Assembly (NCBI GenBank): GCA_030041215.1
Contig: JASHOH010000136.1
Coordinates: forward strand, 186,001 to 250,000
DNA from: Candidatus Sulfotelmatobacter sp.
GTDB lineage: Bacteria; Acidobacteriota; Terriglobia; Terriglobales; Acidobacteriaceae
DNA length: 64,000 nucleotides
Direction of reading: 5' to 3'
The notes below the pieces were generated by a model, which made no database searches, was not told the DNA's origin, and was given only the letters and a program-made list of their open reading frames with translations. This document shows positions 1-64,000 of the stretch, piece by piece; within the stretch, counting starts at the first letter, position 1, and each line of letters begins with the position of its first letter. A program made the position numbers and the translations under genes.

Positions 1-617
1 TACGCCGCCAGTTGCTTTTGACGCAACAGAACGGCATAAAGTTCGGCAAGATCATAAGTCTTTCCAGCAGGCACATTGTCGAATGCTTCGGCGCGAAAAA
101 CTCCCAACCCATAATCGATGTAGCGCATACGTGGCGTGCGATTCGTTTTGCCGTACACGAGAATTTTTCCATTTGCGAATTCGACGTTGCTGGTGTCCCA
201 CTTCCCTTCATTGCGGAAGACAGTCATCATGGCCGGCTTGTCTGAAGCCCCGAAGCTGCGTGCGACGTCCGCGTAGTCGCACAGAAGATAGGAATCGCCA
301 TACATCACGAAAAAAGCATCGCCCAGTTGAGGCAGCGCATTCTTGATTGCGCCGGCCGTCCCCAGCAACAGCGGCCCATCGAAAGAGTAGTCTACCTGAA
401 CGCCGAATGCCTGTCCGTTACCAATCGAGCGCTCGATCAAAGTGCCGAGATGGCCCACACAGAGTACGACGCGTGTGATTCCCTTCGAGCGCAACAGCCG
501 CAATTGATGCACGACAAACGGCTCGCCGTTCAACTCAAGCAGAGACTTGGGGATGGCCTCAGTCATGGGCCGCAAGCGAGTGGCCTGGCCCCCGGCAAGA
601 ATGGCAACGGTCAACAA
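1..617 (-). CDS. hddC: Sugar-1-phosphate nucleotidyltransferase, HddC-like, C-terminus cut by window edge
   Basis: The minus strand reads open from the window edge back to a TTG codon at 617, giving about 205 residues. The N-terminus has the nucleotidyltransferase signature VAILAGGQATRLRPMT followed by IPKSLLELNGEP, and further on FFVMYGDSYL (metal-binding Asp of the family) and YIDYGLGVF. An AGGAG lies six bases before the TTG, and an in-frame stop (the end of the kinase gene) sits just upstream, so TTG is the only good start. Such enzymes transfer NMP from NTP to a sugar-1-phosphate. The adjacent upstream kinase of the D-glycero-alpha-D-manno-heptose-7-phosphate type points to the GDP-heptose branch (HddC). 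Mannose- or glucose-1-phosphate nucleotidyltransferase is the alternative, since the C-terminus is not visible. Confidence 0.8.
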   Translation of the reverse strand, partial: MLTVAILAGGQATRLRPMTEAIPKSLLELNGEPFVVHQLRLLRSKGITRVVLCVGHLGTLIERSIGNGQAFGVQVDYSFDGPLLLGTAGAIKNALPQLGDAFFVMYGDSYLLCDYADVARSFGASDKPAMMTVFRNEGKWDTSNVEFANGKILVYGKTNRTPRMRYIDYGLGVFRAEAFDNVPAGKTYDLAELYAVLLRQKQLAA

Positions 618-626
618 TCGAGGCTC

Positions 627-1610
627 CTAAGAATGCGCAACAACAGTGGTTCCGGCGAAGTCGAACTGCATTCGGACTTCGCGTAAGCCCGCGCCGCGCA
701 TGGCCGCGCGCAGGCGAGCCTTTTCTTCGGCGTAGAACATGAGAAAGCCGCCTCCGCCCGCGCCAATTAGCTTGCCCCCAAGCGCGCCGTTATTGCATGC
801 AAGTTGGTATAGCCGGTCGATCTCGCCGCTGCTCATGCCGGGAGAGCGCTTTCTTTTGTGCTCCCAGTGAACGTTCATCAGGCTGGCAAATTTCTTCAGA
901 TCTCCTGCCAGCAACGCTTCCCTGCTCTCGACGCCCAATTGTTTGGTGAAATGCAGGTTCTCGATCATCTGCGAATTATTCTCTTTGGTTTTGGAATCCT
1001 GGTCGCGAAGAATGTCAGATGCGTTGCGTGAGCTTCCAGTAAAAAAAAGCAAAAGTCCATCTTCCAGGTTCGCTAGTGTTTCCGCGGGAAGTTTCAGCGG
1101 TTCCACGGTCACACGATCGTCGGGCAGAAATTGAAAACAGGTGATCCCCCCGAAAGCGGCGATGTATTGATCCTGCTTGCCGATCGGCTCCTTCAATAAG
1201 TCCAACTCGATGTGGCAGGCTTGCTCGGCGAGATCGTGCGGTAGCACAAAATCTCTTTTCAACGTGTGCAAGGCGCACAACAGCGCCGTGGTGAAGCTGC
1301 CAGAGGAACCCATTCCTGTACCCGCGGGAATGTCGGACAGGCTGACGATTTCGAGATAGGGTCCGGTAACGCCGGTCAGCTTCAATGCCTCACGGATGAT
1401 GGGATGCTGAATCTGGTCGACACGATCGACTTCTTCGAACTTCGAATATTTCACGAGGATGCGCGGGCGAAAGGCTTCGTTAATCGTTATGTAAACGTAG
1501 CGATTGATTGCGGCCGAGAGTACAAAGCCTGTGTGCTGCCGGTAATACGATGGAAGATCAGTGCCACCGCCGCCGAGACAGATTCGCAGGGGGCTTCGGG
1601 TTATGATCAT
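627..1610 (-). CDS. hddA: D-glycero-alpha-D-manno-heptose-7-phosphate kinase (GHMP kinase)
   Basis: A 327-residue GHMP kinase. The expected family start MIITRSPLRICLGGGGTDLP begins at 1610. The frame stays open about 225 bases further upstream, but that part translates an intergenic repeat and is not gene-like. Motif 2 is PAGTGMGSSGSFTTALL (ATP phosphate loop) around residues 110-125, and motif 3 is IGAGGGGFLMFY near residue 290. GGGTD close to the N-terminus is typical of heptose and fucose kinases of the HddA type. It would phosphorylate D-glycero-D-manno-heptose-7-phosphate at C1 for GDP- or ADP-activated heptose used in surface polysaccharides. The stop is 9 bases before the TTG start of the nucleotidyltransferase, so the two are co-transcribed. 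No strong Shine-Dalgarno is visible. Confidence 0.82.
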   Translation of the reverse strand: MIITRSPLRICLGGGGTDLPSYYRQHTGFVLSAAINRYVYITINEAFRPRILVKYSKFEEVDRVDQIQHPIIREALKLTGVTGPYLEIVSLSDIPAGTGMGSSGSFTTALLCALHTLKRDFVLPHDLAEQACHIELDLLKEPIGKQDQYIAAFGGITCFQFLPDDRVTVEPLKLPAETLANLEDGLLLFFTGSSRNASDILRDQDSKTKENNSQMIENLHFTKQLGVESREALLAGDLKKFASLMNVHWEHKRKRSPGMSSGEIDRLYQLACNNGALGGKLIGAGGGGFLMFYAEEKARLRAAMRGAGLREVRMQFDFAGTTVVAHS

Positions 1611-1738
1611 CGGTTGGATCCGCGGCCGGGCGCAGGAGTCATGTCCAGATGATATGCGACACGGCGGTCGCGGGTCGAGTGGCGGCGAGGGTTGGAAGTG
1701 GGCTATTTTGTTGCTTTTGTTTGCCTTTTGCTTGCTTT

Positions 1739-1820
1739 TGTCATCGCGAACGAAGTGAGGAACCTTGGTTGTTGCCCGTGCCAACAAACACCTAGATTCC
1801 TCGATCCGCTCGGGATGACA
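1739..1820. repeat. Intergenic imperfect inverted repeat (dispersed-repeat type)
   Basis: Two 26-base arms face each other. The left arm at 1739-1764 begins TGTCATCGCGAACGAAG; the right arm at 1795-1820, read on the other strand, begins TGTCATCCCGAGCGGAT. They match at 20 of 26 positions by my count, with a 30-base loop. When translated, the element gives the HPERIEES/FVRDD pattern often seen as spurious N-terminal extensions in acidobacterial genes. It lies in the 240 bases upstream of hddA, beside the 3' end of the VWFA gene. Confidence 0.6.
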
Positions 1821-1850
1821 AAGTAGCCGAATCACTCCTTTTCAGCCCGG

Positions 1851-4184
1851 TCATTCCACCTCAAAATCTGCAGTGCGGGTCTTGGTCCCATTGTTCAGAG
1901 AGTCCACCGCCCGCAACTGAAGGTGATAAGACCCGGACGGCAATGTGGCGACTGGTAATTTCAGGCCAAGGGCAATCACCGGATTTCCTGCCTTGCCTTT
2001 GGGTGTCCGGTTACCAATGTGATATTTCTCTTGTCCGCTCTTGCGGTCTGTGATGATCAGCTCGAACGCGACTTCAGGAGGGTTGGGCTTCTTCAGCAGG
2101 GGCTCATAAATTTCGGCGTAGAGAGCGGTCAGATCGGTCTTCTTGAAATGGTATGAGGCCGACGGCATCACCTCCATACCCTGCACCAACAAAGGAGTTC
2201 GCTCTTCCAGAAGCTGGCTGTCGAGATCGGTGGCCGGATCGGCAGCACGGCGAATATTGTTGCTGAGAGCGACTCCGCTCATGCTGAATTCCTGGTCATG
2301 ATAGGGATCGATCGCGAGAGGTGCCTCGATTTTGCCAAAGGTTTCATTGCCCGAACTGAACACAACTTTCAGCTTGTATTCGCCCGAGGCCACGCCAAAC
2401 TGGTTTTGATACCGGAAGGGCTGCTTTTGAAAGTCCTCAACCTCTTTCTTGTCGTCCAAGTCGAGATTTACCGAATCGCTGAAGCGCGCAGCGATGGTTT
2501 GATCAGGCTTATAAGCAATGCCCAATATGTTCAACGTCGCGTGCTGCTTCCCCTTAACTTTTTCGAACTTGAAGGCCGACGAAGGAATTTCAACGGCAAG
2601 GTGCACCTGAGCAGTGTTCGGCGACGTGTAAAAGAATGGTGTTTGCATCACAGCTGTCACGTTGCCTTGCAACTCGCCGGCGGCGCGCGTTTCCAAATCT
2701 TTCTCGATGGAATTCCCAGCCAGAAAGTCCACCGGGCGGGCGTTGCAATATCCGCTGCGGGAACGGACGTCGGTTCCGGAGCGTTCCACCTTGACCTTCA
2801 GCGTGTGGCAGCTTCCCTCGGCCGAAGCGGCGGGCCGATAACCCAGAAGGTAATACTGGTTCTGATCTTTGGCGATGCGTTCCAGTCCGCCGAGCAGATC
2901 GTTGGTATTGAGGATGACAAACCCGCCCGTGCCATTGGCAAGCTGATACATGACCTGCTGATTGTCAGTAGCACTCGGCGGGAACGACGGAACAATCTGC
3001 CGGGGATCTGTGTACGTGTTGGACAACCCTGTGTTGTTGTAGGTGGCCCCACCGGTTCCGCCTCCGTGACCGCCACCGCTGCCGGTCCCACCACCGCCGC
3101 CACCGTGACCACCGCTTCCCCCACCGGTTCCACCACCACCCCCGGTCCCGCCGCCGCCGTGACCGCCGCCGCCCCCACCACCCCCACCACCTCCACCACC
3201 ACCGCCGTGCTGAGGAGAGAACGGATCAACGGGTTCGGCAAATTCTGCCAAATGGAGCATTGGGGCTTCGGAATACATGTCCGCTGCCTGAAAAGCCGCG
3301 AACGTCAGACGCGCTGATAATGAGCCTTCGGAGGGTTGTCCGAGGCGGCTCATCGGCTTGCTCATTTCGGGCACTACCAGACCTCGAACATCGATGGGAT
3401 AAATGGCAACGTTGGCCTTGTTGCACGTGTCAATGACGGCGGTCACTTCCGATTGAAATTCAACCGTCAAAGGGAAGCCTGAGGTCAACATGACCAGCGT
3501 CTTGCGACCCGGTACCGGAGAGAGCATTTTGGCCAGGCTGCGTAATGCAATCAGGACAGTCTGGATTCCAAAATTGGACTCGAGCTGACTGAGTGACACT
3601 GCGTTCGGGGGCGGAGCGGAAAGTGATGCCATTGTGGACGCCGAATCTCCGTAATCTCCGTTGGGGGACACTGCCGATCCTTTGATGCCCATGACGACCT
3701 GCTTCAGCCGCGCGGCGTCAGCCGTGAAATTCTGCGAAATGCGAACGCCGCCATCGAAATCAGCGATCGCGATTAAGCGGTCCGGGCCGGCATTGGCATC
3801 GATGAATTTGGCCGCGGCATCCCGCGCCTTGGCTTGGTCGCCGAACTCCATGGTGGAATTGTCGAAGAAAAGCACCATGTAATGCGGCTGCGAGGGCTTC
3901 GTGCCAATGCTCTCCTGAAACAGAAAACTCGTGAGATTCTGCTCTTTGCTGTCTTCCCAGACCCTGAAGTCCTTCTGCATGAGATCGCGAAGGTAGTTGC
4001 CCTTTTTATCGGTCACTACTGTATCGACCAGCACCTCGCGCGTTTCCACATGGATCACCTCGGGAGCGGAGGGCGCCTGCTCTGCGGGTTGCTGCGCATA
4101 AGCTAGTGTGCGCGCGCACTCATGCATCCAGCCGTTCGTCAAGAAAAACAGGCTCACCAGAAGCACCACCTTTGCGTTGCGCAT
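1851..4184 (-). CDS. Secreted VWFA-related (acidobacterial domain) protein with Gly-rich insert
   Basis: 777 residues. The N-terminus is a signal peptide (hydrophobic VVLLVSLFFLTNGW, then AYAQQ). Residues about 45-320 match the VWFA-related acidobacterial domain: VDTVVTDKKGNYLRDL, KDFRVWEDSKEQ and the MIDAS-like FFDNSTMEF. The VWFA fold is interrupted at about residues 327-385 by a stretch almost entirely of Gly with His and Thr, and resumes with QVMYQLANGTGGFVILNTND and YYLLGYRP. The C-terminal half looks like beta-sandwich repeats. It is presumably exported; its ligand is unknown. The start follows a strong GGAGGTAGGT. The next gene upstream (4203-6071) is a paralogue 18 bases away, so the pair probably forms one unit. 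Family assignment is good; function is unknown. Confidence 0.85.
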   Translation of the reverse strand: MRNAKVVLLVSLFFLTNGWMHECARTLAYAQQPAEQAPSAPEVIHVETREVLVDTVVTDKKGNYLRDLMQKDFRVWEDSKEQNLTSFLFQESIGTKPSQPHYMVLFFDNSTMEFGDQAKARDAAAKFIDANAGPDRLIAIADFDGGVRISQNFTADAARLKQVVMGIKGSAVSPNGDYGDSASTMASLSAPPPNAVSLSQLESNFGIQTVLIALRSLAKMLSPVPGRKTLVMLTSGFPLTVEFQSEVTAVIDTCNKANVAIYPIDVRGLVVPEMSKPMSRLGQPSEGSLSARLTFAAFQAADMYSEAPMLHLAEFAEPVDPFSPQHGGGGGGGGGGGGGGGHGGGGTGGGGGTGGGSGGHGGGGGGTGSGGGHGGGTGGATYNNTGLSNTYTDPRQIVPSFPPSATDNQQVMYQLANGTGGFVILNTNDLLGGLERIAKDQNQYYLLGYRPAASAEGSCHTLKVKVERSGTDVRSRSGYCNARPVDFLAGNSIEKDLETRAAGELQGNVTAVMQTPFFYTSPNTAQVHLAVEIPSSAFKFEKVKGKQHATLNILGIAYKPDQTIAARFSDSVNLDLDDKKEVEDFQKQPFRYQNQFGVASGEYKLKVVFSSGNETFGKIEAPLAIDPYHDQEFSMSGVALSNNIRRAADPATDLDSQLLEERTPLLVQGMEVMPSASYHFKKTDLTALYAEIYEPLLKKPNPPEVAFELIITDRKSGQEKYHIGNRTPKGKAGNPVIALGLKLPVATLPSGSYHLQLRAVDSLNNGTKTRTADFEVE
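3045..3210. repeat. GGN-rich low-complexity tract coding for poly-glycine
   Basis: On the plus strand this is a run of CCA/CCG/CCC triplets with scattered CAC/ACC. It encodes the glycine-rich insert of the VWFA protein, with one uninterrupted run of 15 glycines. Slippage-prone triplet composition makes length variation between strains likely (inference). Confidence 0.8.
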
Positions 4185-4202
4185 ACCTACCTCCCGTACC
4201 CC

Positions 4203-6071
4203 TTACCGAATCTCCACCGTTCCATTTTCCGCCGACATCATTTGTCCTTCCGAATCCCGCACGACCAGTCGCACCAGATAGCTTCCGGGCTTGACATCAA
4301 AGCTCGTTTTCAAAGTGATGCCGGAGGCCAGTTTGTGCTCCAGAGTCTCATCCTTCAAATGCATGGTCACAACTTTTTCCATTCCCTGGACGAAGTTGCC
4401 ATTACGATTGAACAAAGCCGAGACACAAGTCAGAACGTTGTTGTTTCGGCCCTCCGCCTTCCGAAAACGCAGATGCTGCACGTCCACGTGAGCGAGCACG
4501 ATCAGCTTGGCATCCGCATCGCTGGATTTGAAAAACTGCGTGTGCAGCTTCACGGGGAGTTGATGCAACTCCTCCTGAGAAAACATTTCGTCTTCGATCT
4601 CCTGCTTGGCGGCCTGCTCGGGATCAGCAAAGCCCTTGGGCGCGTAGTAGCCTCGGCGAGCCTGGAGGGTCATCTTCTGCGGATTCTTGAGCGTGACCTT
4701 CAGAGTATGAAAACTTCCATCGAGCTTCAGATTTTGCGGGGTAAAGGCCAGCACATAGTAGTACTCCGGTGTTTCGGCCGCGCGGCGGAGTCCTTCATCA
4801 AAATCATTGCTGTTTTGGAAGTAAGAGCCTCCGGTATCTTCCGCGAGCGTTATGAGAAGATCGGACTGGGCGTGAGCTGCCGAGATCGCTAACTGAGTCT
4901 CGTTTAGAGGCGGGGCAGAGGCGCCAAACATGCCTCCGTCCGGGGTCGCCGGAAGCTGATGACTGGCATCGCCGTACGGTAAGATGACATACAATCCCCT
5001 GCCGTCCACCGTACTAATAACTACCTGCGAGCGCAGTGCGCGGTCCACGACTTCATCGTAATCGTACTCCAACTGGGGTATCAGGAATCCGGGAGAGATC
5101 AGAACGATTTCCCTTTGGCCCGGCTTTGTGGAAATGCCTCGAAGGACATCTTCGAGAGACAAGAGAGACACACGACTTTCATGTTGGCCCGCGGAGAGTA
5201 CTTCCTCTGCGAGTGCATCTACTAATCCACCGGCATTGCCTAGAGGTCGGGGCGGAACATTGGCGCCCCAGGCGATAGGTCCGCATTGCTGAGCCTGGTC
5301 AAGAGCCACCTGGCGGGCATCCGGATCTTTCTTGTTCACGATCAGATCTGCCTGGTAGTAACTGATCTCCGGACATATATTTGTAAAGCTGTTGGAGTTG
5401 ATGGGGCTCGGCTGAAGGCGAAGCAAGGTATCATGCAACTTTGCGCGGTCGTCGGTAAAGTCAAGAATGGTCCGCCCTGAAGTAGTGAAAATGGCGGCGC
5501 GGTCCGTCGGCCGCAGCTTGGAAAAGTGCCTTTCGGCAGCCTCTCGCACCCGCGCCAGATCGCCGAACTCGAGGTGTATGTCGTCAAACAGGTAGGCAAT
5601 ATAGCGCTCCGGCATACTACTAGTGCTCGGAGTGACAGAGGTTTCAGCCGCGGGGACATTGCCAGCATTCTCGCTGCTTTGGCGCGCTTTCGCGGCGACA
5701 GCGCCGGGCTGTTCGACTTCGAACTGGCTGATTACCTGCGGCTTACCTCTGTCGAAAACCTGAAAATCTTCCTTTCGCAGATTGCCCACTGCGTGTCCCT
5801 GCGCTTCGTAAACCACAGCACGCACGAGCACCAGTTTCACATTCACTCGGAGCGTAGTGGGCTCGTCATGCGAGGCAAGCTCTGAGAGCTCTTTTGCCTC
5901 TTCGACCTGGGGCGCTGGAGGCGAAAGCGGCTGAGACTCAGTCTGCGCGATTGCGCACATAGACGAAGCAAAGAAATAAAGGAGGAGCGCGAGAAACAGC
6001 TTCTCAGGAATGAACCGGCTGCGAGGAGCACGGAAATTTGCCAGAGGCGCAGTTTCCGGAAAATGCCTCAT
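4203..6071 (-). CDS. Secreted VWFA-related (acidobacterial domain) protein
   Basis: 622 residues with a long positively charged N-terminus and hydrophobic signal segment (LFLALLLYFFASSMCAIAQ). The VWFA-related domain follows: VRAVVYEAQGHAVGNLRKEDFQVFDRG, then AYLFDDIHLEFGDLARVREAA with a MIDAS-like Asp, and RAAIFTTSGRTILDF. The late GGSYFQNSNDFDEGLRRAAE and YYVLAFTPQ segments mirror the neighbouring paralogue, which instead carries a Gly-rich insert. The C-terminal region is predicted beta-rich. It lies immediately upstream of the other VWFA gene on the same strand. Only a weak GGGGGCG precedes the ATG at 6071. Family membership is clear; the role is not established. Confidence 0.85.
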   Translation of the reverse strand: MRHFPETAPLANFRAPRSRFIPEKLFLALLLYFFASSMCAIAQTESQPLSPPAPQVEEAKELSELASHDEPTTLRVNVKLVLVRAVVYEAQGHAVGNLRKEDFQVFDRGKPQVISQFEVEQPGAVAAKARQSSENAGNVPAAETSVTPSTSSMPERYIAYLFDDIHLEFGDLARVREAAERHFSKLRPTDRAAIFTTSGRTILDFTDDRAKLHDTLLRLQPSPINSNSFTNICPEISYYQADLIVNKKDPDARQVALDQAQQCGPIAWGANVPPRPLGNAGGLVDALAEEVLSAGQHESRVSLLSLEDVLRGISTKPGQREIVLISPGFLIPQLEYDYDEVVDRALRSQVVISTVDGRGLYVILPYGDASHQLPATPDGGMFGASAPPLNETQLAISAAHAQSDLLITLAEDTGGSYFQNSNDFDEGLRRAAETPEYYYVLAFTPQNLKLDGSFHTLKVTLKNPQKMTLQARRGYYAPKGFADPEQAAKQEIEDEMFSQEELHQLPVKLHTQFFKSSDADAKLIVLAHVDVQHLRFRKAEGRNNNVLTCVSALFNRNGNFVQGMEKVVTMHLKDETLEHKLASGITLKTSFDVKPGSYLVRLVVRDSEGQMMSAENGTVEIR

Positions 6072-6198
6072 GAGACGCCCCCAGTGGTCCAGGAATCACG
6101 AAAAGCCACTCAGGCAGGGGACCCCGCAAATACGGTGGTTTGCGGGCTGTGACTGACCACAGATAGTCTACACCCGTTCGTGCCACCGGAATGGACAA

Positions 6199-7992
6199 CT
6201 AAGCATTAACCAAATCCCGTTTTTGATGCCCCTCAAAATGGGCCTCGATTTCTTCCAATGTCTTACCTTTTGTTTCGGGCAGGAAAACAGCCGCAGTGAC
6301 GAAGTAAATGACGGTGCATGCTGAAAAGGCCCAAAACATGGTCGAATAGCCATATTTGCCGACTGTGGGCAGAAAGATCGCAGCTATGCCAGTCGAAACC
6401 GCCTGGTTCAGCAGCAGCGCGATACTCATTCCGTTGGACCGAATGCGGGTGGGCATCAGTTCGGAAAGCGCCAGCCAGACGCATACACCGGGACCGACAG
6501 CATAAAACGCCATAAACACAAACAGCGTGAGGGCGACCGCCCATCCATTGTTCTGGGTAGGCAATGGTGTAATAAGCGCCTCGTCGATTTTCAGGGGAGC
6601 GTGGCGGGCGGTGTCGAGATCGCCAAAGGGATGGGAAAAGAATGCCACAACTTTATTCGCCGGCACGCAGCTTTCGCGCTTGATTTCGATCGGCGTCGCA
6701 GCCGTGTCATCGGAGTGGGCCGCTTTGGTCGCGGCCCGGAAATCACCATACGAATAAATAACGACCAAAGAAGTGGGACCGCTGGCGATTTGACGCGCAT
6801 CAATGCTCTGGCCGCGCAAAAGGGTTTCCGCTATTTGGCGATTATAAGTGAGCGTCAAGGTTTGATCTGCACTCACCATGGATTGCACCGAATCTCTTGC
6901 GTCAAGGCGCAGTCGCTCGGTCCTGCGGAAAAGTAAGCCGGTGCAAAAGAGAGAGCCGATAATGCCGGCAGTCCCGAGAGTCAGCAGAAACTTGCGTCCT
7001 TTGCGATCGACCAGCGCGACGCCGCCGATGGTCGCAAGGAAGTTTATGATCGTGAACACAACGTAGCCCCAGTGCGCCTGAACATCCGAAAGACCGCTCT
7101 GCAAGAGAATATTCGCGTTGTATCCGATGATGGAGTTGATCCCTGTGGCCTGATTGCAGGCAAGAATGATGCAGGCCAGCACAAACGGGATCACATACTT
7201 GCGCCGCAAAAGCGATTCCCTCGCTTTCGCTCCGACTGAATTCTGAACTCTCTCAGAGGCGGCAGCCTGCTCCATTTCGTGCAGTTCGAGATCCGCTTGA
7301 TCAGTGCTGCGGGAACGAAGCAGCGCCGCGCGGGCAGCATCGTTTCGGCCACGCCGAAACAGCCAGCGGGGAGACTCGGCCACCATGAAGCTGCCGATGA
7401 CGAACAAAATTCCCGGAGGAAGCGATACCCAGAAAATGCTGCGCCATGCCGTATCTTTAAATGCAAACAGCCTGGCAGCATCGCCCAGCTTTGCCACTTC
7501 GTTCACACGAATACTGAAGAACATTCCCACCAGCGCGGCTGCCACGATGCCTAGCGTCAAGAGCCACTGGAAAATTCCAGTTCCCTTCCCGCGATCTGAG
7601 GCGGCCAGGCACTCGGCCAAATAGAGCGGAACGACCACGCCGATCAATCCAGCACTGATGCCTTGCAGCAAGCGCCCAACAATCAGCGGTTCGTAGCCGT
7701 GAGAAAGAGCAATGATGGGTATGCTGATGACAAAGAGAATTCCGCTGAGCGCCATGAGGAGCCGGCGTCCCATCCAGTCGGCGAGCGTGCCCGCAAACAG
7801 GGTCGAGATCACGCTGCCCAGAAGCACAGCCGCGACCACGACAGAAAGCTGCCCCGCATTCAAACCAGAAGTCGCTTCAAGATATGGGAGCGCGCCAGCA
7901 ATGATGCCGACGTCAACCCCATAGAGCAGGCCACCCAATCCGGCCACCAGCAACAGAAAACGGTTGTAGCGGGCTTTGCTGTCGCTCGCCAT
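6199..7992 (-). CDS. MFS transporter, sugar-porter type, with large extra loop
   Basis: 597 residues, about 12 membrane segments. Sugar-porter signatures are visible: GLLYGVDVGIIAGALP in TM1, DWMGRRLLM after TM2, GRLLQGISAGLIGVVVPLYLAE in TM4-5, AESPRWLFRRGR at the end of the N-terminal half, NQATGINSIIGYN in TM7 and FLPETKGKTLEEIE at the C-terminus. Between TM9 and TM10 (about residues 350-475) there is an extra hydrophilic segment of roughly 120 residues that standard porters lack. It is likely extracytoplasmic by topology. The ATG at 7992 follows AAAGGAC. The substrate may be a sugar or, given the setting, an organic acid; the sequence does not decide. Confidence 0.85.
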   Translation of the reverse strand: MASDSKARYNRFLLLVAGLGGLLYGVDVGIIAGALPYLEATSGLNAGQLSVVVAAVLLGSVISTLFAGTLADWMGRRLLMALSGILFVISIPIIALSHGYEPLIVGRLLQGISAGLIGVVVPLYLAECLAASDRGKGTGIFQWLLTLGIVAAALVGMFFSIRVNEVAKLGDAARLFAFKDTAWRSIFWVSLPPGILFVIGSFMVAESPRWLFRRGRNDAARAALLRSRSTDQADLELHEMEQAAASERVQNSVGAKARESLLRRKYVIPFVLACIILACNQATGINSIIGYNANILLQSGLSDVQAHWGYVVFTIINFLATIGGVALVDRKGRKFLLTLGTAGIIGSLFCTGLLFRRTERLRLDARDSVQSMVSADQTLTLTYNRQIAETLLRGQSIDARQIASGPTSLVVIYSYGDFRAATKAAHSDDTAATPIEIKRESCVPANKVVAFFSHPFGDLDTARHAPLKIDEALITPLPTQNNGWAVALTLFVFMAFYAVGPGVCVWLALSELMPTRIRSNGMSIALLLNQAVSTGIAAIFLPTVGKYGYSTMFWAFSACTVIYFVTAAVFLPETKGKTLEEIEAHFEGHQKRDLVNA

Positions 7993-8315
7993 CAAAGTCC
8001 TTTCGGCATGTAAGAACTGGAAGTTGTTGTGGCGAGGATACTACGGAAGGGTCTCTCGTCAGATGTTATTGATGGTACTTCCAAAATTCCCAATCGGTTT
8101 CGCTAATGGATAACAATCTTGTCGCCTTGAGCGATGCGTTCTATGACGGACGCATAATAAGTGCGACTGGGGTTATCCAGATTGCCCGGCGCAGTCGACC
8201 ACTCCACTGCATTCTGTACTCCGACTGGCTTTTTACCGTCTCGCCATAAATTGCACGATTTTTATTTCGACATTTCGAGCAAAAAATTGCACCCGCCGGT
8301 CGTTGATTTTCACCC
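7993..8315. other. Intergenic region upstream of the MFS gene; contains a 52-codon open frame
   Basis: About 320 bases between the MFS start and the stop of the 2-isopropylmalate-synthase-like gene. It should hold the MFS promoter and the 3' end of the benzoyl-CoA operon, but I see no convincing -35/-10 pair or terminator hairpin. On the minus strand a frame is open from 8261 to a TAG at 8103-8105. Its translation looks protein-like (DGKKPVGVQNAVEW, then YYASVIERIAQGDKIVIH) but has no ATG; the only start candidate is a GTG preceded by GGAG ten bases away. It could be a small gene, a gene remnant or chance. Confidence 0.3.
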
Positions 8316-9578
8316 TCAGGCTCCGCGGTGGGAACAACGGACAATTTCAAGGACCTCGGCGGCCGTCAACACACGCGGAGATTTCTTGGCCTCATCCATG
8401 ATCTGCTTTGTCAGTTCCGGAGTGGCAGGCACGCCGTGGGAAGCAAGATAATGCTGCACGTTCGAGTTTCCCGACATCGGACCAATCTCAATCTCCTGTT
8501 TGCGGCCGATCCAACCCGCCGGAACGCCCGAATAGACACGGTCGGCCAGCCATGTGTGCCCCTTCTTTTGAGCCTTGACTACGGCCGCAGCGTGGACTCC
8601 GGTCGCGGTCCGGAACGCGTCGGTACCGACGATCGGAGTATTGACTGCGATGGGGACGCGCGTCACCTGCGAAACAAGCTGAACATACTCGGGAAGGCAA
8701 GTCAGATCATCGTTGCGTATGCCCAGGAGCTTCAGATTCACGAGCAGTTGTTCGATGGGCGTGTTGCCAACTCGTTCGCCGATTCCCAATGCAGTTCCAT
8801 GCACCCGGCTGGCGCCTGCTTCGATGGCGGCCAGCGTGTTTGACAAATCGAGGCCGCGATCGCGGTGTCCGTGCCAATCGATGCCGATGTCCGGAGATCC
8901 AATCGTCTTCAGCAGACCTTTCACCCAGCTCACCAGGTTGTAAACGGCATCTGGTGTCGCGGCGCCGCACGTATCGCAGAGGCAAAGGCATTTGGCGCCG
9001 CACTCGACCGCAGCAGTCAGCAGGATGCGGAGATGCTCGGGGGAAGAACGGACCGTGTCCTCGGTGACATACATGACCTCCAGACCCTCGCGCACGGCAA
9101 AGGCAATGGCTTCGCGGGAGTGGCGCAGGATATCGTCTAGCTCCCACTCCTCCGCATATTGGCGAATCGGGCTGGAGCCGATGAAGAGGCAGGCTTCGAT
9201 GGGAACGCCGGTGAGCTGCGTAGCTTCCGCGATCGGCCGGATGTCTACCATGAGTGTGCGGGCTGCGCAATTGGCGCGAATGCGCATGCGCTGCGCCGCA
9301 ATTTCCCGGCAGAGGCGTAGCACGGCCTCCTGCTGGCGTGCCCCAGCGCCGGGTAGCCCCACGTCGGCAGTCTCAATCCCGAGACTTTCCATGAGGTGAA
9401 GAATTTGCAGCTTGGCTTCGACAGGAGGATCAGTCACGGAGGGGCTTTGCAGGCCGTCGCGGAGCGTTTCGTCGTCAATCATGACGTGCCCGGGCCACTG
9501 CGGACGGCGCGGACCCTGTTCGGCCCAGTCGTAGATGAGCTGCTTCTCTTCCGGTGTGCTCATGCGCGGTGTGCTCAT
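8316..9578 (-). CDS. DRE-TIM metallolyase, 2-isopropylmalate/homocitrate synthase-like
   Basis: 420 residues of the HMGL-like TIM barrel. The strand-1 motif is IDDETLRDGLQSP (residues about 35-47), which carries the metal Asp and catalytic Arg. The second metal site is DWHGHRDRGL (His-x-His), followed by VHGTALGIGERVGNTPIEQL. These enzymes condense acetyl-CoA with a 2-oxoacid or cleave the reverse product. There is no LeuA-type regulatory C-domain; after the barrel come only about 110 residues. The ATG at 9578 follows GGAGGCGGC. It is the last gene of the benzoyl-CoA operon, 15 bases behind the TPR gene, so a role in processing pimeloyl-type or other products, rather than leucine synthesis, is possible. 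The substrate is unknown. Confidence 0.75.
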   Translation of the reverse strand: MSTPRMSTPEEKQLIYDWAEQGPRRPQWPGHVMIDDETLRDGLQSPSVTDPPVEAKLQILHLMESLGIETADVGLPGAGARQQEAVLRLCREIAAQRMRIRANCAARTLMVDIRPIAEATQLTGVPIEACLFIGSSPIRQYAEEWELDDILRHSREAIAFAVREGLEVMYVTEDTVRSSPEHLRILLTAAVECGAKCLCLCDTCGAATPDAVYNLVSWVKGLLKTIGSPDIGIDWHGHRDRGLDLSNTLAAIEAGASRVHGTALGIGERVGNTPIEQLLVNLKLLGIRNDDLTCLPEYVQLVSQVTRVPIAVNTPIVGTDAFRTATGVHAAAVVKAQKKGHTWLADRVYSGVPAGWIGRKQEIEIGPMSGNSNVQHYLASHGVPATPELTKQIMDEAKKSPRVLTAAEVLEIVRCSHRGA

Positions 9579-9593
9579 GCCGCCTCCGTTGCC

Positions 9594-10322
9594 TTATTTC
9601 GCACCCACGGGCGACGTCGCGAAGCCGCGAGCGCGGCGCCGCAGGTCTGCGGCAGCGGCATGGTCGCCCTGAGCGTCGCGAACCAGGGCGAGATGGTAAA
9701 GGCTGCTGACATCGCCGCTGGATTCTTCCAAGCTGCGCTCGAATTCGCGCGCTGCCTGTTCATACTCGCCGAGCCGTTCGTGAATGATCCCGAGATGATA
9801 GTGCGCCATGAGGTACTCGGGAGTAAGTGAAAGCGACAGCTCAAAATGCTCGCGGGCCTCATCAAGCTGGCCGCTGTGAAACAACGCCAAGCCGAGGCGG
9901 TAATGAGCTGCGTTGTAGTTGGGGTCGATTTCCAGGCAATGCCGGAAGGCCTGCGCGGCTTGCGGCATGTCGCCACGGTGATAGTAAGCGACACCGAGAT
10001 CGTAGTGCCCTAGCAGGAAGCGGGGCGCAGCCGCAACCGCTTTGCGGTAAAACGCGGCGGCCTGATCCAGCAAGCCTTCGTGGAAGTAAAGCGTGCCGAG
10101 TAAATGATTGGCGAGCACGTTGTCAGGCTCCGCCGCGAGCAAACGTTCGAGCTCGTGGCGGGACTCCTGGCTACGGCCCTCGCGTTCGTGGACGAGAGCC
10201 AGCAATAAGCGCTGATCGATGGCGGCATCGCGCAGAAACAATCCACACTCCGCGCAAAACTTGTCCTGTTCGGCGGCGACGCGCCCGCATCTTGTGCAAC
10301 GAAGAAAATTGGAATTCGTCAT
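9594..10322 (-). CDS. Zinc-ribbon plus TPR repeat protein
   Basis: 242 residues. The N-terminus has two CxxC pairs (CTRCG and CAECG, residues 9-27) forming a zinc-ribbon. The rest is about six tetratricopeptide repeats, for example NVLANHLLGTLYFHEGLLDQ, GHYDLGVAYYHRGDMPQAA and AAHYRLGLALFHSGQLDEA. There is no signal peptide, so it is cytoplasmic. Proteins of this kind act as scaffolds; no enzymatic motif is seen. A GGAGGTACT precedes the ATG. It sits inside the benzoyl-CoA operon between the SDR and the DRE-TIM enzyme, where such a gene is unexpected. It may assist assembly of the pathway enzymes (inference). Confidence 0.8.
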   Translation of the reverse strand: MTNSNFLRCTRCGRVAAEQDKFCAECGLFLRDAAIDQRLLLALVHEREGRSQESRHELERLLAAEPDNVLANHLLGTLYFHEGLLDQAAAFYRKAVAAAPRFLLGHYDLGVAYYHRGDMPQAAQAFRHCLEIDPNYNAAHYRLGLALFHSGQLDEAREHFELSLSLTPEYLMAHYHLGIIHERLGEYEQAAREFERSLEESSGDVSSLYHLALVRDAQGDHAAAADLRRRARGFATSPVGAK

Positions 10323-10339
10323 AGTACCTCCTCAAAAAA

Positions 10340-11068
10340 CTACGTGGAGCCAACGAACTGACCGCCATCGATTCGCAGAACTTGACCGGTGATTCGCCGG
10401 CCACCGGAGCCGCAGAGAAATGTGACAGCACGACCGATATCCTCGGTTTCTACGAAACTGCCGACCAGAGTTTCTGCCAGGGCCGCATCGCGAACCGGCT
10501 GGGGAAACGACTCGGTCAAGGGTGTGCGCACCCATCCCGGTTCGATCACATTGATCAAAACACCGAAGCGGCCGGCTTCGCGCGCGACACTCTTGGCGAG
10601 ACCGAGAAGTCCGGCCTTGCTGGCGGAGTATGCGGCGGTACCGAACTTGCCGCGAGAGCCGTTGATCGATCCGATCAACACGATCCGGCCGCCGCCGCGC
10701 TCGCGCATCAGCGGCAACGCATGGCGAATCATGAGGAATGCGCCGCGAAGATTCACGCTTTGAATCAGATCCCAATCCTCAACGGACAACTTCCAGACGA
10801 CAGCGTCGCGCGTGACGCCGGCGGCATGAATCGCTATATCGATGCCGCCGTGTCTGTTGGCGACTTCGCTCACGGCATTCGCGACTGAAGCGTCGTTCCT
10901 CACATCACACGCAATCCAAGAAAAATCGGCGCATTTGGGAGGGGCCAAATCCAACGAAATTGCCTGCGCGCCAGCGGCGCGCAGCGAGCACGTGATCGCC
11001 TGACCAATGGCTCCGGAACCACCCGTTATCACCGCAATCTTACCGCCGATCTCGAAATTCTCGGCCAT
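10340..11068 (-). CDS. SDR-family oxidoreductase (3-hydroxyacyl-CoA dehydrogenase candidate)
   Basis: 242 residues of classical short-chain dehydrogenase. The cofactor motif is VITGGSGAIGQAI near residue 15, NAVSEVANRHGGIDIAIHAAG covers the central strand, and the active site has Ser in IVLIGSINGS and AAYSASKAGLLGLAKS (Tyr-x3-Lys). The start at 11068 (MAENFEIGGK) lies 4 bases after the hydratase stop; the frame is open further upstream but overlaps that gene. Directly behind dch, oah and had, it could oxidise the 3-hydroxypimeloyl-CoA formed by Oah, or act as a FabG-like enzyme. The specific substrate is inference. Confidence 0.8.
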   Translation of the reverse strand: MAENFEIGGKIAVITGGSGAIGQAITCSLRAAGAQAISLDLAPPKCADFSWIACDVRNDASVANAVSEVANRHGGIDIAIHAAGVTRDAVVWKLSVEDWDLIQSVNLRGAFLMIRHALPLMRERGGGRIVLIGSINGSRGKFGTAAYSASKAGLLGLAKSVAREAGRFGVLINVIEPGWVRTPLTESFPQPVRDAALAETLVGSFVETEDIGRAVTFLCGSGGRRITGQVLRIDGGQFVGST

Positions 11069-11072
11069 ATCT

Positions 11073-11855
11073 CTAACGTTGCGCCAGCGCAGGTTTGTTC
11101 CATTGCGGTGGGCGCTTTTCCAGAAACGCGCGGATGCCTTCCTCTGCATCGGGGCTAGCCACAAGCTCGCGCAAGTACAACGACTCTATTTCTGGCAGAT
11201 CCTGTTCGAGCACACGACGGAGCGGTAACCGAGCCGCCTGGCAGGCAAATTTGAGAGCAGAAGGCGAGCGCGGAAGAAAATCCGACTCCAGCCATTGATT
11301 AAGGCCGACATCAAGATCGTCTGCGATTCTTGCCGCGAGCCCACAACGAACGGCTTCCTCAGCGCTTATTGCGGCACCGGTCAGCAGCAGCCGTGCCGCT
11401 GGAGCCTGGCCGATGCGAACTGGTAACAAGACGGAAGCGGCGGGGGCAAACACACCTAATTTGATCTCGGGCGAAGCAAACTGTGCGGTCTTGTCGCAAA
11501 TGATCAGGTCGCATGCTAGAACCAGTTCGAATCCTCCACCAAGACACTGGCCACGAACCGCAGCGATCACGGGCGCAGGAGCTTTATTGAACCGTCTTAA
11601 TAAGGTATGCAGCGATTTCAACGTGCCGGCAATCTGATCGGGAAGATGTTCCTGAACGCTCGCGCCAAAGCTGAAATGAGGGCCATCAGCGGCGAGAACG
11701 ATTGAGTTGAGGGCGCGATTGGAACACTGCGAAACGGCTGCATCGAGTTCGCCGATCATGGTGCGATCGAGGATGTTCGCCTTCGGCGCTGCGAGCGTGA
11801 TGCGCGCCACGCGCTCTTCGTGAGTAAACTCGAGCCGGATCTTCGCAAAGTTCAT
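11073..11855 (-). CDS. dch: Cyclohexa-1,5-diene-1-carbonyl-CoA hydratase
   Basis: 260 residues of the crotonase fold. LAAPKANILDRTMIGEL at residues 21-37 is characteristic of the dienoyl-CoA hydratases of anaerobic benzoate degraders; the oxyanion-hole segment is HFSFGASVQEHLP and the helix segment is GQCLGGGFELVLACDL. It adds water to the cyclic diene made by benzoyl-CoA reductase, giving 6-hydroxycyclohex-1-ene-1-carbonyl-CoA. The start ATG overlaps the oah stop by four bases (ATGA). Position between oah and the SDR, with had and bcrDABC upstream, supports this over a general enoyl-CoA hydratase. Confidence 0.85.
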   Translation of the reverse strand: MNFAKIRLEFTHEERVARITLAAPKANILDRTMIGELDAAVSQCSNRALNSIVLAADGPHFSFGASVQEHLPDQIAGTLKSLHTLLRRFNKAPAPVIAAVRGQCLGGGFELVLACDLIICDKTAQFASPEIKLGVFAPAASVLLPVRIGQAPAARLLLTGAAISAEEAVRCGLAARIADDLDVGLNQWLESDFLPRSPSALKFACQAARLPLRRVLEQDLPEIESLYLRELVASPDAEEGIRAFLEKRPPQWNKPALAQR

Positions 11856-12958
11856 TTGACGGCTCCTGTAACGCTCTGAGCTGTCCAGGGCGCGATTTCT
11901 TCGATCAACTCTTCGCTCCAGCGGATCCCTTGGGCCAGGCGCTGGCGCAGCAGCACAAAGTCCACTTCACGATTTTTCTTATCACCATAATGGAAGGCGC
12001 GAAAGCCGGCATTGGCCTCCGTCATCATGTTGAGCGAGAGCCATGCGCGGCTGGTTTCGCGGTTGCGGTCCCAATGTTCGAGCTTGTGTTTGCGCAGACT
12101 TTCGATGGTTTTGATGAGGCAATCCGGCATGGTGTAGAGGAGCTTGGTGCACAACTGTTCGACTGCTTCGTCGAGAAGACTGAGGTCTGTGTGAGCTTTC
12201 GCCACCAGCGCTTGCGCCTGTTTCCTCGCTTCACCCGTTTTGAATTCACCGATCACCATGCGGCCGTATTCATCGAGCACGCGGTCAGTAACGACAAGCG
12301 GATTGGGGACAAAATCTCCATCTACTTTAGCGACGGGTACGATCTGCGTGAGCCCGCCCATCCAATAGAAACGATGCGCGCTCCATGGTTCACAAAGCGT
12401 GCCGCTCATCATGGCGCGCTCGATGCCGACGTAAAGCGGCAGGAAGTCGGTAGCGCCGCCATCGGGAGCCGAGCCATGCTTCGGCCCGGCCTGGCTGAAC
12501 ACCGCCATGTCGCTGGCAATCGAGAAGTCGCAAGCCATGCCGACCTCCTGTCCGCCCCCGACCCTCATGCCGTTGACGCGGCAGATCACCGGCTTGTCGC
12601 ATTGCAGGACGGCGGTGACCATGTCGTTGAAAAGCCGCATGTATTGCCGGTACTCAGCGGGAGCACCAGCGTAAACTTCGGCGTACTCGCGCGTGTTTCC
12701 ACCGGAACAAAAGGCGCGATCGCCGGCGCCGGTCAGCACAACTGCGACTGCGGCGCGATCGTTGGATGCTTCGCGCAGAGCCAGGATGATTTCCTTAATC
12801 ATCTCCGTCGTGTAGCTGTTAAGTTCGGATAGATTGTTGAGCGTGATCCAAACGTTGTGCAGGCCAGCGACGGGCAAGCCATCGCGGCTGCGAACCGGAC
12901 GCCGCTCGACCAGAATGTTCGCCCGCGGCGGCGCATCAACAAGATTGTGGTTTCTCAT
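11852..12958 (-). CDS. oah: 6-oxocyclohex-1-ene-1-carbonyl-CoA hydrolase
   Basis: 368 residues, clearly longer than ordinary crotonases and the usual size for Oah. Features include HNVWITLNNLSELNSYTTEM, the oxyanion segment AFCSGGNTREYAEVYAGAP, CRVNGMRVGGGQEVGMACDF, and the family segment SQAGPKHGSAPDGGATDFLP. The last 150 residues form an extension absent from short hydratases. It hydrates and hydrolytically opens the ring of 6-oxocyclohex-1-ene-1-carbonyl-CoA to 3-hydroxypimeloyl-CoA. An AGGAGAGACC precedes the start, which overlaps the had stop by four bases. With dch and had adjacent, the assignment is strong. Confidence 0.9.
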   Translation of the reverse strand: MRNHNLVDAPPRANILVERRPVRSRDGLPVAGLHNVWITLNNLSELNSYTTEMIKEIILALREASNDRAAVAVVLTGAGDRAFCSGGNTREYAEVYAGAPAEYRQYMRLFNDMVTAVLQCDKPVICRVNGMRVGGGQEVGMACDFSIASDMAVFSQAGPKHGSAPDGGATDFLPLYVGIERAMMSGTLCEPWSAHRFYWMGGLTQIVPVAKVDGDFVPNPLVVTDRVLDEYGRMVIGEFKTGEARKQAQALVAKAHTDLSLLDEAVEQLCTKLLYTMPDCLIKTIESLRKHKLEHWDRNRETSRAWLSLNMMTEANAGFRAFHYGDKKNREVDFVLLRQRLAQGIRWSEELIEEIAPWTAQSVTGAVK

Positions 12959-14040
12959 GGTCTCTCCTGGTGGTTTCGTGGTTTGAGAATCACGCGGCGG
13001 GCAATGGCATGGCGCGCGACCGCATCAAAAACCGCTGGAGCATCGTCCAGGGAATGCAGTTCCACGTAGGGCGCAATCGCCACTTTTCCCTGCAAGACCA
13101 AATCGAGTGCGGCCGTATACTGATCGGGCGGGCAGCCCCAATTGCCGCGGGCAGTGGCATCGAGCGCCATCAGATTCGAAAGACGCAACTCGACTTTCTT
13201 TGGCGTAAAGCCAACGACGGCGAGGTATGCGCCGAAGTCGAGCAAACCGAAGGCAGTTTGTTGTCCCGCCGTGGTTCCGCTAGTTTCGAAAATCTTCAAG
13301 CCTATGCCTCGGCGTCCGCTCTGCTTGGCGAAGTTGCGAACTGCGGCCTTGAGATCCTTCTCGTTGATGGCGGAAGAATTGAGGGTCAGGCCTGCACCGT
13401 GCTGACCAGCCAATTCGAGCTTGGCCTGATCTATGTCGATGGCCACCACGGCCGCGCCCAGTGCAGCAGCGATCTGAACTCCAAAACCACCGACCCCGCC
13501 GACACCCACAAAGACAGCTACATCGTCGGGGCCGATTCCGGCGCGTCGGATGGCCTCCCAAGGCGTAGTCACAGCATCGGCGATCACGGAGAGAAATTCT
13601 GTAGGCAAGCCGGCAGGCAGCGGTTCGGGGACTTGACACAAACCGCGCGCGGGAACGCGAACATGCGTGGCGAAGCCGCCATCGCCGTCGTTGCCTGGCA
13701 TGAATTGATTTCGGCAGATGGTGGGCCGTCCTGCCTGGCAAGCCGGACAGGCACCACACGGAATCACAGCGGGGACGATGACCGTGCGACCTAACCAGGC
13801 TGCAGCCTTGTCGCCAGCGGCGATTACCCGTCCGCTAATCTCGTGCCCCAGGACGAGCGGCAGGGCTTTTCGCGTAGCAACGCCATCCGTGGCAAAACCG
13901 ATGTCAGTATGGCACACGCCGCAGCCGGCAACTTCGACAATAACTTCTTCAGGGCCCGGTTCGAGCACTCGCAGCTCAAAACGCTCAAGCGGCCGGCCCA
14001 CCGCGCACAGATGATAGCCGTAGGCTCCGTCAATTCGCAT
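12955..14040 (-). CDS. had: 6-hydroxycyclohex-1-ene-1-carbonyl-CoA dehydrogenase
   Basis: 361-residue zinc-type medium-chain dehydrogenase. The catalytic zinc site is GCGVCHTD plus LVLGHEISGRV, the structural zinc site is CGACPACQAGRPTIC, and the NAD-binding segment is VFVGVGGVGGFGVQIA. NQFMPGNDGDGGFATHVRVP is close to Had of anaerobic benzoate degraders. It oxidises the Dch product to 6-oxocyclohex-1-ene-1-carbonyl-CoA with NAD+. The gene overlaps bcrD by 11 bases upstream and oah by 4 bases downstream. A general alcohol dehydrogenase is the fallback call, but the operon argues against it. Confidence 0.88.
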   Translation of the reverse strand: MRIDGAYGYHLCAVGRPLERFELRVLEPGPEEVIVEVAGCGVCHTDIGFATDGVATRKALPLVLGHEISGRVIAAGDKAAAWLGRTVIVPAVIPCGACPACQAGRPTICRNQFMPGNDGDGGFATHVRVPARGLCQVPEPLPAGLPTEFLSVIADAVTTPWEAIRRAGIGPDDVAVFVGVGGVGGFGVQIAAALGAAVVAIDIDQAKLELAGQHGAGLTLNSSAINEKDLKAAVRNFAKQSGRRGIGLKIFETSGTTAGQQTAFGLLDFGAYLAVVGFTPKKVELRLSNLMALDATARGNWGCPPDQYTAALDLVLQGKVAIAPYVELHSLDDAPAVFDAVARHAIARRVILKPRNHQERP

Positions 14041-14860
14041 ATTCCCTCACAGCTTCTTGCGACGGAGACCGGCTCGCCAGGCGTTTCAGCCCAAGCAGCG
14101 CTGCGCCCAGAGCGCAAACGAAATCGCAATCCTGTGGAACGTTCACTCTCACCTTGAGGCGATCTTCCAAGGCTCTGGCAATGCCGGCCTGGCGCGCGAC
14201 TCCTCCGATCAGCGTGAGTTGATCTTTCATCCCAACCCGATTGAGCAAAGCTCCGGCGCGGTCGGCCAGGGATTCGTGAATGCCGCGCAGGATGTCTTGC
14301 ACCGTAATTCCCGCGCTGACGTGGTTGATGATTTCGCTCTCCGCCAGCACGGCACAGACACTGGAAATCGGCTGCGGATGAGTGGCCCGCAATGAAAGCT
14401 CACCCACATCTTCCAACGCTACTTCCAGATACTTCGCGGCGCGTTGGATGAACATGCCGGAGCCGGCAGCGCATTTGTCGTTGCTCTTGAATACCTTGAC
14501 GCGGCCGGTTTCGGTGATGCCGATGGCGCGGGTACACTGGCCGCCGATATCGAGAATCGCTGTGCTCTGCGGAACGGCGAAATGAGCACCGCGCGCCGCG
14601 GTCGTGATTTCTGTTACTTGAATGTCGCGGAAGCTGACGCTATAACGGCCGAAGCCGGTGGCGGCGATGTATTCGATCCGGCGCCGCTCAAGTCCTGCCT
14701 GTGCCAACGCCTCTTTCAGTGCGGCGTTGGCGGCTTCGTCCACTCTCACTCCGCTGCGCGTTCGGCCCTTGCCCAGAACGCGCGGCTGGCCGTTGTCATC
14801 GGAGAGCACAACTGCTTTAGTGAAGCTGGTTCCGCAATCAATGCCCGCCAGAAGTGGCAT
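14030..14860 (-). CDS. bcrD: Benzoyl-CoA reductase ATPase subunit, BcrD type
   Basis: 276 residues of the BadF/BadG/BcrA/BcrD ASKHA ATPase family. The phosphate loop is LAGIDCGTSFTKAVVLSDD, a second motif is ILDIGGQCTRAIGI, and the two cluster-ligand cysteines are in DKCAAGSGMFIQRAA and SVCAVLAESEIINHV. The nucleotide motif TLIGGVARQAGIARALE is near residue 230. With BcrA it forms the dimer that couples ATP hydrolysis to electron transfer onto the BC module. The start at 14860 follows GGAGGGGAGATC and lies within the last 23 bases of bcrA, so translation is coupled. D versus A is assigned by gene order and similarity pattern and could be swapped. Confidence 0.85.
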   Translation of the reverse strand: MPLLAGIDCGTSFTKAVVLSDDNGQPRVLGKGRTRSGVRVDEAANAALKEALAQAGLERRRIEYIAATGFGRYSVSFRDIQVTEITTAARGAHFAVPQSTAILDIGGQCTRAIGITETGRVKVFKSNDKCAAGSGMFIQRAAKYLEVALEDVGELSLRATHPQPISSVCAVLAESEIINHVSAGITVQDILRGIHESLADRAGALLNRVGMKDQLTLIGGVARQAGIARALEDRLKVRVNVPQDCDFVCALGAALLGLKRLASRSPSQEAVREYAN

Positions 14861-15677
14861 GATCTCCCCTCCAGATGCCGAATTCGAAGCTCTGGCCAAG
14901 TTTCTCCAGAGCAAACAATGCGGCGCCTACAGCGCCGATGAATTGAGCGTCGGGGCTGACAAGCATTTTGCGCCCGATGACTTCTTCAAGAGCGTGCACC
15001 ATGCCGACGTTTCGCGCGACGCCGCCCGTCATGGTGATTTCCGGCTCGATGTTGAGGCGGCGCGCCAGCGAGAGAGTGCGCTTGGCAATGGCAGTGTGCA
15101 CACCCCCGAGAATGTCTTCCCCGCTCTTGCCCTGAGCGAGGTAGGAAAGAATGTCCGACTCGACGAAGACCGTGCAGACCGTCGCGATTTTCACGGGATG
15201 TTTTGCCTGCAATGACAGCGGTCCAATCTCATCGAGGCTGATGCCCATGACCTCGGCGGCATTCGCGAGAAAGCGTCCCGTGCCGGCGGCGCACTTGTCG
15301 TTCATGACGAAATCAAGCACTTCGCCATCGGCGCCGATGCTGATGGCCTTGGAATCCTGCCCACCCATATCGATAACCGTCCGCGTTCCGGGACAGAGAA
15401 AGCTGGCGCCCTTGGCGTGGCAGGTAATCTCGGTCATCTGCGTGTTGCCGAAGGCGATCTTGTAGCGGCCATAGCCCGTGCCAACAACGAAACCGACATC
15501 GCCGCTGTGCAAGTCGGCCTGCTGGCAGCAAGTGTCGAAGGCGCGTTCGGCGGCGCGCTGCACGTTCGCGCCGGTATCCATCAGAGCTCGCGCCACTATG
15601 TTCAAGCCGCCGTTGTCCGACATGATGACCGCTTTAGTCTGGGTGGAACCGACGTCGACTCCGGCTGCGATTCGCAT
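14838..15677 (-). CDS. bcrA: Benzoyl-CoA reductase ATPase subunit, BcrA type
   Basis: 279 residues with the same ASKHA ATPase plan as its neighbour: AAGVDVGSTQTKAVIMSD, TVIDMGGQDSKAISIG, the cluster cysteine in DKCAAGTGRFLANAA, the second in ATVCTVFVESDILSYLAQG, and ITMTGGVARNVGMVHALE. It pairs with BcrD around a shared [4Fe-4S] cluster and drives low-potential electrons into the BcrBC module at the cost of ATP. AAAGGAGAAC precedes the ATG. Alone it could be an activator of a 2-hydroxyacyl-CoA dehydratase, but the presence of two ATPase genes plus BcrB, BcrC, had, oah and dch makes benzoyl-CoA reductase the better reading. Confidence 0.87.
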   Translation of the reverse strand: MRIAAGVDVGSTQTKAVIMSDNGGLNIVARALMDTGANVQRAAERAFDTCCQQADLHSGDVGFVVGTGYGRYKIAFGNTQMTEITCHAKGASFLCPGTRTVIDMGGQDSKAISIGADGEVLDFVMNDKCAAGTGRFLANAAEVMGISLDEIGPLSLQAKHPVKIATVCTVFVESDILSYLAQGKSGEDILGGVHTAIAKRTLSLARRLNIEPEITMTGGVARNVGMVHALEEVIGRKMLVSPDAQFIGAVGAALFALEKLGQSFEFGIWRGDHATSGGH

Positions 15678-15689
15678 GTTCTCCTTTCG

Positions 15690-16955
15690 TTACGCCCGGA
15701 CGGGAGCAGTCGCCTTGGCGTGCTCCAGTGCCTCGAAGAATGCATCAATCCTGTTCTTGGTTTGCGCCTCGGCGAAATAGCGCGGATCTTCCAAATCGGA
15801 CTCGATATATAAAGTCGGCACGCCGAGTTGCTTGGTGAAGTAATCGCGCATGTCGCCCTGGCCGGCGGAAAACAGCCGGCAACTCTTTACAAAGTGAATG
15901 ATCACGCCATCGGCGTTCCAATCTTCGACGTAGCGGCGAATCTGCTCGTAGCGCTGCAGAAAATTCCGGTTGGTCACGTTTTGCGCGATCATGTGCATGG
16001 CCACGGATTCGAACGGCTTGTCGGGATCGTGGCGAAAGCCGAATTCCCAGAGTCCGCCCACAGTCGAATAAGTCGAGGCCACGGCGCATGCCTGCCATTT
16101 GGCGAACATGTCGCGGAAGGTGCGGAAGTACGGATACGGTGGCGGGCCTTCCATCACCAGACGAAAGTGTTCCTGTTCGTACACGCCTTTGCCGGCATCC
16201 GATTTGGCCTGCAACTCGGCTAGCGCAGCCTCAAAGAATTCCACGCCCTCAGGCCGGGCACGGTAGACATAAAGAGGTCCCATCAGAGTGATGGCGTCGA
16301 AATAGGCATCGAAGGGCGAGGGCGATCGCCGCGCCAGATGCTTGATCTGCGACCAAAGCTCTTCCGAGCGGCTGGAACATTCCACGGCCTGCCGAAACCG
16401 ATCGTGATCGAACTTGCGGCCAGTGAGCTGCTCCAGTTTCTTAACTGTCTCTTGCAACTGTTTGACGACGTATTCGACATCCGATCGCGACGGTGTATCA
16501 GCGCGCATAAAAGGCACGTCGATTACGTACAACGGCGCTTTCTGTAGTTTGGCAGTGTGCTCGAACCACTTCAGGTAGGTGTTGCAGCCAACAAAGTTGC
16601 AGAGGATGAGCGTAGGCGTGGGTAGTTTCCCGCCGGTCGGTGTGATGCCTTTCAGAATGCAGCCGATATCGGCTTTTACATATGCGCAGTTGTCCGCGGC
16701 ATAACCCAGATCTTCCGCCGCCAAGATTGGATCGAGGGACTGGTGACGAATGGCAAGCTGTAGAGCGTTGACCTCCGGATAGATGGGCACGGCGCCGAAG
16801 CCCTCCAGCAGTTCAACGCAGTTGCCGGAGATCATCATGGAAACCGTCGGCGGATCGCCAGTATTGGCTGCGCGATCAAGTTGGTCGTACCAGGCGAGCA
16901 TCAGATTCTTTTGCTGCTGGTGAATCGAACCGCGATATTCCTTCTTGTCGCTCAT
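15690..16955 (-). CDS. bcrB: Benzoyl-CoA reductase subunit B
   Basis: 421 residues, near the usual BcrB/BadE length. It belongs to the FldB/FldC/HgdB dehydratase family. Cysteines likely to bind the active-site cluster are in ILCNFVGCNTYLKWFEH (residues about 120-136) and FVKSCRLFSAGQGDMRDYF (about 355-373). The N-terminal SMMISGNCVELLEGFGAVPIYPE is also typical of BcrB. With BcrC it binds benzoyl-CoA and performs the two-electron dearomatisation to cyclohexa-1,5-diene-1-carbonyl-CoA. The start follows TGAGGAATCAGA, and the gene lies 9 bases behind bcrC and 12 before bcrA. Confidence 0.9.
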   Translation of the reverse strand: MSDKKEYRGSIHQQQKNLMLAWYDQLDRAANTGDPPTVSMMISGNCVELLEGFGAVPIYPEVNALQLAIRHQSLDPILAAEDLGYAADNCAYVKADIGCILKGITPTGGKLPTPTLILCNFVGCNTYLKWFEHTAKLQKAPLYVIDVPFMRADTPSRSDVEYVVKQLQETVKKLEQLTGRKFDHDRFRQAVECSSRSEELWSQIKHLARRSPSPFDAYFDAITLMGPLYVYRARPEGVEFFEAALAELQAKSDAGKGVYEQEHFRLVMEGPPPYPYFRTFRDMFAKWQACAVASTYSTVGGLWEFGFRHDPDKPFESVAMHMIAQNVTNRNFLQRYEQIRRYVEDWNADGVIIHFVKSCRLFSAGQGDMRDYFTKQLGVPTLYIESDLEDPRYFAEAQTKNRIDAFFEALEHAKATAPVRA

Positions 16956-16964
16956 TCTGATTCC

Positions 16965-18110
16965 TCAGTCAAAAATCAGCGATTCCACAAAGGTTTCGAT
17001 TTCCGTGCGCAGGCGGTCGAAAGTAAACGATTTCTCCTCGAACTCTAGTGGCAGATGAGGGATTCCGGCACCCTCCAGTTCCTGCTTGTACGGCACGTAA
17101 TCGAAGTAAGCGGGTTCGCAGAACTTGGCAATCAGGAAGAGAACCGCATCCGCCTTGCTCCGTCGAACCTTTTCGACCAGCCCCTCCCAGCGAGGCTTGC
17201 GGAAGTCATGACGCACCGAGGAGTACACAGAGCGATCAAGATAGCTACAAGCGAGCGCCAGCAGCGGATCGCCATCCGTAGGAATGTCGCTGTCGAACCA
17301 GTTCTGCCCGATCACAAAATCATCGTCGACGATGTAGCAGCCGGCTTCTTCAATGAGCCGGATCAGCGGGAGAGGGGGCTGCTCGCAGAACGAGCCTTCC
17401 ACCACGATGCGAATCGAATCCCGTTTCTTGGCGTTGCGCGAAGGGAAATGAGTCAGCGCCTGCTCCAATTCGGTGGTGTGTTCCTCGACCGGCAGGAAGT
17501 TTCCGCAGCGAATGAGTTGATAAAGCTCCGACGTAGGAACCAGCTCCGGACTCCGCCTGCGCAGTTCATAAAGTTCCCGAATCAACGCCCGGTTGCGGTT
17601 ATAGAGAGCGATGGAGCAGGCCAGCGCATCGTCGTTGACCTTGCAGTTGCCCAGGCGCTCCAGCTCACCGAGGACGCGCCGATATTCTTCCGCCAGAAAT
17701 TGTGTAGCCGCCGGTGAGCTCGGATTATGCGGTAAGTGGAGGAAGTCGACATACATCGAGGGAAAATTGCGCTTCATGACGAAGCACAGATTTCTCGCCG
17801 AATCGCAAATCGTGGAAAACAGGAATCCGTCAAACGGTTCGAGGTGCCCGGTGAGGCCCATTTCCAGGGTGGTCTTAACGATCGAGCAAATGAATGAGCC
17901 GAAGCGGGCGTCGGCGTGTTGAATGTCGAGCCGGTCACCCGCGCCGCTGAGGCCGACCGGCAACATGCCCGCAGCGTGGATCAACTCGACCGGGGCATAG
18001 ACGGGAAAATATGCAATTACTTGGCCGCCGGGATGCTGCTCTTTCCACTTGCGCACCGAGGGAAAGCCCAAGTCGCTACATCTATCGAACGATCGTTCGA
18101 AAAAATACAT
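16965..18110 (-). CDS. bcrC: Benzoyl-CoA reductase subunit C
   Basis: 381 residues of the same dehydratase family as BcrB. VIAYFPVYAPVELIHAAGMLPVGLSG (given here as two parts: VIAYFPVYAPVEL and IHAAGMLPVGLSG) near residues 31-56 is the family entry motif. Cluster cysteines are expected in GSFICSIVKTTLEM, FSTICDSARNLCF and LIAKFCEPAYFDY. It is the first gene of the operon and pairs with BcrB. The first 25 residues align with the expected family N-terminus, which supports the ATG at 18110. No Shine-Dalgarno is present; a TATTTT box at 18118-18123 would put transcription start at or next to the ATG, suggesting a leaderless mRNA (inference). Confidence 0.9.
   Translation of the reverse strand: MYFFERSFDRCSDLGFPSVRKWKEQHPGGQVIAYFPVYAPVELIHAAGMLPVGLSGAGDRLDIQHADARFGSFICSIVKTTLEMGLTGHLEPFDGFLFSTICDSARNLCFVMKRNFPSMYVDFLHLPHNPSSPAATQFLAEEYRRVLGELERLGNCKVNDDALACSIALYNRNRALIRELYELRRRSPELVPTSELYQLIRCGNFLPVEEHTTELEQALTHFPSRNAKKRDSIRIVVEGSFCEQPPLPLIRLIEEAGCYIVDDDFVIGQNWFDSDIPTDGDPLLALACSYLDRSVYSSVRHDFRKPRWEGLVEKVRRSKADAVLFLIAKFCEPAYFDYVPYKQELEGAGIPHLPLEFEEKSFTFDRLRTEIETFVESLIFD
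18085..18100. promoter_or_regulatory. Perfect 16-bp palindrome at the start of bcrC
   Basis: TCGAACGATCGTTCGA is its own reverse complement. It lies within codons 4-9 of bcrC, 10 to 25 bases downstream of the start codon. A 16-base perfect palindrome is expected about once by chance in a window this long, so only the location makes it a candidate repressor operator. Confidence 0.35.
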
Positions 18111-18117
18111 ATAGCAG

Positions 18118-18160
18118 AAAATACAGCATCTTCGACCTATGGTCTGTGACGGAGATCACA
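18118..18160 (-). promoter_or_regulatory. CRP/FNR-family site and -10 box upstream of bcrC
   Basis: TGTGACGGAGATCACA at 18145-18160 is a perfect TGTGA-N6-TCACA element, the CRP-type consensus (FNR would prefer TTGAT-N4-ATCAA). Its centre is 42 bases upstream of the bcrC ATG, and TATTTT at 18118-18123 fits a -10 box. That is the spacing of class II activation, with transcription beginning at about 18111. It sits in the only gap (94 bases) between the cytochrome operon and the benzoyl-CoA operon on this strand. Confidence 0.6.
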
Positions 18161-18204
18161 AACTGAGATTACCTAGGGTGGAATGTCGCTTGTTCGTCTC
18201 TTAA

Positions 18205-19453
18205 CTAACTCTCTATTCTCTTTATGTACAGCCGAAGCCCTACGAGCACCATTGCAATCGCGATGAGGGACACTCCCAAACCGGCGCGGCGACGGTTGCG
18301 CTCCACCATCGCGTCCTTGCCGGCTTGCAGGTTCTTGGCAGCGATTTTCAGGCCGGCTTGAATATCCTGATTCACTAAATCTGTCCGGAAACTATGGATC
18401 GTGACGCGAGCCTTGGTCAACGAATCTCGCGCTTCATTTTGTCCCAGCCGCGCTTCGCTTACCTCCATGCCAGAAGACTCAGCGAGAGCGAGAGTCTTGT
18501 CTGCGCTCTTAATCGCCGCATCCAATTTCGTCAGATCAGCCAGGAGTGCTGCCCGGGCTTGATCACATTTGTCACCGGGGGTGTGGCAGCGCATGCAGAC
18601 GGCGTCTGGGCCAGTTCCAAGTTTCGCGTCTGTGGGATAGGCGATGGCGTGATTCCCGTGACAAACAACGCAACCGGGAAGGCCAGCCGCCTGAAAAGCT
18701 TGCTTGTGCGAACTCTTTTCGTACATCTGGTCCTGGAATGCGTGACAGTTCGAACACACATTCTGGACCTTATCTATTCCCGGAGGAACGGCGCCGTGGT
18801 TTCCGTGGCAGGTTGAGCAGGTTGGCGCGCTCAAGTCGCCGCGCACGGCTAATGCCTCATGATGAACGCTCGCCTTGTAGTTCGCGAATTGATCGGTTGG
18901 AATGGGATATCCCTTCATGTAATCCGCATCAGCGTGACAATGAGCGCACGTGTTCGCCACGTTAACCGGATTCACCGTGGAACGGGGATCGCTGGGAGCT
19001 CTTAAATCGTGCACACTATGGCAATCTGTGCACACCGCTACCTTTGAGTCGCCGACCGCGAGGTGCTTGCCGTGAACGCTGGTGCGGTACTGGACCAACT
19101 GATCAGTACGCAGACTGGGGTCAAACTGGCGAATATAGGCGGGATCGGAATGGCAGTTGCCGCACAACTGAGGAATCTGCTTGCGCTCGATTTTGCCTTT
19201 CCACCCAGCCTTTGGGCTCATCGCTTTGTCTGGATCGTCGCTGGTCGCGTCTCCCCCGTGACAACTGGTGCAGGTTAGGCCCTTTTGCGCGTGTATGTCC
19301 TGACTGAACTTCTCCTGCGTGACTCCCAGAGGATCAGGTAAGGCCGCATGACAATCCAGGCAGGAGTTCTTAGTTTGCCCATAAGCCATGCATGCCCCCA
19401 GCACCAGCAAGATGGCAAGTTCGAACTGGTGGGTCGCACCGAGAGGTCGCGGC

Positions 19454-19479
<26 letters not shown>
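18205..19479 (-). CDS. Nine-haem cytochrome c with C-terminal membrane anchor
   Basis: 424 residues. A signal segment ([17 protein letters not shown]) is followed by nine CxxCH motifs in order: CLDCH, CTSCH, CGNCH, CTDCH, CAHCH, CSTCH, CSNCH, CVVCH and CMRCH. After residue 300 there is a haem-free, charged helical stretch and a final membrane helix ([18 protein letters not shown]) with a positive tail, so the haem part faces the periplasm. The start overlaps the end of the cytochrome b gene by 26 bases; MAILQNK at 19473 is an alternative start. With Rieske and cytochrome b it should form an alternative bc-type quinol-oxidising complex in which the multihaem subunit replaces cytochrome c1. Confidence 0.9.
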
Positions 19480-20535
<1,056 letters not shown>

Positions 20536-20539
<4 letters not shown>

Positions 20540-21045
20540 GCCTCCCGCTTGCGGCTGACGACAATTTCGTCGCCACGCGAGTGCACGTCAAACACCTCCA
20601 GCGGCCTGGGCGGAGGGCCGGAAACATTGCGGCCGTTGAGATCGTAGATTCCGTTGTGGCAGGCACACCAGATTTGCCGCAGATCGCTGCGATACTGCAC
20701 CGTACAGCCCAGGTGGGTGCAAGTCGCTGACAAAGCGCGATAAGTGCCGTCTGCATTCATGACTAGCAAGCCGGGGCGGTTGCCGAAACGGAAAATCTTG
20801 CCGGAATTCGGCTTCAACTCCGTCAGCTTGGCGGCGACGATTTCCTCTGCGCCCAGGTCCGCTACTGGCGGAGGAATAAGATAACGCAGCACAGGGTAGA
20901 GAAAAGACATGAAAGAGGCGATCAGTCCGCCACCGAGAAAGATTTCGATCATGCGACGGCGTGCGGTGTTGGGTTGCGTGAGCCGACCAGCGCTCATCGC
21001 TGCTCGGTGTTCGTTCTGCCGAAGGACATCCAAGTCATTCCTCAT
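20536..21045 (-). CDS. Rieske iron-sulfur protein
   Basis: 169 residues. One N-terminal membrane anchor ([20 protein letters not shown]) is preceded by about 30 charged residues. The [2Fe-2S] ligands are in CTHLGCTV and CACHNGIYD (Cys-x-His and Cys-x2-His). The last 40 residues contain the usual [14 protein letters not shown] overlap with cytochrome b means translational coupling. MSAGRLTQP and MIEIFLGG are alternative downstream starts; I kept the longest, since the gap to the upstream gene is only 15 bases. Confidence 0.9.
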
Positions 21046-21060
21046 GGGTTGATCCCTCGA

Positions 21061-21525
21061 TCAGGCAGAACGCACCTCCACCGTGCGCTGCATCTCGCGG
21101 AGCCACATCGTCTGGAACAGTTGCAGGCGATGTCCCACGACGACCGCCAAATTCAGAGCGATTTTGTATGCCGCCGCCGGATTTCCAGAGAAATACTTGA
21201 GCAACGCCTCTCGCGGTAATGCGATCACCTCTGCGTCCAGCAGCGCCGCGGTGGCGGTGAGCGTGAATCGGTAGGGGGGAATCAAGGCCGACCAGCCCAC
21301 TGCCTGCCCCGGCGCTCTCTCTTCCACGAAAACATCTTCCTCTCCGCCCCGGACCCGCATCGGCAAAGTAAGCTTGACCCGGCCGCGTTCGATCAGGAAC
21401 AGGGAATCGGCTCGATCTCCCAGTTGAAACAGGGTGGTTCTGGCGGGGACATTTCGACGTGTGCCCAGATTCAGAACCTGCTTGACTTCAGCGGAGGAGA
21501 GACCCTTCAGCAGTTCATGCTCCAT
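21061..21525 (-). CDS. Cyclic-nucleotide-binding-domain protein without DNA-binding domain
   Basis: 154 residues from ATG 21525 (a GTG three codons earlier is possible). The whole protein is one CRP/FNR-type sensory beta-roll: LFQLGDRADSLFLIERGRVKL, a phosphate-binding-cassette-like PGQAVGWSALIPPYRFTLTA, VIALPREALLKYFSGNPAAAY and a C-terminal helix. There is no helix-turn-helix after it, so it cannot act as a classical CRP regulator. It sits between the small membrane protein and the Rieske gene, so it probably tunes the complex or senses a ligand for it (inference). Confidence 0.75.
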   Translation of the reverse strand: MEHELLKGLSSAEVKQVLNLGTRRNVPARTTLFQLGDRADSLFLIERGRVKLTLPMRVRGGEEDVFVEERAPGQAVGWSALIPPYRFTLTATAALLDAEVIALPREALLKYFSGNPAAAYKIALNLAVVVGHRLQLFQTMWLREMQRTVEVRSA

Positions 21526-21536
21526 GGGCCACACTC

Positions 21537-21869
21537 TCAGTTCACAAAGGGCGAGTTAGTTTTGCTGTGCAGCTTGGCCTGCGTGGGAGATTCCAGAAAG
21601 GATTCCGCAGCAGCCTGCTCCATGCGCACATGGTTTTCGATTTGCAGCAAGAGAACTTCGATAGGCACCTGCCTCGTCGGCATGGCCGGCGGCGCAGGGA
21701 CAGTGTCGGAGAAGAAGCGAGTTGGCGCGATCGCCTTTACTAAAGGAAGCTGCGGCTGTGGACGCTCCGGCGAATCAGAGTGCTCCGAGCGCGTCGCTGC
21801 TCCAAACGCCGCCGCCGCGACTCCCACTCCAAATACGGTGATGCACAAAGCCATCAAAAACATTTCCAT
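21537..21869 (-). CDS. Small membrane-anchored hypothetical protein
   Basis: 110 residues from the ATG at 21869, which follows AAGGAGG at good distance; the frame extends 14 codons upstream without a better signal. One N-terminal membrane helix (MFLMALCITVFGVGVAAAAFGA) is followed by a Pro-rich linker and a short helical tail (IEVLLLQIENHVRMEQAAAE). No cofactor motif and no recognised family. It is the first gene of the Rieske/cytochrome operon, directly behind a sigma-54-like promoter, so it may be a small subunit or assembly factor of the complex. Confidence 0.65.
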   Translation of the reverse strand: MEMFLMALCITVFGVGVAAAAFGAATRSEHSDSPERPQPQLPLVKAIAPTRFFSDTVPAPPAMPTRQVPIEVLLLQIENHVRMEQAAAESFLESPTQAKLHSKTNSPFVN

Positions 21870-21900
21870 GGCACTGGCCTCCTTCCACACATTTCTATTC

Positions 21901-21916
21901 GCACGTGCCATGCCAG
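21901..21916 (-). promoter_or_regulatory. Putative sigma-54 promoter of the Rieske/cytochrome operon
   Basis: Read on the minus strand, CTGGCATGGCACGTGC has GG and GC dinucleotides with the -24/-12 spacing (TGGCAT, then GTGC). The match to TGGCAC-N5-TTGC is imperfect. It would start transcription about 20 bases before the first ATG of the operon. The divergent gene pair encodes an NtrC-type activator with the GAFTGA loop, which requires sigma-54. Confidence 0.45.
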
Positions 21917-21986
21917 AGCGGAGGTGGAACTAACTCCTTATTAACTGGCCATGTTGTGAGCCGTGGCCCGTTAGGACTGCCACAAT

Positions 21987-22020
21987 GTCAGTCAGGGCCT
22001 GACTTTTCGTCAGTCATTGA
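21987..22020. promoter_or_regulatory. Repeated GTCAGTCA elements, candidate enhancer site
   Basis: GTCAGTCA occurs at 21987-21994 and again at 22009-22016, exactly 22 bases apart (two helical turns). Between them GTCAGGGCCTGAC and CTGACTTTTCGTCAG form short inverted repeats. The block lies about 70-120 bases upstream of the sigma-54-like promoter and in the divergent gap before the sensor-kinase gene, which suits binding of the NtrC-type regulator. Confidence 0.5.
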
Positions 22021-22188
22021 CCGGCACGCTTGGGAGGAATTTTATTGCTTTGGCAGGCCCACAACTAGGTACACTCACATCCGGCCTGCCCAAACAAACG
22101 CTCGCTTCAATGGCAACCAAGCTGCACCACTACTCGTTGACGGTAATCCTTGCGTGTGCCATCATCCCGCAATGTTGGTGCCGTTATC

Positions 22189-24054
22189 ATGAAGCTGCGT
22201 TTTGCCAGTATGACGGTCGGCCTCGCCCTTGGCATTACTGCGGCGGTGGTCGTAGCCTGCACAGTTGCCGCTTACGTTTTTTCGACCCGCCATTTTAAGA
22301 GCCTTCTCGAAACCGCCCACACCAGCGCGCTTGCCGAAGGTGAATTGATCCGAACTGCGCTCGAACACCAGATGATGGGCAATGACCGCACGCTCATCGC
22401 GCAAATGATCGAAAGCTTCGGCAAGCAGGCGCGCGTCGAACAACTTGTGGTTCTCGACCGCAATGGCGTGGAGCGTTATTCCAGCAGGCCCGGAACCGTA
22501 GCAAATGATTTTCGGATCGATTCCCCTACCTGCCAGGCCTGCCATCGCGATCCGCCGGAACGGCGCGGATCAAGCCGCGTGATCGAGACTCGTGGAGGGA
22601 CGGTTCTGCGAACCGTCATCCCGATTCGCAACCATGGCGAGTGCCAGCGCTGCCACGATCCTCAACAGAAAATCAACGGCGTCCTCATTTTTGATTACAA
22701 CGCAGGAGAGGTCCGAGCCGCGATGACGCGCGATCTGCGCTGGATGGTAGCCGGAACAGGAGCGCTGACCTTCGTGATTGTGGGGGCTATCGCTTTAGTC
22801 ATCCGGTTGTCGGTGCTGCGCCGCTTGCAACGCTTCGAAAACACTGCGCGTCTGATCGCTCAAGGCGACCTCGAACGCCGCGTGCCAGCGGAAGGATCGG
22901 ACACGCTGGCGTGGATGGCCAAGGAGTTTAACGAAATGGCCGATTCGGTGTCAGGGCTGGTCGGCGAAGTGCGCACTCAGCGGGAGCGGCTGGAAACAGT
23001 CATCAACAGCATCGATGACGGCATCGTAGTACTCGATCCCGAGCGAAAGATCATCGCGGCCAACGATGCTTTTTTACAGCGGGCTGGCAACTCTCGCGAG
23101 CAAGTCCTTGGTGTTTGCTGCTCGCAGCTTGAGCCCGGGCCGTGTAACCTGTCCGACTGCCCTACTCTTGCCTGTCTGCGGTCGGGAGAGCGCCAGGTCC
23201 GAATCTGCGAGCGCAGGACAGCCGACAACACCGTGGCCTGGGAGGAAATCCACTCATCCCCCATTCTGGACGCCTCAGGGAGACTGGTTCAGGTCGTGGA
23301 AGTCTGGCGCGACATCTCGGAACGTCGCGCAGCGGAGGCGAAATTGGCCGAGTCGTACCGCCTTGCATCGGTCGGAGTCCTGGCTTCCGGGTTTTCGCAC
23401 GAGATGAACACGCCTCTGGCAACGACCCTGATGTGCGTGGAGGGAATCCTACGCGAAACTCCTCCCGGGCAGAATGGAGATCAAACTAGAATTCGCGATC
23501 ATGCGGCCATCGCGCGCGAGCAGATTTTGCGTTGCCGCGGCATCACGCAGCACTTCCTCCGCCTGGCGCGGGGACAGCGGCACGCCGCAGATATCGTGGA
23601 TCTCGATGCGGCTATCGCGGCCGCGCAGAAGCTCGTCGATCCCACGGCCCGTGCCAGCTCCGTCAACGTCGTAGTGCAACCGTTGGCAACAACGCTGCAT
23701 GTTCGGGCAGACGAGGCAGAGTTGCAAAATTTGCTCGTCAATCTTCTGCTGAATGCGATTCAGGCATCGAAACCGGGCGGCAAAGTCGTCATTGCCACCG
23801 AAGGCGGTGATGCCGTTCACATTCGCGTAACCGACGAAGGCTGCGGCATTGCTCCGGAGTACCGGCAAAAGATTTTTGAACCCTTTTTCAGCCTTCGTAA
23901 TGGCGGAACAGGCCTCGGCCTGTTTCTGTCGCTGAATGCCGTGCGCAGTTGGGGCGGTACCATCACGGTCGAGAGCACGCCCGGAAAAGGATCGACATTC
24001 GAGGTCGTCATCCCGTCAATTCAATCTTCCGAGCAAGCGAAAGATGGACAATGA
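22189..24054 (+). CDS. Membrane sensor histidine kinase with two periplasmic haem c motifs
   Basis: 621 residues. Membrane helix 1 is at about residues 8-32. The periplasmic part contains CQACH and CQRCH (about residues 120 and 155), two c-type haem sites. After helix 2 (GTGALTFVIVGAIALVI) come a HAMP domain, a PAS domain with a Cys-rich loop (GVCCSQLEPGPCNLSDC), the dimerisation box FSHEMNTPLATTL with the phospho-acceptor His, and an ATPase domain (NLLLNAIQASKPGG, DEGCGIAPEYR, GGTGLGLFLS). It is a likely redox or gas sensor for the regulator that follows with a 4-base overlap. ATG 22189 was chosen because the helix starts there. Confidence 0.9.
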   Translation: MKLRFASMTVGLALGITAAVVVACTVAAYVFSTRHFKSLLETAHTSALAEGELIRTALEHQMMGNDRTLIAQMIESFGKQARVEQLVVLDRNGVERYSSRPGTVANDFRIDSPTCQACHRDPPERRGSSRVIETRGGTVLRTVIPIRNHGECQRCHDPQQKINGVLIFDYNAGEVRAAMTRDLRWMVAGTGALTFVIVGAIALVIRLSVLRRLQRFENTARLIAQGDLERRVPAEGSDTLAWMAKEFNEMADSVSGLVGEVRTQRERLETVINSIDDGIVVLDPERKIIAANDAFLQRAGNSREQVLGVCCSQLEPGPCNLSDCPTLACLRSGERQVRICERRTADNTVAWEEIHSSPILDASGRLVQVVEVWRDISERRAAEAKLAESYRLASVGVLASGFSHEMNTPLATTLMCVEGILRETPPGQNGDQTRIRDHAAIAREQILRCRGITQHFLRLARGQRHAADIVDLDAAIAAAQKLVDPTARASSVNVVVQPLATTLHVRADEAELQNLLVNLLLNAIQASKPGGKVVIATEGGDAVHIRVTDEGCGIAPEYRQKIFEPFFSLRNGGTGLGLFLSLNAVRSWGGTITVESTPGKGSTFEVVIPSIQSSEQAKDGQ

Positions 24055-25409
24055 AGCAACCTTCTCTGCTTCTGGTCGATGACGATGCCGCTTTCCGCCA
24101 TGTAATGGCCGGTGAACTGGGGCGCTTTGGTTACCAGGTTGACGCTGTAGGGACCGGTGAGGAAGCCATCGAGCGAGTAGCGGCAGCCGAACCCGAAGTC
24201 GTCTTACTCGACCTGCGCCTGCCGGGTATGGGCGGAATCGAAACCTTAAAAGCCATCCAGGCCGCAACCCCGTCAACCGAAGTCATTATGTTGACGGGAC
24301 ACGGCTCCATTGATACGGCGATCGAATCGGTTCGCATTGGCGCCTGCGACTACGTCGTGAAACCTTGCCCGCTGGATGAACTTCAGATTCGCATTCAACG
24401 CGCAATTGAGCGACGATGCCTGCGCCAGCGAGCGACACTTCTCGAACGTGGTCTGACTCCACCGGATCTCAGCAATTCATTCATTGGCGACAGCCCGGAG
24501 TTCCGCCGCCTGCTCAACTTGATCGAGCGCGTGGCACCCAGTGATTCAACTGTGCTGATAACCGGCGAGACAGGCGCGGGCAAAGAGCGAGTAGCCAAGC
24601 TGATTCACGCCCGCAGTTCCCGACGGTCGAAGCCATTCGTGGTGGTGGAGTGCGCCGCGTTGCAGGAAAGCCTGTTGCAGAGCGAACTGTTCGGCCACGA
24701 GCGTGGCGCCTTCACTGGCGCGGACCGCGCCAAACCTGGCTTGTTCGAAGTTGCCAATGGAGGGACGATTTTCCTCGACGAGATCGGAGAAATAAGTCCC
24801 GCTACCCAGACGAAGTTATTGCGTGTGCTCGACACTTCCACGTTCCGCCATGTCGGCAGCACGAGGGAAATTCGCGTAGACGTCCGGATTCTGACGGCGA
24901 CTAACCGCGATGTGCCGGCCATGGTGCGGCAACGCTTGTTCCGGGAAGACCTGTTCTACCGCCTCAGCACAATCACGGTGGAGGTGCCTCCGCTGCGCGC
25001 GCGTGGCGGCGACGTGGATTTGCTGGCACAACATTTCGCGAGCGTGCTCAACGAGCGATTCGGCTCCAACAAGCAGATCAGCGAAGCGGCCCTGCAGCTT
25101 CTGCGCCGCCACAACTGGCCCGGCAACGTGCGCGAACTTCTGCACGTGGTCGAAGCTGCTCTCGTACTCTGCGAAGGATCGCAGGTTCTGCCCGAGCACT
25201 TACCCGCTTCCCTCCGCGCTATGAAACCCGCTGCCCAAACCGGGACCTTGGTACAGGACACTCCACTGCCGACACTGCAGGAAGCAGAGCTTATACACAT
25301 CCGAATGGCGCTCGCAGCCAGCAAAGGGCACCGCGGAAATGCAGCTAAGATTCTAGGAATCAGCGAGCGGAATTTGTACCGGAAGCTGCGCGAGCACGGC
25401 CTCGTATGA
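24051..25409 (+). CDS. NtrC-family sigma-54-dependent response regulator
   Basis: 452 residues from the ATG overlapping the kinase stop (ATGA). Receiver domain: SLLLVDDDAAF, phospho-acceptor Asp in VVLLDLRLPGMGG, and VMLTGHGS-type switch with Lys in YVVKPCPLDE. AAA+ domain: Walker A GETGAGKERVAK, sigma-54 contact loop GAFTGAD, Walker B GGTIFLDEIGEIS, and arginine fingers near RQRLFREDLFYRL. The C-terminal Fis-type helix-turn-helix contains HRGNAAKILGISERNLYRKL. It should receive phosphate from the haem sensor and activate sigma-54 promoters; the divergent Rieske/cytochrome operon is the prime target. Confidence 0.93.
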   Translation: MKQPSLLLVDDDAAFRHVMAGELGRFGYQVDAVGTGEEAIERVAAAEPEVVLLDLRLPGMGGIETLKAIQAATPSTEVIMLTGHGSIDTAIESVRIGACDYVVKPCPLDELQIRIQRAIERRCLRQRATLLERGLTPPDLSNSFIGDSPEFRRLLNLIERVAPSDSTVLITGETGAGKERVAKLIHARSSRRSKPFVVVECAALQESLLQSELFGHERGAFTGADRAKPGLFEVANGGTIFLDEIGEISPATQTKLLRVLDTSTFRHVGSTREIRVDVRILTATNRDVPAMVRQRLFREDLFYRLSTITVEVPPLRARGGDVDLLAQHFASVLNERFGSNKQISEAALQLLRRHNWPGNVRELLHVVEAALVLCEGSQVLPEHLPASLRAMKPAAQTGTLVQDTPLPTLQEAELIHIRMALAASKGHRGNAAKILGISERNLYRKLREHGLV

Positions 25410-25534
25410 TTAGAAGTGGGAGGAAGAGTGCAGGCTCGGGCCATTCTGCACGGATTGTGGGCTACCATTTCTTGCGATTTCTCACTATTAAATCGGGCTG
25501 GAGAGAACGGAGTCTCGACTTCCAACTCAAAATA

Positions 25535-26419
25535 CTAGCGAAAACTAGCTACGCGTTCTCCGTCTCCCAAGACAGCATGAAATTGTCCCATCGTCGTTTC
25601 AAAAGCCTGAACCGTTAGACGTTCGAGCGGCCATTTTCGCAACTCTTCTGAGAGCACCTCGATTCCCCATGGACCGCGGTATCCTGCGTCTTGCATCGCC
25701 GCGATAAAACCTTTTACATCGAATTCACCCTGGCCACACAAGCGGCGGTGGTTTACGGTGTCCTCGTGCAAGCTCCAAGGACATTCAAAGGTGCCGTCGT
25801 TCAGTTCAACGCTAATAATGTATTGCGAGGGAATGCGGCGCAGTTCATCGTAAGGAATTTTGAGCTTCACGATATGCCAGGTGTCCAGAGAAATGCCGCC
25901 ATTGCTGGCGCCGGCGCCTTCCACAAGCTTGAGTGAATCCTCCAGAGTTTGGATCATGGCGAACGGCATTAACTCGAACCCCACTTTGGTTCCGCGCTTT
26001 GCCGCTTCAGCGCACAACGTGGCAAAAGCCTCGATCAAGCCCGGCATAGGCGTCGTTTGCTGATAGAAATCGCCGACTTTCACGTGATGTGCCTGCAAAG
26101 CTTCGGCTGCATCGAGGAGCATTCTCTTGCAAATATCAGATTGCCTCTTTCGCTCGCCATCGAGAAACCAGTCAGTGAGGAATTCCAGTTCGAGGTACTT
26201 GATCCCGTTGTCGTCGAGAATTTGCTTCATCTCCTTGAGCGTGCGCGTGCGGAGTATGTGCGCAAGATCGGCGTGCCAGATACCAAACCCGGTGAAACCG
26301 GCTCTGGCAGCGGATTCTACGCGGTCGAGGAAATCGAAAGGGCTGTATTCCTTGTCGGTGTGAGGAAGACCGCAGGAGATGGTCCAGTAGGAAGCGAGCA
26401 GGTCAACCTGGCTCTTCAT
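25535..26419 (-). CDS. TIM-barrel sugar-phosphate isomerase/epimerase family protein
   Basis: 294 residues of the AP-endonuclease-2-like barrel. Metal-ligand segments are visible: GIWHADLAHIL, LELEFLTDWF, GFELMPFAM (Glu), SLDTWHIVKL (Asp, His), SVELNDGTFE and WGIEVLSEE (Glu). The family includes isomerases, epimerases and dehydratases; the substrate cannot be read from sequence. It follows E1 beta by nine bases and ends that operon, convergent with the NtrC-type gene. A weak ribosome site precedes the ATG. Confidence 0.8.
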   Translation of the reverse strand: MKSQVDLLASYWTISCGLPHTDKEYSPFDFLDRVESAARAGFTGFGIWHADLAHILRTRTLKEMKQILDDNGIKYLELEFLTDWFLDGERKRQSDICKRMLLDAAEALQAHHVKVGDFYQQTTPMPGLIEAFATLCAEAAKRGTKVGFELMPFAMIQTLEDSLKLVEGAGASNGGISLDTWHIVKLKIPYDELRRIPSQYIISVELNDGTFECPWSLHEDTVNHRRLCGQGEFDVKGFIAAMQDAGYRGPWGIEVLSEELRKWPLERLTVQAFETTMGQFHAVLGDGERVASFR

Positions 26420-26428
26420 TGCACGTTC

Positions 26429-27406
26429 TCACGCGGCAACCGCTTCGTGCGCCATTACCGCCTTCACGGCCTCAACGATCTTGTCTTCATTGGGGACCAC
26501 GTAGTTCTCCAGTGGTTCGCTGTAAGGAATAGGAGCATCGAGAGCTGTCACCATTCTGAGTGCGTTCACACACCCGACAGCATGTTCGGCAATCTCGCCC
26601 GCGATCACGGCGGCCGCGGACGAATGCCTCGGCGCCTGATCAACCAGCACCACTCGACCTGTCTTTTTTGCGGAATTGACAATGGTCGCGACATCGAGTG
26701 GCGCGAGCGTTCGTGGGTCGACGACCTCGGCGCTGATTCCCTCTTTCGCCAGTCGCTCAGCGGCCGCCAGCGCTTTCTTCACCATCCAGCCGATGGCCAC
26801 GATCGTGACGTCGGTCCCTGCGCGTTTAATGTCGGCAACCCCGATCGGCACCACGTATTCACCGTCGGGCACTTCACCTTTATCCAGTGTGAGCATATAT
26901 GGATGCAGATAGACGACAGGGCTATCGTCGCGAATGGCTGCAGCCATCAGGCCCTTGGCGTCGGCCGGAGTCGATGGCACGACAACTTTCAAACCAGGGA
27001 TGCCCATCATCGTGTGATAAATAACGTTGGAGTGCTGGCCGGCCCACCCCGCGCAGAAACCGTAGCCGGCTTTCAGCACCAGCGGCACGCTCACTTGCCC
27101 GCCTGACATATAGCGCAGCCGAGGAGCTTCGTTGATGACCTGATCGAAAGCGACCAGCATGAATTCGCTCATCCACAGCTCGACGATGGGACGCAATCCG
27201 GTCATGGCCGCGCCAATGCCAATGCCGATCTCAGCCGTTTCCGAGATGGGCGCGATGCGTACGCGTTCTTTGCCGAATTTCTTGAGCATGGGGTCGCGCT
27301 CGGTCATTGCCATATTCTGGCCGTAGAAGACCACGTTGGGGTCACGCTGCATCTCTTCGATGATCGCTGTGGCGATGGCATCGGCATACATCATTCCTTT
27401 CGCCAT
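26429..27406 (-). CDS. 2-oxoacid dehydrogenase E1 beta-type subunit (transketolase-like)
   Basis: 325 residues. The pyrimidine-binding domain includes VFYGQNMAMTERDPM and RIAPISETAEIGIGIGAAMTG with the conserved Glu; the C-terminal transketolase domain contains GTDVTIVAIGWMVKKALAAA and VDPRTLAPLD. The mid-region GYGFCAGWAGQHSN resembles the G-x-G-x-QHS pattern of PDH/acetoin-dehydrogenase beta subunits. It would pair with E1 alpha from the next gene, 9 bases upstream. GGAGG precedes the ATG. Confidence 0.87.
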   Translation of the reverse strand: MAKGMMYADAIATAIIEEMQRDPNVVFYGQNMAMTERDPMLKKFGKERVRIAPISETAEIGIGIGAAMTGLRPIVELWMSEFMLVAFDQVINEAPRLRYMSGGQVSVPLVLKAGYGFCAGWAGQHSNVIYHTMMGIPGLKVVVPSTPADAKGLMAAAIRDDSPVVYLHPYMLTLDKGEVPDGEYVVPIGVADIKRAGTDVTIVAIGWMVKKALAAAERLAKEGISAEVVDPRTLAPLDVATIVNSAKKTGRVVLVDQAPRHSSAAAVIAGEIAEHAVGCVNALRMVTALDAPIPYSEPLENYVVPNEDKIVEAVKAVMAHEAVAA

Positions 27407-27415
27407 GTTCTCCTC

Positions 27416-28474
27416 CTACGCATAAACATATTGCAGCGCCTCTTCTGGTGCGGGCAGCGGGCTTGCCAGGGCGAACTGGACGGCATCTTCGACCTCAGCG
27501 CGAGCGGCGGCTTCAATTCGCTTCGCCGAAGCTTCGGTGAGCACGCGATTCTTCAACAGGCGTGCGCGAAAGCGTTTGATCGGATCTTTGGTTTTCCAGT
27601 GCTCGAATTCTTTCCGGTTGCCATAGACCGCGACGGCTTCGTGCTCGGGAAACTGTGTTGGCAGTGGGGGAACCGTGATCACATTGCCGTGCGCGCTTAG
27701 CCGATAGAATTTTGTTTCGACCAAACTGGGTCCGTGGCCGGCGCGAGCACGATCGGCCGCTTTGGCGACAACTTTCCGCACGGCTTCCGGGTCCGTGCCG
27801 TCAACCGTTGCGCCGGGAATGCTGAAGGCCTCCGCCTTTTTCGACAACGGATCGCCGGCTACGGCATTGGCATCCTCCAGGCTGAAGTGTGTATACGCCT
27901 GATATTGATTGTTTTCGAGAACGTAGACGATAGGAAGCTTCCACACTGCAGCCATGTTGAGGGACTCGAAAAACGCACCTTGTTTCGAAGCGCCGTCGCC
28001 AAAGAAGCAGTAGACGATCTGGCCACTCTTCTTCACCTGTGCCGTGAGAGCAGCACCGGTTGCATGGGCGATACTCTGCCCAATGATTCCGGAGGTGCCG
28101 GGAAAATACCGGGAGGGATCTGCAAGGTGCATGGAGCCGCCGAATCCGTGACACAAGCCGTCCCGGCGGCCAAAGACTTCCGCCATCATGTTGCGCAGCG
28201 GAGTTCCGAGAACGATCGGGTAGCCGTGACATCGGTAACTGGGCATCACGAAATCAGTATCGCGGCGCGTGGAGAGCGCCCCGACGATGCTGGCTTCAGC
28301 GCCATCGCCCAAATGAGAATGTCCGCGGATTACACCGGGATGTTCGATGAAAACGCGCTTGACGGCCTCCTCGAATTCACGGATGCGAACCATCTGCGTG
28401 TACATCCATCGCAGTCGGTTGCTGTCTGTTTTCACTCTTCGCAGGGCGGATCTTTTTGCGGTCTTTTGCGGCAT
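27416..28474 (-). CDS. 2-oxoacid dehydrogenase E1 alpha-type subunit (TPP-binding)
   Basis: 352 residues from the ATG at 28474, which follows GTAGGAGG; the long open extension upstream is antiparallel noise over the lipoyl gene. E1 alpha features: GHSHLGDGAEASIVG, SYRCHGYPIVLGTPL, RRDGLCHGFGGSMHL, and the TPP motif GDGASKQGAFFESLNMA ending in ENNQYQAYT. It resembles the alpha subunits of acetoin dehydrogenase and pyruvate dehydrogenase. It decarboxylates or cleaves a 2-oxo substrate onto TPP together with E1 beta. No E2 acyltransferase or E3 is nearby, only a lone lipoyl domain, so the complete reaction is uncertain. Confidence 0.87.
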   Translation of the reverse strand: MPQKTAKRSALRRVKTDSNRLRWMYTQMVRIREFEEAVKRVFIEHPGVIRGHSHLGDGAEASIVGALSTRRDTDFVMPSYRCHGYPIVLGTPLRNMMAEVFGRRDGLCHGFGGSMHLADPSRYFPGTSGIIGQSIAHATGAALTAQVKKSGQIVYCFFGDGASKQGAFFESLNMAAVWKLPIVYVLENNQYQAYTHFSLEDANAVAGDPLSKKAEAFSIPGATVDGTDPEAVRKVVAKAADRARAGHGPSLVETKFYRLSAHGNVITVPPLPTQFPEHEAVAVYGNRKEFEHWKTKDPIKRFRARLLKNRVLTEASAKRIEAAARAEVEDAVQFALASPLPAPEEALQYVYA

Positions 28475-28485
28475 TTCCGTGCCTC

Positions 28486-28767
28486 CTACTTTTTCGCTTT
28501 TGCAGGCTTCGCAGCCGACTCCGCAATCTCGCAGAGCGGGTCTCCGACCGGAACCTCGGCAGTTTCGTGCGCCAACAGCTTTGTAAGTATGCCACCGAAA
28601 GGCGATTCCAGCTCGTAGCTGATTTTCTCGGTTTCCAGCTCGACCAGCGGGTCGCCGGCCTTTACTCGATCGCCTTCGTGCTTCAGCCATCGCACCACGA
28701 TGGCTTTGGTGCTCGTGACTCCGCCGGATTTGGGTACGATCACGGTTGTCAAGGATCCGGTCCTCAA
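28486..28767 (-). CDS. Stand-alone lipoyl-domain protein
   Basis: Up to 93 residues. One biotin/lipoyl attachment domain: IVVRWLKHEGDRVKAGDPLVELETEKISYE with the lipoyl Lys in the ETEKI turn (shown here in parts: VRWLKHEGDRVKAGDPL and VELETEKISYE), then ILTKLLAHETAEVPVGDPL. It stops after a Lys/Ala tail with no E3-binding or acyltransferase domain. The start is uncertain: TTG 28767, TTG 28752 (nine bases after GAGG) or GTG 28743. It lies 11 bases before E1 alpha and could be its lipoyl carrier, reminiscent of GcvH-like separate carriers. Confidence 0.75.
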   Translation of the reverse strand: MRTGSLTTVIVPKSGGVTSTKAIVVRWLKHEGDRVKAGDPLVELETEKISYELESPFGGILTKLLAHETAEVPVGDPLCEIAESAAKPAKAKK

Positions 28768-28773
28768 GGTAGT

Positions 28774-28871
28774 GTCCTAGATCGACCGCGAAGGGCACGT
28801 AGGTACACGAAGAAATCTGTAATCACGCCTTCGAGCGACGTCGTGTCCTTCGTGGTTTTTGAATTTAGGAC
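28774..28871. repeat. Intergenic inverted repeat
   Basis: The left arm begins GTCCTAGATCGACCGCGAAG (28774) and runs to GGGCAC at 28798. The right arm begins GTGTCCTTCGTGG (28843) and ends TTTAGGAC (28871), its inverted counterpart (ACCGCGAAGGGCAC versus ACCACGAAGGACAC, 12 of 14). The ACGAAGG-type core is typical of dispersed intergenic repeats. It separates the acyl-CoA ligase and lipoyl genes. Confidence 0.5.
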
Positions 28872-28932
28872 ATCACCTTCCTCAAATCAGATCAGGCCAA
28901 TCTTGCCCATCTCATTTTGCTAATGTGCTCGG

Positions 28933-30501
28933 CTAATGCACTTGCCGCTCCGCATGTTCCCAGTACGAGGCGCGAAGTTTCTTTCTGTCGATCTTGCCAG
29001 CGGCAGTCTTGGGAATCTCTTCGCAAAATTCGACAGACTTTGGAGCCTTTACTCCCCCCAGCTTCTGTTTGCAGTGAGAAATAACAGCCGCCTCGCTCAA
29101 GGATACGCCCGGGCGAAGCACAATGAATGCCTTGACCGCCTCTCCCCAATTGTCATGAGGAACACCAATCACCGCGCACTCGTGAACCTCAGGAAGTGCC
29201 ATCACTGCCGCTTCCACCTCGGCGCAGTAAACATTAAAGCCACCTGAGATGATCATGTCTTTCTTTCGGTCGACGATATAGACGTAGCCTTCTTCGTCCA
29301 TGTAACCGACATCGCCAGTGTGGTGCCAGCCGTGGGTGCGGATCTCCGCTGTGGCCTCGGGCATTTTGTAGTAACCGCCACAGATGAGCGAGCCGCGAGC
29401 CACAATTTCTCCGCGTTCACCCGCCGGCAAAATCCGGCCGCTGTCGTCCATGATGGCGAGGCGCACTGCCAGGGTAGGCTTGCCGCAACTGGCCAGGCGT
29501 TCTGGATGATCGCCCGCTGCCGCAGCTGCGACAGTCTTGGAATCGAGAAAGGTCAGGATCATTGGCGCTTCCGTCTGACCGTAGGACTGGCACATGCATG
29601 GGCCGAAGACTTCCACCGCATTCTTTAATTTGTCGGGGGCGACTGGTGATCCCGCCAAAAGAAAACCGCGGAGGCTTGAGTAATCGAAGTCGCGCACCTG
29701 CGGATGCGCCAGCAAGTTGTACAGCGCGGTAGGAGGAAGATAGAGATGAGTGACCCGATAGTGCTCAATGTTGCGCAGGACTTCGAGTGCATCGAACTTG
29801 GGCATAATGACATGGGTCGCTCCCGCTGAACACATCACAAACGCCAGAACGCCCGCGGCATGCGACAGCGGGGCCGTGTTCAGGCACACAGGATGTTCGA
29901 CGTCGCCCCGCCAATAGTGCGTGGCCAGTTCCGTCATCGTGCCCAATGCAAGATTGGTCACACGAACGCCTTTTGCCGGACCGGTGGTTCCTCCTGTGGG
30001 CACCAGCCCGGCGAGTCGGTCAGGGTTTCCGTAGGCATCGCCCCAATGCGGAACTTTCGCTTCCGCTCCCTGTTCCATGAAAGCCTGCAAGGATAGATGC
30101 TCCCCATCTTCGCGATCGAGGCAGATTACGTCCCGCAAGGAGGGTACACGCCGCTTGATTTCAGCAACGCTATCCCGAAACTGGCTGTGATAGAACAACC
30201 ACGCCATTTCCACGTAGTTCATGTATTCCACGTTGGCATCAATAGCGTTGCGGTAATTGATCGGCACCCACACTGCTCCGGAGCGCATGATGCCCAGCAT
30301 GCAGAAGAGAACTCTGGCATCATTGTGCGAGTAAATGCCGGCAGGCTCCTGGTCGCGCAATCCTCTCGCCCACAGAGCGCGAGCGATATCCTGGGTCGCG
30401 TCGCGCATCTCGCGATACGACCAGGAGCATTCGGCCGCGATGATGGCCGTGCGATCGAGGTTTGCTTCGGCACCTTTATCGAAATAGTCGATCGCACGCA
30501 T
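28933..30501 (-). CDS. AMP-binding acyl-CoA ligase
   Basis: 522 residues of the adenylate-forming family. Motifs: LVPTGGTTGPAKGVRVTN (P-loop; the usual Ser/Thr-rich A3), SYGQTEAPMILTF (A5), HHTGDVGYMDEEGYVYIVDR (A7, Asp), RKKDMIISGGFNVYCAEVE (A8) and the catalytic Lys in IPKTAAGKIDRKKL (A10). It activates a carboxylate to its CoA ester through an acyl-AMP. The best start is ATG 30501 (MRAIDYF), 17 bases after the upstream gene; the longer frame overlaps it. Substrate unknown: a fatty acid, an aromatic acid or an intermediate of the local pathways. Confidence 0.85.
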   Translation of the reverse strand: MRAIDYFDKGAEANLDRTAIIAAECSWSYREMRDATQDIARALWARGLRDQEPAGIYSHNDARVLFCMLGIMRSGAVWVPINYRNAIDANVEYMNYVEMAWLFYHSQFRDSVAEIKRRVPSLRDVICLDREDGEHLSLQAFMEQGAEAKVPHWGDAYGNPDRLAGLVPTGGTTGPAKGVRVTNLALGTMTELATHYWRGDVEHPVCLNTAPLSHAAGVLAFVMCSAGATHVIMPKFDALEVLRNIEHYRVTHLYLPPTALYNLLAHPQVRDFDYSSLRGFLLAGSPVAPDKLKNAVEVFGPCMCQSYGQTEAPMILTFLDSKTVAAAAAGDHPERLASCGKPTLAVRLAIMDDSGRILPAGERGEIVARGSLICGGYYKMPEATAEIRTHGWHHTGDVGYMDEEGYVYIVDRKKDMIISGGFNVYCAEVEAAVMALPEVHECAVIGVPHDNWGEAVKAFIVLRPGVSLSEAAVISHCKQKLGGVKAPKSVEFCEEIPKTAAGKIDRKKLRASYWEHAERQVH

Positions 30502-30518
30502 GACTAAATCTCCGCTGG

Positions 30519-31628
30519 TCAGGAAGTAAAACGAACCTTGGCGAGCCCGTGCTCTTCCAGAACTCGCAGTATTTCCCGGTGTCCGAATGCTTCTGCGGGG
30601 GAAGCAAAGCCAACCTTCTGCGGTGCCGCATGTACCAGGTGGTGGGCCGCAAACGCCTGTAGCAATCCCGTCTGGCGATAACAACAGGTGCCGAAGACCA
30701 CGCACTGTGCATAATCGGTTGAGCCGCGGCCCACTACGACTTCAATCGTTCGCTGCTCGCGCGGATTTTCCCGAGGCGGCGTTCCCGCCTGCACCGCGTT
30801 CGCCATCTCGGCAAGTTTCTTTTCTCGATCCGCTTTCGGCAGCGGCCGAATCTGATCTTCAAACAATTTCTCAGTCGCCGCGACGCCTTCCATGATGTGA
30901 CGATCGAGTAAGCCGCCCATCGAACGCACATTCGCTACCTGCGGGTGATTCTTGAACCAGACTGGTTGCGGGAAGCCTCCCCACGAGAGTGCGAGCTGAG
31001 TTTGCAAATAGCCAGGAATGGCTACATCATAGCGGCTCGCACGAGGCCAGGCCTTGTATTGATTCTGCTCCAGATAGTAAGCATCGGTCTGGATGACTGC
31101 AAAAATCGTTTGCGTGGAGCCAAAGGTCGGAATTCCCTTAAACATGGTGACGGTTTCGAGCGTATCAATTGCGCCAGATTGTAAGCAAAGCCTGGCAGCG
31201 GCGTCGCTGACTGCGCACATAAAGGCAGTTGCCGGCGCAGCCAGGAGCCCGCGTTCACGGAATTTTTCGCCCCAGTTCTCGGCGACTTCACGAATCCAGG
31301 CCTGCTCCCCGCCAATGTCGATGTAATGGCAACCGGCTTTCAGCGCCGCTTCAATGACCCGCGGTCCGTTATAGATAAATGGGCCGGCAGTGTTGCAAAC
31401 CACTTTGGCGCCGTCGAAGATACGCCCTAGATCTTCGAGAGTGCCAGCGGTTTCTACGATCTCAAAGTCGGCACTTTCAATACCCGGGACGTGATCCAAC
31501 ACCTGCTTCACTCTTGCAGCGCTTCTGCCCGCCGCTATGAAAGGTGTGTTGTATTCGCGGAGAAATTCGGCTATCAATCTACCGGAAAATCCGTTGGCCC
31601 CGTAAACAACCACCGGCCTTTTGCTCAT
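30519..31628 (-). CDS. Saccharopine-dehydrogenase-like NAD(P)-binding protein
   Basis: 369 residues. The N-terminal Rossmann motif is VVVYGANGFSGRLIAEFL, followed by VCNTAGPFIYNGPRVIEAAL and CHYIDIGGEQAW, the pattern of saccharopine-reductase-like enzymes and trans-acting enoyl reductases. The C-terminal half is less conserved (YAQCVVFGTCCYRQTGLLQA). The specific reaction is unknown. It is the first gene of the minus-strand operon that includes the acyl-CoA ligase and E1 genes, divergent from the HxlR regulator, which probably controls it. Confidence 0.7.
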   Translation of the reverse strand: MSKRPVVVYGANGFSGRLIAEFLREYNTPFIAAGRSAARVKQVLDHVPGIESADFEIVETAGTLEDLGRIFDGAKVVCNTAGPFIYNGPRVIEAALKAGCHYIDIGGEQAWIREVAENWGEKFRERGLLAAPATAFMCAVSDAAARLCLQSGAIDTLETVTMFKGIPTFGSTQTIFAVIQTDAYYLEQNQYKAWPRASRYDVAIPGYLQTQLALSWGGFPQPVWFKNHPQVANVRSMGGLLDRHIMEGVAATEKLFEDQIRPLPKADREKKLAEMANAVQAGTPPRENPREQRTIEVVVGRGSTDYAQCVVFGTCCYRQTGLLQAFAAHHLVHAAPQKVGFASPAEAFGHREILRVLEEHGLAKVRFTS

Positions 31629-31869
31629 GTGCGACAGCTCCTGGGAAAGTAGTCTGCTGTTGGCGTATGCACTAATCTGCTGGGGCGCCCCCTCGATAAA
31701 AACCTAGCAGCTCAGCTGCTCGCCCCAGTCAGCGGCACCCCGCCTGTTGACTACTGTGAATCAGGTGCCAGACCAGGGGAATCCCTGGTTCAGACGCAGA
31801 TTGTAGGCTAAAGTATCTTTATTGCCAGTAGGCACTTTTTTGTAACCTGTGATACCGAAGGAGACTGAG

Positions 31870-32262
31870 GTGGAAGAATATTACTGCCCGGTGAAGCTAA
31901 CCACGGACGTGATTGGCGGCAAGTGGAAGCCGCTGATCCTGTTTTATCTCGAAAGCGGAACCAAACGCTTCGGAGAGCTTCGCAAATTAATTCCCGGCAT
32001 GACCAAGAAGATGCTGACCCAGCACTTGCGTGACCTGGAGCGCGATGAAGTCATTCGCCGAAAAGTGTATGCCGTCGTGCCGCCTAAGGTGGAATATTCG
32101 CTGACAAAACACGGAGAAAGCCTCAAGCCCATCTTGCGGCTTATGTCGGCTTGGGGAGCGAAGCACCGCAAACGGTATGGGATTCCAAAGAGCAACAAGA
32201 GGCCGTTAATGCCCTCCTCAAAGCAGTCCACAGCACCTCAGCAGCGGGTATTCAGCACTTAA
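31870..32262 (+). CDS. HxlR-family transcriptional regulator
   Basis: 130 residues from GTG 31870, which follows AAGGAG at seven bases; a GTG seven codons upstream has no such site. [21 protein letters not shown] is the diagnostic HxlR opening with its Cys, followed by the winged helix ([48 protein letters not shown]; quoted in parts). A disordered tail follows residue 100. It is divergent from the saccharopine-dehydrogenase-like gene across about 240 bases and probably senses an aldehyde, quinone or redox signal through its N-terminal Cys (family knowledge). Confidence 0.9.
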
Positions 32263-32292
32263 CAACGCGCCCCGGGCAGCGGCTGAAGTGCC

Positions 32293-33399
32293 TCAGGCGC
32301 GCATACGCGTCACAACAGGTGCACCCCAAACTTCCTTGGCCGTTTCGGCCACGAGGCGCAGCTTGGCCTCTTGATCGGCCGGGCTTACTAGATTTCCCTC
32401 AATGGTTGAGGCAAAGCCACATTGCGGACTGAGCGCTAGCAGTTCCAGAGGAATGAACTGCGAGGCCTGCTCGATGCGCTGTTTCAGTTCGTCTTTGCTC
32501 TCCAGAGTTGGCTTTTTGGAGCTGGCGAGTCCTAAAACGACCGTACGATCTTCAGGAACCTGGCGCAATGGCTCGAAGCCGCCCGAGCGCTCATCGTCAT
32601 ATTCAAGCAGAAAGCGATGAAAGCGCGTCTTCTGAAATACCTTCGTAATCGGGCCGTAATCGCCTGAAGCGTAGAACCTGCTTTGATTGTTGCCGCGGCA
32701 AAGGTGCAAGCCGAAAATCACTCCCGCATGATTACCGATGACCGCATTGTCCATTTCGGTCGAAAGGTCGAGAAGACGGTCGGGATCATTGCCGCGCTGG
32801 CGGTATCCCTCGCGTAACTGAGGATCCAGCAACGCGGCGTATTGCGGCGAGTCAATCTGAATATATGTGCATCCCAGGCGGACCAACTCTTCTACTTCAT
32901 CCCGCAAAATGTCCACCAGGTCGGCCAGATAACCGTCAATCTTGGGATAAGCGGCGGATGACTTCTTGTTATCGTAATACGCGGCAGCCTGTTGTGCACT
33001 GATTATTGTTGTTTTTGCGGGATGACTGGTACGTGCCCGCAGGTAAGTAAACTCTTCCGCGCACAGGGGACGTTTCCGGCGAAGTTTCGAAACCACGACC
33101 GGCCGGGGCAACACCATCTCCTCGCCCTGCTCGTTGCGAAATGGAATGGCCCAGCCCCCAAATTTATCGAAGCCCTCGACTGCATCAATTAAGTGTCCAA
33201 AGAATGCGTAGCGGCGCATCTCGCCGTCGGTGAGCACTTCTAACCCGGCGCGCTTCTGCAACTCGACGGCTTCGTCAACCGCCCGGTCCTCGAGAGACTT
33301 GAATTCTGAGGGGGTGATCTGTCCCTTCTCATGACGTTCACGCGCCTCCTTCAAATAGGATGGGCGCAATAGACTTCCGACGACATCGCTTCGATACAC
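32293..33399 (-). CDS. MetE C-terminal-like (cobalamin-independent methionine synthase II family) protein
   Basis: 368 residues starting at GTG 33399, directly behind AAAGGAGGT; the frame is open further upstream but overlaps the dehydrogenase gene. The barrel resembles the C-terminal half of MetE: SDVVGSLLRPSYLKEAR at the start, EVLTDGEMRRYAFFG, TYIQIDSPQYAAL, the zinc motif HLCRGNN (His-x-Cys) and LSPQCGFAS with the last zinc Cys. It lacks MetE's N-terminal domain, so it may transfer a methyl group from another donor or to another acceptor, or act as an epoxyalkane CoM-transferase-like enzyme. Its place behind a dehydrogenase near O-demethylase functions suggests a C1 role (inference). Confidence 0.8.
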   Translation of the reverse strand: MYRSDVVGSLLRPSYLKEARERHEKGQITPSEFKSLEDRAVDEAVELQKRAGLEVLTDGEMRRYAFFGHLIDAVEGFDKFGGWAIPFRNEQGEEMVLPRPVVVSKLRRKRPLCAEEFTYLRARTSHPAKTTIISAQQAAAYYDNKKSSAAYPKIDGYLADLVDILRDEVEELVRLGCTYIQIDSPQYAALLDPQLREGYRQRGNDPDRLLDLSTEMDNAVIGNHAGVIFGLHLCRGNNQSRFYASGDYGPITKVFQKTRFHRFLLEYDDERSGGFEPLRQVPEDRTVVLGLASSKKPTLESKDELKQRIEQASQFIPLELLALSPQCGFASTIEGNLVSPADQEAKLRLVAETAKEVWGAPVVTRMRA

Positions 33400-33409
33400 A
33401 GGACCTCCT

Positions 33410-35596
33410 TTAATGCCTCTGGACATCGCTCTGAACTTGGCTCTGGACCCGGCTTTGGACACGGGCATCCTGGTTGCGGCGGAAAATTACGTACGAGCGG
33501 ATTGCGCTGGCATCGTCGCGAGAGAGTTCCTTCGAGAAAGAAACCATTCCCTGGGATTGCAGGTCGCCCCGTAACACGATCTCGAACCAGGTGTCATCGG
33601 TGAGCGCGCTGCTGCCCCGCAAATCTGGCAGCACACCTCCGCTCACGGCGACGTCACCGTGACATCCGGCACAATAGCTTTGAAAAAGCTGTTCGCCTTT
33701 GCGAATCGTTGCAAGACTCGCTGGATTAGGTAGCGCTGTCAACTGTGGCTGCTCTACAGCTTGCAAGGGCGGCAGGCTCGCTTTCCCTCCGAGCTTGAAA
33801 ACCAGCATGCGGCTGACGTTGCGTACTCGCCCTGAGGCGAAAGAGACCTCGCCCGCGGCCAGCGGAAACACGCCACCCCAACCTGCGAGCACGGCAACGT
33901 ACTGTTGGCCGTTGACCTCATACGTGACTGGGCCCGCCATCACTCCGGTCTGAGCTGCGAACGACCACAATCTCGCGCCGCTATCGGCACGGTAAGCTTC
34001 AAAGTTTCCACCGGCGGTCCCTTCGAAAACCAAATTTCCCGCCGTCGCGAGCGTGCCGCCGTTCCAGGGGCCGGGCCGATCAATCGTCCAGGCAGCCTTC
34101 TGCTCCGCTGGGTCCCAGGCCACTAACTTCCCTTTCACGGTCGCGAGGATTGCCTTCTTCACCTTGGGATCCTGCGGCATGCCAGCCGCGACTACATCAA
34201 TTCCGTAATTCGGCGCTAGCTTCTTCGCTTCGAAACTGTCGGGCAGCTTGTACTTGAATCCGGCATCATTCACTGGAATGTAGGCAAGCCGGGTGATTGG
34301 ACTGTATGACATCGGTTGCCAACTGTGTGCTCCGACTGGTCCGGGCACGATGGGCGCAGGGTCGGCTCCCTGATATCTCGCCAGGACGGTCTCTACAGGG
34401 CGACCGGTTCTCAGATCTACTCCACTGGCCCAGTTTACGAACGTGTAAGGCTTGGCGGAGAGCAGCGTGCCGTTCGTGCGGTCGAGAACGTAAAAGAAAC
34501 CGTTTTTCGGTGCTTGCATTAAGACTTTTCGAGCGCGCCCGTCAATGACGAGATCAGCGAGGATGATATCTTCGGCAGAGTCGAAATCCCAGGCGTCGGC
34601 GGGGTCCTCCTGATAGTGCCAGACGTACTCTCCGGTCCCAATTTTGAGCGCGACGATTGAGCAGGTGAGCAAATTGTCGCCGCCCTTGGGGCTGCGAAAT
34701 TTTTCGCTCCACGGAGTTCCGTTGCCCGTCCCGATATAAAGCTGGTCGAGCTCCGAGTCATAGGCGATCGTGTTCCACACCGTGCCGCCTCCCCCGAGCT
34801 TCCACCAGTCGCCACTCCAAGTCTGGGCAGCTTTTGCGAGGATTGGGCTTTCAAATGGATGCGCGGGGTTTCCGGGAACGGTATAAAAACGCCAGACTGA
34901 TTTTCCGGTTTCGCTGTCATAGGCCGAAACATAGCCGCGAACCCCGAACTCCCCGCCGCCGTTGCCGATAATCACTTTGCCCTTGGCGACACGCGGGGCG
35001 CCGGTAATCGTGTAGCGGAAATTGGGATCAATGGTAAGCGTTTCCCAAATACGACGGCCCGTCGTCGCATCAAGGGCGATCAAACGTCCATCCAGTGTTC
35101 CGACAAAAATCTTGCCGTTCCAGGCTGCAACTCCACGGTTCACGACGTCGCAACATGCGTTTACCGCCCAATTGCCGGGGACTTTGGGGTCATAGGACCA
35201 GAGCAGTTTCCCGGTGGCGGCATTGAGCGCGAAGACTTTGCTCCATGCGCTGGTAAAGTACATGACGCCGTCAACGACGATGGGAGTTGCTTCCTGGCCC
35301 CGATTTGTGTCCAAGTCGTAGTACCAGGCTAATCCCAGCTGCGAGACGTTGTGATCGTTAATCTGATTCAGCGGGCTGAAGCGCTGCTCATCGTAGGTGC
35401 GGCCGTAGGTCATCCAGTTACCCGGCTCGCGATCAGCGTTGATGATCCGAGATTCGTTCACGTCTGCAGGTTTGACGGGGATCTCGGAAGCAACTCTCGC
35501 TTGGTTGCATGCCTGCGAAATCACTGCAAGAAAAAGTGTGACAGAAAGAAGTCTGGTTGTGAGGCCCCGCTTCGATTTCCTTTCTTCAAGTAGCAT
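33410..35596 (-). CDS. PQQ-dependent quinohaemoprotein alcohol dehydrogenase
   Basis: 728 residues. The N-terminus is lipoprotein-like (LFLAVISQAC as lipobox). The eight-bladed propeller shows NWMTYGRTYDEQRFSPL, the vicinal cysteines NACCDVVNRGVA, and the catalytic region DPADAWDFDSAEDIIL. The C-terminus is a cytochrome c domain with CAGCH at about residue 640. It oxidises primary alcohols (possibly aromatic) in the periplasm and passes electrons to the cytochrome. The C-terminal tail is a short VQSxVQS repeat. GTG 35620 overlapping pcaG is an alternative start; ATG 35596 fits the signal. It follows pcaG directly. Confidence 0.88.
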   Translation of the reverse strand: MLLEERKSKRGLTTRLLSVTLFLAVISQACNQARVASEIPVKPADVNESRIINADREPGNWMTYGRTYDEQRFSPLNQINDHNVSQLGLAWYYDLDTNRGQEATPIVVDGVMYFTSAWSKVFALNAATGKLLWSYDPKVPGNWAVNACCDVVNRGVAAWNGKIFVGTLDGRLIALDATTGRRIWETLTIDPNFRYTITGAPRVAKGKVIIGNGGGEFGVRGYVSAYDSETGKSVWRFYTVPGNPAHPFESPILAKAAQTWSGDWWKLGGGGTVWNTIAYDSELDQLYIGTGNGTPWSEKFRSPKGGDNLLTCSIVALKIGTGEYVWHYQEDPADAWDFDSAEDIILADLVIDGRARKVLMQAPKNGFFYVLDRTNGTLLSAKPYTFVNWASGVDLRTGRPVETVLARYQGADPAPIVPGPVGAHSWQPMSYSPITRLAYIPVNDAGFKYKLPDSFEAKKLAPNYGIDVVAAGMPQDPKVKKAILATVKGKLVAWDPAEQKAAWTIDRPGPWNGGTLATAGNLVFEGTAGGNFEAYRADSGARLWSFAAQTGVMAGPVTYEVNGQQYVAVLAGWGGVFPLAAGEVSFASGRVRNVSRMLVFKLGGKASLPPLQAVEQPQLTALPNPASLATIRKGEQLFQSYCAGCHGDVAVSGGVLPDLRGSSALTDDTWFEIVLRGDLQSQGMVSFSKELSRDDASAIRSYVIFRRNQDARVQSRVQSQVQSDVQRH
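33417..33464. repeat. Four-copy 12-bp tandem repeat at the 3' end of the PQQ dehydrogenase gene
   Basis: CTCTGGACATCG, CTCTGAACTTGG, CTCTGGACCCGG and CTTTGGACACGG follow one another. On the coding strand they give the VQSRVQSQVQSDVQ tail. A 12-base unit keeps the frame, so copy number can vary without disrupting the gene. Confidence 0.7.
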
Positions 35597-35616
35597 GGGG
35601 CAGACGGACGTGGAAA

Positions 35617-36198
35617 TCACACGTCAAAGAAGACAGTTTCCCGATCTCCCTGAAGTATCACATCGAACAACCAATATCCGGGACGGGCTGGATCTGGGCG
35701 CGCCAAGAGCGTGTCCCGCCGCTCGGGCGGAATCAGCTGGAGCACCGGATCCTTGTCATTGGCGGCCTCTCCAGCGAAATAAACACGCGTGTAGAGCTGC
35801 TTCAACAACCCACGAGCGAAGACCGCGACCGTGAGATGGGGAGCCTGCGGAGCTCCGTTGCCAACAGGGCCGGGCCTTATCGTCTCCAGCACGCAACTGC
35901 CATCCTCGCCGGTGGCTATGCGGCCAAAACCAATCCAACCCGGATCAAGCTGCTTAGGTTGCAAGTCGTCGGGATGTTTGTACTTGCCGTTGGCGTCGGC
36001 CTGCCAAATCTCCAGCATGGCATCGTTCACCGGGGCGCGGTTTCCATCCAGTACTCGAAACGTGATCCACATGCGCTCGCCCTTGGCCTGAGGACCGGGC
36101 ACACACTTGACACAGTGTTCCTGCGTGGTGAGCTCAATCCGAAAATATGGGCCAACCGTCTGCGATGGTGTAGGGACTAAGTCCGTATCAGCTCTCAA
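35617..36198 (-). CDS. pcaG: Protocatechuate 3,4-dioxygenase, alpha subunit
   Basis: 193 residues from TTG 36198, nine bases behind GGAGG; the frame continues upstream but only overlaps pcaH. VPTPSQTVGPYFRI is the family N-terminus; MLEIWQADANGKYKHP and GFGRIATGEDGSCVLETIRPGP follow, and AVFARGLLKQLYTRVYF is the C-terminal core. It lacks the full Fe ligand set, as alpha subunits do, and pairs with PcaH for intradiol cleavage of protocatechuate to 3-carboxy-cis,cis-muconate. It overlaps pcaH by 11 bases. Confidence 0.9.
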   Translation of the reverse strand: MRADTDLVPTPSQTVGPYFRIELTTQEHCVKCVPGPQAKGERMWITFRVLDGNRAPVNDAMLEIWQADANGKYKHPDDLQPKQLDPGWIGFGRIATGEDGSCVLETIRPGPVGNGAPQAPHLTVAVFARGLLKQLYTRVYFAGEAANDKDPVLQLIPPERRDTLLARPDPARPGYWLFDVILQGDRETVFFDV

Positions 36199-36913
36199 AG
36201 GGGGTGGCCTCCGGACCGCGCAGCACAATATCGAATTTGTAGGCCCTGGCCCAGTCCGGCTGCGTGTTTTCCAGATCGAACTTCGAGATGAGCCGTTGTC
36301 TCGCTTTTTCGTCTGGTATCGATTGGAAGATGGGATCGTAGGTGAACAGAGGATCGCCGGGAAAATACATTTGCGTCACCAGGCGCGTGAGGAAAGCCAT
36401 CCCGAAGACGGAGAAGTGAATGTGCTCAGGCCGCCACGCGTTGTAGTGATTGAGCCAGGGGTAAGATCCCGGCTTGATGGTAATGAAACGGTACGCGCCA
36501 CGTTCATCCGTCAGAGTCCGGCCGGCGCCACTGAAGTTGGGATCCAGGGGCGCGGGATGCTGTTCCTTGATATGTCTATATCTCCCAGCGGAATTCGCCT
36601 GCCAAATCTCGATGAGGGCGTTGGGGATGGGCCGCCCGTTACTGTCGAGCACGCGTCCGTGAACGATGATGCGCTCACCAATTGGCTCGCCGGCGTGCTG
36701 GCTGGTCAGGTCGTTATCCTTTTCGCGTACCTTTTCATGTCCAAAGATCGGTCCGGTAATTTCCGAAAGAGTATGCGGCAGAATGATTAGGGGCTTTAAT
36801 GGCGCGCGTTTGATGGTGGCCCGGTAAGGTTCATACAAAGACGGTGGCTGGCTGCCCTTGGGTAACCTGATATAGCCCTTGACCGAAACTCGTGTGCTCA
36901 CCTCAGAATCCAT
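36188..36913 (-). CDS. pcaH: Protocatechuate 3,4-dioxygenase, beta subunit
   Basis: 241 residues from ATG 36913 behind GAGGAGTGAG. The iron(III) ligands are in place: Tyr in SAGRYRHIKEQ, Tyr in GSYPWLNHYNAW and the His pair in RPEHIHFSVFG. IIVHGRVLDSNGRPIPNALIEIWQAN (in parts: IIVHGRVLDSNGRP, IPNALIEIWQAN) is the standard strand pair. Ring cleavage needs O2. No pcaB, pcaC or pcaD is present in this window, so the rest of the ketoadipate pathway must be elsewhere. Neighbours are an aldehyde dehydrogenase upstream and pcaG downstream. Confidence 0.92.
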   Translation of the reverse strand: MDSEVSTRVSVKGYIRLPKGSQPPSLYEPYRATIKRAPLKPLIILPHTLSEITGPIFGHEKVREKDNDLTSQHAGEPIGERIIVHGRVLDSNGRPIPNALIEIWQANSAGRYRHIKEQHPAPLDPNFSGAGRTLTDERGAYRFITIKPGSYPWLNHYNAWRPEHIHFSVFGMAFLTRLVTQMYFPGDPLFTYDPIFQSIPDEKARQRLISKFDLENTQPDWARAYKFDIVLRGPEATPFES

Positions 36914-36988
36914 CTCACTCCTCTTCGACCCGTGCGCTTTGCGCACGGCGTCATCTTGTGCAGCTCCGCCTGCTGTCGAAAAGATCGT

Positions 36989-38482
36989 TCAAATTTGCGC
37001 GCACACCGACTTGCTTTCCGTGTACAACTCCAATGCCGGTTTGCCCCACTCGCGTCCCCAACCCGACTGTTTGTATCCTCCGAAAGGCAGAGCGGAATCG
37101 AATACGTTATAGCAGTTGATCCAAACCGTCCCCGCTTTCAACTTTGCCGCCAGGCGATGTGCCTTGCTGATGTCGCGTGTCCATACGGCCGAGGCTAGGC
37201 CGTAAATGCTATCGTTAGCGAAGCCTGCCACTTCACCCAGGTCGTCGAACGGAATGGCCGTTACCACCGGACCGAAAATTTCTTGGCGGACCACTTTCAT
37301 CGTGGGTTTCACATCGACCAGCACCGTCGGCTCGACGAAGTATCCCGGGCCATCGATCCTCTTGCCGCCAACCACGGCCTTGGCACCGTCCCTGTTGCCG
37401 GAGTCAAGATAGCCGCAGACTCGATCTTGCTGTTCCTTTGAAACCAGCGGACCCATGTTGTTGGTGGGATCAATTCCCGGACCGATGTGGAAGCTTTTAG
37501 TGAAGTCGGCAACGCCTTCCACGACTTTGTCAAAAATGCTCTTGTGCGCAAAAAGCCGCGAACCCGCGGCGCAGATTTCTCCCTGGTTGAAGAAAATAGC
37601 CATGGCGCTGCCCGGGATAGCCTTTTCTAGGTCGGCATCCTGCAGAACAACGTTCGGTGACTTGCCGCCCAACTCCAGCGAAACCTTTTTCAGATTTCCG
37701 CTGGCGGCATTCAGGATGAGCTTGCCCACTTCGGTTGATCCGGTGAAAGCGATCTTGTCGACATCCGGATGGGCCGCGAGCGCGGCCCCAGCCGTCTCAC
37801 CATAACCCGGCACGATGTTGACCACGCCATTCGGGAAACCAGCCTCCATAATTAGTTCCCCCAGTCGCAGCGCAGTCAAAGGAGTTTGTTCAGCGGGCTT
37901 CAAAACAATCGTGCAGCCTACGGCCAGGGCTGGGCCCAGCTTCATCGAAGCCATAATCAGCGGGAAATTCCACGGAATAATCTGGCCCGCGACACCCACC
38001 GGCTCGCGCAGCGTATAAGCCAGATATTTTGCTCCCTGAGCCGAAATCGGAATGGTAGCGCCTTCCACCTTCGTCGCCCACCCCGCATAGTAGCGAAACG
38101 CGTCAGATACGGTCGGGACGTCCACAATGCGGGAGAAAAATACTGGCTTGCCGTTGTCGAGAGTTTCCAGTTCGGCCAATTCTTCGTGATGCCGATCGAC
38201 CAGCTCAGCGAGTTTCCACAGGAGTCGGCCTCGTTCTGACGGCGACATCTCCGGCCATGGGCCGGACTCAAAAGCTTTGCGAGCGGCTTTGACGGCAAGG
38301 TCGATGTCGGCTTTATCCCCCTCCGCGACGCGGGCCAACACCTCGCCCGTGGCCGGATTGTAGGTCTCGAAAGTTTTGCCGGAAATCGCGTCAACCCATT
38401 TGCCCCCAATTAACATTTTCCGGGGTTTGGCGACGAACTCGCTAACACTGTTTTGTATCTGCGGCATTACCGTGGTGGCCAT
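36989..38482 (-). CDS. Aldehyde dehydrogenase
   Basis: 497 residues from ATG 38482 behind AGGAGGAAAC. Active-site features: PWNFPLIMASMKLGPALAVG, KPAEQTPLTALRL (cofactor Lys), FTGSTEVGKLI, LELGGKSPN (general base Glu) and FFNQGEICAAGSR with the catalytic Cys. FGGYKQSGWGREWG is near the C-terminus. It oxidises an aldehyde to the acid with NAD(P)+. In this operon vanillin, syringaldehyde or another aldehyde from the PQQ enzyme are plausible substrates, but the sequence alone only supports a general aldehyde dehydrogenase of the betaine/aromatic type. Confidence 0.88.
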   Translation of the reverse strand: MATTVMPQIQNSVSEFVAKPRKMLIGGKWVDAISGKTFETYNPATGEVLARVAEGDKADIDLAVKAARKAFESGPWPEMSPSERGRLLWKLAELVDRHHEELAELETLDNGKPVFFSRIVDVPTVSDAFRYYAGWATKVEGATIPISAQGAKYLAYTLREPVGVAGQIIPWNFPLIMASMKLGPALAVGCTIVLKPAEQTPLTALRLGELIMEAGFPNGVVNIVPGYGETAGAALAAHPDVDKIAFTGSTEVGKLILNAASGNLKKVSLELGGKSPNVVLQDADLEKAIPGSAMAIFFNQGEICAAGSRLFAHKSIFDKVVEGVADFTKSFHIGPGIDPTNNMGPLVSKEQQDRVCGYLDSGNRDGAKAVVGGKRIDGPGYFVEPTVLVDVKPTMKVVRQEIFGPVVTAIPFDDLGEVAGFANDSIYGLASAVWTRDISKAHRLAAKLKAGTVWINCYNVFDSALPFGGYKQSGWGREWGKPALELYTESKSVCAQI

Positions 38483-38540
38483 GTTTCCTCCTGCTTGCAA
38501 GAACTCATTTGAACCTTAATCTCTACGCTTCACCAGAGCG

Positions 38541-40040
38541 TCACGCCCGAACCCAGCCGTATTGTGTGTTGCTTGGGGTTGGACTTCCGGTTTTCTTGTA
38601 TTGTTTCCGCAGCTGGTCTACGTAATCTGCTGGTATCGGATTGCGCTTTGCCTTGGGATCAATCCCATACAACCGGGCTGCATTGAGTCCGAAGATCTTG
38701 GCTTTCACTTCTTCGGTAAGTGGTGCATAACCGAATTGCTTCATCAGCAATTCTGGCATCTCCAGGCGGCGCAGAGCTTCGATCTGCCACTGCGGCGACC
38801 CCCACCAAATGGAATCCGTTCCCCACAGCACATGGTCGTCGCCGTAAGCCTGAATGATCATTCCCAGGACATGGGCGCCCAGCATCGGATTCGTCACTAC
38901 CATGGTGCCGAAGCTCGTTCCTAATTCCATGTAGACGTTGGTCATGTGCGGGTTCTTCCTGCGGTACTCGCACAAATCGGAAACCCACGGGACATACGCA
39001 TTCTTGCGGAAGCCGTCTTCAGCGGCAGGCAATGCGTCTTCGACAGTCTTGAGCCCGGAGTGGTAGAGGAGAAAGTTTAGATCAGGAAAATCTTTTGACA
39101 CCTTCACCATATCTCTTGGATGGCAATGAGCCTCATTAAAAACGCCAATGGCCAGCCCCTTGTGCAAGCAAATGTTCCGGATGTTCAGCTTATCGCGGGT
39201 ATACTCGAGCGCCGGATAAGTGATCTTCTCATCATCCATCCACCATCCATCTTTGTCTGCTCCCAATCCCTGACCTGTATAGCCCTTCCAGGCGTCAATC
39301 TTCAGGGTCTCGGCCTGGCGATGCATATTCTCGAGATTCTTCGTCCCCAAGTCAGGCGAGAAGAGGCCGTGGCTCATCATTCGTTGGGAACGCGTCAGTT
39401 CATTGACAATGTTGCGCGTTTTCACCATTTCGTCAGGCGGGATGACCATCTTGGCTTCGGTGATGTCAGGTATGCCGCTAAGGCAGGCCACGTCCGTATC
39501 ACTGTCGAGAAAAACTTCTTTGATGTAGTTTTCCAGCTCAAAGTCGGATTGCTTCGGTTCTTTTCCCTTCAGGGCAGGATTGAACTGTCCGCCAGAGCGG
39601 CGGGTATCGAAAACGTCCGCTGGTCCAATAAAATGCCGCCCCGCGGCCACGTGGTGGGTTTGCACATCGAAGATGAAATAATCGGTCTTCATTGCCCTGG
39701 CAGCGGCCAGATCGTGCAGCTCCGCTGCGTCTACTTTGAAGAAGTGACCGAACACGCTGTTCATGGCAGCAAAGCCCGCGGCCATGCCACATGTCATACG
39801 AAAGAACTGCCGGCGGTCGACGCCCAATTTCTTCGAGATTCTATCCCCCATCTTGAATAATGTGTTCTCCACAGCACGCTGCTTTGCCGTCTGCGGAAGA
39901 GGAATGAATTCCTCGTTGGAGACCACTTGCGTGGGAATGGGAAGGTGCCGGTCAAGGTAATCGTCGAGTTCGTGTTTGCGCACCCAGCCACCGTGATTCT
40001 CTGGCTTGCGAATCGCGGGGATGGTCTTGGAGTTGCTCAT
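38541..40040 (-). CDS. Exported amidohydrolase-2 family TIM-barrel protein
   Basis: 499 residues. About 75 N-terminal residues precede a Tat-like segment (DRRQFFRMTCGMAAGFAAM, lacking the second Arg pair position of a strict RR-x-F motif). The barrel contains FDVQTHHVAAG (His-x-His variant), ICLHKGLAIG, FLLYHSGLKT (His) and HVLWGTDSIWWG with the catalytic Asp. The family includes ACMSD, gamma-resorcylate decarboxylase and 5-carboxyvanillate decarboxylase. The unusual N-terminus suggests export or cofactor-bound assembly. Its substrate is not identifiable. It lies between the aldehyde dehydrogenase gene and the small cytochrome gene. Confidence 0.75.
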   Translation of the reverse strand: MSNSKTIPAIRKPENHGGWVRKHELDDYLDRHLPIPTQVVSNEEFIPLPQTAKQRAVENTLFKMGDRISKKLGVDRRQFFRMTCGMAAGFAAMNSVFGHFFKVDAAELHDLAAARAMKTDYFIFDVQTHHVAAGRHFIGPADVFDTRRSGGQFNPALKGKEPKQSDFELENYIKEVFLDSDTDVACLSGIPDITEAKMVIPPDEMVKTRNIVNELTRSQRMMSHGLFSPDLGTKNLENMHRQAETLKIDAWKGYTGQGLGADKDGWWMDDEKITYPALEYTRDKLNIRNICLHKGLAIGVFNEAHCHPRDMVKVSKDFPDLNFLLYHSGLKTVEDALPAAEDGFRKNAYVPWVSDLCEYRRKNPHMTNVYMELGTSFGTMVVTNPMLGAHVLGMIIQAYGDDHVLWGTDSIWWGSPQWQIEALRRLEMPELLMKQFGYAPLTEEVKAKIFGLNAARLYGIDPKAKRNPIPADYVDQLRKQYKKTGSPTPSNTQYGWVRA

Positions 40041-40201
40041 GCTCTGATCTACCTGAATCTGCGGAATGAAAGCCGTCCCTGCTCCTGCTGAAGGGACAGG
40101 CGAGGAGGAATTTGCAGCCTGCCTTCAGTTGACGGTCGCTGTCTCTCAGCAAGCTCCCGAATTGCGTTGCTGGCCAAAACCCCTACCACGTTTCGCCCGG
40201 T

Positions 40202-40636
40202 TCACTTTTCCTGTATCGATTCAAGGTATCGGTTCAGATTGGCAATGCGCATCTGAAGCTGCTCTTCGTGCCCCTGGCTCATCTTCCAGAATACCGGGCC
40301 CCAGACGGGCATATCCTGATCTCCATGCGCTACGAGCTTCGTCTGCCCGCGAAGAATGCTGGTCACTTTATCCGAGGGGTACTTCCCGCCATTTTGCCTG
40401 GCCAACGTGGTCAGATTGGCCGGAGCCTGTTTTAGGGCGCCTGCGGCTGGACCATCTCCCTTGGCGTCTTTGCCGTGGCAGGAGGCGCAATAACTCTCGA
40501 ACATCTCCTTACCCGAAGCAGGCGAAGTGGCCGGCGCGGTCGTGTGTTTGACAGTAGGCTGTGCCTCCTGCGCCGCGGAAGCAAACGCACCTGCGAGCGC
40601 CAGTGCGACCAGGCAATTGAGAGATCGAAGTCTCAT
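40202..40636 (-). CDS. Secreted monohaem cytochrome c
   Basis: 144 residues from ATG 40636 (behind GGGGAGGG). Signal peptide LNCLVALALAGAFASAA; one haem site CASCHGKDAKGDGPAA at about residue 50; axial Met candidate in DQDMPVWGPVF. It resembles the class I cytochromes partnering PQQ dehydrogenases and amidohydrolase-type exported enzymes. First gene after the TonB receptor on this strand, 75 bases away. A 161-base gap separates it from the amidohydrolase; no distinctive signal is seen there. Confidence 0.85.
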   Translation of the reverse strand: MRLRSLNCLVALALAGAFASAAQEAQPTVKHTTAPATSPASGKEMFESYCASCHGKDAKGDGPAAGALKQAPANLTTLARQNGGKYPSDKVTSILRGQTKLVAHGDQDMPVWGPVFWKMSQGHEEQLQMRIANLNRYLESIQEK

Positions 40637-40711
40637 GAAACCCTCCCCATCGGAACTATCGAGCAAGTTGCCCAGGCGCTCACGAACGTGCGCGTGGACG
40701 TTTATCCCTAC

Positions 40712-43700
40712 CTAGAAAGTGAATTTTACTGAGAACTGCAGTTGTCGCGGAGTGAAGGCTGTGCGCGGCAGTCCGAAGTTCGCATTTGGCGTCGTTGGGA
40801 TGAACAGATCTGTTCCGATCGGGGTGGGGGCCAGCGACCCCCCGGGAACCGGGATCCCCCCGTTCGGGCAGGTTACCGTTGCCGCCTGCTGCTGGACGGC
40901 GCGAGTCATTGCATCGTTATAGTGCCCAGGGACGCCTCCGCAAAACACGGGTGAGCCATAAACGCTGGTGACCTCGTCATAGTTTGCCCGGTTGAGAAAG
41001 TTGAAGGCATCGAACGCGGCCACCATGGTCAGGCGCTCGTTGAGGTGAATGTTTCGCGTGACGCGCAGGTCCCAGTTGTAATACGGATCGCCAATGTAGG
41101 TGTTGCGTGAAATCATGGTCTGGCAGTGGGTGACGTCAGGGCACGAGCCTGCGACGAATGCCGAGCCACCCACTCGGTCTGTGGAACCGCCAGCCACGTC
41201 GTTGAGAGTATTGCTGCCGTAAAAAATCGTGAAGGGCCGGCCCGATTGCAGAGTGACGATATTGCTCAACTCAAAATTCCGCCACGGTCCATTGTCCGGC
41301 GCAATGGCGGTAAAGTTGGCCACCAAACGATGCCGGGCGTCCTGATTGGAGTTTGCACGTTCTGCGGCATAGTCAAACTGGTTGGGCGGCAGGTTGATGA
41401 AAGTGGTGAAGTTGCCATTGTCGATGATGTGGGAATAGGTGTAATTGGCCGTCAAGTTGAAATACTTCACCCTTTCCAGCACGGTCAGCGTTCCACCGTG
41501 GTAGATGGCGTTGGCGACATCGTTGTTGTAGTCCTCGAGGCCGCTGCTGATGGTTCGCAGCCCTGAGCCGAGGGCGCCGCCGAAGAAGGGCCCTAACCCG
41601 GCAATGGCGCCAGTTCCAAGAGTCGGCGTTCCGGTGCACCCTGAAAGAGTGCCATTGGCATTGAGCCAACCAGGCATCCATTCCGGAAACGGGTCGGTAG
41701 GCGGTCCCGACTTTGTGGTGCCGGCTGGACAGGGAACGTTCAGGTTGTTCCCGCGAACCAACTTGTGGGCCTCGACGAACAAATAGCTGAGATTGAGTGC
41801 GAATCCCCGTCCAAACTGATGATCAATCTCGAAACTACCTTGCTCGGCATAAGGCGCCCGGGCGTTGTGGTCCATTCCGCCCTCGCCAATGCCGCAGGCT
41901 CCGGTCGTAAAGCAGGTGCCAGACATCTCCACGGAGGGAAACGCCGTGTTATAGGCTCCCGTCTGTATAATGCTGGCGGCCGCGCCGGCCGCGTCCTCGC
42001 TTGCTGGGAAAGCTAATAGCTGGTAGCCCTGCCCAGCCTGCCCCAGATTCGACATGATGTTGGGAAAGACCTGGGGCAGGATTCCAGCGGCGTTGCAAAT
42101 AGCCGCGATGCCGGAGGGCGGCTGATTGCCGCATTGATAGCCCGCCACGATCTTTTGGGTGTTGGGCACGAAGAAGAACGTCAGGTTCTGCCGGTCGAAG
42201 AAAATTCCGTAGCCTGCGCGAACGACTGTATTGCCGCCCGGAGCATAAGCAAACCCAATCCTCGGCTGAAACTCGTTGTAGTCATTGTTCACAAACGCGG
42301 AGAGACCGGTTTCGTAATCCCATCGCAAGCCGAAATTGAAGGTAAATTTGGGAGTGAGTTTCCATTGGTCCTGGGCAAAGACGCCCCAGTATCCGTGGTT
42401 AATATTCCGGCTGAAGCTGTTAAATAGCGAGGGGTCGTAGGCATTGGCCCACGTCGAATTGGGGAATCCGGCGCCGTTGAGTGGATTGGCCGTGGTAACG
42501 ACCGGAACGCACGGAGTAGGGCCAGAGGCATCGCCACTGCAGGCATTGCCAGCGGTGGGCAGCGGTGTGCCTGCGTACATAAAAACGACGCCATTGTCTC
42601 CAGGAACGGCGCAGGTAGCCGCGGAGGCGCCCAGGCCCGTTCCAGCCGTCGGATAGGCCGCGCCGAAGTTCGTATTGAAATACTGCGCAAAATCAGTAAA
42701 ACAGGAGATACCTGGGATTAGCAGACGGGTGGGCATGAACCCGGGGAAGTTCTCCAGGCTGGTCAGCCAGTTGCCATCAGCCCCAAATTTCGCCAGGTGA
42801 TTGCCTTTAACCCAGGATATAGACTCAGAGAGCTGAACCCTAGTCTCGTACAGCCGGTCGTTCGTTCCGAAGTTGTGGCCCACTTCAAGATCGTTCAGGA
42901 TACTGAAGTCCGGCTGGCCTGTTGCTCCAGGAAAGTTATAGTGCCGTCGCGCGTATTGCACGAGCACGGTATTGACCAGATTGGGTTTCAACAGCGAGTT
43001 GATCGTGGTTACGACGGATTGGTCGCGAATGAAGAGATTCCGGCCGCCGCTGGGTACACCCACCCCGCCGCCATCGAGCGTGTTCCCCACCAGTTCGTTT
43101 GTCGAGCGGCTGTCCTCCACGTTGTAGCGCAAGGCCAGGCGATTATTCGTGGTCAGTTGATCATCTATTCTGACAAAACCGAAATCGTCGTTGGCGGTTT
43201 TAAGAAAGCCCTGGAGGAATCCGAAGGCCTGCGCCTGCGTGATATTGGCCGGATTCCCGGCAAAATTAGGCAGGCATGTGCTAACCGCGCCGAGACAGCC
43301 TTCGGGAGCCAGACCCATCAGCGCCTTTGCCTGGTCTATAAGCAAAACGTTGTTGACCAGATCGGGTGGATAGACCGGCGACTGAGCACTGCGTTTGCCT
43401 TCATAATTGACAAAGAAGAAAGTCTTGTCTTTAACAATGGGACCACCCGCCGCTCCTCCGAAGATATTCTGCCGAAGTGCGTGTGGCAGCGGCGGAGGCT
43501 GCAGCGGTGAGTGCGCATCGGTATAGCTATTTTGAAAATATTCATAGACGGAACCATGCATATTGTTGGTGCCCGACTTGGTCACAATATTGACGATTCC
43601 GCCGACTGCGCGGCCATACTCCGCGCCAAAGCTGTTGTTCACGACGCGGAACTCCTGGACGGACTCCTGGGGTGGCGTCGCGCGCTGAATGCCGCTCGCC

Positions 43701-44323
43701 GCGTTGACGAAATCCGCTCCATCTACTGTGATCTCATTGCTGAATGAGCGCATGCCAGCAAAAGAAATCTGCGTTACCTCAAACTCCGTGAAGGTTGTGC
43801 CCAGGCTGGTGCGGCTCGAGGCCACCCCGGGAGTGAGGAGAGCAAAGTCGGTGAACACACGATTGCTGATGGGCAACGACTCGATCTGCTCCGTTTCTAC
43901 GACTTGGCTAATCTCCGTCTTGGTGGGCTCGATGAGCGGCGCTTCTGTGGTCACGGTAACGACTTCGGAAGCCGCCGCCACCTTCAAAATGGGGCTGACA
44001 GTGGCGACCTGGCCGACCGTCAAGGTAATGCCAGTCTGCTGATACTTGGCGAAGCCGGACGCGGTAACTGTTAGCTCGTATTTCCCGGGAGGAAGGTTGG
44101 GTACTACGAAAAAGCCTGTGGTATTAGTGGTTGCCTGAAAACCTTGATTAGTGTCGAGATCGCGCACCGCCACCTGTGCGCCAACCACTGCTCGTCCTCC
44201 GGCGTCCAGGACCGTACCGTTCAGTTGAGCGAAGCTAAGGGCAGCTTGAGCCGCTGCTGATGGCGCAGAAGCTCCCAGTACAGCGAGAAGGCAAAGAACA
44301 ACACCCAACAAGCGTGTTCTCAT
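40712..44323 (-). CDS. TonB-dependent receptor, Oar-like, with carboxypeptidase regulatory-like domain
   Basis: 1203 residues from ATG 44323 behind AAAGGG. Signal peptide LLGVVLCLLAVLGASAPSAAA. Residues about 30-115 are a carboxypeptidase-regulatory-like (beta-sandwich) domain (GTVLDAGGRAVVGAQVAV, GKYELTVTASGF). The plug domain follows (TEISQVVETEQIESLPIS, FAGMRSFSNEITVDGADF, EYGRAVGGIVNIVTKSGTN), then a long beta-barrel ending FTPRQLQFSVKFTF with terminal Phe. This acidobacterial Oar/SusC-like type imports large or hydrophobic substrates. Lignin-derived oligomers are a reasonable guess given the neighbours, and three GTATAC-like elements lie upstream. Confidence 0.9.
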   Translation of the reverse strand: MRTRLLGVVLCLLAVLGASAPSAAAQAALSFAQLNGTVLDAGGRAVVGAQVAVRDLDTNQGFQATTNTTGFFVVPNLPPGKYELTVTASGFAKYQQTGITLTVGQVATVSPILKVAAASEVVTVTTEAPLIEPTKTEISQVVETEQIESLPISNRVFTDFALLTPGVASSRTSLGTTFTEFEVTQISFAGMRSFSNEITVDGADFVNAASGIQRATPPQESVQEFRVVNNSFGAEYGRAVGGIVNIVTKSGTNNMHGSVYEYFQNSYTDAHSPLQPPPLPHALRQNIFGGAAGGPIVKDKTFFFVNYEGKRSAQSPVYPPDLVNNVLLIDQAKALMGLAPEGCLGAVSTCLPNFAGNPANITQAQAFGFLQGFLKTANDDFGFVRIDDQLTTNNRLALRYNVEDSRSTNELVGNTLDGGGVGVPSGGRNLFIRDQSVVTTINSLLKPNLVNTVLVQYARRHYNFPGATGQPDFSILNDLEVGHNFGTNDRLYETRVQLSESISWVKGNHLAKFGADGNWLTSLENFPGFMPTRLLIPGISCFTDFAQYFNTNFGAAYPTAGTGLGASAATCAVPGDNGVVFMYAGTPLPTAGNACSGDASGPTPCVPVVTTANPLNGAGFPNSTWANAYDPSLFNSFSRNINHGYWGVFAQDQWKLTPKFTFNFGLRWDYETGLSAFVNNDYNEFQPRIGFAYAPGGNTVVRAGYGIFFDRQNLTFFFVPNTQKIVAGYQCGNQPPSGIAAICNAAGILPQVFPNIMSNLGQAGQGYQLLAFPASEDAAGAAASIIQTGAYNTAFPSVEMSGTCFTTGACGIGEGGMDHNARAPYAEQGSFEIDHQFGRGFALNLSYLFVEAHKLVRGNNLNVPCPAGTTKSGPPTDPFPEWMPGWLNANGTLSGCTGTPTLGTGAIAGLGPFFGGALGSGLRTISSGLEDYNNDVANAIYHGGTLTVLERVKYFNLTANYTYSHIIDNGNFTTFINLPPNQFDYAAERANSNQDARHRLVANFTAIAPDNGPWRNFELSNIVTLQSGRPFTIFYGSNTLNDVAGGSTDRVGGSAFVAGSCPDVTHCQTMISRNTYIGDPYYNWDLRVTRNIHLNERLTMVAAFDAFNFLNRANYDEVTSVYGSPVFCGGVPGHYNDAMTRAVQQQAATVTCPNGGIPVPGGSLAPTPIGTDLFIPTTPNANFGLPRTAFTPRQLQFSVKFTF

Positions 44324-44487
44324 AAGATCCCTTTCCTGAGCGAATCCTTTTAAATGCTCGACAAGAGACACGGCTTAAAGAGCCGATCAGAGAGCCCAGC
44401 TAGTAGTCCATCAGGTATGAGATCTGGAGGAGAAAATCGCACCCCACGATTCCCCAGAAAAAACCCCGCCAATGATTACTATGTTCC

Positions 44488-44592
44488 AATGCATACTGTC
44501 AACCAAAAATGTATACAGGAATCGATGGAGGGCGGAATCTTTGTTGGTTTTGGTTGAACTTAGGTGAATGGATCGAATTTACTGTATGCAAC
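44488..44592. promoter_or_regulatory. Three GTATAC-like operator candidates upstream of the TonB receptor gene
   Basis: AATGCATACTGTC at 44489-44501, AATGTATACAGGA at 44508-44520 and ACTGTATGCAACC at 44581-44593 share the TGYATRC core seen at the demethylase and ring-cleavage promoters. The first two are 20 bases apart (centre to centre), consistent with binding on the same helix face. They lie 165-270 bases from the receptor start and directly before the end of the HAD gene. The rest of the 44324-44598 gap shows no gene. Confidence 0.45.
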
Positions 44593-44598
44593 CGGCGA

Positions 44599-45456
44599 TC
44601 AATGGCCTCCCAGCAAGACCAGCAGCTCCCCAAGGCTCCGTAGGACGCGATGTGGCCTTCTGCCCGGAGGCTGCTTGACCCAGTCGCGTTCTTTGGAGAT
44701 GCCGGTGGTCACTCCGAAGCCCACGGCGCCGCCTCGCCGGGCCATAATCATTTCGACTAGAGGATCGTCTCCGACAACCCCCACCTTGCTCATCGGGATG
44801 CCCAGCCTTTTCGCCACCAACCTTAGTGCGTGGAGCGAGGGTTTCCCAGTGAGAATCATGGGCGCGCGTGTGATCCTCCGCACCGCGGCCGAGATCGCGT
44901 AAGAGTAACCCATGGTCTTGCCGCCAGCAGTGGCAAAAAATGGTACATCAGAAGCCACATACAGCTCCGCGCCATTCCAGATGGCCTTCGCTGCGGCTTC
45001 AATGTCTTTCATGCGGCAGTCGGGATGCCATCCAATGTAGACAGCATCGACGCCGTCAGTACCTTCGTCGTTCGTGAAAACTGTCTGGATTCCCGCCTGT
45101 GTAAGCGCATGTCCGACGCCGGGTGTTCCTAACACAAGAACTCGCTTAACGCCTCGGCGAGGCATAAGGTCCGCGGCCACACTGGAAGGGGTAAGGAGAG
45201 CATCATCGGAGATGGGCAAGCCGAGAGCGCGCAGTTTGGGGGCTTGTTCCGACGAGGGGTAATTCGTTCCATTTGTGAGGACAACAAAGGGGATGCCGCG
45301 TGCCTTCAATTCGCTCAGCATCTCAACGGCGCCGGGGAGCACTTGATAGCCGCTGAGCGAACGATCGGCTAAAACCAAGGTTCCATCGAGGTCGAATACG
45401 AAGCCCGCTACAGGTCTGAGCCGCCTATCCTTGTGAGGGCCGGATTTGTGTTTCAT
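44599..45456 (-). CDS. HAD-superfamily IIA phosphatase (NagD/p-nitrophenylphosphatase-like)
   Basis: 285 residues. Motif I FVFDLDGTLVLAD, motif II VLTNGTNYPSSE, the C2-type cap in between, motif III Lys in ILTGKPSLHAL and motif IV VGVVGDDPLVEMIMARRGG. Members dephosphorylate aryl or sugar phosphates. The ATG overlaps the carboxyltransferase stop by four bases, so it belongs to the kinase/carboxylase operon. In the acetovanillone systems described in Sphingobium and Rhodococcus, a phosphoaryl intermediate must lose its phosphate; this enzyme fits that step (inference). Confidence 0.82.
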   Translation of the reverse strand: MKHKSGPHKDRRLRPVAGFVFDLDGTLVLADRSLSGYQVLPGAVEMLSELKARGIPFVVLTNGTNYPSSEQAPKLRALGLPISDDALLTPSSVAADLMPRRGVKRVLVLGTPGVGHALTQAGIQTVFTNDEGTDGVDAVYIGWHPDCRMKDIEAAAKAIWNGAELYVASDVPFFATAGGKTMGYSYAISAAVRRITRAPMILTGKPSLHALRLVAKRLGIPMSKVGVVGDDPLVEMIMARRGGAVGFGVTTGISKERDWVKQPPGRRPHRVLRSLGELLVLLGGH

Positions 45457-46940
45457 GCTATCGCCTTGCAGCGCGCTGGCGATCCTTCCAACTCCAGCCG
45501 AAAGCCAGGCTTCTCAACCGACAGGCGTGCGATGTCTCGGCGCGCCGCAAGCCGGCGAAGCAACTGCATCACCGGAGCGATGTCCGGATTGTAGGTTTGC
45601 GACGCAGGCCCTGCCGCTTTCATGGCATCGACCTGTTCACCCGGCATAGTCGCGCGAAGCAGGAACTCCTCGTCACTGAGTTCTGGCCCAATTCGTCTGC
45701 GCAACTCGGCAAGAGGTGGCATGCCTGGCTCTTGGCGAAGCTCGCGAGTTCTGGGCAAGGAATCGATACGGTCCATCACTTCAGGAGCAATCGGCAGGCT
45801 GGGTTTTCCGAACCGGCCCAGGGTGTAGCGAATCAACTCGTCCGCCACAACCGCGTATCGCTCGTGGCGCGTTACGTTCATTACCGCCTGGGTCAGCAGC
45901 ATTTGCGAAAAGGGGGTCATCACAATCGGCCAGCCTAATTCCTGACGCACGCGGCCTAATTCTTCGATTACTGCTCCTTCCAGGTGTGTGAGCCTGCTTT
46001 CCGCCAGATGTCGTCGCATGGTGCCGGTCATGCCCCCGGGTAACTGGTGATGGAAGTATGCGGCATCAAAAGCCTGCGGGTGTCCGGCAGGAAGTCCCTC
46101 CGCCTCTGCCAGGCCGGTGAAATAGCGGCTAACTTCACTCAAGGCCTGGTGGTCAACATAGATCTTGTGCCCGAGCTCGCGCAGATTAGCCACAACGCGC
46201 TCGGCTGGAGGATTGGATATGCCGTCGCTCGCCGCACCCGAGGCGCATTGCACCGTGCCGACGCCCCACTCCGGCGCGTCCATGTAGACTAACTCGCCAA
46301 GGCCGATGGTGGAATGGGAATGGAGCTCCAAGGACTTGTCACCGATCACCGCCTTAACCGCCGGAATCATCGTGCGCGCGCGCAGGGGACTCAGAAGGCC
46401 GCCTGGGTCTTTGATGTAAAGCGCATCTACGTCCGGACTGGCGGCAAGTTTGCGGGCGCGTTCTACGTAGCGCGCGTCGTCATCGATGGGGGTGATGGTA
46501 AACACCAAAGCGGCGACGACGTACTCGCCGCCAACTTCTTTGATCATGCGCGCGCAGGCGATGGCGGAGTCGGCATTATTCATCGGATCAGCCAGCGCGA
46601 ACCGGCGAATCCCGTTTTTCACCAGAGTAGCGAACGCCAGCTTCATGAATTCAGGGCTGGCCGTTTCCCACGAAATAAAGCGGAAACCGGTGGAGAGAAA
46701 TTGAAGGGGCGTATTCGGAGTGGCCTTCGCCATCAGTCGAATTCGCTCCCATGGGTCTTCCTTCTTGTAGCGAACGGCAACGCCCATATGCGTGGAGGTA
46801 GTGAAGTCGATCGCCTTGAAACGGACGCGGTCCATGACGGGAGCGATGGTCAGAGTCTTGGCAGTGTCGATGCCAAGCGCCGCCCAAAGACTCTGGTTGC
46901 CGTCTCGAAGTGAGGTTTCGACGATCTCAATATTCGCCAC
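45453..46940 (-). CDS. Biotin-dependent carboxyltransferase subunit (OadA/PycB-like)
   Basis: 495 residues. The DRE-TIM motif is ETSLRDGNQSLWAA at residues 7-20, followed by MGVAVRYKKEDPWERI, ALADPMNNADS, DALYIKDPGGLLSP (carboxylated-Lys region) and LELHSHSTIGLG with the metal His-x-His. After the barrel comes the conserved carboxyltransferase C-domain (YFHHQLPGGMTGTMRRHL). Its own biotin carrier is the separate gene 3 bases upstream. Instead of classical pyruvate or oxaloacetate, the linked PEP-synthase-like kinase suggests a phosphorylated aryl ketone as acceptor. No biotin carboxylase gene is found in the window. Confidence 0.85.
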   Translation of the reverse strand: MANIEIVETSLRDGNQSLWAALGIDTAKTLTIAPVMDRVRFKAIDFTTSTHMGVAVRYKKEDPWERIRLMAKATPNTPLQFLSTGFRFISWETASPEFMKLAFATLVKNGIRRFALADPMNNADSAIACARMIKEVGGEYVVAALVFTITPIDDDARYVERARKLAASPDVDALYIKDPGGLLSPLRARTMIPAVKAVIGDKSLELHSHSTIGLGELVYMDAPEWGVGTVQCASGAASDGISNPPAERVVANLRELGHKIYVDHQALSEVSRYFTGLAEAEGLPAGHPQAFDAAYFHHQLPGGMTGTMRRHLAESRLTHLEGAVIEELGRVRQELGWPIVMTPFSQMLLTQAVMNVTRHERYAVVADELIRYTLGRFGKPSLPIAPEVMDRIDSLPRTRELRQEPGMPPLAELRRRIGPELSDEEFLLRATMPGEQVDAMKAAGPASQTYNPDIAPVMQLLRRLAARRDIARLSVEKPGFRLELEGSPARCKAIA

Positions 46941-46943
46941 AGT

Positions 46944-47393
46944 TCAGGCCTCTGGACGCACTCGCATCAGAACTTCGCCATACTCAACCGCCGCCCCATT
47001 CTTAACCAAAATTTCAACCACCTCGCCTTTCACGCCGGCGCAGACGGTGTGCATCAGTTTCATGACTTCGATGATCCCGACCATTGTCTGCTCCGCAACT
47101 TTCGATCCCAATTCTACGAACGGAGGCTGACCCGGCTTGGGTGCGACATAGAAGATTCCGAGGAGCGGAGCCGGGATTTCCAGCAGACCGGGCTCGGATG
47201 GCAGCTGGGCTCGCGGCTGCAGCGGTGAATTCGGCGGCGGGGAGGCTACCGCCAGCGGATCGGAAACTTGCGGCAGCACAGACCCGCGCTGGAGGCTTAA
47301 TTTGACACCATTCATCTCGAGCGTTAATTGATCGAAGCTCGATTCCTCGAGGATGCGCATGATCTCGGCCACATCCTTGGCCGTGAGCGTCAA
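46944..47393 (-). CDS. Biotin carboxyl carrier protein
   Basis: 149 residues. The biotinyl domain is C-terminal, with the biotin Lys in IEVMKLMHTV (the usual AMKM written here VMKL). The N-terminus (MRILEESSFDQLTLEMNGVKL) and Pro-rich linker resemble AccB. The start is TTG 47393 behind GGAGG, overlapping the kinase gene stop by four bases. It should carry carboxyl-biotin to the adjacent carboxyltransferase. The absence of a nearby accC-like carboxylase implies the cell uses one encoded elsewhere. Confidence 0.87.
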   Translation of the reverse strand: MTLTAKDVAEIMRILEESSFDQLTLEMNGVKLSLQRGSVLPQVSDPLAVASPPPNSPLQPRAQLPSEPGLLEIPAPLLGIFYVAPKPGQPPFVELGSKVAEQTMVGIIEVMKLMHTVCAGVKGEVVEILVKNGAAVEYGEVLMRVRPEA

Positions 47394-48439
47394 CGGCGGC
47401 CTCCAAAAATATTCATCACATGCTCAAGGGGGTTCTGCGCCGGCCTGGCAACCGGGGCCTTGTCTTTGTCAGACCACACAGTCTCAGGGCGGCTCTGTAA
47501 CAAAGAGATTTCGTTCTCGTGATTAATCGCCCACTCGATGTCCTGCGGCCTTCCGTAATGACGTTCGACCTTGCAGCCGATTTCCGCCAGAGCCTTGAGC
47601 TCGCCGTCGCTAATCGAAGGCGCACGCCGAAGCTCTTCCGGCGTTTCTATTTGCTTGATCCCGCCGCTCTCCACCGTCACATCTTGCCGCCGCTTGTCGG
47701 AGATTTCACGCACTGAAATTTGGCCGGTAATTTTACCGATCACGAAGCGATCTGGTGTGACTTCGCCGCTTACTACAGCGGAGCCCAGACCCCAGGTTGA
47801 TTCGATGGTGATCACAGAGCGGTCCCCGGTCAAAGGGCTGCGCGTGAACATCACTCCCGCCGAGCGCGCATCCACCATCGTTTGGACAACGACCGCAATC
47901 GCTACTCCGTTTTCCGAGGTACCGCCTTTTCGACGATAGGAGATCGAAGGAACGGAGTAGAGGCTGGCCCAACAAGAGCGCACATACTCAAGAATAGCTT
48001 CGGTACCCTTCACCCAGAGATAAGTGTCCTGAAGTCCGGCGAAGCTGGCCTCCTCTGAATCCTCGGCCGTAGCTGAGGAGCGCACCGCCAATGGCCACCG
48101 GGGGTCCGGGCCGCACAGCTCGGCATGCGCCGCCACGATGTCCGAGCGAACGTCCGGCGGCAAAGGCGCGTTCTTGAGGCGCGTGCGAAGTTCCTCGGAA
48201 AGCAGGCGGATTCCTTTCAGATCATGGAGCGTCAGCGCCTCCACGCGTGAACGGATCTGCCTCTGCTTTTCCAGTTCGGCCAAAACGAGTTCGAACCCCC
48301 TGGTGGTTACGACAAAACCGGGTGGTACCGCGATACCTGCCCGGGTCAACTCGCCTAATGAACCGCCCTTGCCTCCAACTATGGCGCGATCGGCGAGTGT
48401 GATATCGGCGAACCAGCTGATGTTAGCGGTGGAACGCAT
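47390..48439 (-). CDS. PEP-synthase N-domain-like kinase subunit (HpeI/AcvB or PpsB type)
   Basis: 349 residues, equal to the ATP-binding N-terminal part of PEP synthase/PPDK. Motifs: IVGGKGGSLGELTRAGIAVPPGF, LAVRSSATAEDSEEASFAGLQDT (both cited in the usual PPDK positions, here given as partial runs), TMVDARSAGVMFTRSPLTGD and DIEWAI with Glu near the C-terminus. The catalytic-His domain is absent and lies on the neighbour at 49146-50966. Phenylphosphate synthase and the acetovanillone kinases are split in the same way. Start ATG 48439 follows GGGAG; the frame upstream is open but unsupported. Confidence 0.85.
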   Translation of the reverse strand: MRSTANISWFADITLADRAIVGGKGGSLGELTRAGIAVPPGFVVTTRGFELVLAELEKQRQIRSRVEALTLHDLKGIRLLSEELRTRLKNAPLPPDVRSDIVAAHAELCGPDPRWPLAVRSSATAEDSEEASFAGLQDTYLWVKGTEAILEYVRSCWASLYSVPSISYRRKGGTSENGVAIAVVVQTMVDARSAGVMFTRSPLTGDRSVITIESTWGLGSAVVSGEVTPDRFVIGKITGQISVREISDKRRQDVTVESGGIKQIETPEELRRAPSISDGELKALAEIGCKVERHYGRPQDIEWAINHENEISLLQSRPETVWSDKDKAPVARPAQNPLEHVMNIFGGRR

Positions 48440-48490
48440 CGTTGCTCCCGAATTCAGGCTGTTCAATTCCGGCTCTTTAGTCGTAGCTGT

Positions 48491-49039
48491 TCAAATGTAG
48501 AGCTGTTTGTTGATTGGAATACCGTGCTCGCGGCAATAGCTCTCGTAGTGATTGATGAACCACCAGACATCGACCGTTTCGACGAAATTAGCGTTGTCGT
48601 CGTAAAACTCAAGAGGTCCCTGGAGCCAGCCAAACAGCTTGACTCCGTTGGGATTGTCGCTCACCAAAGTATGAACGAGACCCGGAGTTTCGTAGATGAA
48701 GTCGCCTGGGCCGGCTACCCAGTCGTATTCGAGATAGCGGGCGCTGCCCTCGAGGCAAATCATTACGACCGTTCCACGGTGCTTGTGTGTACCAATGACG
48801 CCGGCCGACTTTATCCACAGAATGTTGCTGAAAATGTTATGGCGAGTGTCGAAAAGAAGATGGCGGATTGCCGCATTGGGGCCGAATGGCACCCATGGAC
48901 TCTCCCGTTCAGATGGACCGACAAACGTGCCCGGTATGCCATGCCGCTTGATCACGTCCGAATAGGCTTCGGGTATATCCACGATCTTGTAAGCTGTAGA
49001 TGGCGGAGCGGTCATTCTGGTAACTGACGATGTTGTCAT
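48491..49039 (-). CDS. Cupin, 2,4'-dihydroxyacetophenone-dioxygenase-like
   Basis: 182 residues from ATG 49039 behind GGAGG. One cupin barrel: metal ligands in GVIGTHKHRGTVVMI (His-x-His) with Glu in LEGSARYLEYDW, then GDFIYETPGLVHTL. WVPFGPNAAIRHLLFDTR and VWWFINHYESYCREHGIP are typical of the DHAP-dioxygenase-type family. That enzyme cleaves 2,4'-dihydroxyacetophenone with O2 to 4-hydroxybenzoate and formate. Its location between the two kinase-subunit genes suggests action on an aryl ketone, but a different role for the cupin is possible. Confidence 0.78.
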   Translation of the reverse strand: MTTSSVTRMTAPPSTAYKIVDIPEAYSDVIKRHGIPGTFVGPSERESPWVPFGPNAAIRHLLFDTRHNIFSNILWIKSAGVIGTHKHRGTVVMICLEGSARYLEYDWVAGPGDFIYETPGLVHTLVSDNPNGVKLFGWLQGPLEFYDDNANFVETVDVWWFINHYESYCREHGIPINKQLYI

Positions 49040-49145
49040 GGTGTGCCTCCTCATGCGGCTTCGCCGCGCTGCTGCGCATTGCTGAATCTGCTGTCGTTCA
49101 GAATTTCCAACCCACATTCAAACGCCGACAACCACAGAAAAAACA

Positions 49146-50966
49146 TTACTGCAGAATCGTAACCACGCCCCTGCCGCCATCCACGCGAATACGCTGGCCG
49201 TCTTTGATCTTCTGCGTAGCGGTGCCAGTTCCCACCACTGCCGGCAAGCCGTATTCGCGCGCAACGATCGCAGCGTGGCTCATCGAACCGCCGATATCGG
49301 AGACGGCTGCCGCAATCTTCTGAAAAACCGGCGCCCAGCTTGGGTTAGTGACGTGACAGACCAAAATGTCGCCGCGGCGCAGGCGATCGATTTCGTCCAC
49401 CGTCATCACCACTCGGGCGATGCCGTCGACTACACCGCTGGAGGCGGCGAATCCTTTGATCTCGTTGGAATCTGGCTTCTCGCCTGCCGCCAGCCACGAA
49501 TCCAGATTCTCGCGCGTAATGCCCCACAGCATGACAATGGCGGGGTCATCAATAACATCGGGCACAGGGCCCAGGGCTGGCGGAGTTTCGTGCCTGGCCC
49601 ATTCGGCAATCGCCGTTTTACGCTCGTTCACAATCGGCGTCCAGCGGGCGGGACCGCGTGGCGGGGAACCATTCGACCACGAGGTCATGAGATCAACAAT
49701 CGCCGCCTCCACTTCGTAGTGAGTCAGGTGGAAGATGTCCTCGGCGTTGGGGAAAAAGCCATGCTCGGCCAATAGCGCGCCAAATTCCCGAATCTTGTTA
49801 AAGAACAGATTGGTGTACCAATGCTCACAGTAGAATTTGTGCCCTTCGACGTAAGGAAACACGCGGTGGGCAAGCTGAATCATCTGGTCATAGGCGGCGC
49901 GCTCTTCATCGCTATTGAGCAACTCGCGGTAATTGTCAATGAGCTGCTGGCGCTCGACCATCAGCTTCTCGATTGGCCGCTCAATGCGTTCGCCGGCTTT
50001 CACATTAGCGATGTAGCCGGGCAATGAAGCGAAGGGCATCGAGAGATCATCGTTCCAGGAGCGATGGTAGTGGTAGAAGCCGTCGCCAACATTGATGTTG
50101 AACCACGGTTCGCGAGCGTCGGACAGTTCTTCCAGCCACTTCCTGCCGGATTCGGATTGCTCCAGACATTGCATGATCTCGCCGGGCGCAGTGCCGTCGC
50201 GGAAGAGGTCATCCACGCCTAGCTCAATGGCGCGTTTGGCGAGACGCCTGAGCTCGTCGTCGGGACGAAAAATTTCCGCTTCCATACCTGCCACCATGCG
50301 TGCCACGGTCTGATCGCTGATCTCCGGGAATGCCTTCTTGCAGAAATCGAAGAAGGTCAGATAGGCGCCATAGCCGAGCAGCAGAAACTCGAAGTGATGG
50401 TGCCACATGCGGAAATAGCCCTCGAGGGTCTTCTGATAGATATCGAGGAGGTAGTGGTTGGATGCAATGCCGCGTCCGGCGCGGACATGCTCCAGGGGCT
50501 CGAACTCCGGCAACGCCAGCTTCGGGAGCGCCTCGGCCGACCGAATTAAAGCCAGCATTTTTTGCTTCCACTGTGCGAATAATTCTTCCCAGTGTTCGTA
50601 GTAATAGAAGGCACGTTGCTGGAATTCCTTTGTGCGCCTGGCAATTTCGGCGGGATCGGTTACAGCGTTGCCGCCGATGTAGATCCTTCCGTTGATGATG
50701 CGATAGTCAATCCCCAGCGTCGTCGGCAAACTGTGGACCCGGGTGTTGGCCGCACCCAAGGCGCAATAAGCGGCTTCTGCCGTGGTGACGTCGAATACGC
50801 TCATCGGCTCCGGAAAATGCATGGAGTTGTAAAACCAGAAGCGCTCGTCATCTTCCCGGGCGAACTGCATGTAATATGGGTAGGCAGCCTGCGCGCGTTC
50901 TGTCCCTGGGACTACCTTCAAGGAGCTGGGAAGCGGAAAGCATCTGGTTTTGAGGGTTGTGTTCAT
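49146..50966 (-). CDS. PEP-synthase C-domain-like kinase subunit with mobile His domain (HpeH/AcvA or PpsA type)
   Basis: 606 residues from ATG 50966 behind GGAAGG. The C-terminal 100 residues are the PEP-utilising mobile domain: catalytic His in GGSMSHAAIVAREYGLPAVVG, with DILVCHVTNPSWAPVF before it. The preceding ~480 residues are helical and rich in aromatic residues (YEHWEELF, FRMWHHHFEFLLLGYGAY), as in phenylphosphate synthase alpha, where they bind the phenolic substrate. The ATP-binding part is the separate neighbour at 47390-48439. Together they should transfer phosphate from ATP onto a phenolic OH. It is the first gene of the operon ending with the HAD phosphatase at 44599. Confidence 0.85.
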   Translation of the reverse strand: MNTTLKTRCFPLPSSLKVVPGTERAQAAYPYYMQFAREDDERFWFYNSMHFPEPMSVFDVTTAEAAYCALGAANTRVHSLPTTLGIDYRIINGRIYIGGNAVTDPAEIARRTKEFQQRAFYYYEHWEELFAQWKQKMLALIRSAEALPKLALPEFEPLEHVRAGRGIASNHYLLDIYQKTLEGYFRMWHHHFEFLLLGYGAYLTFFDFCKKAFPEISDQTVARMVAGMEAEIFRPDDELRRLAKRAIELGVDDLFRDGTAPGEIMQCLEQSESGRKWLEELSDAREPWFNINVGDGFYHYHRSWNDDLSMPFASLPGYIANVKAGERIERPIEKLMVERQQLIDNYRELLNSDEERAAYDQMIQLAHRVFPYVEGHKFYCEHWYTNLFFNKIREFGALLAEHGFFPNAEDIFHLTHYEVEAAIVDLMTSWSNGSPPRGPARWTPIVNERKTAIAEWARHETPPALGPVPDVIDDPAIVMLWGITRENLDSWLAAGEKPDSNEIKGFAASSGVVDGIARVVMTVDEIDRLRRGDILVCHVTNPSWAPVFQKIAAAVSDIGGSMSHAAIVAREYGLPAVVGTGTATQKIKDGQRIRVDGGRGVVTILQ

Positions 50967-51235
50967 GCCTACCTTCCGATCGACAGCTTCGTTTGGCACC
51001 GCAGCCGCTTACTGAGTTTTCCCCAGGTCGATTCCCTGTTCTCCGTTGCCTTGGCGCGGATGTTTCGCGCCCCGAGAATTTGCCGTTCGAGGACCCGCCG
51101 CAGAGTGGTTGCGATCCGAAACCAGCAGTTGGAATCCCCCAATGATGGCCGAGATTATACCCCTAAGTGCAAGGCCCTTTGCAGATGGTGTCGCACCATG
51201 CGCGACAATCGAGTGGCTGCGATGTACCACCCAGA
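50967..51235. other. Intergenic region before the aryl-ketone operon
   Basis: About 270 bases between the kinase start and the stop of the MarR gene, both on the minus strand. It should hold the promoter of the operon read toward 50966. I find no clear -35/-10 pair, hairpin, GTATAC element or conserved open frame. Confidence 0.3.
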
Positions 51236-51769
51236 TTATCGACCACCATTCCGCGACGCAGCGAACCCTCGATCAAGAGGCGCCCGGCTTTCGTCGTTGT
51301 TCAGGTGAACGAATTTCTTCAGGAGTTGCATAAACACCCTCTGCTCTTCCCTGTTGAGTGCCTGAAGCAAGCGACTCGCCAGAACGGTGCTGCGCGGAAC
51401 CAGTTTTTTCAGGAGGGTCACTCCTTTCGGTGTGAGATGAAGTAGGCGAAAGCGTTTGCTCTTCGTGGCCATCATGCGCCGAACAAGTCCCCGCTCCTCC
51501 AGCCGTACCGCAAGATCTGCGGCGGTTGAAGTGTCAAGGGCGCAAAATTTCGCCAGCGTGACTTGATCAATCCCCGGGTGCTCCTGAAGCACTCGGAGCA
51601 CGCAATATTGGATTGGGGTCACACCGTTGCCCATGGTCGAGTGAAACAACGAAACCGCTATCTGCTGCGCGCGCCGGATTAAGTGGCCCGGTTCGTCGTA
51701 CACTTCGCCGGCCGACCCGCTGCGGCGTCCGGGCCTACGCAAAGCTGAAGGTTTGACATTGAGCTTCAT
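51236..51769 (-). CDS. MarR-family transcriptional regulator
   Basis: 177 residues. Helix-turn-helix and wing: VTPIQYCVLRVLQEHPG, DQVTLAKFCALDTSTAADLAVRLEERGLV (in parts), RMMATKSKRFRLLHLTPKG. About 20 basic N-terminal residues precede it. It is divergent from the feruloyl-CoA synthetase gene with only 23 bases between the starts, the arrangement of FerC/CouR-type regulators that are released by hydroxycinnamoyl-CoA. The likely operator must overlap the fcs ribosome site. Confidence 0.85.
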   Translation of the reverse strand: MKLNVKPSALRRPGRRSGSAGEVYDEPGHLIRRAQQIAVSLFHSTMGNGVTPIQYCVLRVLQEHPGIDQVTLAKFCALDTSTAADLAVRLEERGLVRRMMATKSKRFRLLHLTPKGVTLLKKLVPRSTVLASRLLQALNREEQRVFMQLLKKFVHLNNDESRAPLDRGFAASRNGGR

Positions 51770-51792
51770 GCCGGCTCTATTGTAAGGGAGTT

Positions 51793-53721
51793 GTGCGCAC
51801 TTCCGATCCCTTGCCGGGTGGAATTACATCCAGTAAGCTCTTCACGTTGAGTGCACTGAACCTTAATCCGACTTTTCACAATGTACCGCTACGGCCAGTG
51901 CGCTTCTTCTCGCCTGAGGTCGAGCTGACTCGCCGGGTGGACGGCAGTTTGCTGATGCGCTCCGCAGAGCCTTTGGGGGATTACGACTCTCGCGTGGGCG
52001 AGTGGCTGGACCGCTGGGCGCAAGAAGCGCCAGCCCGTACTTTCATTATCGAGCAGACCCCGACTGGAGAGCGATGCATCTCTTACGGGGAAGCTCGAAA
52101 ATCGGTGCTATTGTTGGCTGAAGGATTGCTCGAATACGGTCTGGGTCCAGAGCGACCGCTCGCAATTCTCGCCGAAAATGGGATTGATCACGCGCTCATC
52201 ATGTTGGCCGGGCTTTATGTGGGCATCCCGATTGCTCCCGTTGCTCCTGCTTATGCCCTCCAATCTATCGATTTTGCGAAGCTGTCCCATGCCTTTAAGT
52301 TGCTAACCCCCGGAATGGTCGTGGTCGACGATGCCGAGCTTTATCGCCAACCGATTGAACACGCTCTTAAAACTGATATACCGGTGATAGCTCTTCGCAA
52401 CGCTTCAGCATCTGCTAAATGGCGCGATCTTGCATCGCTCAAGGCCGATGGCAGTCGTCACGATGAAGTGCGAGCAGCGGCAGCGCAGGTTGGCAGGCAA
52501 ACGATCGCCAAGTTCTTGTTTACCTCAGGTTCCACCGGCATGCCAAAAGTGGTCATTAACACGCATGGCATGATTTGTTGCAACTCCCAGATGAAGCGCC
52601 AGGTAGCGCCGTTCCTGGCGGAAGAGCCACCCGTGATGGTGGATTGGGCTCCCTGGAACCACACCGCGGGCAGCAACAGCAACTTCAGCATCACCCTTCA
52701 CAATGGCGGAACCTTGTATATCGATCCGGGAAAACCAACTCCCGCAAAGTTTGGCGCAAGCCTGGAGCTGCTGCGGCGGGTATCGCCGACCATCTACTTC
52801 AATGTGCCTCGCGGTTACGAGTTGTTGATCCCTCACTTAAAGGCCGACCCCGCTTTTCGCGAGCACTTTTTTCGGCGGCTGAAGTTTCTCTGGTATGCAG
52901 CGGCGTCGATGCAGCCAGCAACCTGGTTCGATCTCGAACGGCTTGCCGTGGAAACGGTTGGGCACAGGATTCTGACCGTGAGCGGCCTGGGTATGACCGA
53001 GACCGCTCCCATTGCGCTGTTTGGCAACGCGAACGCAAGCGGCCCCGGCGTAGTTGGCATACCGGTCGCCGGCGTCGAGCTCAAGCTGATTCCGGATGAC
53101 AACAGCTTCGAAGTGCGCTATCGGGGTCCCAACGTCACCCCGGGCTATTGGCGCGATCCTGCGGCAACCGCGGCTGCTTTCGATGAGGAAGGTTTCCTGC
53201 GTTCCGGCGATCTGCTGAGTTTTATTGATCCGGAGCGGCCGCAGGCGGGTCTGCGTTTCGATGGAAGGATGAACGAAGTTTTCAAGCTGGACTCGGGCAC
53301 CAAAGTCAGCGCCGGCAAGCTGCGCCTGGATGCACTGGATGCCCTGCGCCCTCTGGCCCATGAAGTTGTGGTCGCGGGGGCTGACCGCAAAGATGTACGC
53401 ATACTTATCTTTCCGGACTGGGAGGTATGCGCAGCCGCTGCTGGTCTGGATTGCTCGGCTGAGCCTGCACAAATCGCCTCCAACCCGACCCTCCGGGCGA
53501 TGTTCCACGAACGCCTCGCCAAACTCTACGCCGCTGGAACCGGCAGTTCCAACCGCATCGTGGCTGGGTTGTTGGTCGAAAGCCCACCATCCAGCGCGGC
53601 AGGCGAACTGACGGAGAAAGGCACAGTGAACAGTCGCGCCTTGCAGCGGAACCGGCCCGAACTTGTCGACGCTTTGTTCGGGGATACGGATGAACGGGTG
53701 CTGCGGGTAGAAAGCGTCTAG
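51793..53721 (+). CDS. fcs: Feruloyl-CoA synthetase (hydroxycinnamate-CoA ligase)
   Basis: 642 residues, about the length of Fcs. The start region NVPLRPVRFFSPEVELTRRVDG and LRSAEPLGDY-type segment (SLLMRSAEPLGDY) is characteristic of Fcs. The P-loop is FLFTSGSTGMPKVVINTHGM, later HHTAGS-like WNHTAGSNSNF, the A5 GLGMTETAPIAL, A7 FLRSGDLLSF and A10-like Lys near LTEKGTVNSRAL. It adenylates ferulic, p-coumaric or sinapic acid and forms the CoA ester. The start is a GTG very close to GGGAG. The gene is divergent from the MarR gene and convergent with the hydratase/dehydrogenase gene. Confidence 0.83.
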   Translation: MRTSDPLPGGITSSKLFTLSALNLNPTFHNVPLRPVRFFSPEVELTRRVDGSLLMRSAEPLGDYDSRVGEWLDRWAQEAPARTFIIEQTPTGERCISYGEARKSVLLLAEGLLEYGLGPERPLAILAENGIDHALIMLAGLYVGIPIAPVAPAYALQSIDFAKLSHAFKLLTPGMVVVDDAELYRQPIEHALKTDIPVIALRNASASAKWRDLASLKADGSRHDEVRAAAAQVGRQTIAKFLFTSGSTGMPKVVINTHGMICCNSQMKRQVAPFLAEEPPVMVDWAPWNHTAGSNSNFSITLHNGGTLYIDPGKPTPAKFGASLELLRRVSPTIYFNVPRGYELLIPHLKADPAFREHFFRRLKFLWYAAASMQPATWFDLERLAVETVGHRILTVSGLGMTETAPIALFGNANASGPGVVGIPVAGVELKLIPDDNSFEVRYRGPNVTPGYWRDPAATAAAFDEEGFLRSGDLLSFIDPERPQAGLRFDGRMNEVFKLDSGTKVSAGKLRLDALDALRPLAHEVVVAGADRKDVRILIFPDWEVCAAAAGLDCSAEPAQIASNPTLRAMFHERLAKLYAAGTGSSNRIVAGLLVESPPSSAAGELTEKGTVNSRALQRNRPELVDALFGDTDERVLRVESV

Positions 53722-53729
53722 ATCTGAAT

Positions 53730-53747
53730 CAGAGCGCGCGCCCTCTG
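53730..53747. terminator. Possible small hairpin between convergent genes
   Basis: CAGAG and CTCTG (53730-53734 and 53743-53747) can pair around a GC-rich loop between the fcs stop and the stop of the fused hydratase/dehydrogenase. There is no U-tract on either side, so a terminator role is weakly supported. Confidence 0.25.
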
Positions 53748-53764
53748 TATCGCAAGAGAATCAC

Positions 53765-55903
53765 TTACCGCGATGCCGAAGTCTTGTCCCAGTGTCCGAA
53801 GTTTGAGCCCGCAGCCGCAAGGCGCTCGATCAGCGGGGCCGGACGCCAATAATGACCGAGCGTTTCATGATAGTGGCGGATGCGCTCTAACACGTGGGAA
53901 AGGCCGAGCGTATCAGCGTAGAACATCGGTCCGCCCAGGTATCGAGGGAATCCATAGCCACTGGTCCAGACCACATCAACATCGGCGGCGCGTGCGGCGA
54001 TGCCTTCTTCGAGAACCATCGCACCCACATTAATCAGCGACAATATGCATCGCTCAACGATCTCTTGATCGCCGATATCGCGCCGCAATATACCTCGCTC
54101 GGACGCAAGCTTCTCGATGAGGCTGATCACTTCAGGATCGGGCATGGCTTCCCGGCTGCCGCTTTCGTAACGGTAGAAACCGCGACCGGTTTTCTGTCCC
54201 AGCCTGCCCATTTCTGTCAGGCGATCGGCAATGACGAAATACGGGTCAGGGCGGCTTTCTCGTTTGAAAAGCTGGACGCGCGCCTTGGTCCCGACATCAT
54301 TGCCACCCAGGTCGCTCACCCGTTGCGGTCCCATGGCAAAACCGAAGTTCTCGAGCGCCGTGTCAACCTGTGCCGGCGTGGCGCCCTCCAGCAGCAACTG
54401 CTCGGCCTCACGCCAGTAGCCATCGAGCATCATTCGATTCCCAATGAAACCAAAACCGTCACCCGCGACCACCACAATCTTCTTTAGCAGTTTTCCGACG
54501 CGAAATGCGGTCGAAAGGCTTTCGGGCGAGGTATGGCCAGTGCGCACAATCTCCAGAAGCTTCGATGCGTGTGCGGGAACAAAAAAATGCAGGCCCAATA
54601 CTCGTTCCGGATGCGCTGTGGCGCGAGCGAGCTCGGTCACAGAAAGAGTGGAGGTGTTAGTGGCGATGAGACTCTGAGGAGGAACCATAGAGTCGAGCTT
54701 CGACAAGACATTTTTCTTCAACTCCATATCTTCGAATACAGCTTCGATTACAAGATCGGCGTCCGCCACGTCGGCAAGAGCCACCGTGCTCCGAATCCGT
54801 TGAACCCGTTCATCGGCTATGCCTTGAGTGATTCGGCCACGCTTGACGCTGGAGGCGTAGGTTGAATGAATAGTCTCACGGCTGCGGGTAAGGGCAGCGG
54901 GATCGTCATCGTTAACCAACACTTCCAAACGAGCGTCGGCGCAAGCCATCGCGATGCCACTGCCCATCGTACCGGCGCCAATTATGGCTACGCGCCGGAT
55001 CGCAGCCGGCTGCGCTTGCCTGGCATCCGCAGAAGATGATCCGGCCAATTTGACGGACTCGCGCTCCGCGAAGAATACGTGCCGAAGCGCCAGGCTCTCG
55101 CGTGAGGCCAACGATTTTTGTGCGAGAGCGGCCTCAATGGCGATACCTTGCGAGAACGGCAGGCTGGCAGCTTTGATAGCTTCTATCACCAGATTTTGGG
55201 TGGTCCTTCCCTTCAAGACACGAGCGTGGGGAAGCAGTGCAGCGGCAATCTCGGTTTCATCGAGGTCATCGATGACGGTGCGATTACAGGTCGGGCGCGG
55301 CCCGGTTCCGTCGTGTGCAAGACGCTCACAGAAACTCAGCGCCGCGTCGCGCAAATCGCTTTCCACAACCTCATCCACCAGCCCCCTGGCCTTGGCGTCA
55401 AGTCCCGAAATCGGTGTACCGGAGAGGATCATATCCAGCGCGGCACGCGCGCCGATCAACCTGGGCAGACGTTGTGTCCCACCAGCACCGGGAATGATTC
55501 CCAGCGTGATCTCCGGCATTCCGAGTTTTGCGTTTTTGTGGGCGAGGCGATAATGACAGGCCATGGCCAGTTCAAGTCCTCCGCCCAAAGCGAGCCCGTG
55601 TACCGCGGCGACTACAGGCAAGGGAGAGGACTCAATTCTGGTCTGCACTTGTTGAAAAGAGGGCTCGCCCTGCGGACGATCGAACTCAGTGATATCTGCG
55701 CCTGCGCTGAACATATCGCCGCGCGACATAAGTAATAACACTTTGATGCGGGGTTTTTTTTCCGCCTGTGCAATCGCCCCGACGAGGCCTTGCCTTACGG
55801 ATTGGCTGATCGCGTTAACGGGGGGATTGCCGATGCAAATCAGCCCGACAGGCCCCACCGTATCGGATGTCACGATTCTGGACGCGCCTGTGTCTCTGCT
55901 CAT
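53765..55903 (-). CDS. Fused enoyl-CoA hydratase / 3-hydroxyacyl-CoA dehydrogenase
   Basis: 712 residues from ATG 55903. Residues about 10-190: crotonase domain with DMFSAGADITEF and HGLALGGGLELAMACHYR, the catalytic Glu pair around PEITLGIIPGAGGTQRLPR. From about residue 300: NAD-binding RRVAIIGAGTMGSGIAMA, then NTSTLSVTELARA, PERVLGLHFFVPAH with the catalytic His, and two C-terminal dehydrogenase repeats (GFGFIGNRMMLDGY, YGFPRYLGGPMFYADTLG). This FadJ/PaaZ-like beta-oxidation enzyme beside fcs could hydrate feruloyl-CoA and oxidise the 3-hydroxy product to the beta-ketoacyl-CoA. No thiolase is found nearby. Divergent from the demethylase gene across 81 bases. Confidence 0.88.
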   Translation of the reverse strand: MSRDTGASRIVTSDTVGPVGLICIGNPPVNAISQSVRQGLVGAIAQAEKKPRIKVLLLMSRGDMFSAGADITEFDRPQGEPSFQQVQTRIESSPLPVVAAVHGLALGGGLELAMACHYRLAHKNAKLGMPEITLGIIPGAGGTQRLPRLIGARAALDMILSGTPISGLDAKARGLVDEVVESDLRDAALSFCERLAHDGTGPRPTCNRTVIDDLDETEIAAALLPHARVLKGRTTQNLVIEAIKAASLPFSQGIAIEAALAQKSLASRESLALRHVFFAERESVKLAGSSSADARQAQPAAIRRVAIIGAGTMGSGIAMACADARLEVLVNDDDPAALTRSRETIHSTYASSVKRGRITQGIADERVQRIRSTVALADVADADLVIEAVFEDMELKKNVLSKLDSMVPPQSLIATNTSTLSVTELARATAHPERVLGLHFFVPAHASKLLEIVRTGHTSPESLSTAFRVGKLLKKIVVVAGDGFGFIGNRMMLDGYWREAEQLLLEGATPAQVDTALENFGFAMGPQRVSDLGGNDVGTKARVQLFKRESRPDPYFVIADRLTEMGRLGQKTGRGFYRYESGSREAMPDPEVISLIEKLASERGILRRDIGDQEIVERCILSLINVGAMVLEEGIAARAADVDVVWTSGYGFPRYLGGPMFYADTLGLSHVLERIRHYHETLGHYWRPAPLIERLAAAGSNFGHWDKTSASR

Positions 55904-55918
55904 TTCTTTAGCATATGA

Positions 55919-58263
<2,345 letters not shown>

Positions 58264-58269
58264 TGCAAT

Positions 58270-58285
58270 ATTCAGTATACTGAAT
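58270..58285. promoter_or_regulatory. Perfect palindromic operator ATTCAGTATACTGAAT before metF
   Basis: The 16 bases are exactly self-complementary. The site overlaps the ribosome-binding area of metF. Its core GTATACT recurs at 55938 and 58428, and related GTATAC/GTATGC cores occur elsewhere in the window. One such palindrome by chance is expected in 64 kb, but recurrence of the same core at promoters argues for function. Confidence 0.6.
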
Positions 58286-58423
58286 GTCGGTACATTTTCA
58301 CGACGATGAGACTATTGTCAAGCGTGATGTTTACATAAATGTGCGCCTCTGCGCACGGAATCCGTAAAGAACAGTCGATGCCTTTCGGTTTCTTGTCAGT
58401 TGTTCGCGAAAGCGAGAGTCATA

Positions 58424-58437
58424 TTGAGTATACTTAA
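58424..58437. promoter_or_regulatory. GTATAC operator candidate before the ring-cleavage operon
   Basis: TTGAGTATACTTAA, symmetric at 12 of 14 bases, lies 87 bases upstream of the dioxygenase start and about 150 bases from the metF palindrome, in the divergent gap 58264-58523. Nothing else gene-like is present in that gap. Confidence 0.55.
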
Positions 58438-58523
58438 CGCTCTGCGAGACTTGCCTCTCATGCTCCGGGGCAGGCAAGAGAACGGAAGCAAACATGGATG
58501 AGCCGCGCTGACAAAGGTGAATC

Positions 58524-59492
58524 GTGGAAAACGAGCCCATAATGGATCTCGCTCATCTCGGCCACTTGGAGCTTCTTACTTCCAAGCCGGAAGAGAGCCT
58601 GCGGTTTTTCGTGCAGGTTATGGGAATGACCGAGAGCGGCCGGCAAGGCGACTCGGTGTACTTGCACGCCTATGACGATTATGAGCGGCATTCGCTGAAG
58701 CTGACGGCATCGAGACTCCCGGGGCTGGGCCATGTAGCTTATCGCGCCCGGAGTCCGCAAGCTCTCGAACGAAGAGTGGCGGCCCTCAAAGGATCGGGCT
58801 TCGACATCGGCTGGACGGATGGCGACTTAGCGCATGGCCCAGCGTTTCTCTGCCAGGACCCGGACGCACACAGAATCGAGCTTTATTATGAAACCCAGTG
58901 GTATCAGGCGCCGCCCGAGTTGCGGCCTGCGCTCAAGAACCAGGCGCAGAAATTTCCCGCGCGTGGCATCAACGTGCGCCGCCTCGACCACTGGAATGGG
59001 CTCGCGGCTGACGTCAAAGCCAACCGCGAGTTCTTCGAAAAATACCTGGGCTTTCGTTTGACCGAGCAAATTGTGATGGACGATGGCTCGGAAGCCGGCA
59101 TGTGGATGACGTGCACGAACAAGAGCTACGATTTCGCCTACACGCGCGACCACACCGGCGCCAAGGGACGCTTGCACCACATCACCTATGCAGTCAATAG
59201 TCGTGAAGAAGTTTTGCTTGCGGCGGATATCTGCCTGGAAAATGGCGTTTACATTGAAACCGGTCCTCATAAACACGCAATCCAGCAAACCTTCTTCTTA
59301 TACGTGTACGAGCCTGGAGGCAACCGAGTTGAGATTGCAAATGCTGGCGCGCGGCTCATTTTGGCGCCCGATTGGAAGCCAATCCGCTGGAGTGAAGCTG
59401 AAAGGAAAAAAGGACAAGCCTGGGGACTTAAGACGATCGAATCGTTCCACACCTATGGAACGCCTCCGGTGGAGGGACAAACAAAACCGTGA
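58524..59492 (+). CDS. VOC-superfamily extradiol ring-cleavage dioxygenase
   Basis: 322 residues with two VOC modules (start GTG 58524 behind AAAGGTG; ATG 58542 possible). Module 1: LAHLGHLELLTSKPEESLRF (split), LPGLGHVAYRARS, FLCQDPDAHRIELYY. Module 2 keeps the Fe(II) triad: His in RRLDHWNGLA, His in GRLHHITYAV and Glu in GGNRVEIANAG, plus catalytic Tyr/His-like HAIQQTFFLYVYEPGG. It is a type I catechol 2,3-dioxygenase homologue. It heads an operon with GalB-, GalC- and GalD-like genes, where a LigB-type gallate dioxygenase would normally stand, so it may cleave gallate, 3-O-methylgallate or protocatechuate. Confidence 0.87.
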   Translation: MENEPIMDLAHLGHLELLTSKPEESLRFFVQVMGMTESGRQGDSVYLHAYDDYERHSLKLTASRLPGLGHVAYRARSPQALERRVAALKGSGFDIGWTDGDLAHGPAFLCQDPDAHRIELYYETQWYQAPPELRPALKNQAQKFPARGINVRRLDHWNGLAADVKANREFFEKYLGFRLTEQIVMDDGSEAGMWMTCTNKSYDFAYTRDHTGAKGRLHHITYAVNSREEVLLAADICLENGVYIETGPHKHAIQQTFFLYVYEPGGNRVEIANAGARLILAPDWKPIRWSEAERKKGQAWGLKTIESFHTYGTPPVEGQTKP

Positions 59493-59578
59493 TCGCTGTC
59501 ATGTCGTTCTTGGGGCCAAGACGAGACTGCATAGTACGGAGCTAGGCAGGGGCAATCGCTTCCAGGACAAGTTAAACA

Positions 59579-60298
59579 ATGAATAGCACAAGAACTGCTC
59601 TCGTCCTGAGCGCCCATTCGGCGGATTTTGTGTGGCGCGCGGGCGGGGCGATCGCATTGTATGCCGGGCGCGGCTGGGAAGTGACGGTTGTTTGTCTGTC
59701 GTTCGGAGAGCGCGGCGAATCTGCGAAACTTTGGCGCGAGCCGGGCATGACGATGGAGAAAGTCAAAAGCAACAGGAAAGATGAGGCGACACGCGCGGCA
59801 GAAATTCTCGGGGCTAAGGTGATTTTCTTTGATGTGGGCGATTATCCAATGAGAATTCCGGACAATATACTTTACGAACTGACTGCGCTTTACCGAAAGA
59901 TCCGGCCGGAGTTTGTCCTCACCCACTCGCTGCGCGATCCGTACAATTTCGATCATCCGCTGGTTTCTCACGCCGCGCAGGAGGCGCGCATCGTGGCGCA
60001 GGCCCATGGGCACGAGCCGGGAACGCCGGTAATTGGCGCGCCGCCGATATTCCTGTTTGAGCCGCACCAGCCGGAACAGTGCGAATTTAAGCCGCAGGTG
60101 CTGCTTGATATTACCTCGGTATGGCCTAAGAAATATGAGGCCTTCAAAGCCATGAATGCCCAGGAGCATCTCTGGCATTACTACGAGCGGGTTGCGTTGC
60201 AGCGCGGAGTGCAGGCTTCGCGCAATTCCAACCGCTCCGTGAAATATGGAGAAGCCTATCAGCGCGTATTTCCGCAGGTCACGGAGGAGCTCACATGA
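59579..60298 (+). CDS. galB: PIG-L/LmbE-family hydratase, 4-oxalomesaconate hydratase-like (GalB)
   Basis: 239 residues. LmbE motif [21 protein letters not shown] (His-Ser-Ala-Asp, the variant of AHPDD), then [16 protein letters not shown] and [19 protein letters not shown] with the zinc His. The family contains N-deacetylases, but the GalB hydratase of the gallate pathway of Pseudomonas putida belongs here too, and the next two genes complete that pathway. It would hydrate 4-oxalomesaconate to 4-carboxy-4-hydroxy-2-oxoadipate. The stop overlaps the aldolase start (ATGA). The AHSAD variation is unusual for deacetylases and supports the hydratase. Confidence 0.78.
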
Positions 60299-60972
60299 AC
60301 GAACCTGTGGTCGTTCGCAACGTGGAGCAGCCGCCTGCCGAAGTCGTCGCCGCCCTAGAGAAATTCGGCGTGACCACGGTGCATGAAGCGCAAGGACGTT
60401 GCGGCTTACTCGCCTCCTACATGCGCCCAATTTTTCCCGGCGCCACCATAGCCGGCCCCGCTGTGACCGTGTCGCTTCCTCCCGGTGACAACCTCATGAT
60501 CCACGTGGCCGTCGAAGTGTGCTGCGCAGGAAATATTCTCGTTGTGGCTCCGACTTCGCCCTGTACCGACGGCTATTTCGGCGAGCTACTCGCGACCTCG
60601 TTGCGTGCTCACGGCGTGCAGGGACTCGTGATTGACGCGGGCTGTCGCGACATTCGCCCTCTGACGGAAATGAAATTTCCTGTCTGGAGCCGCGCCATCA
60701 GTTCGCAGGGGACCGTCAAGAGCACGCTGGGGTCGGTCAACATTCCGGTCGTATGTGCTGGCGCACTGGTTGAAGCTGGCGATGTGATTGTCGCCGACGA
60801 TGACGGAGTCGTCGTAGTGAGGCGGACGGTCGCGCGCGAAGTAGCGGCGGCCGCGGAACAGCGGGTTCGCAAAGAAGACGCGACCCGCGAGCGGTTGGCG
60901 CGTGGCGAACTCGGGCTTGACATCTACGGCTTGCGCAAGAAAATCGCCGAACTCGGACTTAAGTACATCTGA
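60295..60972 (+). CDS. galC: 4-carboxy-4-hydroxy-2-oxoadipate aldolase-like (RraA fold)
   Basis: 225 residues. RraA-like fold with [57 protein letters not shown] (in parts: [25 protein letters not shown]) holding the substrate Arg and metal Asp, and [12 protein letters not shown]. Class II aldolases of this type (LigK, ProA, GalC) split the product of GalB to pyruvate and oxaloacetate. The ATG overlaps the galB stop by four bases. Confidence 0.82.
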
Positions 60973-60986
60973 AAGCTTTTGCCGCA

Positions 60987-62123
60987 ATGTCGGGAAGCTC
61001 GCAAACTGCCATCCCTTGTACGCTGATGCGCGGCGGCACGTCGAAAGGGCCTTTCTTCTTGGCCAGCGATCTGCCCGGCGACATCCAGACACGGGACCGC
61101 GTGTTATTGGCTGCCATGGGATCTCCCGACCCCAGGCAAATCGATGGCGTCGGCGGCGCCGATCCTCTGACCAGCAAAGTCGCCATCGTATCCCGTTCTT
61201 CGCGCCCGGGAATCGATGTCGATTATCTCTTTGCTCAGGTCTCTGTGGAGCAGCCGCTCGTAGACGTCACTCCAACCTGCGGAAACATGCTGGCCGGTGT
61301 CGGCCCCTTCGCGATTGAACGCGGCCTCGTTCGTGCGAAAGACCCAATCACGCCAGTCACAATTTATTTGGTAAACACTGGAACTGTGGCTGTCGCCCAC
61401 GTCCCCACTCCAGGCGGCGAAGTAACGTATTCTGGGGAGACATCGATTGCCGGGGTCCCGGGTACGGCGGCCGCAATCCGCATCGACTTCCGCGATACCG
61501 CCGGTTCAGTTTGTTGCGCTCTGCTTCCAACCGGTAACGCGCTCGATCAGCTCGACGGTATCGACGCAACGCTGATCGACAACGGCATGCCTATGGTTGT
61601 GCTGCGCGCTTCGGATTTCGGGAAATCCGGATACGAAACCCCTGCCGACCTGAACTCCGATCAGGAGCTCAAAGCCCGTCTGGAAGCGATCCGCATTCTG
61701 GCGGGCGAGCGCATGGGCCTAGGTGACGTGCGCTCGAAGGTGGTTCCGAAGATGACCCTGATCGCGCCGCCGCAATCTGGCGGGCACGTTATGACGCGCA
61801 CTTTCATTCCGCACAAATGTCACTCAGCTATCGGAGTTTTAATGGCAGTAACGATAGGCACGGCCTGCATCCTTCCCGGCTCGGTCGCCCGCGGCATCGT
61901 GAAGTCGCACGACGGTCCAGTGCAACGGCTTTCGATTGAGCATCCCAGCGGCGAATTTTCCGTTGAGTTCCAAGTGGAGCACAGTGGTGGCCGGGTGAAA
62001 GTCGTCCGCTCGAGCCTGATTCGAACAGCTCGCGCGCTTTTTCGGGGCGAGCTGCTGGTGCCGGCAAGCGTTTGGGACGGAAAGAATTCCCTCTCAGCCG
62101 CAGTTGTTCCCCAAACCACGTAA
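60987..62123 (+). CDS. galD: 4-oxalomesaconate tautomerase (GalD, PrpF family)
   Basis: 378 residues. The opening LMRGGTSKGPFFLASDLPGD is the GalD/PrpF active-site motif, followed by DGVGGADPLTSKVAIVS, TPTCGNMLAGVGPFA with catalytic Cys, and HKCHSAIGVLMAVTIGTA. PrpF homologues isomerise aconitate-like acids; the position with galB and galC implies 4-oxalomesaconate keto-enol tautomerisation. Fourteen bases separate it from galC. Confidence 0.85.
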   Translation: MSGSSQTAIPCTLMRGGTSKGPFFLASDLPGDIQTRDRVLLAAMGSPDPRQIDGVGGADPLTSKVAIVSRSSRPGIDVDYLFAQVSVEQPLVDVTPTCGNMLAGVGPFAIERGLVRAKDPITPVTIYLVNTGTVAVAHVPTPGGEVTYSGETSIAGVPGTAAAIRIDFRDTAGSVCCALLPTGNALDQLDGIDATLIDNGMPMVVLRASDFGKSGYETPADLNSDQELKARLEAIRILAGERMGLGDVRSKVVPKMTLIAPPQSGGHVMTRTFIPHKCHSAIGVLMAVTIGTACILPGSVARGIVKSHDGPVQRLSIEHPSGEFSVEFQVEHSGGRVKVVRSSLIRTARALFRGELLVPASVWDGKNSLSAAVVPQTT

Positions 62124-62359
62124 CATGCAAAGCACCAAATGTTGGCATTGAACCTATGATGGCGCTGGCGACGGCTCAACGCCAGGGCAACTCGTCAGTG
62201 AGATGGCCAAACGAAGACTTGCGCTTGATTCCGCCGCGCGGTTCTCCTGGCGTTCTCTGAGTGATGCGGTGGTCCGCCCGCGGCGCCGCTCCGGGTGAGG
62301 CAAGCGAATCTCGCGACTGCGAGTGGTGGCTCGCCTTCCTGTGTTCGGAAATTTTGTAT
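62124..62359. other. Intergenic region between galD and the GntR gene
   Basis: 236 bases between convergent stops. CTCGCGACTGCGAG around 62310-62323 forms a five-base stem. No T-run follows it. No open frame of quality or repeat is seen. Confidence 0.3.
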
Positions 62360-63076
62360 TTAACGGTCCAGAGCGGAAAGTTCTGAAGTTCCAGCCGGCG
62401 ATCGTGAACTCACGCGCAGATTGATGCTTACCTTTGCCCCATGCGCGTGCTCGACCATCAGGGCGGCTACTCGGGCACTTTCACCATTTTCCAACGCCTG
62501 AACGATGGTGTGATGCTGGCGGTGCGAATAGAGCAAGTGGTCGTACATGCGGGGAAGGTCAATTTTGTCGAATGCTATGGCATGCGCCGCCGCAAACGGA
62601 ATTCGCCCGTTGCGCTCCAGCGCCGCGGCGACCACTTTGCTGCCCGATCCCTCAACGATCAGCGAATGGAATTGCCGATTCATGTCGCCGTATCGCGCTT
62701 CGTCCGCCGAAACCAGGTGCCCTCTGGCAAAGATCTCATCCCCTTCACGGAGACACTCATGCAGAGAGTGAATAAGGCGACGGGACGGCCCTTGTTCCGC
62801 CAACATCCGAGCGGCCAGGCCCTCGAGCACGCCGCGGACATCAATCGCATCCATGATTTCCTGCGGCGTAAATGCCCTCACGACAAAACCCCGAGTATCA
62901 AGCTGAGTCAGTATGCCTTCCTGCGCGAGGATAGGCAGAGCTTCACGCACCGGGGTCCGGGAAACTCCGAGCTTGGCCGCAAGTTCGACCTCTCTCACTC
63001 GCTCGCCCGGAGGCAGTTCTCCGTGCAGGATCATTTCGCGTATTCTTACGATGACACGTGAGTTTTTGCCCGCCAT
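62360..63076 (-). CDS. GntR-family regulator with FCD domain
   Basis: 238 residues from ATG 63076 (GTG 63124 is possible). Winged helix: IREMILHGELPPGERVREVEL (parts), AAKLGVSRTPVREALPILAQEGIL and LDTRGFVVRAFT. The FCD sensor follows, with metal-ligand candidates in GDMNRQFHSLIVEGSG and LLYSHRQHHTIV plus LMVEHAHGA. FCD GntR proteins, including VanR of aromatic demethylation, respond to organic acids. TTTGTATGCAAA overlaps its start, so it may autoregulate. It faces the second demethylase gene across a 358-base region. Confidence 0.85.
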   Translation of the reverse strand: MAGKNSRVIVRIREMILHGELPPGERVREVELAAKLGVSRTPVREALPILAQEGILTQLDTRGFVVRAFTPQEIMDAIDVRGVLEGLAARMLAEQGPSRRLIHSLHECLREGDEIFARGHLVSADEARYGDMNRQFHSLIVEGSGSKVVAAALERNGRIPFAAAHAIAFDKIDLPRMYDHLLYSHRQHHTIVQALENGESARVAALMVEHAHGAKVSINLRVSSRSPAGTSELSALDR

Positions 63077-63088
63077 TTGTATGCAAAT
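63075..63088. promoter_or_regulatory. Operator-like element at the GntR gene start
   Basis: ATTTGTATGCAAAT is symmetric at 12 of 14 bases and overlaps the ATG of the GntR gene. The core GTATGC is a one-base variant of GTATAC. A position covering the start codon fits autorepression. Confidence 0.4.
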
Positions 63089-63124
63089 TGGACGCGCCTG
63101 TAATTTGAGGCCAAATCCGTGCAC

Positions 63125-63434
63125 ATTCTACTACGCCGGCTCTAGGTTTCCAGTAAGAAACCGCCTAACGAATGCATACAACATTATGCAAACTCCTGTG
63201 AATCACAGTGGAGATCAAAAGCTCCGCGATACCGGCATAAGAACTGACAAACCGTTAAAGACCAATGGCAGAGCTCTTTTCCCTTAAAATTAGGGATTGC
63301 CAGCGTCGCAGCCGCCCGGGCTTGACTGTATACATATCATTCATTAAGAATGCAACAGTTCCAGAACGCGTATGCATCTTCCGCCTGCTGGAAATGCAGC
63401 AGGGAGTGCGACATACGGGAACAGAGTCGCGATC
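63125..63434. promoter_or_regulatory. Divergent control region between GntR and second demethylase genes
   Basis: About 310 bases without a gene. AATGCATACAACATTATGCA at 63171-63190 holds two inverted TGCAT/ATGCA steps, and ACTGTATACATAT around 63325-63337 has a GTATAC core about 100 bases before the demethylase ATG. GCGTATGCATCTT around 63370 is another weak copy. No clear sigma-70 promoter can be singled out. Confidence 0.45.
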
Positions 63435-64000
63435 ATGACAGCGCCGACGCAGTATAAAAGTCTGCAAGATCTCCTCCAGGAAGCCGGGAACCCGGTGACC
63501 TTGCTGCGTAATTCCCAGACAGGGCCGTACGTTTATCCCGTAGTCCCAAGCGAATTCTCGAATTGGAGAGATGAGCAGATCGCCTGGCAACAAACCTGTG
63601 TTCTGTACAACCAGTCCTATCACATGACCGATATGTACCTGCGCGGCCCCGATGCCTTGAGGCTGCTCTCAGGGTTGGGCGTGAACAGCTTCAAGGGCTT
63701 CGAACCAAATAAAGCGAAGCAGTTCGTTGCATGCAACTACGACGGATATGTTATCGGCGATGTCATTTTGTTCTACCTCGAAAAGGAGCTGTTCAACATT
63801 GTTGGACGCCCATCTGTCCACAACTGGGTTCAGTACCATGCCGAGACCGGCCACTATGATGTGCAACTCGAACGCGACGAGAGGTCGGTCGCCAGGCCGG
63901 GGCCAATCGTGCGAAAGGCTTACCGCTACCAGGTTCAGGGCCCAAACGCGATGAAGGTCATCGAAAAGGTGACGGGCAAGCCTGCGCCTGAGGTCAAATT
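63435..64000 (+). CDS. Second LigM/DesA-like THF-dependent O-demethylase, 3' end cut by window edge
   Basis: 188 complete codons from ATG 63435 to the window edge. It aligns along its whole length with the first copy at 55985: GPYVYPVVPSEFSNWRDEQ, NQSYHMTDMYLRGPDA, KQFVACNYDGYVIGDVILFY, YRYQVQGPNAMKVIEKV and KPAPEVKF. The same fold and THF-binding region are expected; the differing residues around the substrate pocket suggest a different methoxy-aromatic, for example syringate versus vanillate (inference). Confidence 0.83.
   Translation, partial: MTAPTQYKSLQDLLQEAGNPVTLLRNSQTGPYVYPVVPSEFSNWRDEQIAWQQTCVLYNQSYHMTDMYLRGPDALRLLSGLGVNSFKGFEPNKAKQFVACNYDGYVIGDVILFYLEKELFNIVGRPSVHNWVQYHAETGHYDVQLERDERSVARPGPIVRKAYRYQVQGPNAMKVIEKVTGKPAPEVK

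Follow-up and report, generated by a model that had tools for sequence, protein, structure and literature searches.

A ten-gene operon of an acidobacterium probably encodes an oxygen-independent benzoyl-CoA pathway, in which an ATP-dependent benzoyl-CoA reductase would feed the enzymes Dch, Had and Oah. Judged from sequence, the operon is a hybrid of a divergent reductase with Oah (and Had) of the canonical kind, because Oah belongs to the canonical family while the reductase lineage stands apart from the Thauera type. Family scores and trees separate the reductase from both Thauera-type Bcr and Bzd and assign it to another lineage of class I-like aryl-CoA reductases. As far as our searches went, no activity tests were found for this version of the enzyme. 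The operon lies in a stretch of 64,000 nucleotides (hereafter the window). Its acidobacterial origin, proposed in the preliminary description, is supported: the BcrB neighbours at 92-94% (L025, L026, L067) are titled Candidatus Sulfotelmatobacter, whole-genome kinship agrees, and the host is Candidatus Sulfotelmatobacter of the Acidobacteriota.

Organization of the operon

The ten genes occupy positions 8316-18110 of the minus strand. The coordinates of all named genes were correct, as was the earlier description of bcrC, bcrB, bcrA and bcrD with had, oah and dch in one operon. With starts as listed, the intergenic gaps range from -92 to +17 nt, so the genes are likely one transcription unit. 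The features, with their family scores, are given below in the order of transcription.

18145..18160, no strand: palindrome TGTGA-N6-TCACA, CRP/FNR-type; bcrC start 35-50 nt downstream
16965..18110, minus: bcrC-like, CoA-ester reductase subunit, 381 aa; TIGR02263 343 bits (Thauera-type cut-off 421.15); best PDB match MbdN, E 2.7e-92
15690..16955, minus: bcrB-like, CoA-ester reductase subunit, 421 aa; TIGR02260 321 bits (Thauera-type cut-off 486.55); best PDB match MbdO, E 1.5e-65
14838..15677, minus: bcrA-like, ATP-hydrolysing electron activase, 279 aa; TIGR00241 268 bits; TIGR02259 184 bits (Thauera-type cut-off 578); best PDB match MbdQ, E 2.3e-94
14030..14914, minus: bcrD-like, second activase subunit, 294 aa as listed (probable start near 14860, by eye); TIGR00241 220 bits; TIGR02261 185 bits (Thauera-type cut-off 312.85); PDB matches MbdQ, E 1.4e-63, and MbdP, E 9.1e-52
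12955..14040, minus: had; TIGR03201 456 bits (equivalog cut-off 338.65)
11852..12958, minus: oah, 6-oxocyclohex-1-ene-1-carbonyl-CoA hydratase (ring-opening); TIGR03200 554 bits (equivalog cut-off 464.45)
11073..11855, minus: dch, cyclohexa-1,5-diene-1-carbonyl-CoA hydratase; TIGR03189 255 bits (equivalog cut-off 292.5)
10340..11164, minus: SDR dehydrogenase, candidate 3-hydroxypimeloyl-CoA dehydrogenase (probable start 11068, by eye); Pfam PF13561/PF00106
9594..10322, minus: zinc-ribbon/TPR protein; Pfam TPR repeats; Zn_ribbon_3 22 bits (cut-off 27, missed)
8316..9578, minus: DRE-TIM/HMGL-like (isopropylmalate/homocitrate synthase-like) enzyme; PF00682; NF002085 205 bits (cut-off 517); top PDB match homocitrate synthase, E 4.2e-33

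The best NCBIfam matches of the SDR protein are FabG/PhaB-like, those shown being below cut-off, and its putative substrate is suggested by gene position; the DRE-TIM enzyme may catalyse an acyl-CoA condensation. Among the ten genes, we recognised none for a ferredoxin, a ferredoxin-reducing enzyme, a CoA ligase or a glutaryl-CoA dehydrogenase. Terminator-like sites numbered 21 against 11.3 expected, on both strands.

Family assignment of the operon proteins

Proteins were assigned with NCBIfam equivalog cut-offs and Pfam, and their family matches were far beyond chance. Had and Oah exceed their equivalog cut-offs, and Dch just misses that of TIGR03189, which is still its top match; together with the tight operon kept in relatives, this argues for the benzoyl-CoA pathway. 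The four reductase subunits all fall under the Thauera-type cut-offs, which counts against it, and BcrA and BcrD exceed a cut-off only for the general activase model TIGR00241. The BcrA of G011, which is otherwise Thauera-type, is also under its own cut-off (548 vs 578 bits); it has 445 aa, and the window BcrA lacks the N-terminal extension. The Bzd-type cut-offs of TIGR03190/03191/03192 were likewise all missed (136/453.8, 129/448.6 and 182/380.2 bits), so that by score the proteins fall outside that type.

The reductase genes carry PF06050 (HGD-D) twice and PF01869 twice. Two HGD-D-type subunits with conserved cysteines and two distinct BcrAD-type ATPases are thus encoded in one operon, which is the gene content of class I aryl-CoA reductases in the broad sense and bears out the class I type assigned earlier. 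The Thauera/Rhodopseudomonas systems BcrCBAD/BadDEFG (TIGR02259-02263), from which the class I pathway is best known, likewise have bcrCBAD beside dch, had and oah and have the invariant cysteines and the Had/Oah equivalog families in common with the window. They differ in a longer BcrA, in cut-offs that the window misses and in the median identity of BcrB and BcrC (39/38%). Membership in the Thauera type, as the preliminary description had implied, is rejected on the four missed cut-offs and on a separate lineage in the trees.

Conserved cysteines and structural relatives

Cys90/124/359 of BcrB and Cys75/102/331 of BcrC are conserved, the three cysteines of each subunit being invariant across all aligned rows. 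Conservation extends to BcrC Cys242/258, present in the Thauera-type rows and MbdN and absent from HadC and BzdN. Cys129/168 of BcrA and Cys148/187 of BcrD are also conserved, in rows that represent the best tblastn match per query, so that some loci may show one ORF twice. That the cysteines are kept, with Cys242/258 common to the Thauera type and MbdN and missing from HadC, speaks for a benzoyl-CoA reductase; their absence from BzdN speaks against reading them in this way.

The PDB matches for the four subunits included no Thauera-type chain, and the best for each was a chain of MbdONPQ, the 3-methylbenzoyl-CoA reductase of Thauera chlorobenzoica (PDB 9g87, 9gai), which also favours the pathway. 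Like the window system, MbdONPQ is a four-subunit aryl-CoA reductase with a short BcrA-type subunit (MbdQ, 269 aa); it differs in sequence (35% identity in BcrB, 42% in BcrC), and MbdO sides with an acidobacterial protein from G030 (100/100). A plasmid search for the named references yielded 9 records, with identities of 22-28%.

Like 3-methylbenzoyl-CoA reductase, the enzyme could instead act on a benzoyl-CoA bearing a methyl, hydroxy or halo substituent, with Had and Oah handling substituted intermediates, which we regard as unlikely though by no means negligible. For each of the four subunits the nearest solved structure is an Mbd chain, BcrC is closer to MbdN than to the Thauera type (median 38%), and a clade of the window lineage with Mbd, although absent from the best tree (where Mbd joins the Thauera type, 81/29), was not rejected by the AU test (p-AU 0.415). 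However, Had and Oah exceed equivalog cut-offs of the benzoyl-CoA pathway itself, Oah falls in the canonical clade, and BcrB is nearer to the Thauera type (median 39%) than to MbdO.

Phylogeny and the distinction from dehydratases

The window BcrB belongs to a clade of 16 rows, most of them acidobacterial (100/100), from which the proteobacterial rows are separate; inside this clade it sits in a nine-row subclade. The window reductase and Thauera-type Bcr form separate lineages (99/96 and 99/97), and by record labels the window lineage includes at least eight phyla besides Acidobacteriota. The BcrC tree left out 5/79 loci, in which BcrC was short or missing.

A grouping of BcrBC with dehydratases had been named beforehand as evidence against a benzoyl-CoA reductase. 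The union of window-lineage BcrBC with HadBC was rejected (AU test, p 0.0143, with HadBC as the single dehydratase reference and with groups named after the first trees had been seen), which excludes a HadBC-type dehydratase within the limits of that one reference and supports the pathway. The tree position alone cannot tell reductase from dehydratase, because Bzd, a reductase, groups with Had, a dehydratase, on long branches and because a weak branch (81/29) has the window lineage, Had and Bzd together on one of its sides. Nor does fold: the AlphaFold2 model of BcrB (pLDDT 87.5) has a predicted fold common to HadB, BzdO and MbdO (Z 44.5, 43.5 and 42.3), and comparison did not separate reductases from dehydratases. 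Both points weigh against the main reading. The Azoarcus-type class I benzoyl-CoA reductase BzdNOPQ (PDB 8s02) has the same fold as the window proteins and differs from them at 29% identity.

A 2-hydroxyacyl-CoA dehydratase and its activator are, in our view, extremely unlikely products of the BcrCBAD-like genes. The (R)-2-hydroxyisocaproyl-CoA dehydratase HadBC with its activator (PDB 3o3m, 4eht) does belong to the same superfamily (Pfam HGD-D), with the same fold (HadB ranks first by Z, level with BzdO) and identical three cysteines per subunit. The HadBC dehydratase has a single activator, whereas the window encodes two different activase subunits, in an operon shared with Dch-Had-Oah; the AU test and the lack of Cys242/258 in HadC point the same way.

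The preliminary description had proposed checking the phylogenies of Oah and BcrB, and the two gave different answers: unlike BcrB, window Oah belongs to the canonical Oah clade of 18 rows (100/100), and there to a clade of six rows from Terriglobia/Acidobacteriaceae records (100/99). The Oah tree left out the short row L099, and long branches meeting were flagged.

Distribution and origin

In a set of 396 Acidobacteriota genomes, a BcrB relative (E<=1e-60) occurs in 58, of which 32 lie above the Thauera-type cut-off and 13 are of the window type, in line with the earlier suggestion of an overlooked capacity of the phylum. Canonical Oah was found in 2/13 window-type genomes, as against 21/32 with BcrB above the Thauera-type cut-off; the greater part of the lineage therefore requires a different downstream route, and its substrate might be another aryl-CoA. 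This, and an operon in which dch was not found, count against the benzoyl-CoA pathway. By tblastn of the window proteins, the whole order recurs in L025, L027 and L067; in L028 it is kept with dch not found, and in L029 only bcrC to dch was recovered. The TPR protein and DRE-TIM genes are kept in L025, L027, L028 and L067. Individual neighbouring genes checked at other loci of the lineage resemble Dch, Had, Oah and BadH, and a BzdR-type regulator (378 bits vs cut-off 204) is encoded at L017 (G029), both of which favour the pathway. The second point is tempered by BoxR, an aerobic paralog of BzdR (PMC4424350).

The window type occurs patchily, in 5/45 genus members, and its gene neighbours, inspected by eye, differ among relatives, which suggests that it was gained, lost or moved inside the group. 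These two observations would also fit a recent horizontal import of Thauera- or Rhodopseudomonas-type genes from Proteobacteria, as would codon usage, which is mildly different in the operon (only 2.5% of random gene sets were as distant). Such an import is nonetheless very unlikely: the mostly acidobacterial BcrB clade contradicts it for the reductase, Oah sits among Terriglobia/Acidobacteriaceae, and GC is 0.591 in the operon vs 0.572 in 29 flanking genes. The recent transfer proposed earlier is accordingly unsupported for the reductase, and benzoyl-CoA reductase capacity appears to be widespread in Acidobacteriota rather than a recent proteobacterial import.

Regulation and genome context

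The palindrome upstream of bcrC is the only perfect match in the window, where allowing up to one mismatch gives 4 matches against 1.55 expected. Scanning 71 of 79 loci (8 could not be scanned), we found it at <=1 mismatch within 100 nt of bcrC in the window and 8/71 loci, exactly the nine-row BcrB subclade, and not in the 63 others (best 2 mismatches); L038 has a one-mismatch copy at -167, beyond the 100 nt that were considered. This predicted site is probably the target of a CRP/FNR-family regulator. Sigma-54 control by the adjoining sensor kinase/response regulator (22150-25409) was rejected, there being no -24/-12 site near bcrC; the sole match in the window is at 1551-1566 (2.4 expected by chance). 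The sensor kinase, present in 4/5 window-type genus genomes, is not a dedicated regulator, since it also occurs in 3/40 others and, in the draft assemblies G058 and G016, does not share a contig with bcr. A sigma-70 scan gave no match (3.2 expected).

A benzoate-CoA ligase (584 bits vs cut-off 375.25) is encoded on the same contig about 53 kb from the operon, and a 2-oxoacid:ferredoxin oxidoreductase above cut-off elsewhere in the genome; both favour the pathway. Against it, the ligase gene adjoins protocatechuate genes, and neither a BzdR-type regulator nor DsrA had a match above cut-off in the genome. In the flanks, the Oar-type receptor described earlier was recovered by Pfam (40712-44371), and the two proteins called VWFA-related had no Pfam match at E 1e-5. 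A cytochrome c gene occurs in 6/7 genus members with any BcrB vs 7/38 without (Fisher p 0.001, post hoc, uncorrected for relatedness).

Proposed pathway and implications

By analogy with the known pathway, from which the order of reactions is taken, the BcrAD-like ATPases would accept low-potential electrons, presumably from ferredoxin, and pass them to the BcrBC-like Fe-S module in single-electron steps driven by ATP hydrolysis. This module would convert benzoyl-CoA to cyclohexa-1,5-diene-1-carbonyl-CoA, Dch would hydrate the diene, Had would then oxidise the alcohol, and Oah would add water and open the ring to 3-hydroxypimeloyl-CoA, on which the SDR protein would likely act as the next dehydrogenase. 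Electron donor, substrate, activity and regulation are all putative assignments.

A wider reading, for and against which we see the chances as evenly balanced, is that the lineage represents an uncharacterised class I aryl-CoA reductase subclass apart from Bcr, Bzd and Mbd, found in Acidobacteriota and, by record label, in no fewer than eight further phyla, mostly with diverged Dch/Had/Oah/BadH-like partners. The window's subclade would have joined it to canonical Had and Oah under a CRP-type site, giving an anaerobic aromatic-degradation route missed by annotation cut-offs.

Soils and peat, in which aromatic carbon persists without oxygen, harbour abundant Acidobacteriota; should the enzyme prove active, some of the phylum could dearomatise this carbon. 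Surveys relying on Thauera-type cut-offs overlook the window lineage. The operon amounts to a natural experiment in recombining ring-reducing and ring-opening enzymes and, again if the reductase works, would supply a new enzyme for Birch-type reductions.

Operon structure and family assignments

The ten contiguous minus-strand genes at 8316-18110, separated by -92 to +17 nt with the listed starts, bear out the operon proposed in the preliminary description. It lies in the window (G000:C18:186001-250000) of a 5.03 Mb genome, 100% complete and 1.7% contaminated, alongside several other gene runs:

8316-18110, minus strand: in transcription order bcrC, bcrB, bcrA, bcrD, had, oah, dch, SDR dehydrogenase, TPR protein and a DRE-TIM enzyme (isopropylmalate/homocitrate synthase-like)
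18205-21534, minus strand: cytochrome b, Rieske protein, cytochrome c with nine CXXCH motifs, cNMP-binding protein (no further Pfam domain at 1e-5)
22150-25409, plus strand: sensor kinase with two CXXCH motifs and sigma-54-type regulator (by eye)
44599-50999, minus strand: HAD phosphatase, HMGL/PYC_OADA carboxyltransferase, biotin carrier, PPDK_N protein (358 aa), cupin, PEP-utilising protein (617 aa)

Had (456 bits, cut-off 338.65) and Oah (554 bits, cut-off 464.45) pass their NCBIfam equivalog cut-offs, and the Dch model is the top match for the dch gene, yet reaches 255 bits against a cut-off of 292.5. A classical reductase is not borne out, all four subunits missing the Thauera-type cut-offs (BcrC 343 bits against 421.15, BcrB 321 against 486.55, BcrA 184 against 578, BcrD 185 against 312.85); with the Bzd-type models also below cut-off (136/453.8, 129/448.6 and 182/380.2 bits), the reductase is outside both equivalog families. 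BcrA has 279 aa and lacks an N-terminal extension, whereas that of the congener G011 has 445 aa. In G011, BcrB (712 bits, TIGR02260), BcrD and Oah (564 bits) exceed the Thauera-type cut-offs and BcrA falls narrowly below (548 vs 578); this Thauera-type operon (locus L019, 9328-16292) means that one genus holds two reductase lineages.

Conserved cysteines and phylogeny of the predicted reductase

Cys90, 124 and 359 of BcrB occur in every aligned row (54 of the window lineage, 22 Thauera-type, three odd loci and three references), as do Cys75, 102 and 331 of BcrC (51, 20, three and three). BcrC Cys242 (51/51 lineage rows) and Cys258 (49/51) are common to the window lineage, Thauera-type rows and MbdN of 3-methylbenzoyl-CoA reductase (Mbd), whereas BzdN and HadC, of the 2-hydroxyacyl-CoA dehydratase reference HadBC, lack them. 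BcrA Cys129/168 and BcrD Cys148/187 are present in 47/47 lineage and 19/19 Thauera-type rows, the rows being the top match per query. By likeness to HadBC and its activator, we take the conserved cysteines to be Fe-S ligands. The AlphaFold model of BcrB (pLDDT 87.5) has the family fold and matches HadB, BzdO and MbdO about equally (Z 44.5, 43.5 and 42.3), so that the fold cannot tell a reductase.

The loci in the trees were drawn from the best 80 places by likeness to the window, and the sample is biased accordingly. In the BcrB tree of 85 rows (79 loci, the window, two more acidobacterial proteins and three solved references), the window falls, among the matches listed, inside a nine-row subclade (99/96) nested in a 16-row clade (100/100), itself nested in a 55-row window lineage (97/92). 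The 16-row clade comprises records titled Terriglobia, Acidobacteria and similar, plus Bacterium HR08 and HR10; the 55-row lineage also has records with the MAG labels Chloroflexota, Bacillota, Myxococcota, Binatota, Rokuibacteriota, Methylomirabilota, Planctomycetota, Caldifarciminota and Elusimicrobiota. Thauera-type rows, so labeled by tree position and ~40% identity and model-scored for G011 and the phylum-survey genomes only, form a separate 23-row clade (100/100, among the matches listed). The BcrC tree (78 rows, without five of the 79 loci) repeats these groups, with MbdN adjoining the window lineage.

A joint BcrB and BcrC tree of 41 chosen rows (22/54 lineage loci, the window, 12/22 Thauera-type loci, three odd loci, three references), rooted by hand on Had + Bzd, supports the window lineage at 99/96, Thauera-type with odd loci at 99/97, and Had + Bzd against all others at 97/96; Mbd + Thauera-type against all others reaches just 81/29. 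Because Bzd is itself a benzoyl-CoA reductase, the Had + Bzd split does not part reductases from dehydratases, which makes the tree a weaker guide to function, slightly lowers the main reading and slightly raises the rival one, that the BcrCBAD-like genes encode a 2-hydroxyacyl-CoA dehydratase. Against this rival, the AU test rejects a union of the window lineage with HadBC (p-AU 0.0143); the grouping with dehydratases that the preliminary description had named as contrary evidence was thus not found for HadBC, and we regard a dehydratase as very improbable. A union with Mbd is not rejected (p-AU 0.415), so the window lineage may be sister to 3-methylbenzoyl-CoA reductase. The main reading, a predicted ATP-dependent benzoyl-CoA reductase feeding Dch-Had-Oah, is held with good confidence, and the predicted enzyme probably works like a class I reductase.

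Pathway partners

In the Oah tree (34 rows, long branches flagged by the tool), the window groups with the Oah proteins of Thauera-type loci and of the odd locus L076 (18 rows, 100/100); ten rows are another Oah-like protein, seven of them from window-lineage loci, and six window-lineage rows are remoter crotonases. Judged by sequence, the operon is a hybrid of a divergent predicted reductase lineage and canonical ring-opening enzymes. In a survey of 396 Acidobacteriota genomes with completeness of 80% or more, Oah passing its cut-off occurs with 2/13 window-type BcrB (49-100% identity), 21/32 BcrB passing the Thauera-type cut-off (in another two, Oah is partial and scores too low) and 6/12 BcrB at 34-37% (Mbd-like by identity only); window-type and Thauera-type differ at Fisher p 0.003, kinship ignored. 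Seven genomes match Oah but not BcrB, and in G346 BcrB is split across two contigs.

Partners tested elsewhere in the window lineage (loci L034, L044, L070 and L018) are divergent relatives, none reaching its cut-off: BadH-like SDRs (L034 268 bits, L044 289; cut-off 431), a Dch-like neighbor in L034 (188 bits), Had-like (243) and Oah-like (199) proteins in L070, and a PorA-like ferredoxin oxidoreductase in L044 (284, cut-off 550; L046 and L048 have the same clusters). A type II DMSO-reductase-like molybdoenzyme set lies near bcrCBAD in L018 of G040 (854-5998; alpha TIGR03479 337 bits, cut-off 985; beta TIGR03478 256, cut-off 481) and, by eye, in L037 (1-1462); it perhaps serves side-chain oxidation of aromatics. 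L017 has a BzdR-type regulator above cut-off (378 vs 204 bits). In members without had/oah nearby, an amidohydrolase-like protein and an SDR lie directly upstream of bcrC (by eye), a candidate for an alternative ring-opening step. The amidohydrolase-like proteins, the L034 one without an NCBIfam match at E 1e-30, are:

L017, 16720-17658
L033, 1520-2473
L034, 2917-3891
L037, 7110-8003

In the window's genome, the contig of the operon also bears, ~53 kb away, a benzoate-CoA ligase (584 bits, cut-off 375.25) adjoining pcaB- and pcaDC-like genes (C18, ~252.5-258 kb), and a 2-oxoacid:ferredoxin oxidoreductase on C171 exceeds its cut-off (561.6 vs 482.75); the genome search found no DsrA above cut-off. 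Intradiol dioxygenase-like genes occur at 35617-36946 (Pfam). These genes may provide an aerobic protocatechuate route alongside the anaerobic one. Genus members with BcrB have the cytochrome c gene more often (6/7) than those without (7/38). By eye, the cytochrome c module adjacent to bcr in the window has different neighbors in G058, where it is on a contig separate from bcr, and is followed in G043 by a transposase-like gene. The large protein of the 44599-50999 run matches NCBIfam PRK08296 'hypothetical protein' (791 bits, cut-off 578). Sizes in this run resemble those of phenylphosphate synthase subunits, but the run includes biotin carboxylation parts.

Putative regulation

A perfect TGTGA-N6-TCACA palindrome at 18145-18160, starting 50 nt ahead of the bcrC ATG, has no second perfect match in 64 kb. 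Versions with no more than one mismatch lie up to 100 nt from bcrC in L025, L026, L027, L028, L029, L030, L035 and L067, hence in 9/9 members of the subclade among the matches listed, with varying spacers and flanks just 22-45% identical (ungapped comparison). It was found in 0/63 other scanned loci (best, two mismatches), 8/79 being unscannable for want of upstream sequence or of a usable bcrC; the background is 17/3779 random 100-nt stretches of those eight loci with the site. AadR and AcpR are CRP/FNR-family members. A regulator of that family is the natural candidate for the predicted site. The window scan found no sigma-54 site near bcrC, and the genome search no BzdR-type gene above cut-off. 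According to PMC4424350, AadR and AcpR control benzoyl-CoA genes as global regulators.

Distribution and origin

Placement in Acidobacteriota holds, the nearest BcrB relatives among the matches listed being titled Candidatus Sulfotelmatobacter (L067 94%, L025 93%, L026 92%), with L027 (90%) titled Acidobacteriaceae bacterium; all four belong to the window's genus. The operon is whole in L025, L027 and L067, lacks dch in L028 and lacks the last three genes in L029. Window-type BcrB occurs in 5/45 genus genomes, and two more have BcrB at 40-41% (G011, model-scored; G020, by identity only).

The preliminary description had offered transfer into the phylum or an overlooked capacity of it. The latter is upheld: a BcrB relative occurs in 58/396 Acidobacteriota genomes and BcrB above the Thauera-type cut-off in 32/396, a broad capacity in which the classical type is the more frequent one. 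Fresh proteobacterial import finds no support, the reductase lying in a mostly acidobacterial 16-row clade. The proposed compositional check gave GC of 0.591 in the operon vs 0.572 in 29 flanking genes and a mild difference in codon usage (distance reached by 2.5% of random gene sets). A history of gain, loss or relocation inside the group seems likelier for the operon than a fresh import from Proteobacteria.

In the titles, abstract openings and passages of the full-text literature searched, which covers few subscription journals, no report of class I benzoyl-CoA reductase in Acidobacteriota or the window lineage was found; passages of PMC10803450, PMC12857086, PMC12206884 and PMC11362221 report no acidobacterial one, and 'benzo' is absent from the text of the Sulfotelmatobacter paper PMC6018796. 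Other papers describe a Bzd-type reductase in Chloroflexi (PMC5736913), bcrABCD in Krumholzibacteriota (PMC10936416) and the class I mechanism in Thauera (PMC4992971). Gene contexts across the lineage favor predicted aryl-CoA reduction, not necessarily of benzoyl-CoA itself. The anaerobic benzoyl-CoA operon in Acidobacteriota is real, conserved and probably functional.
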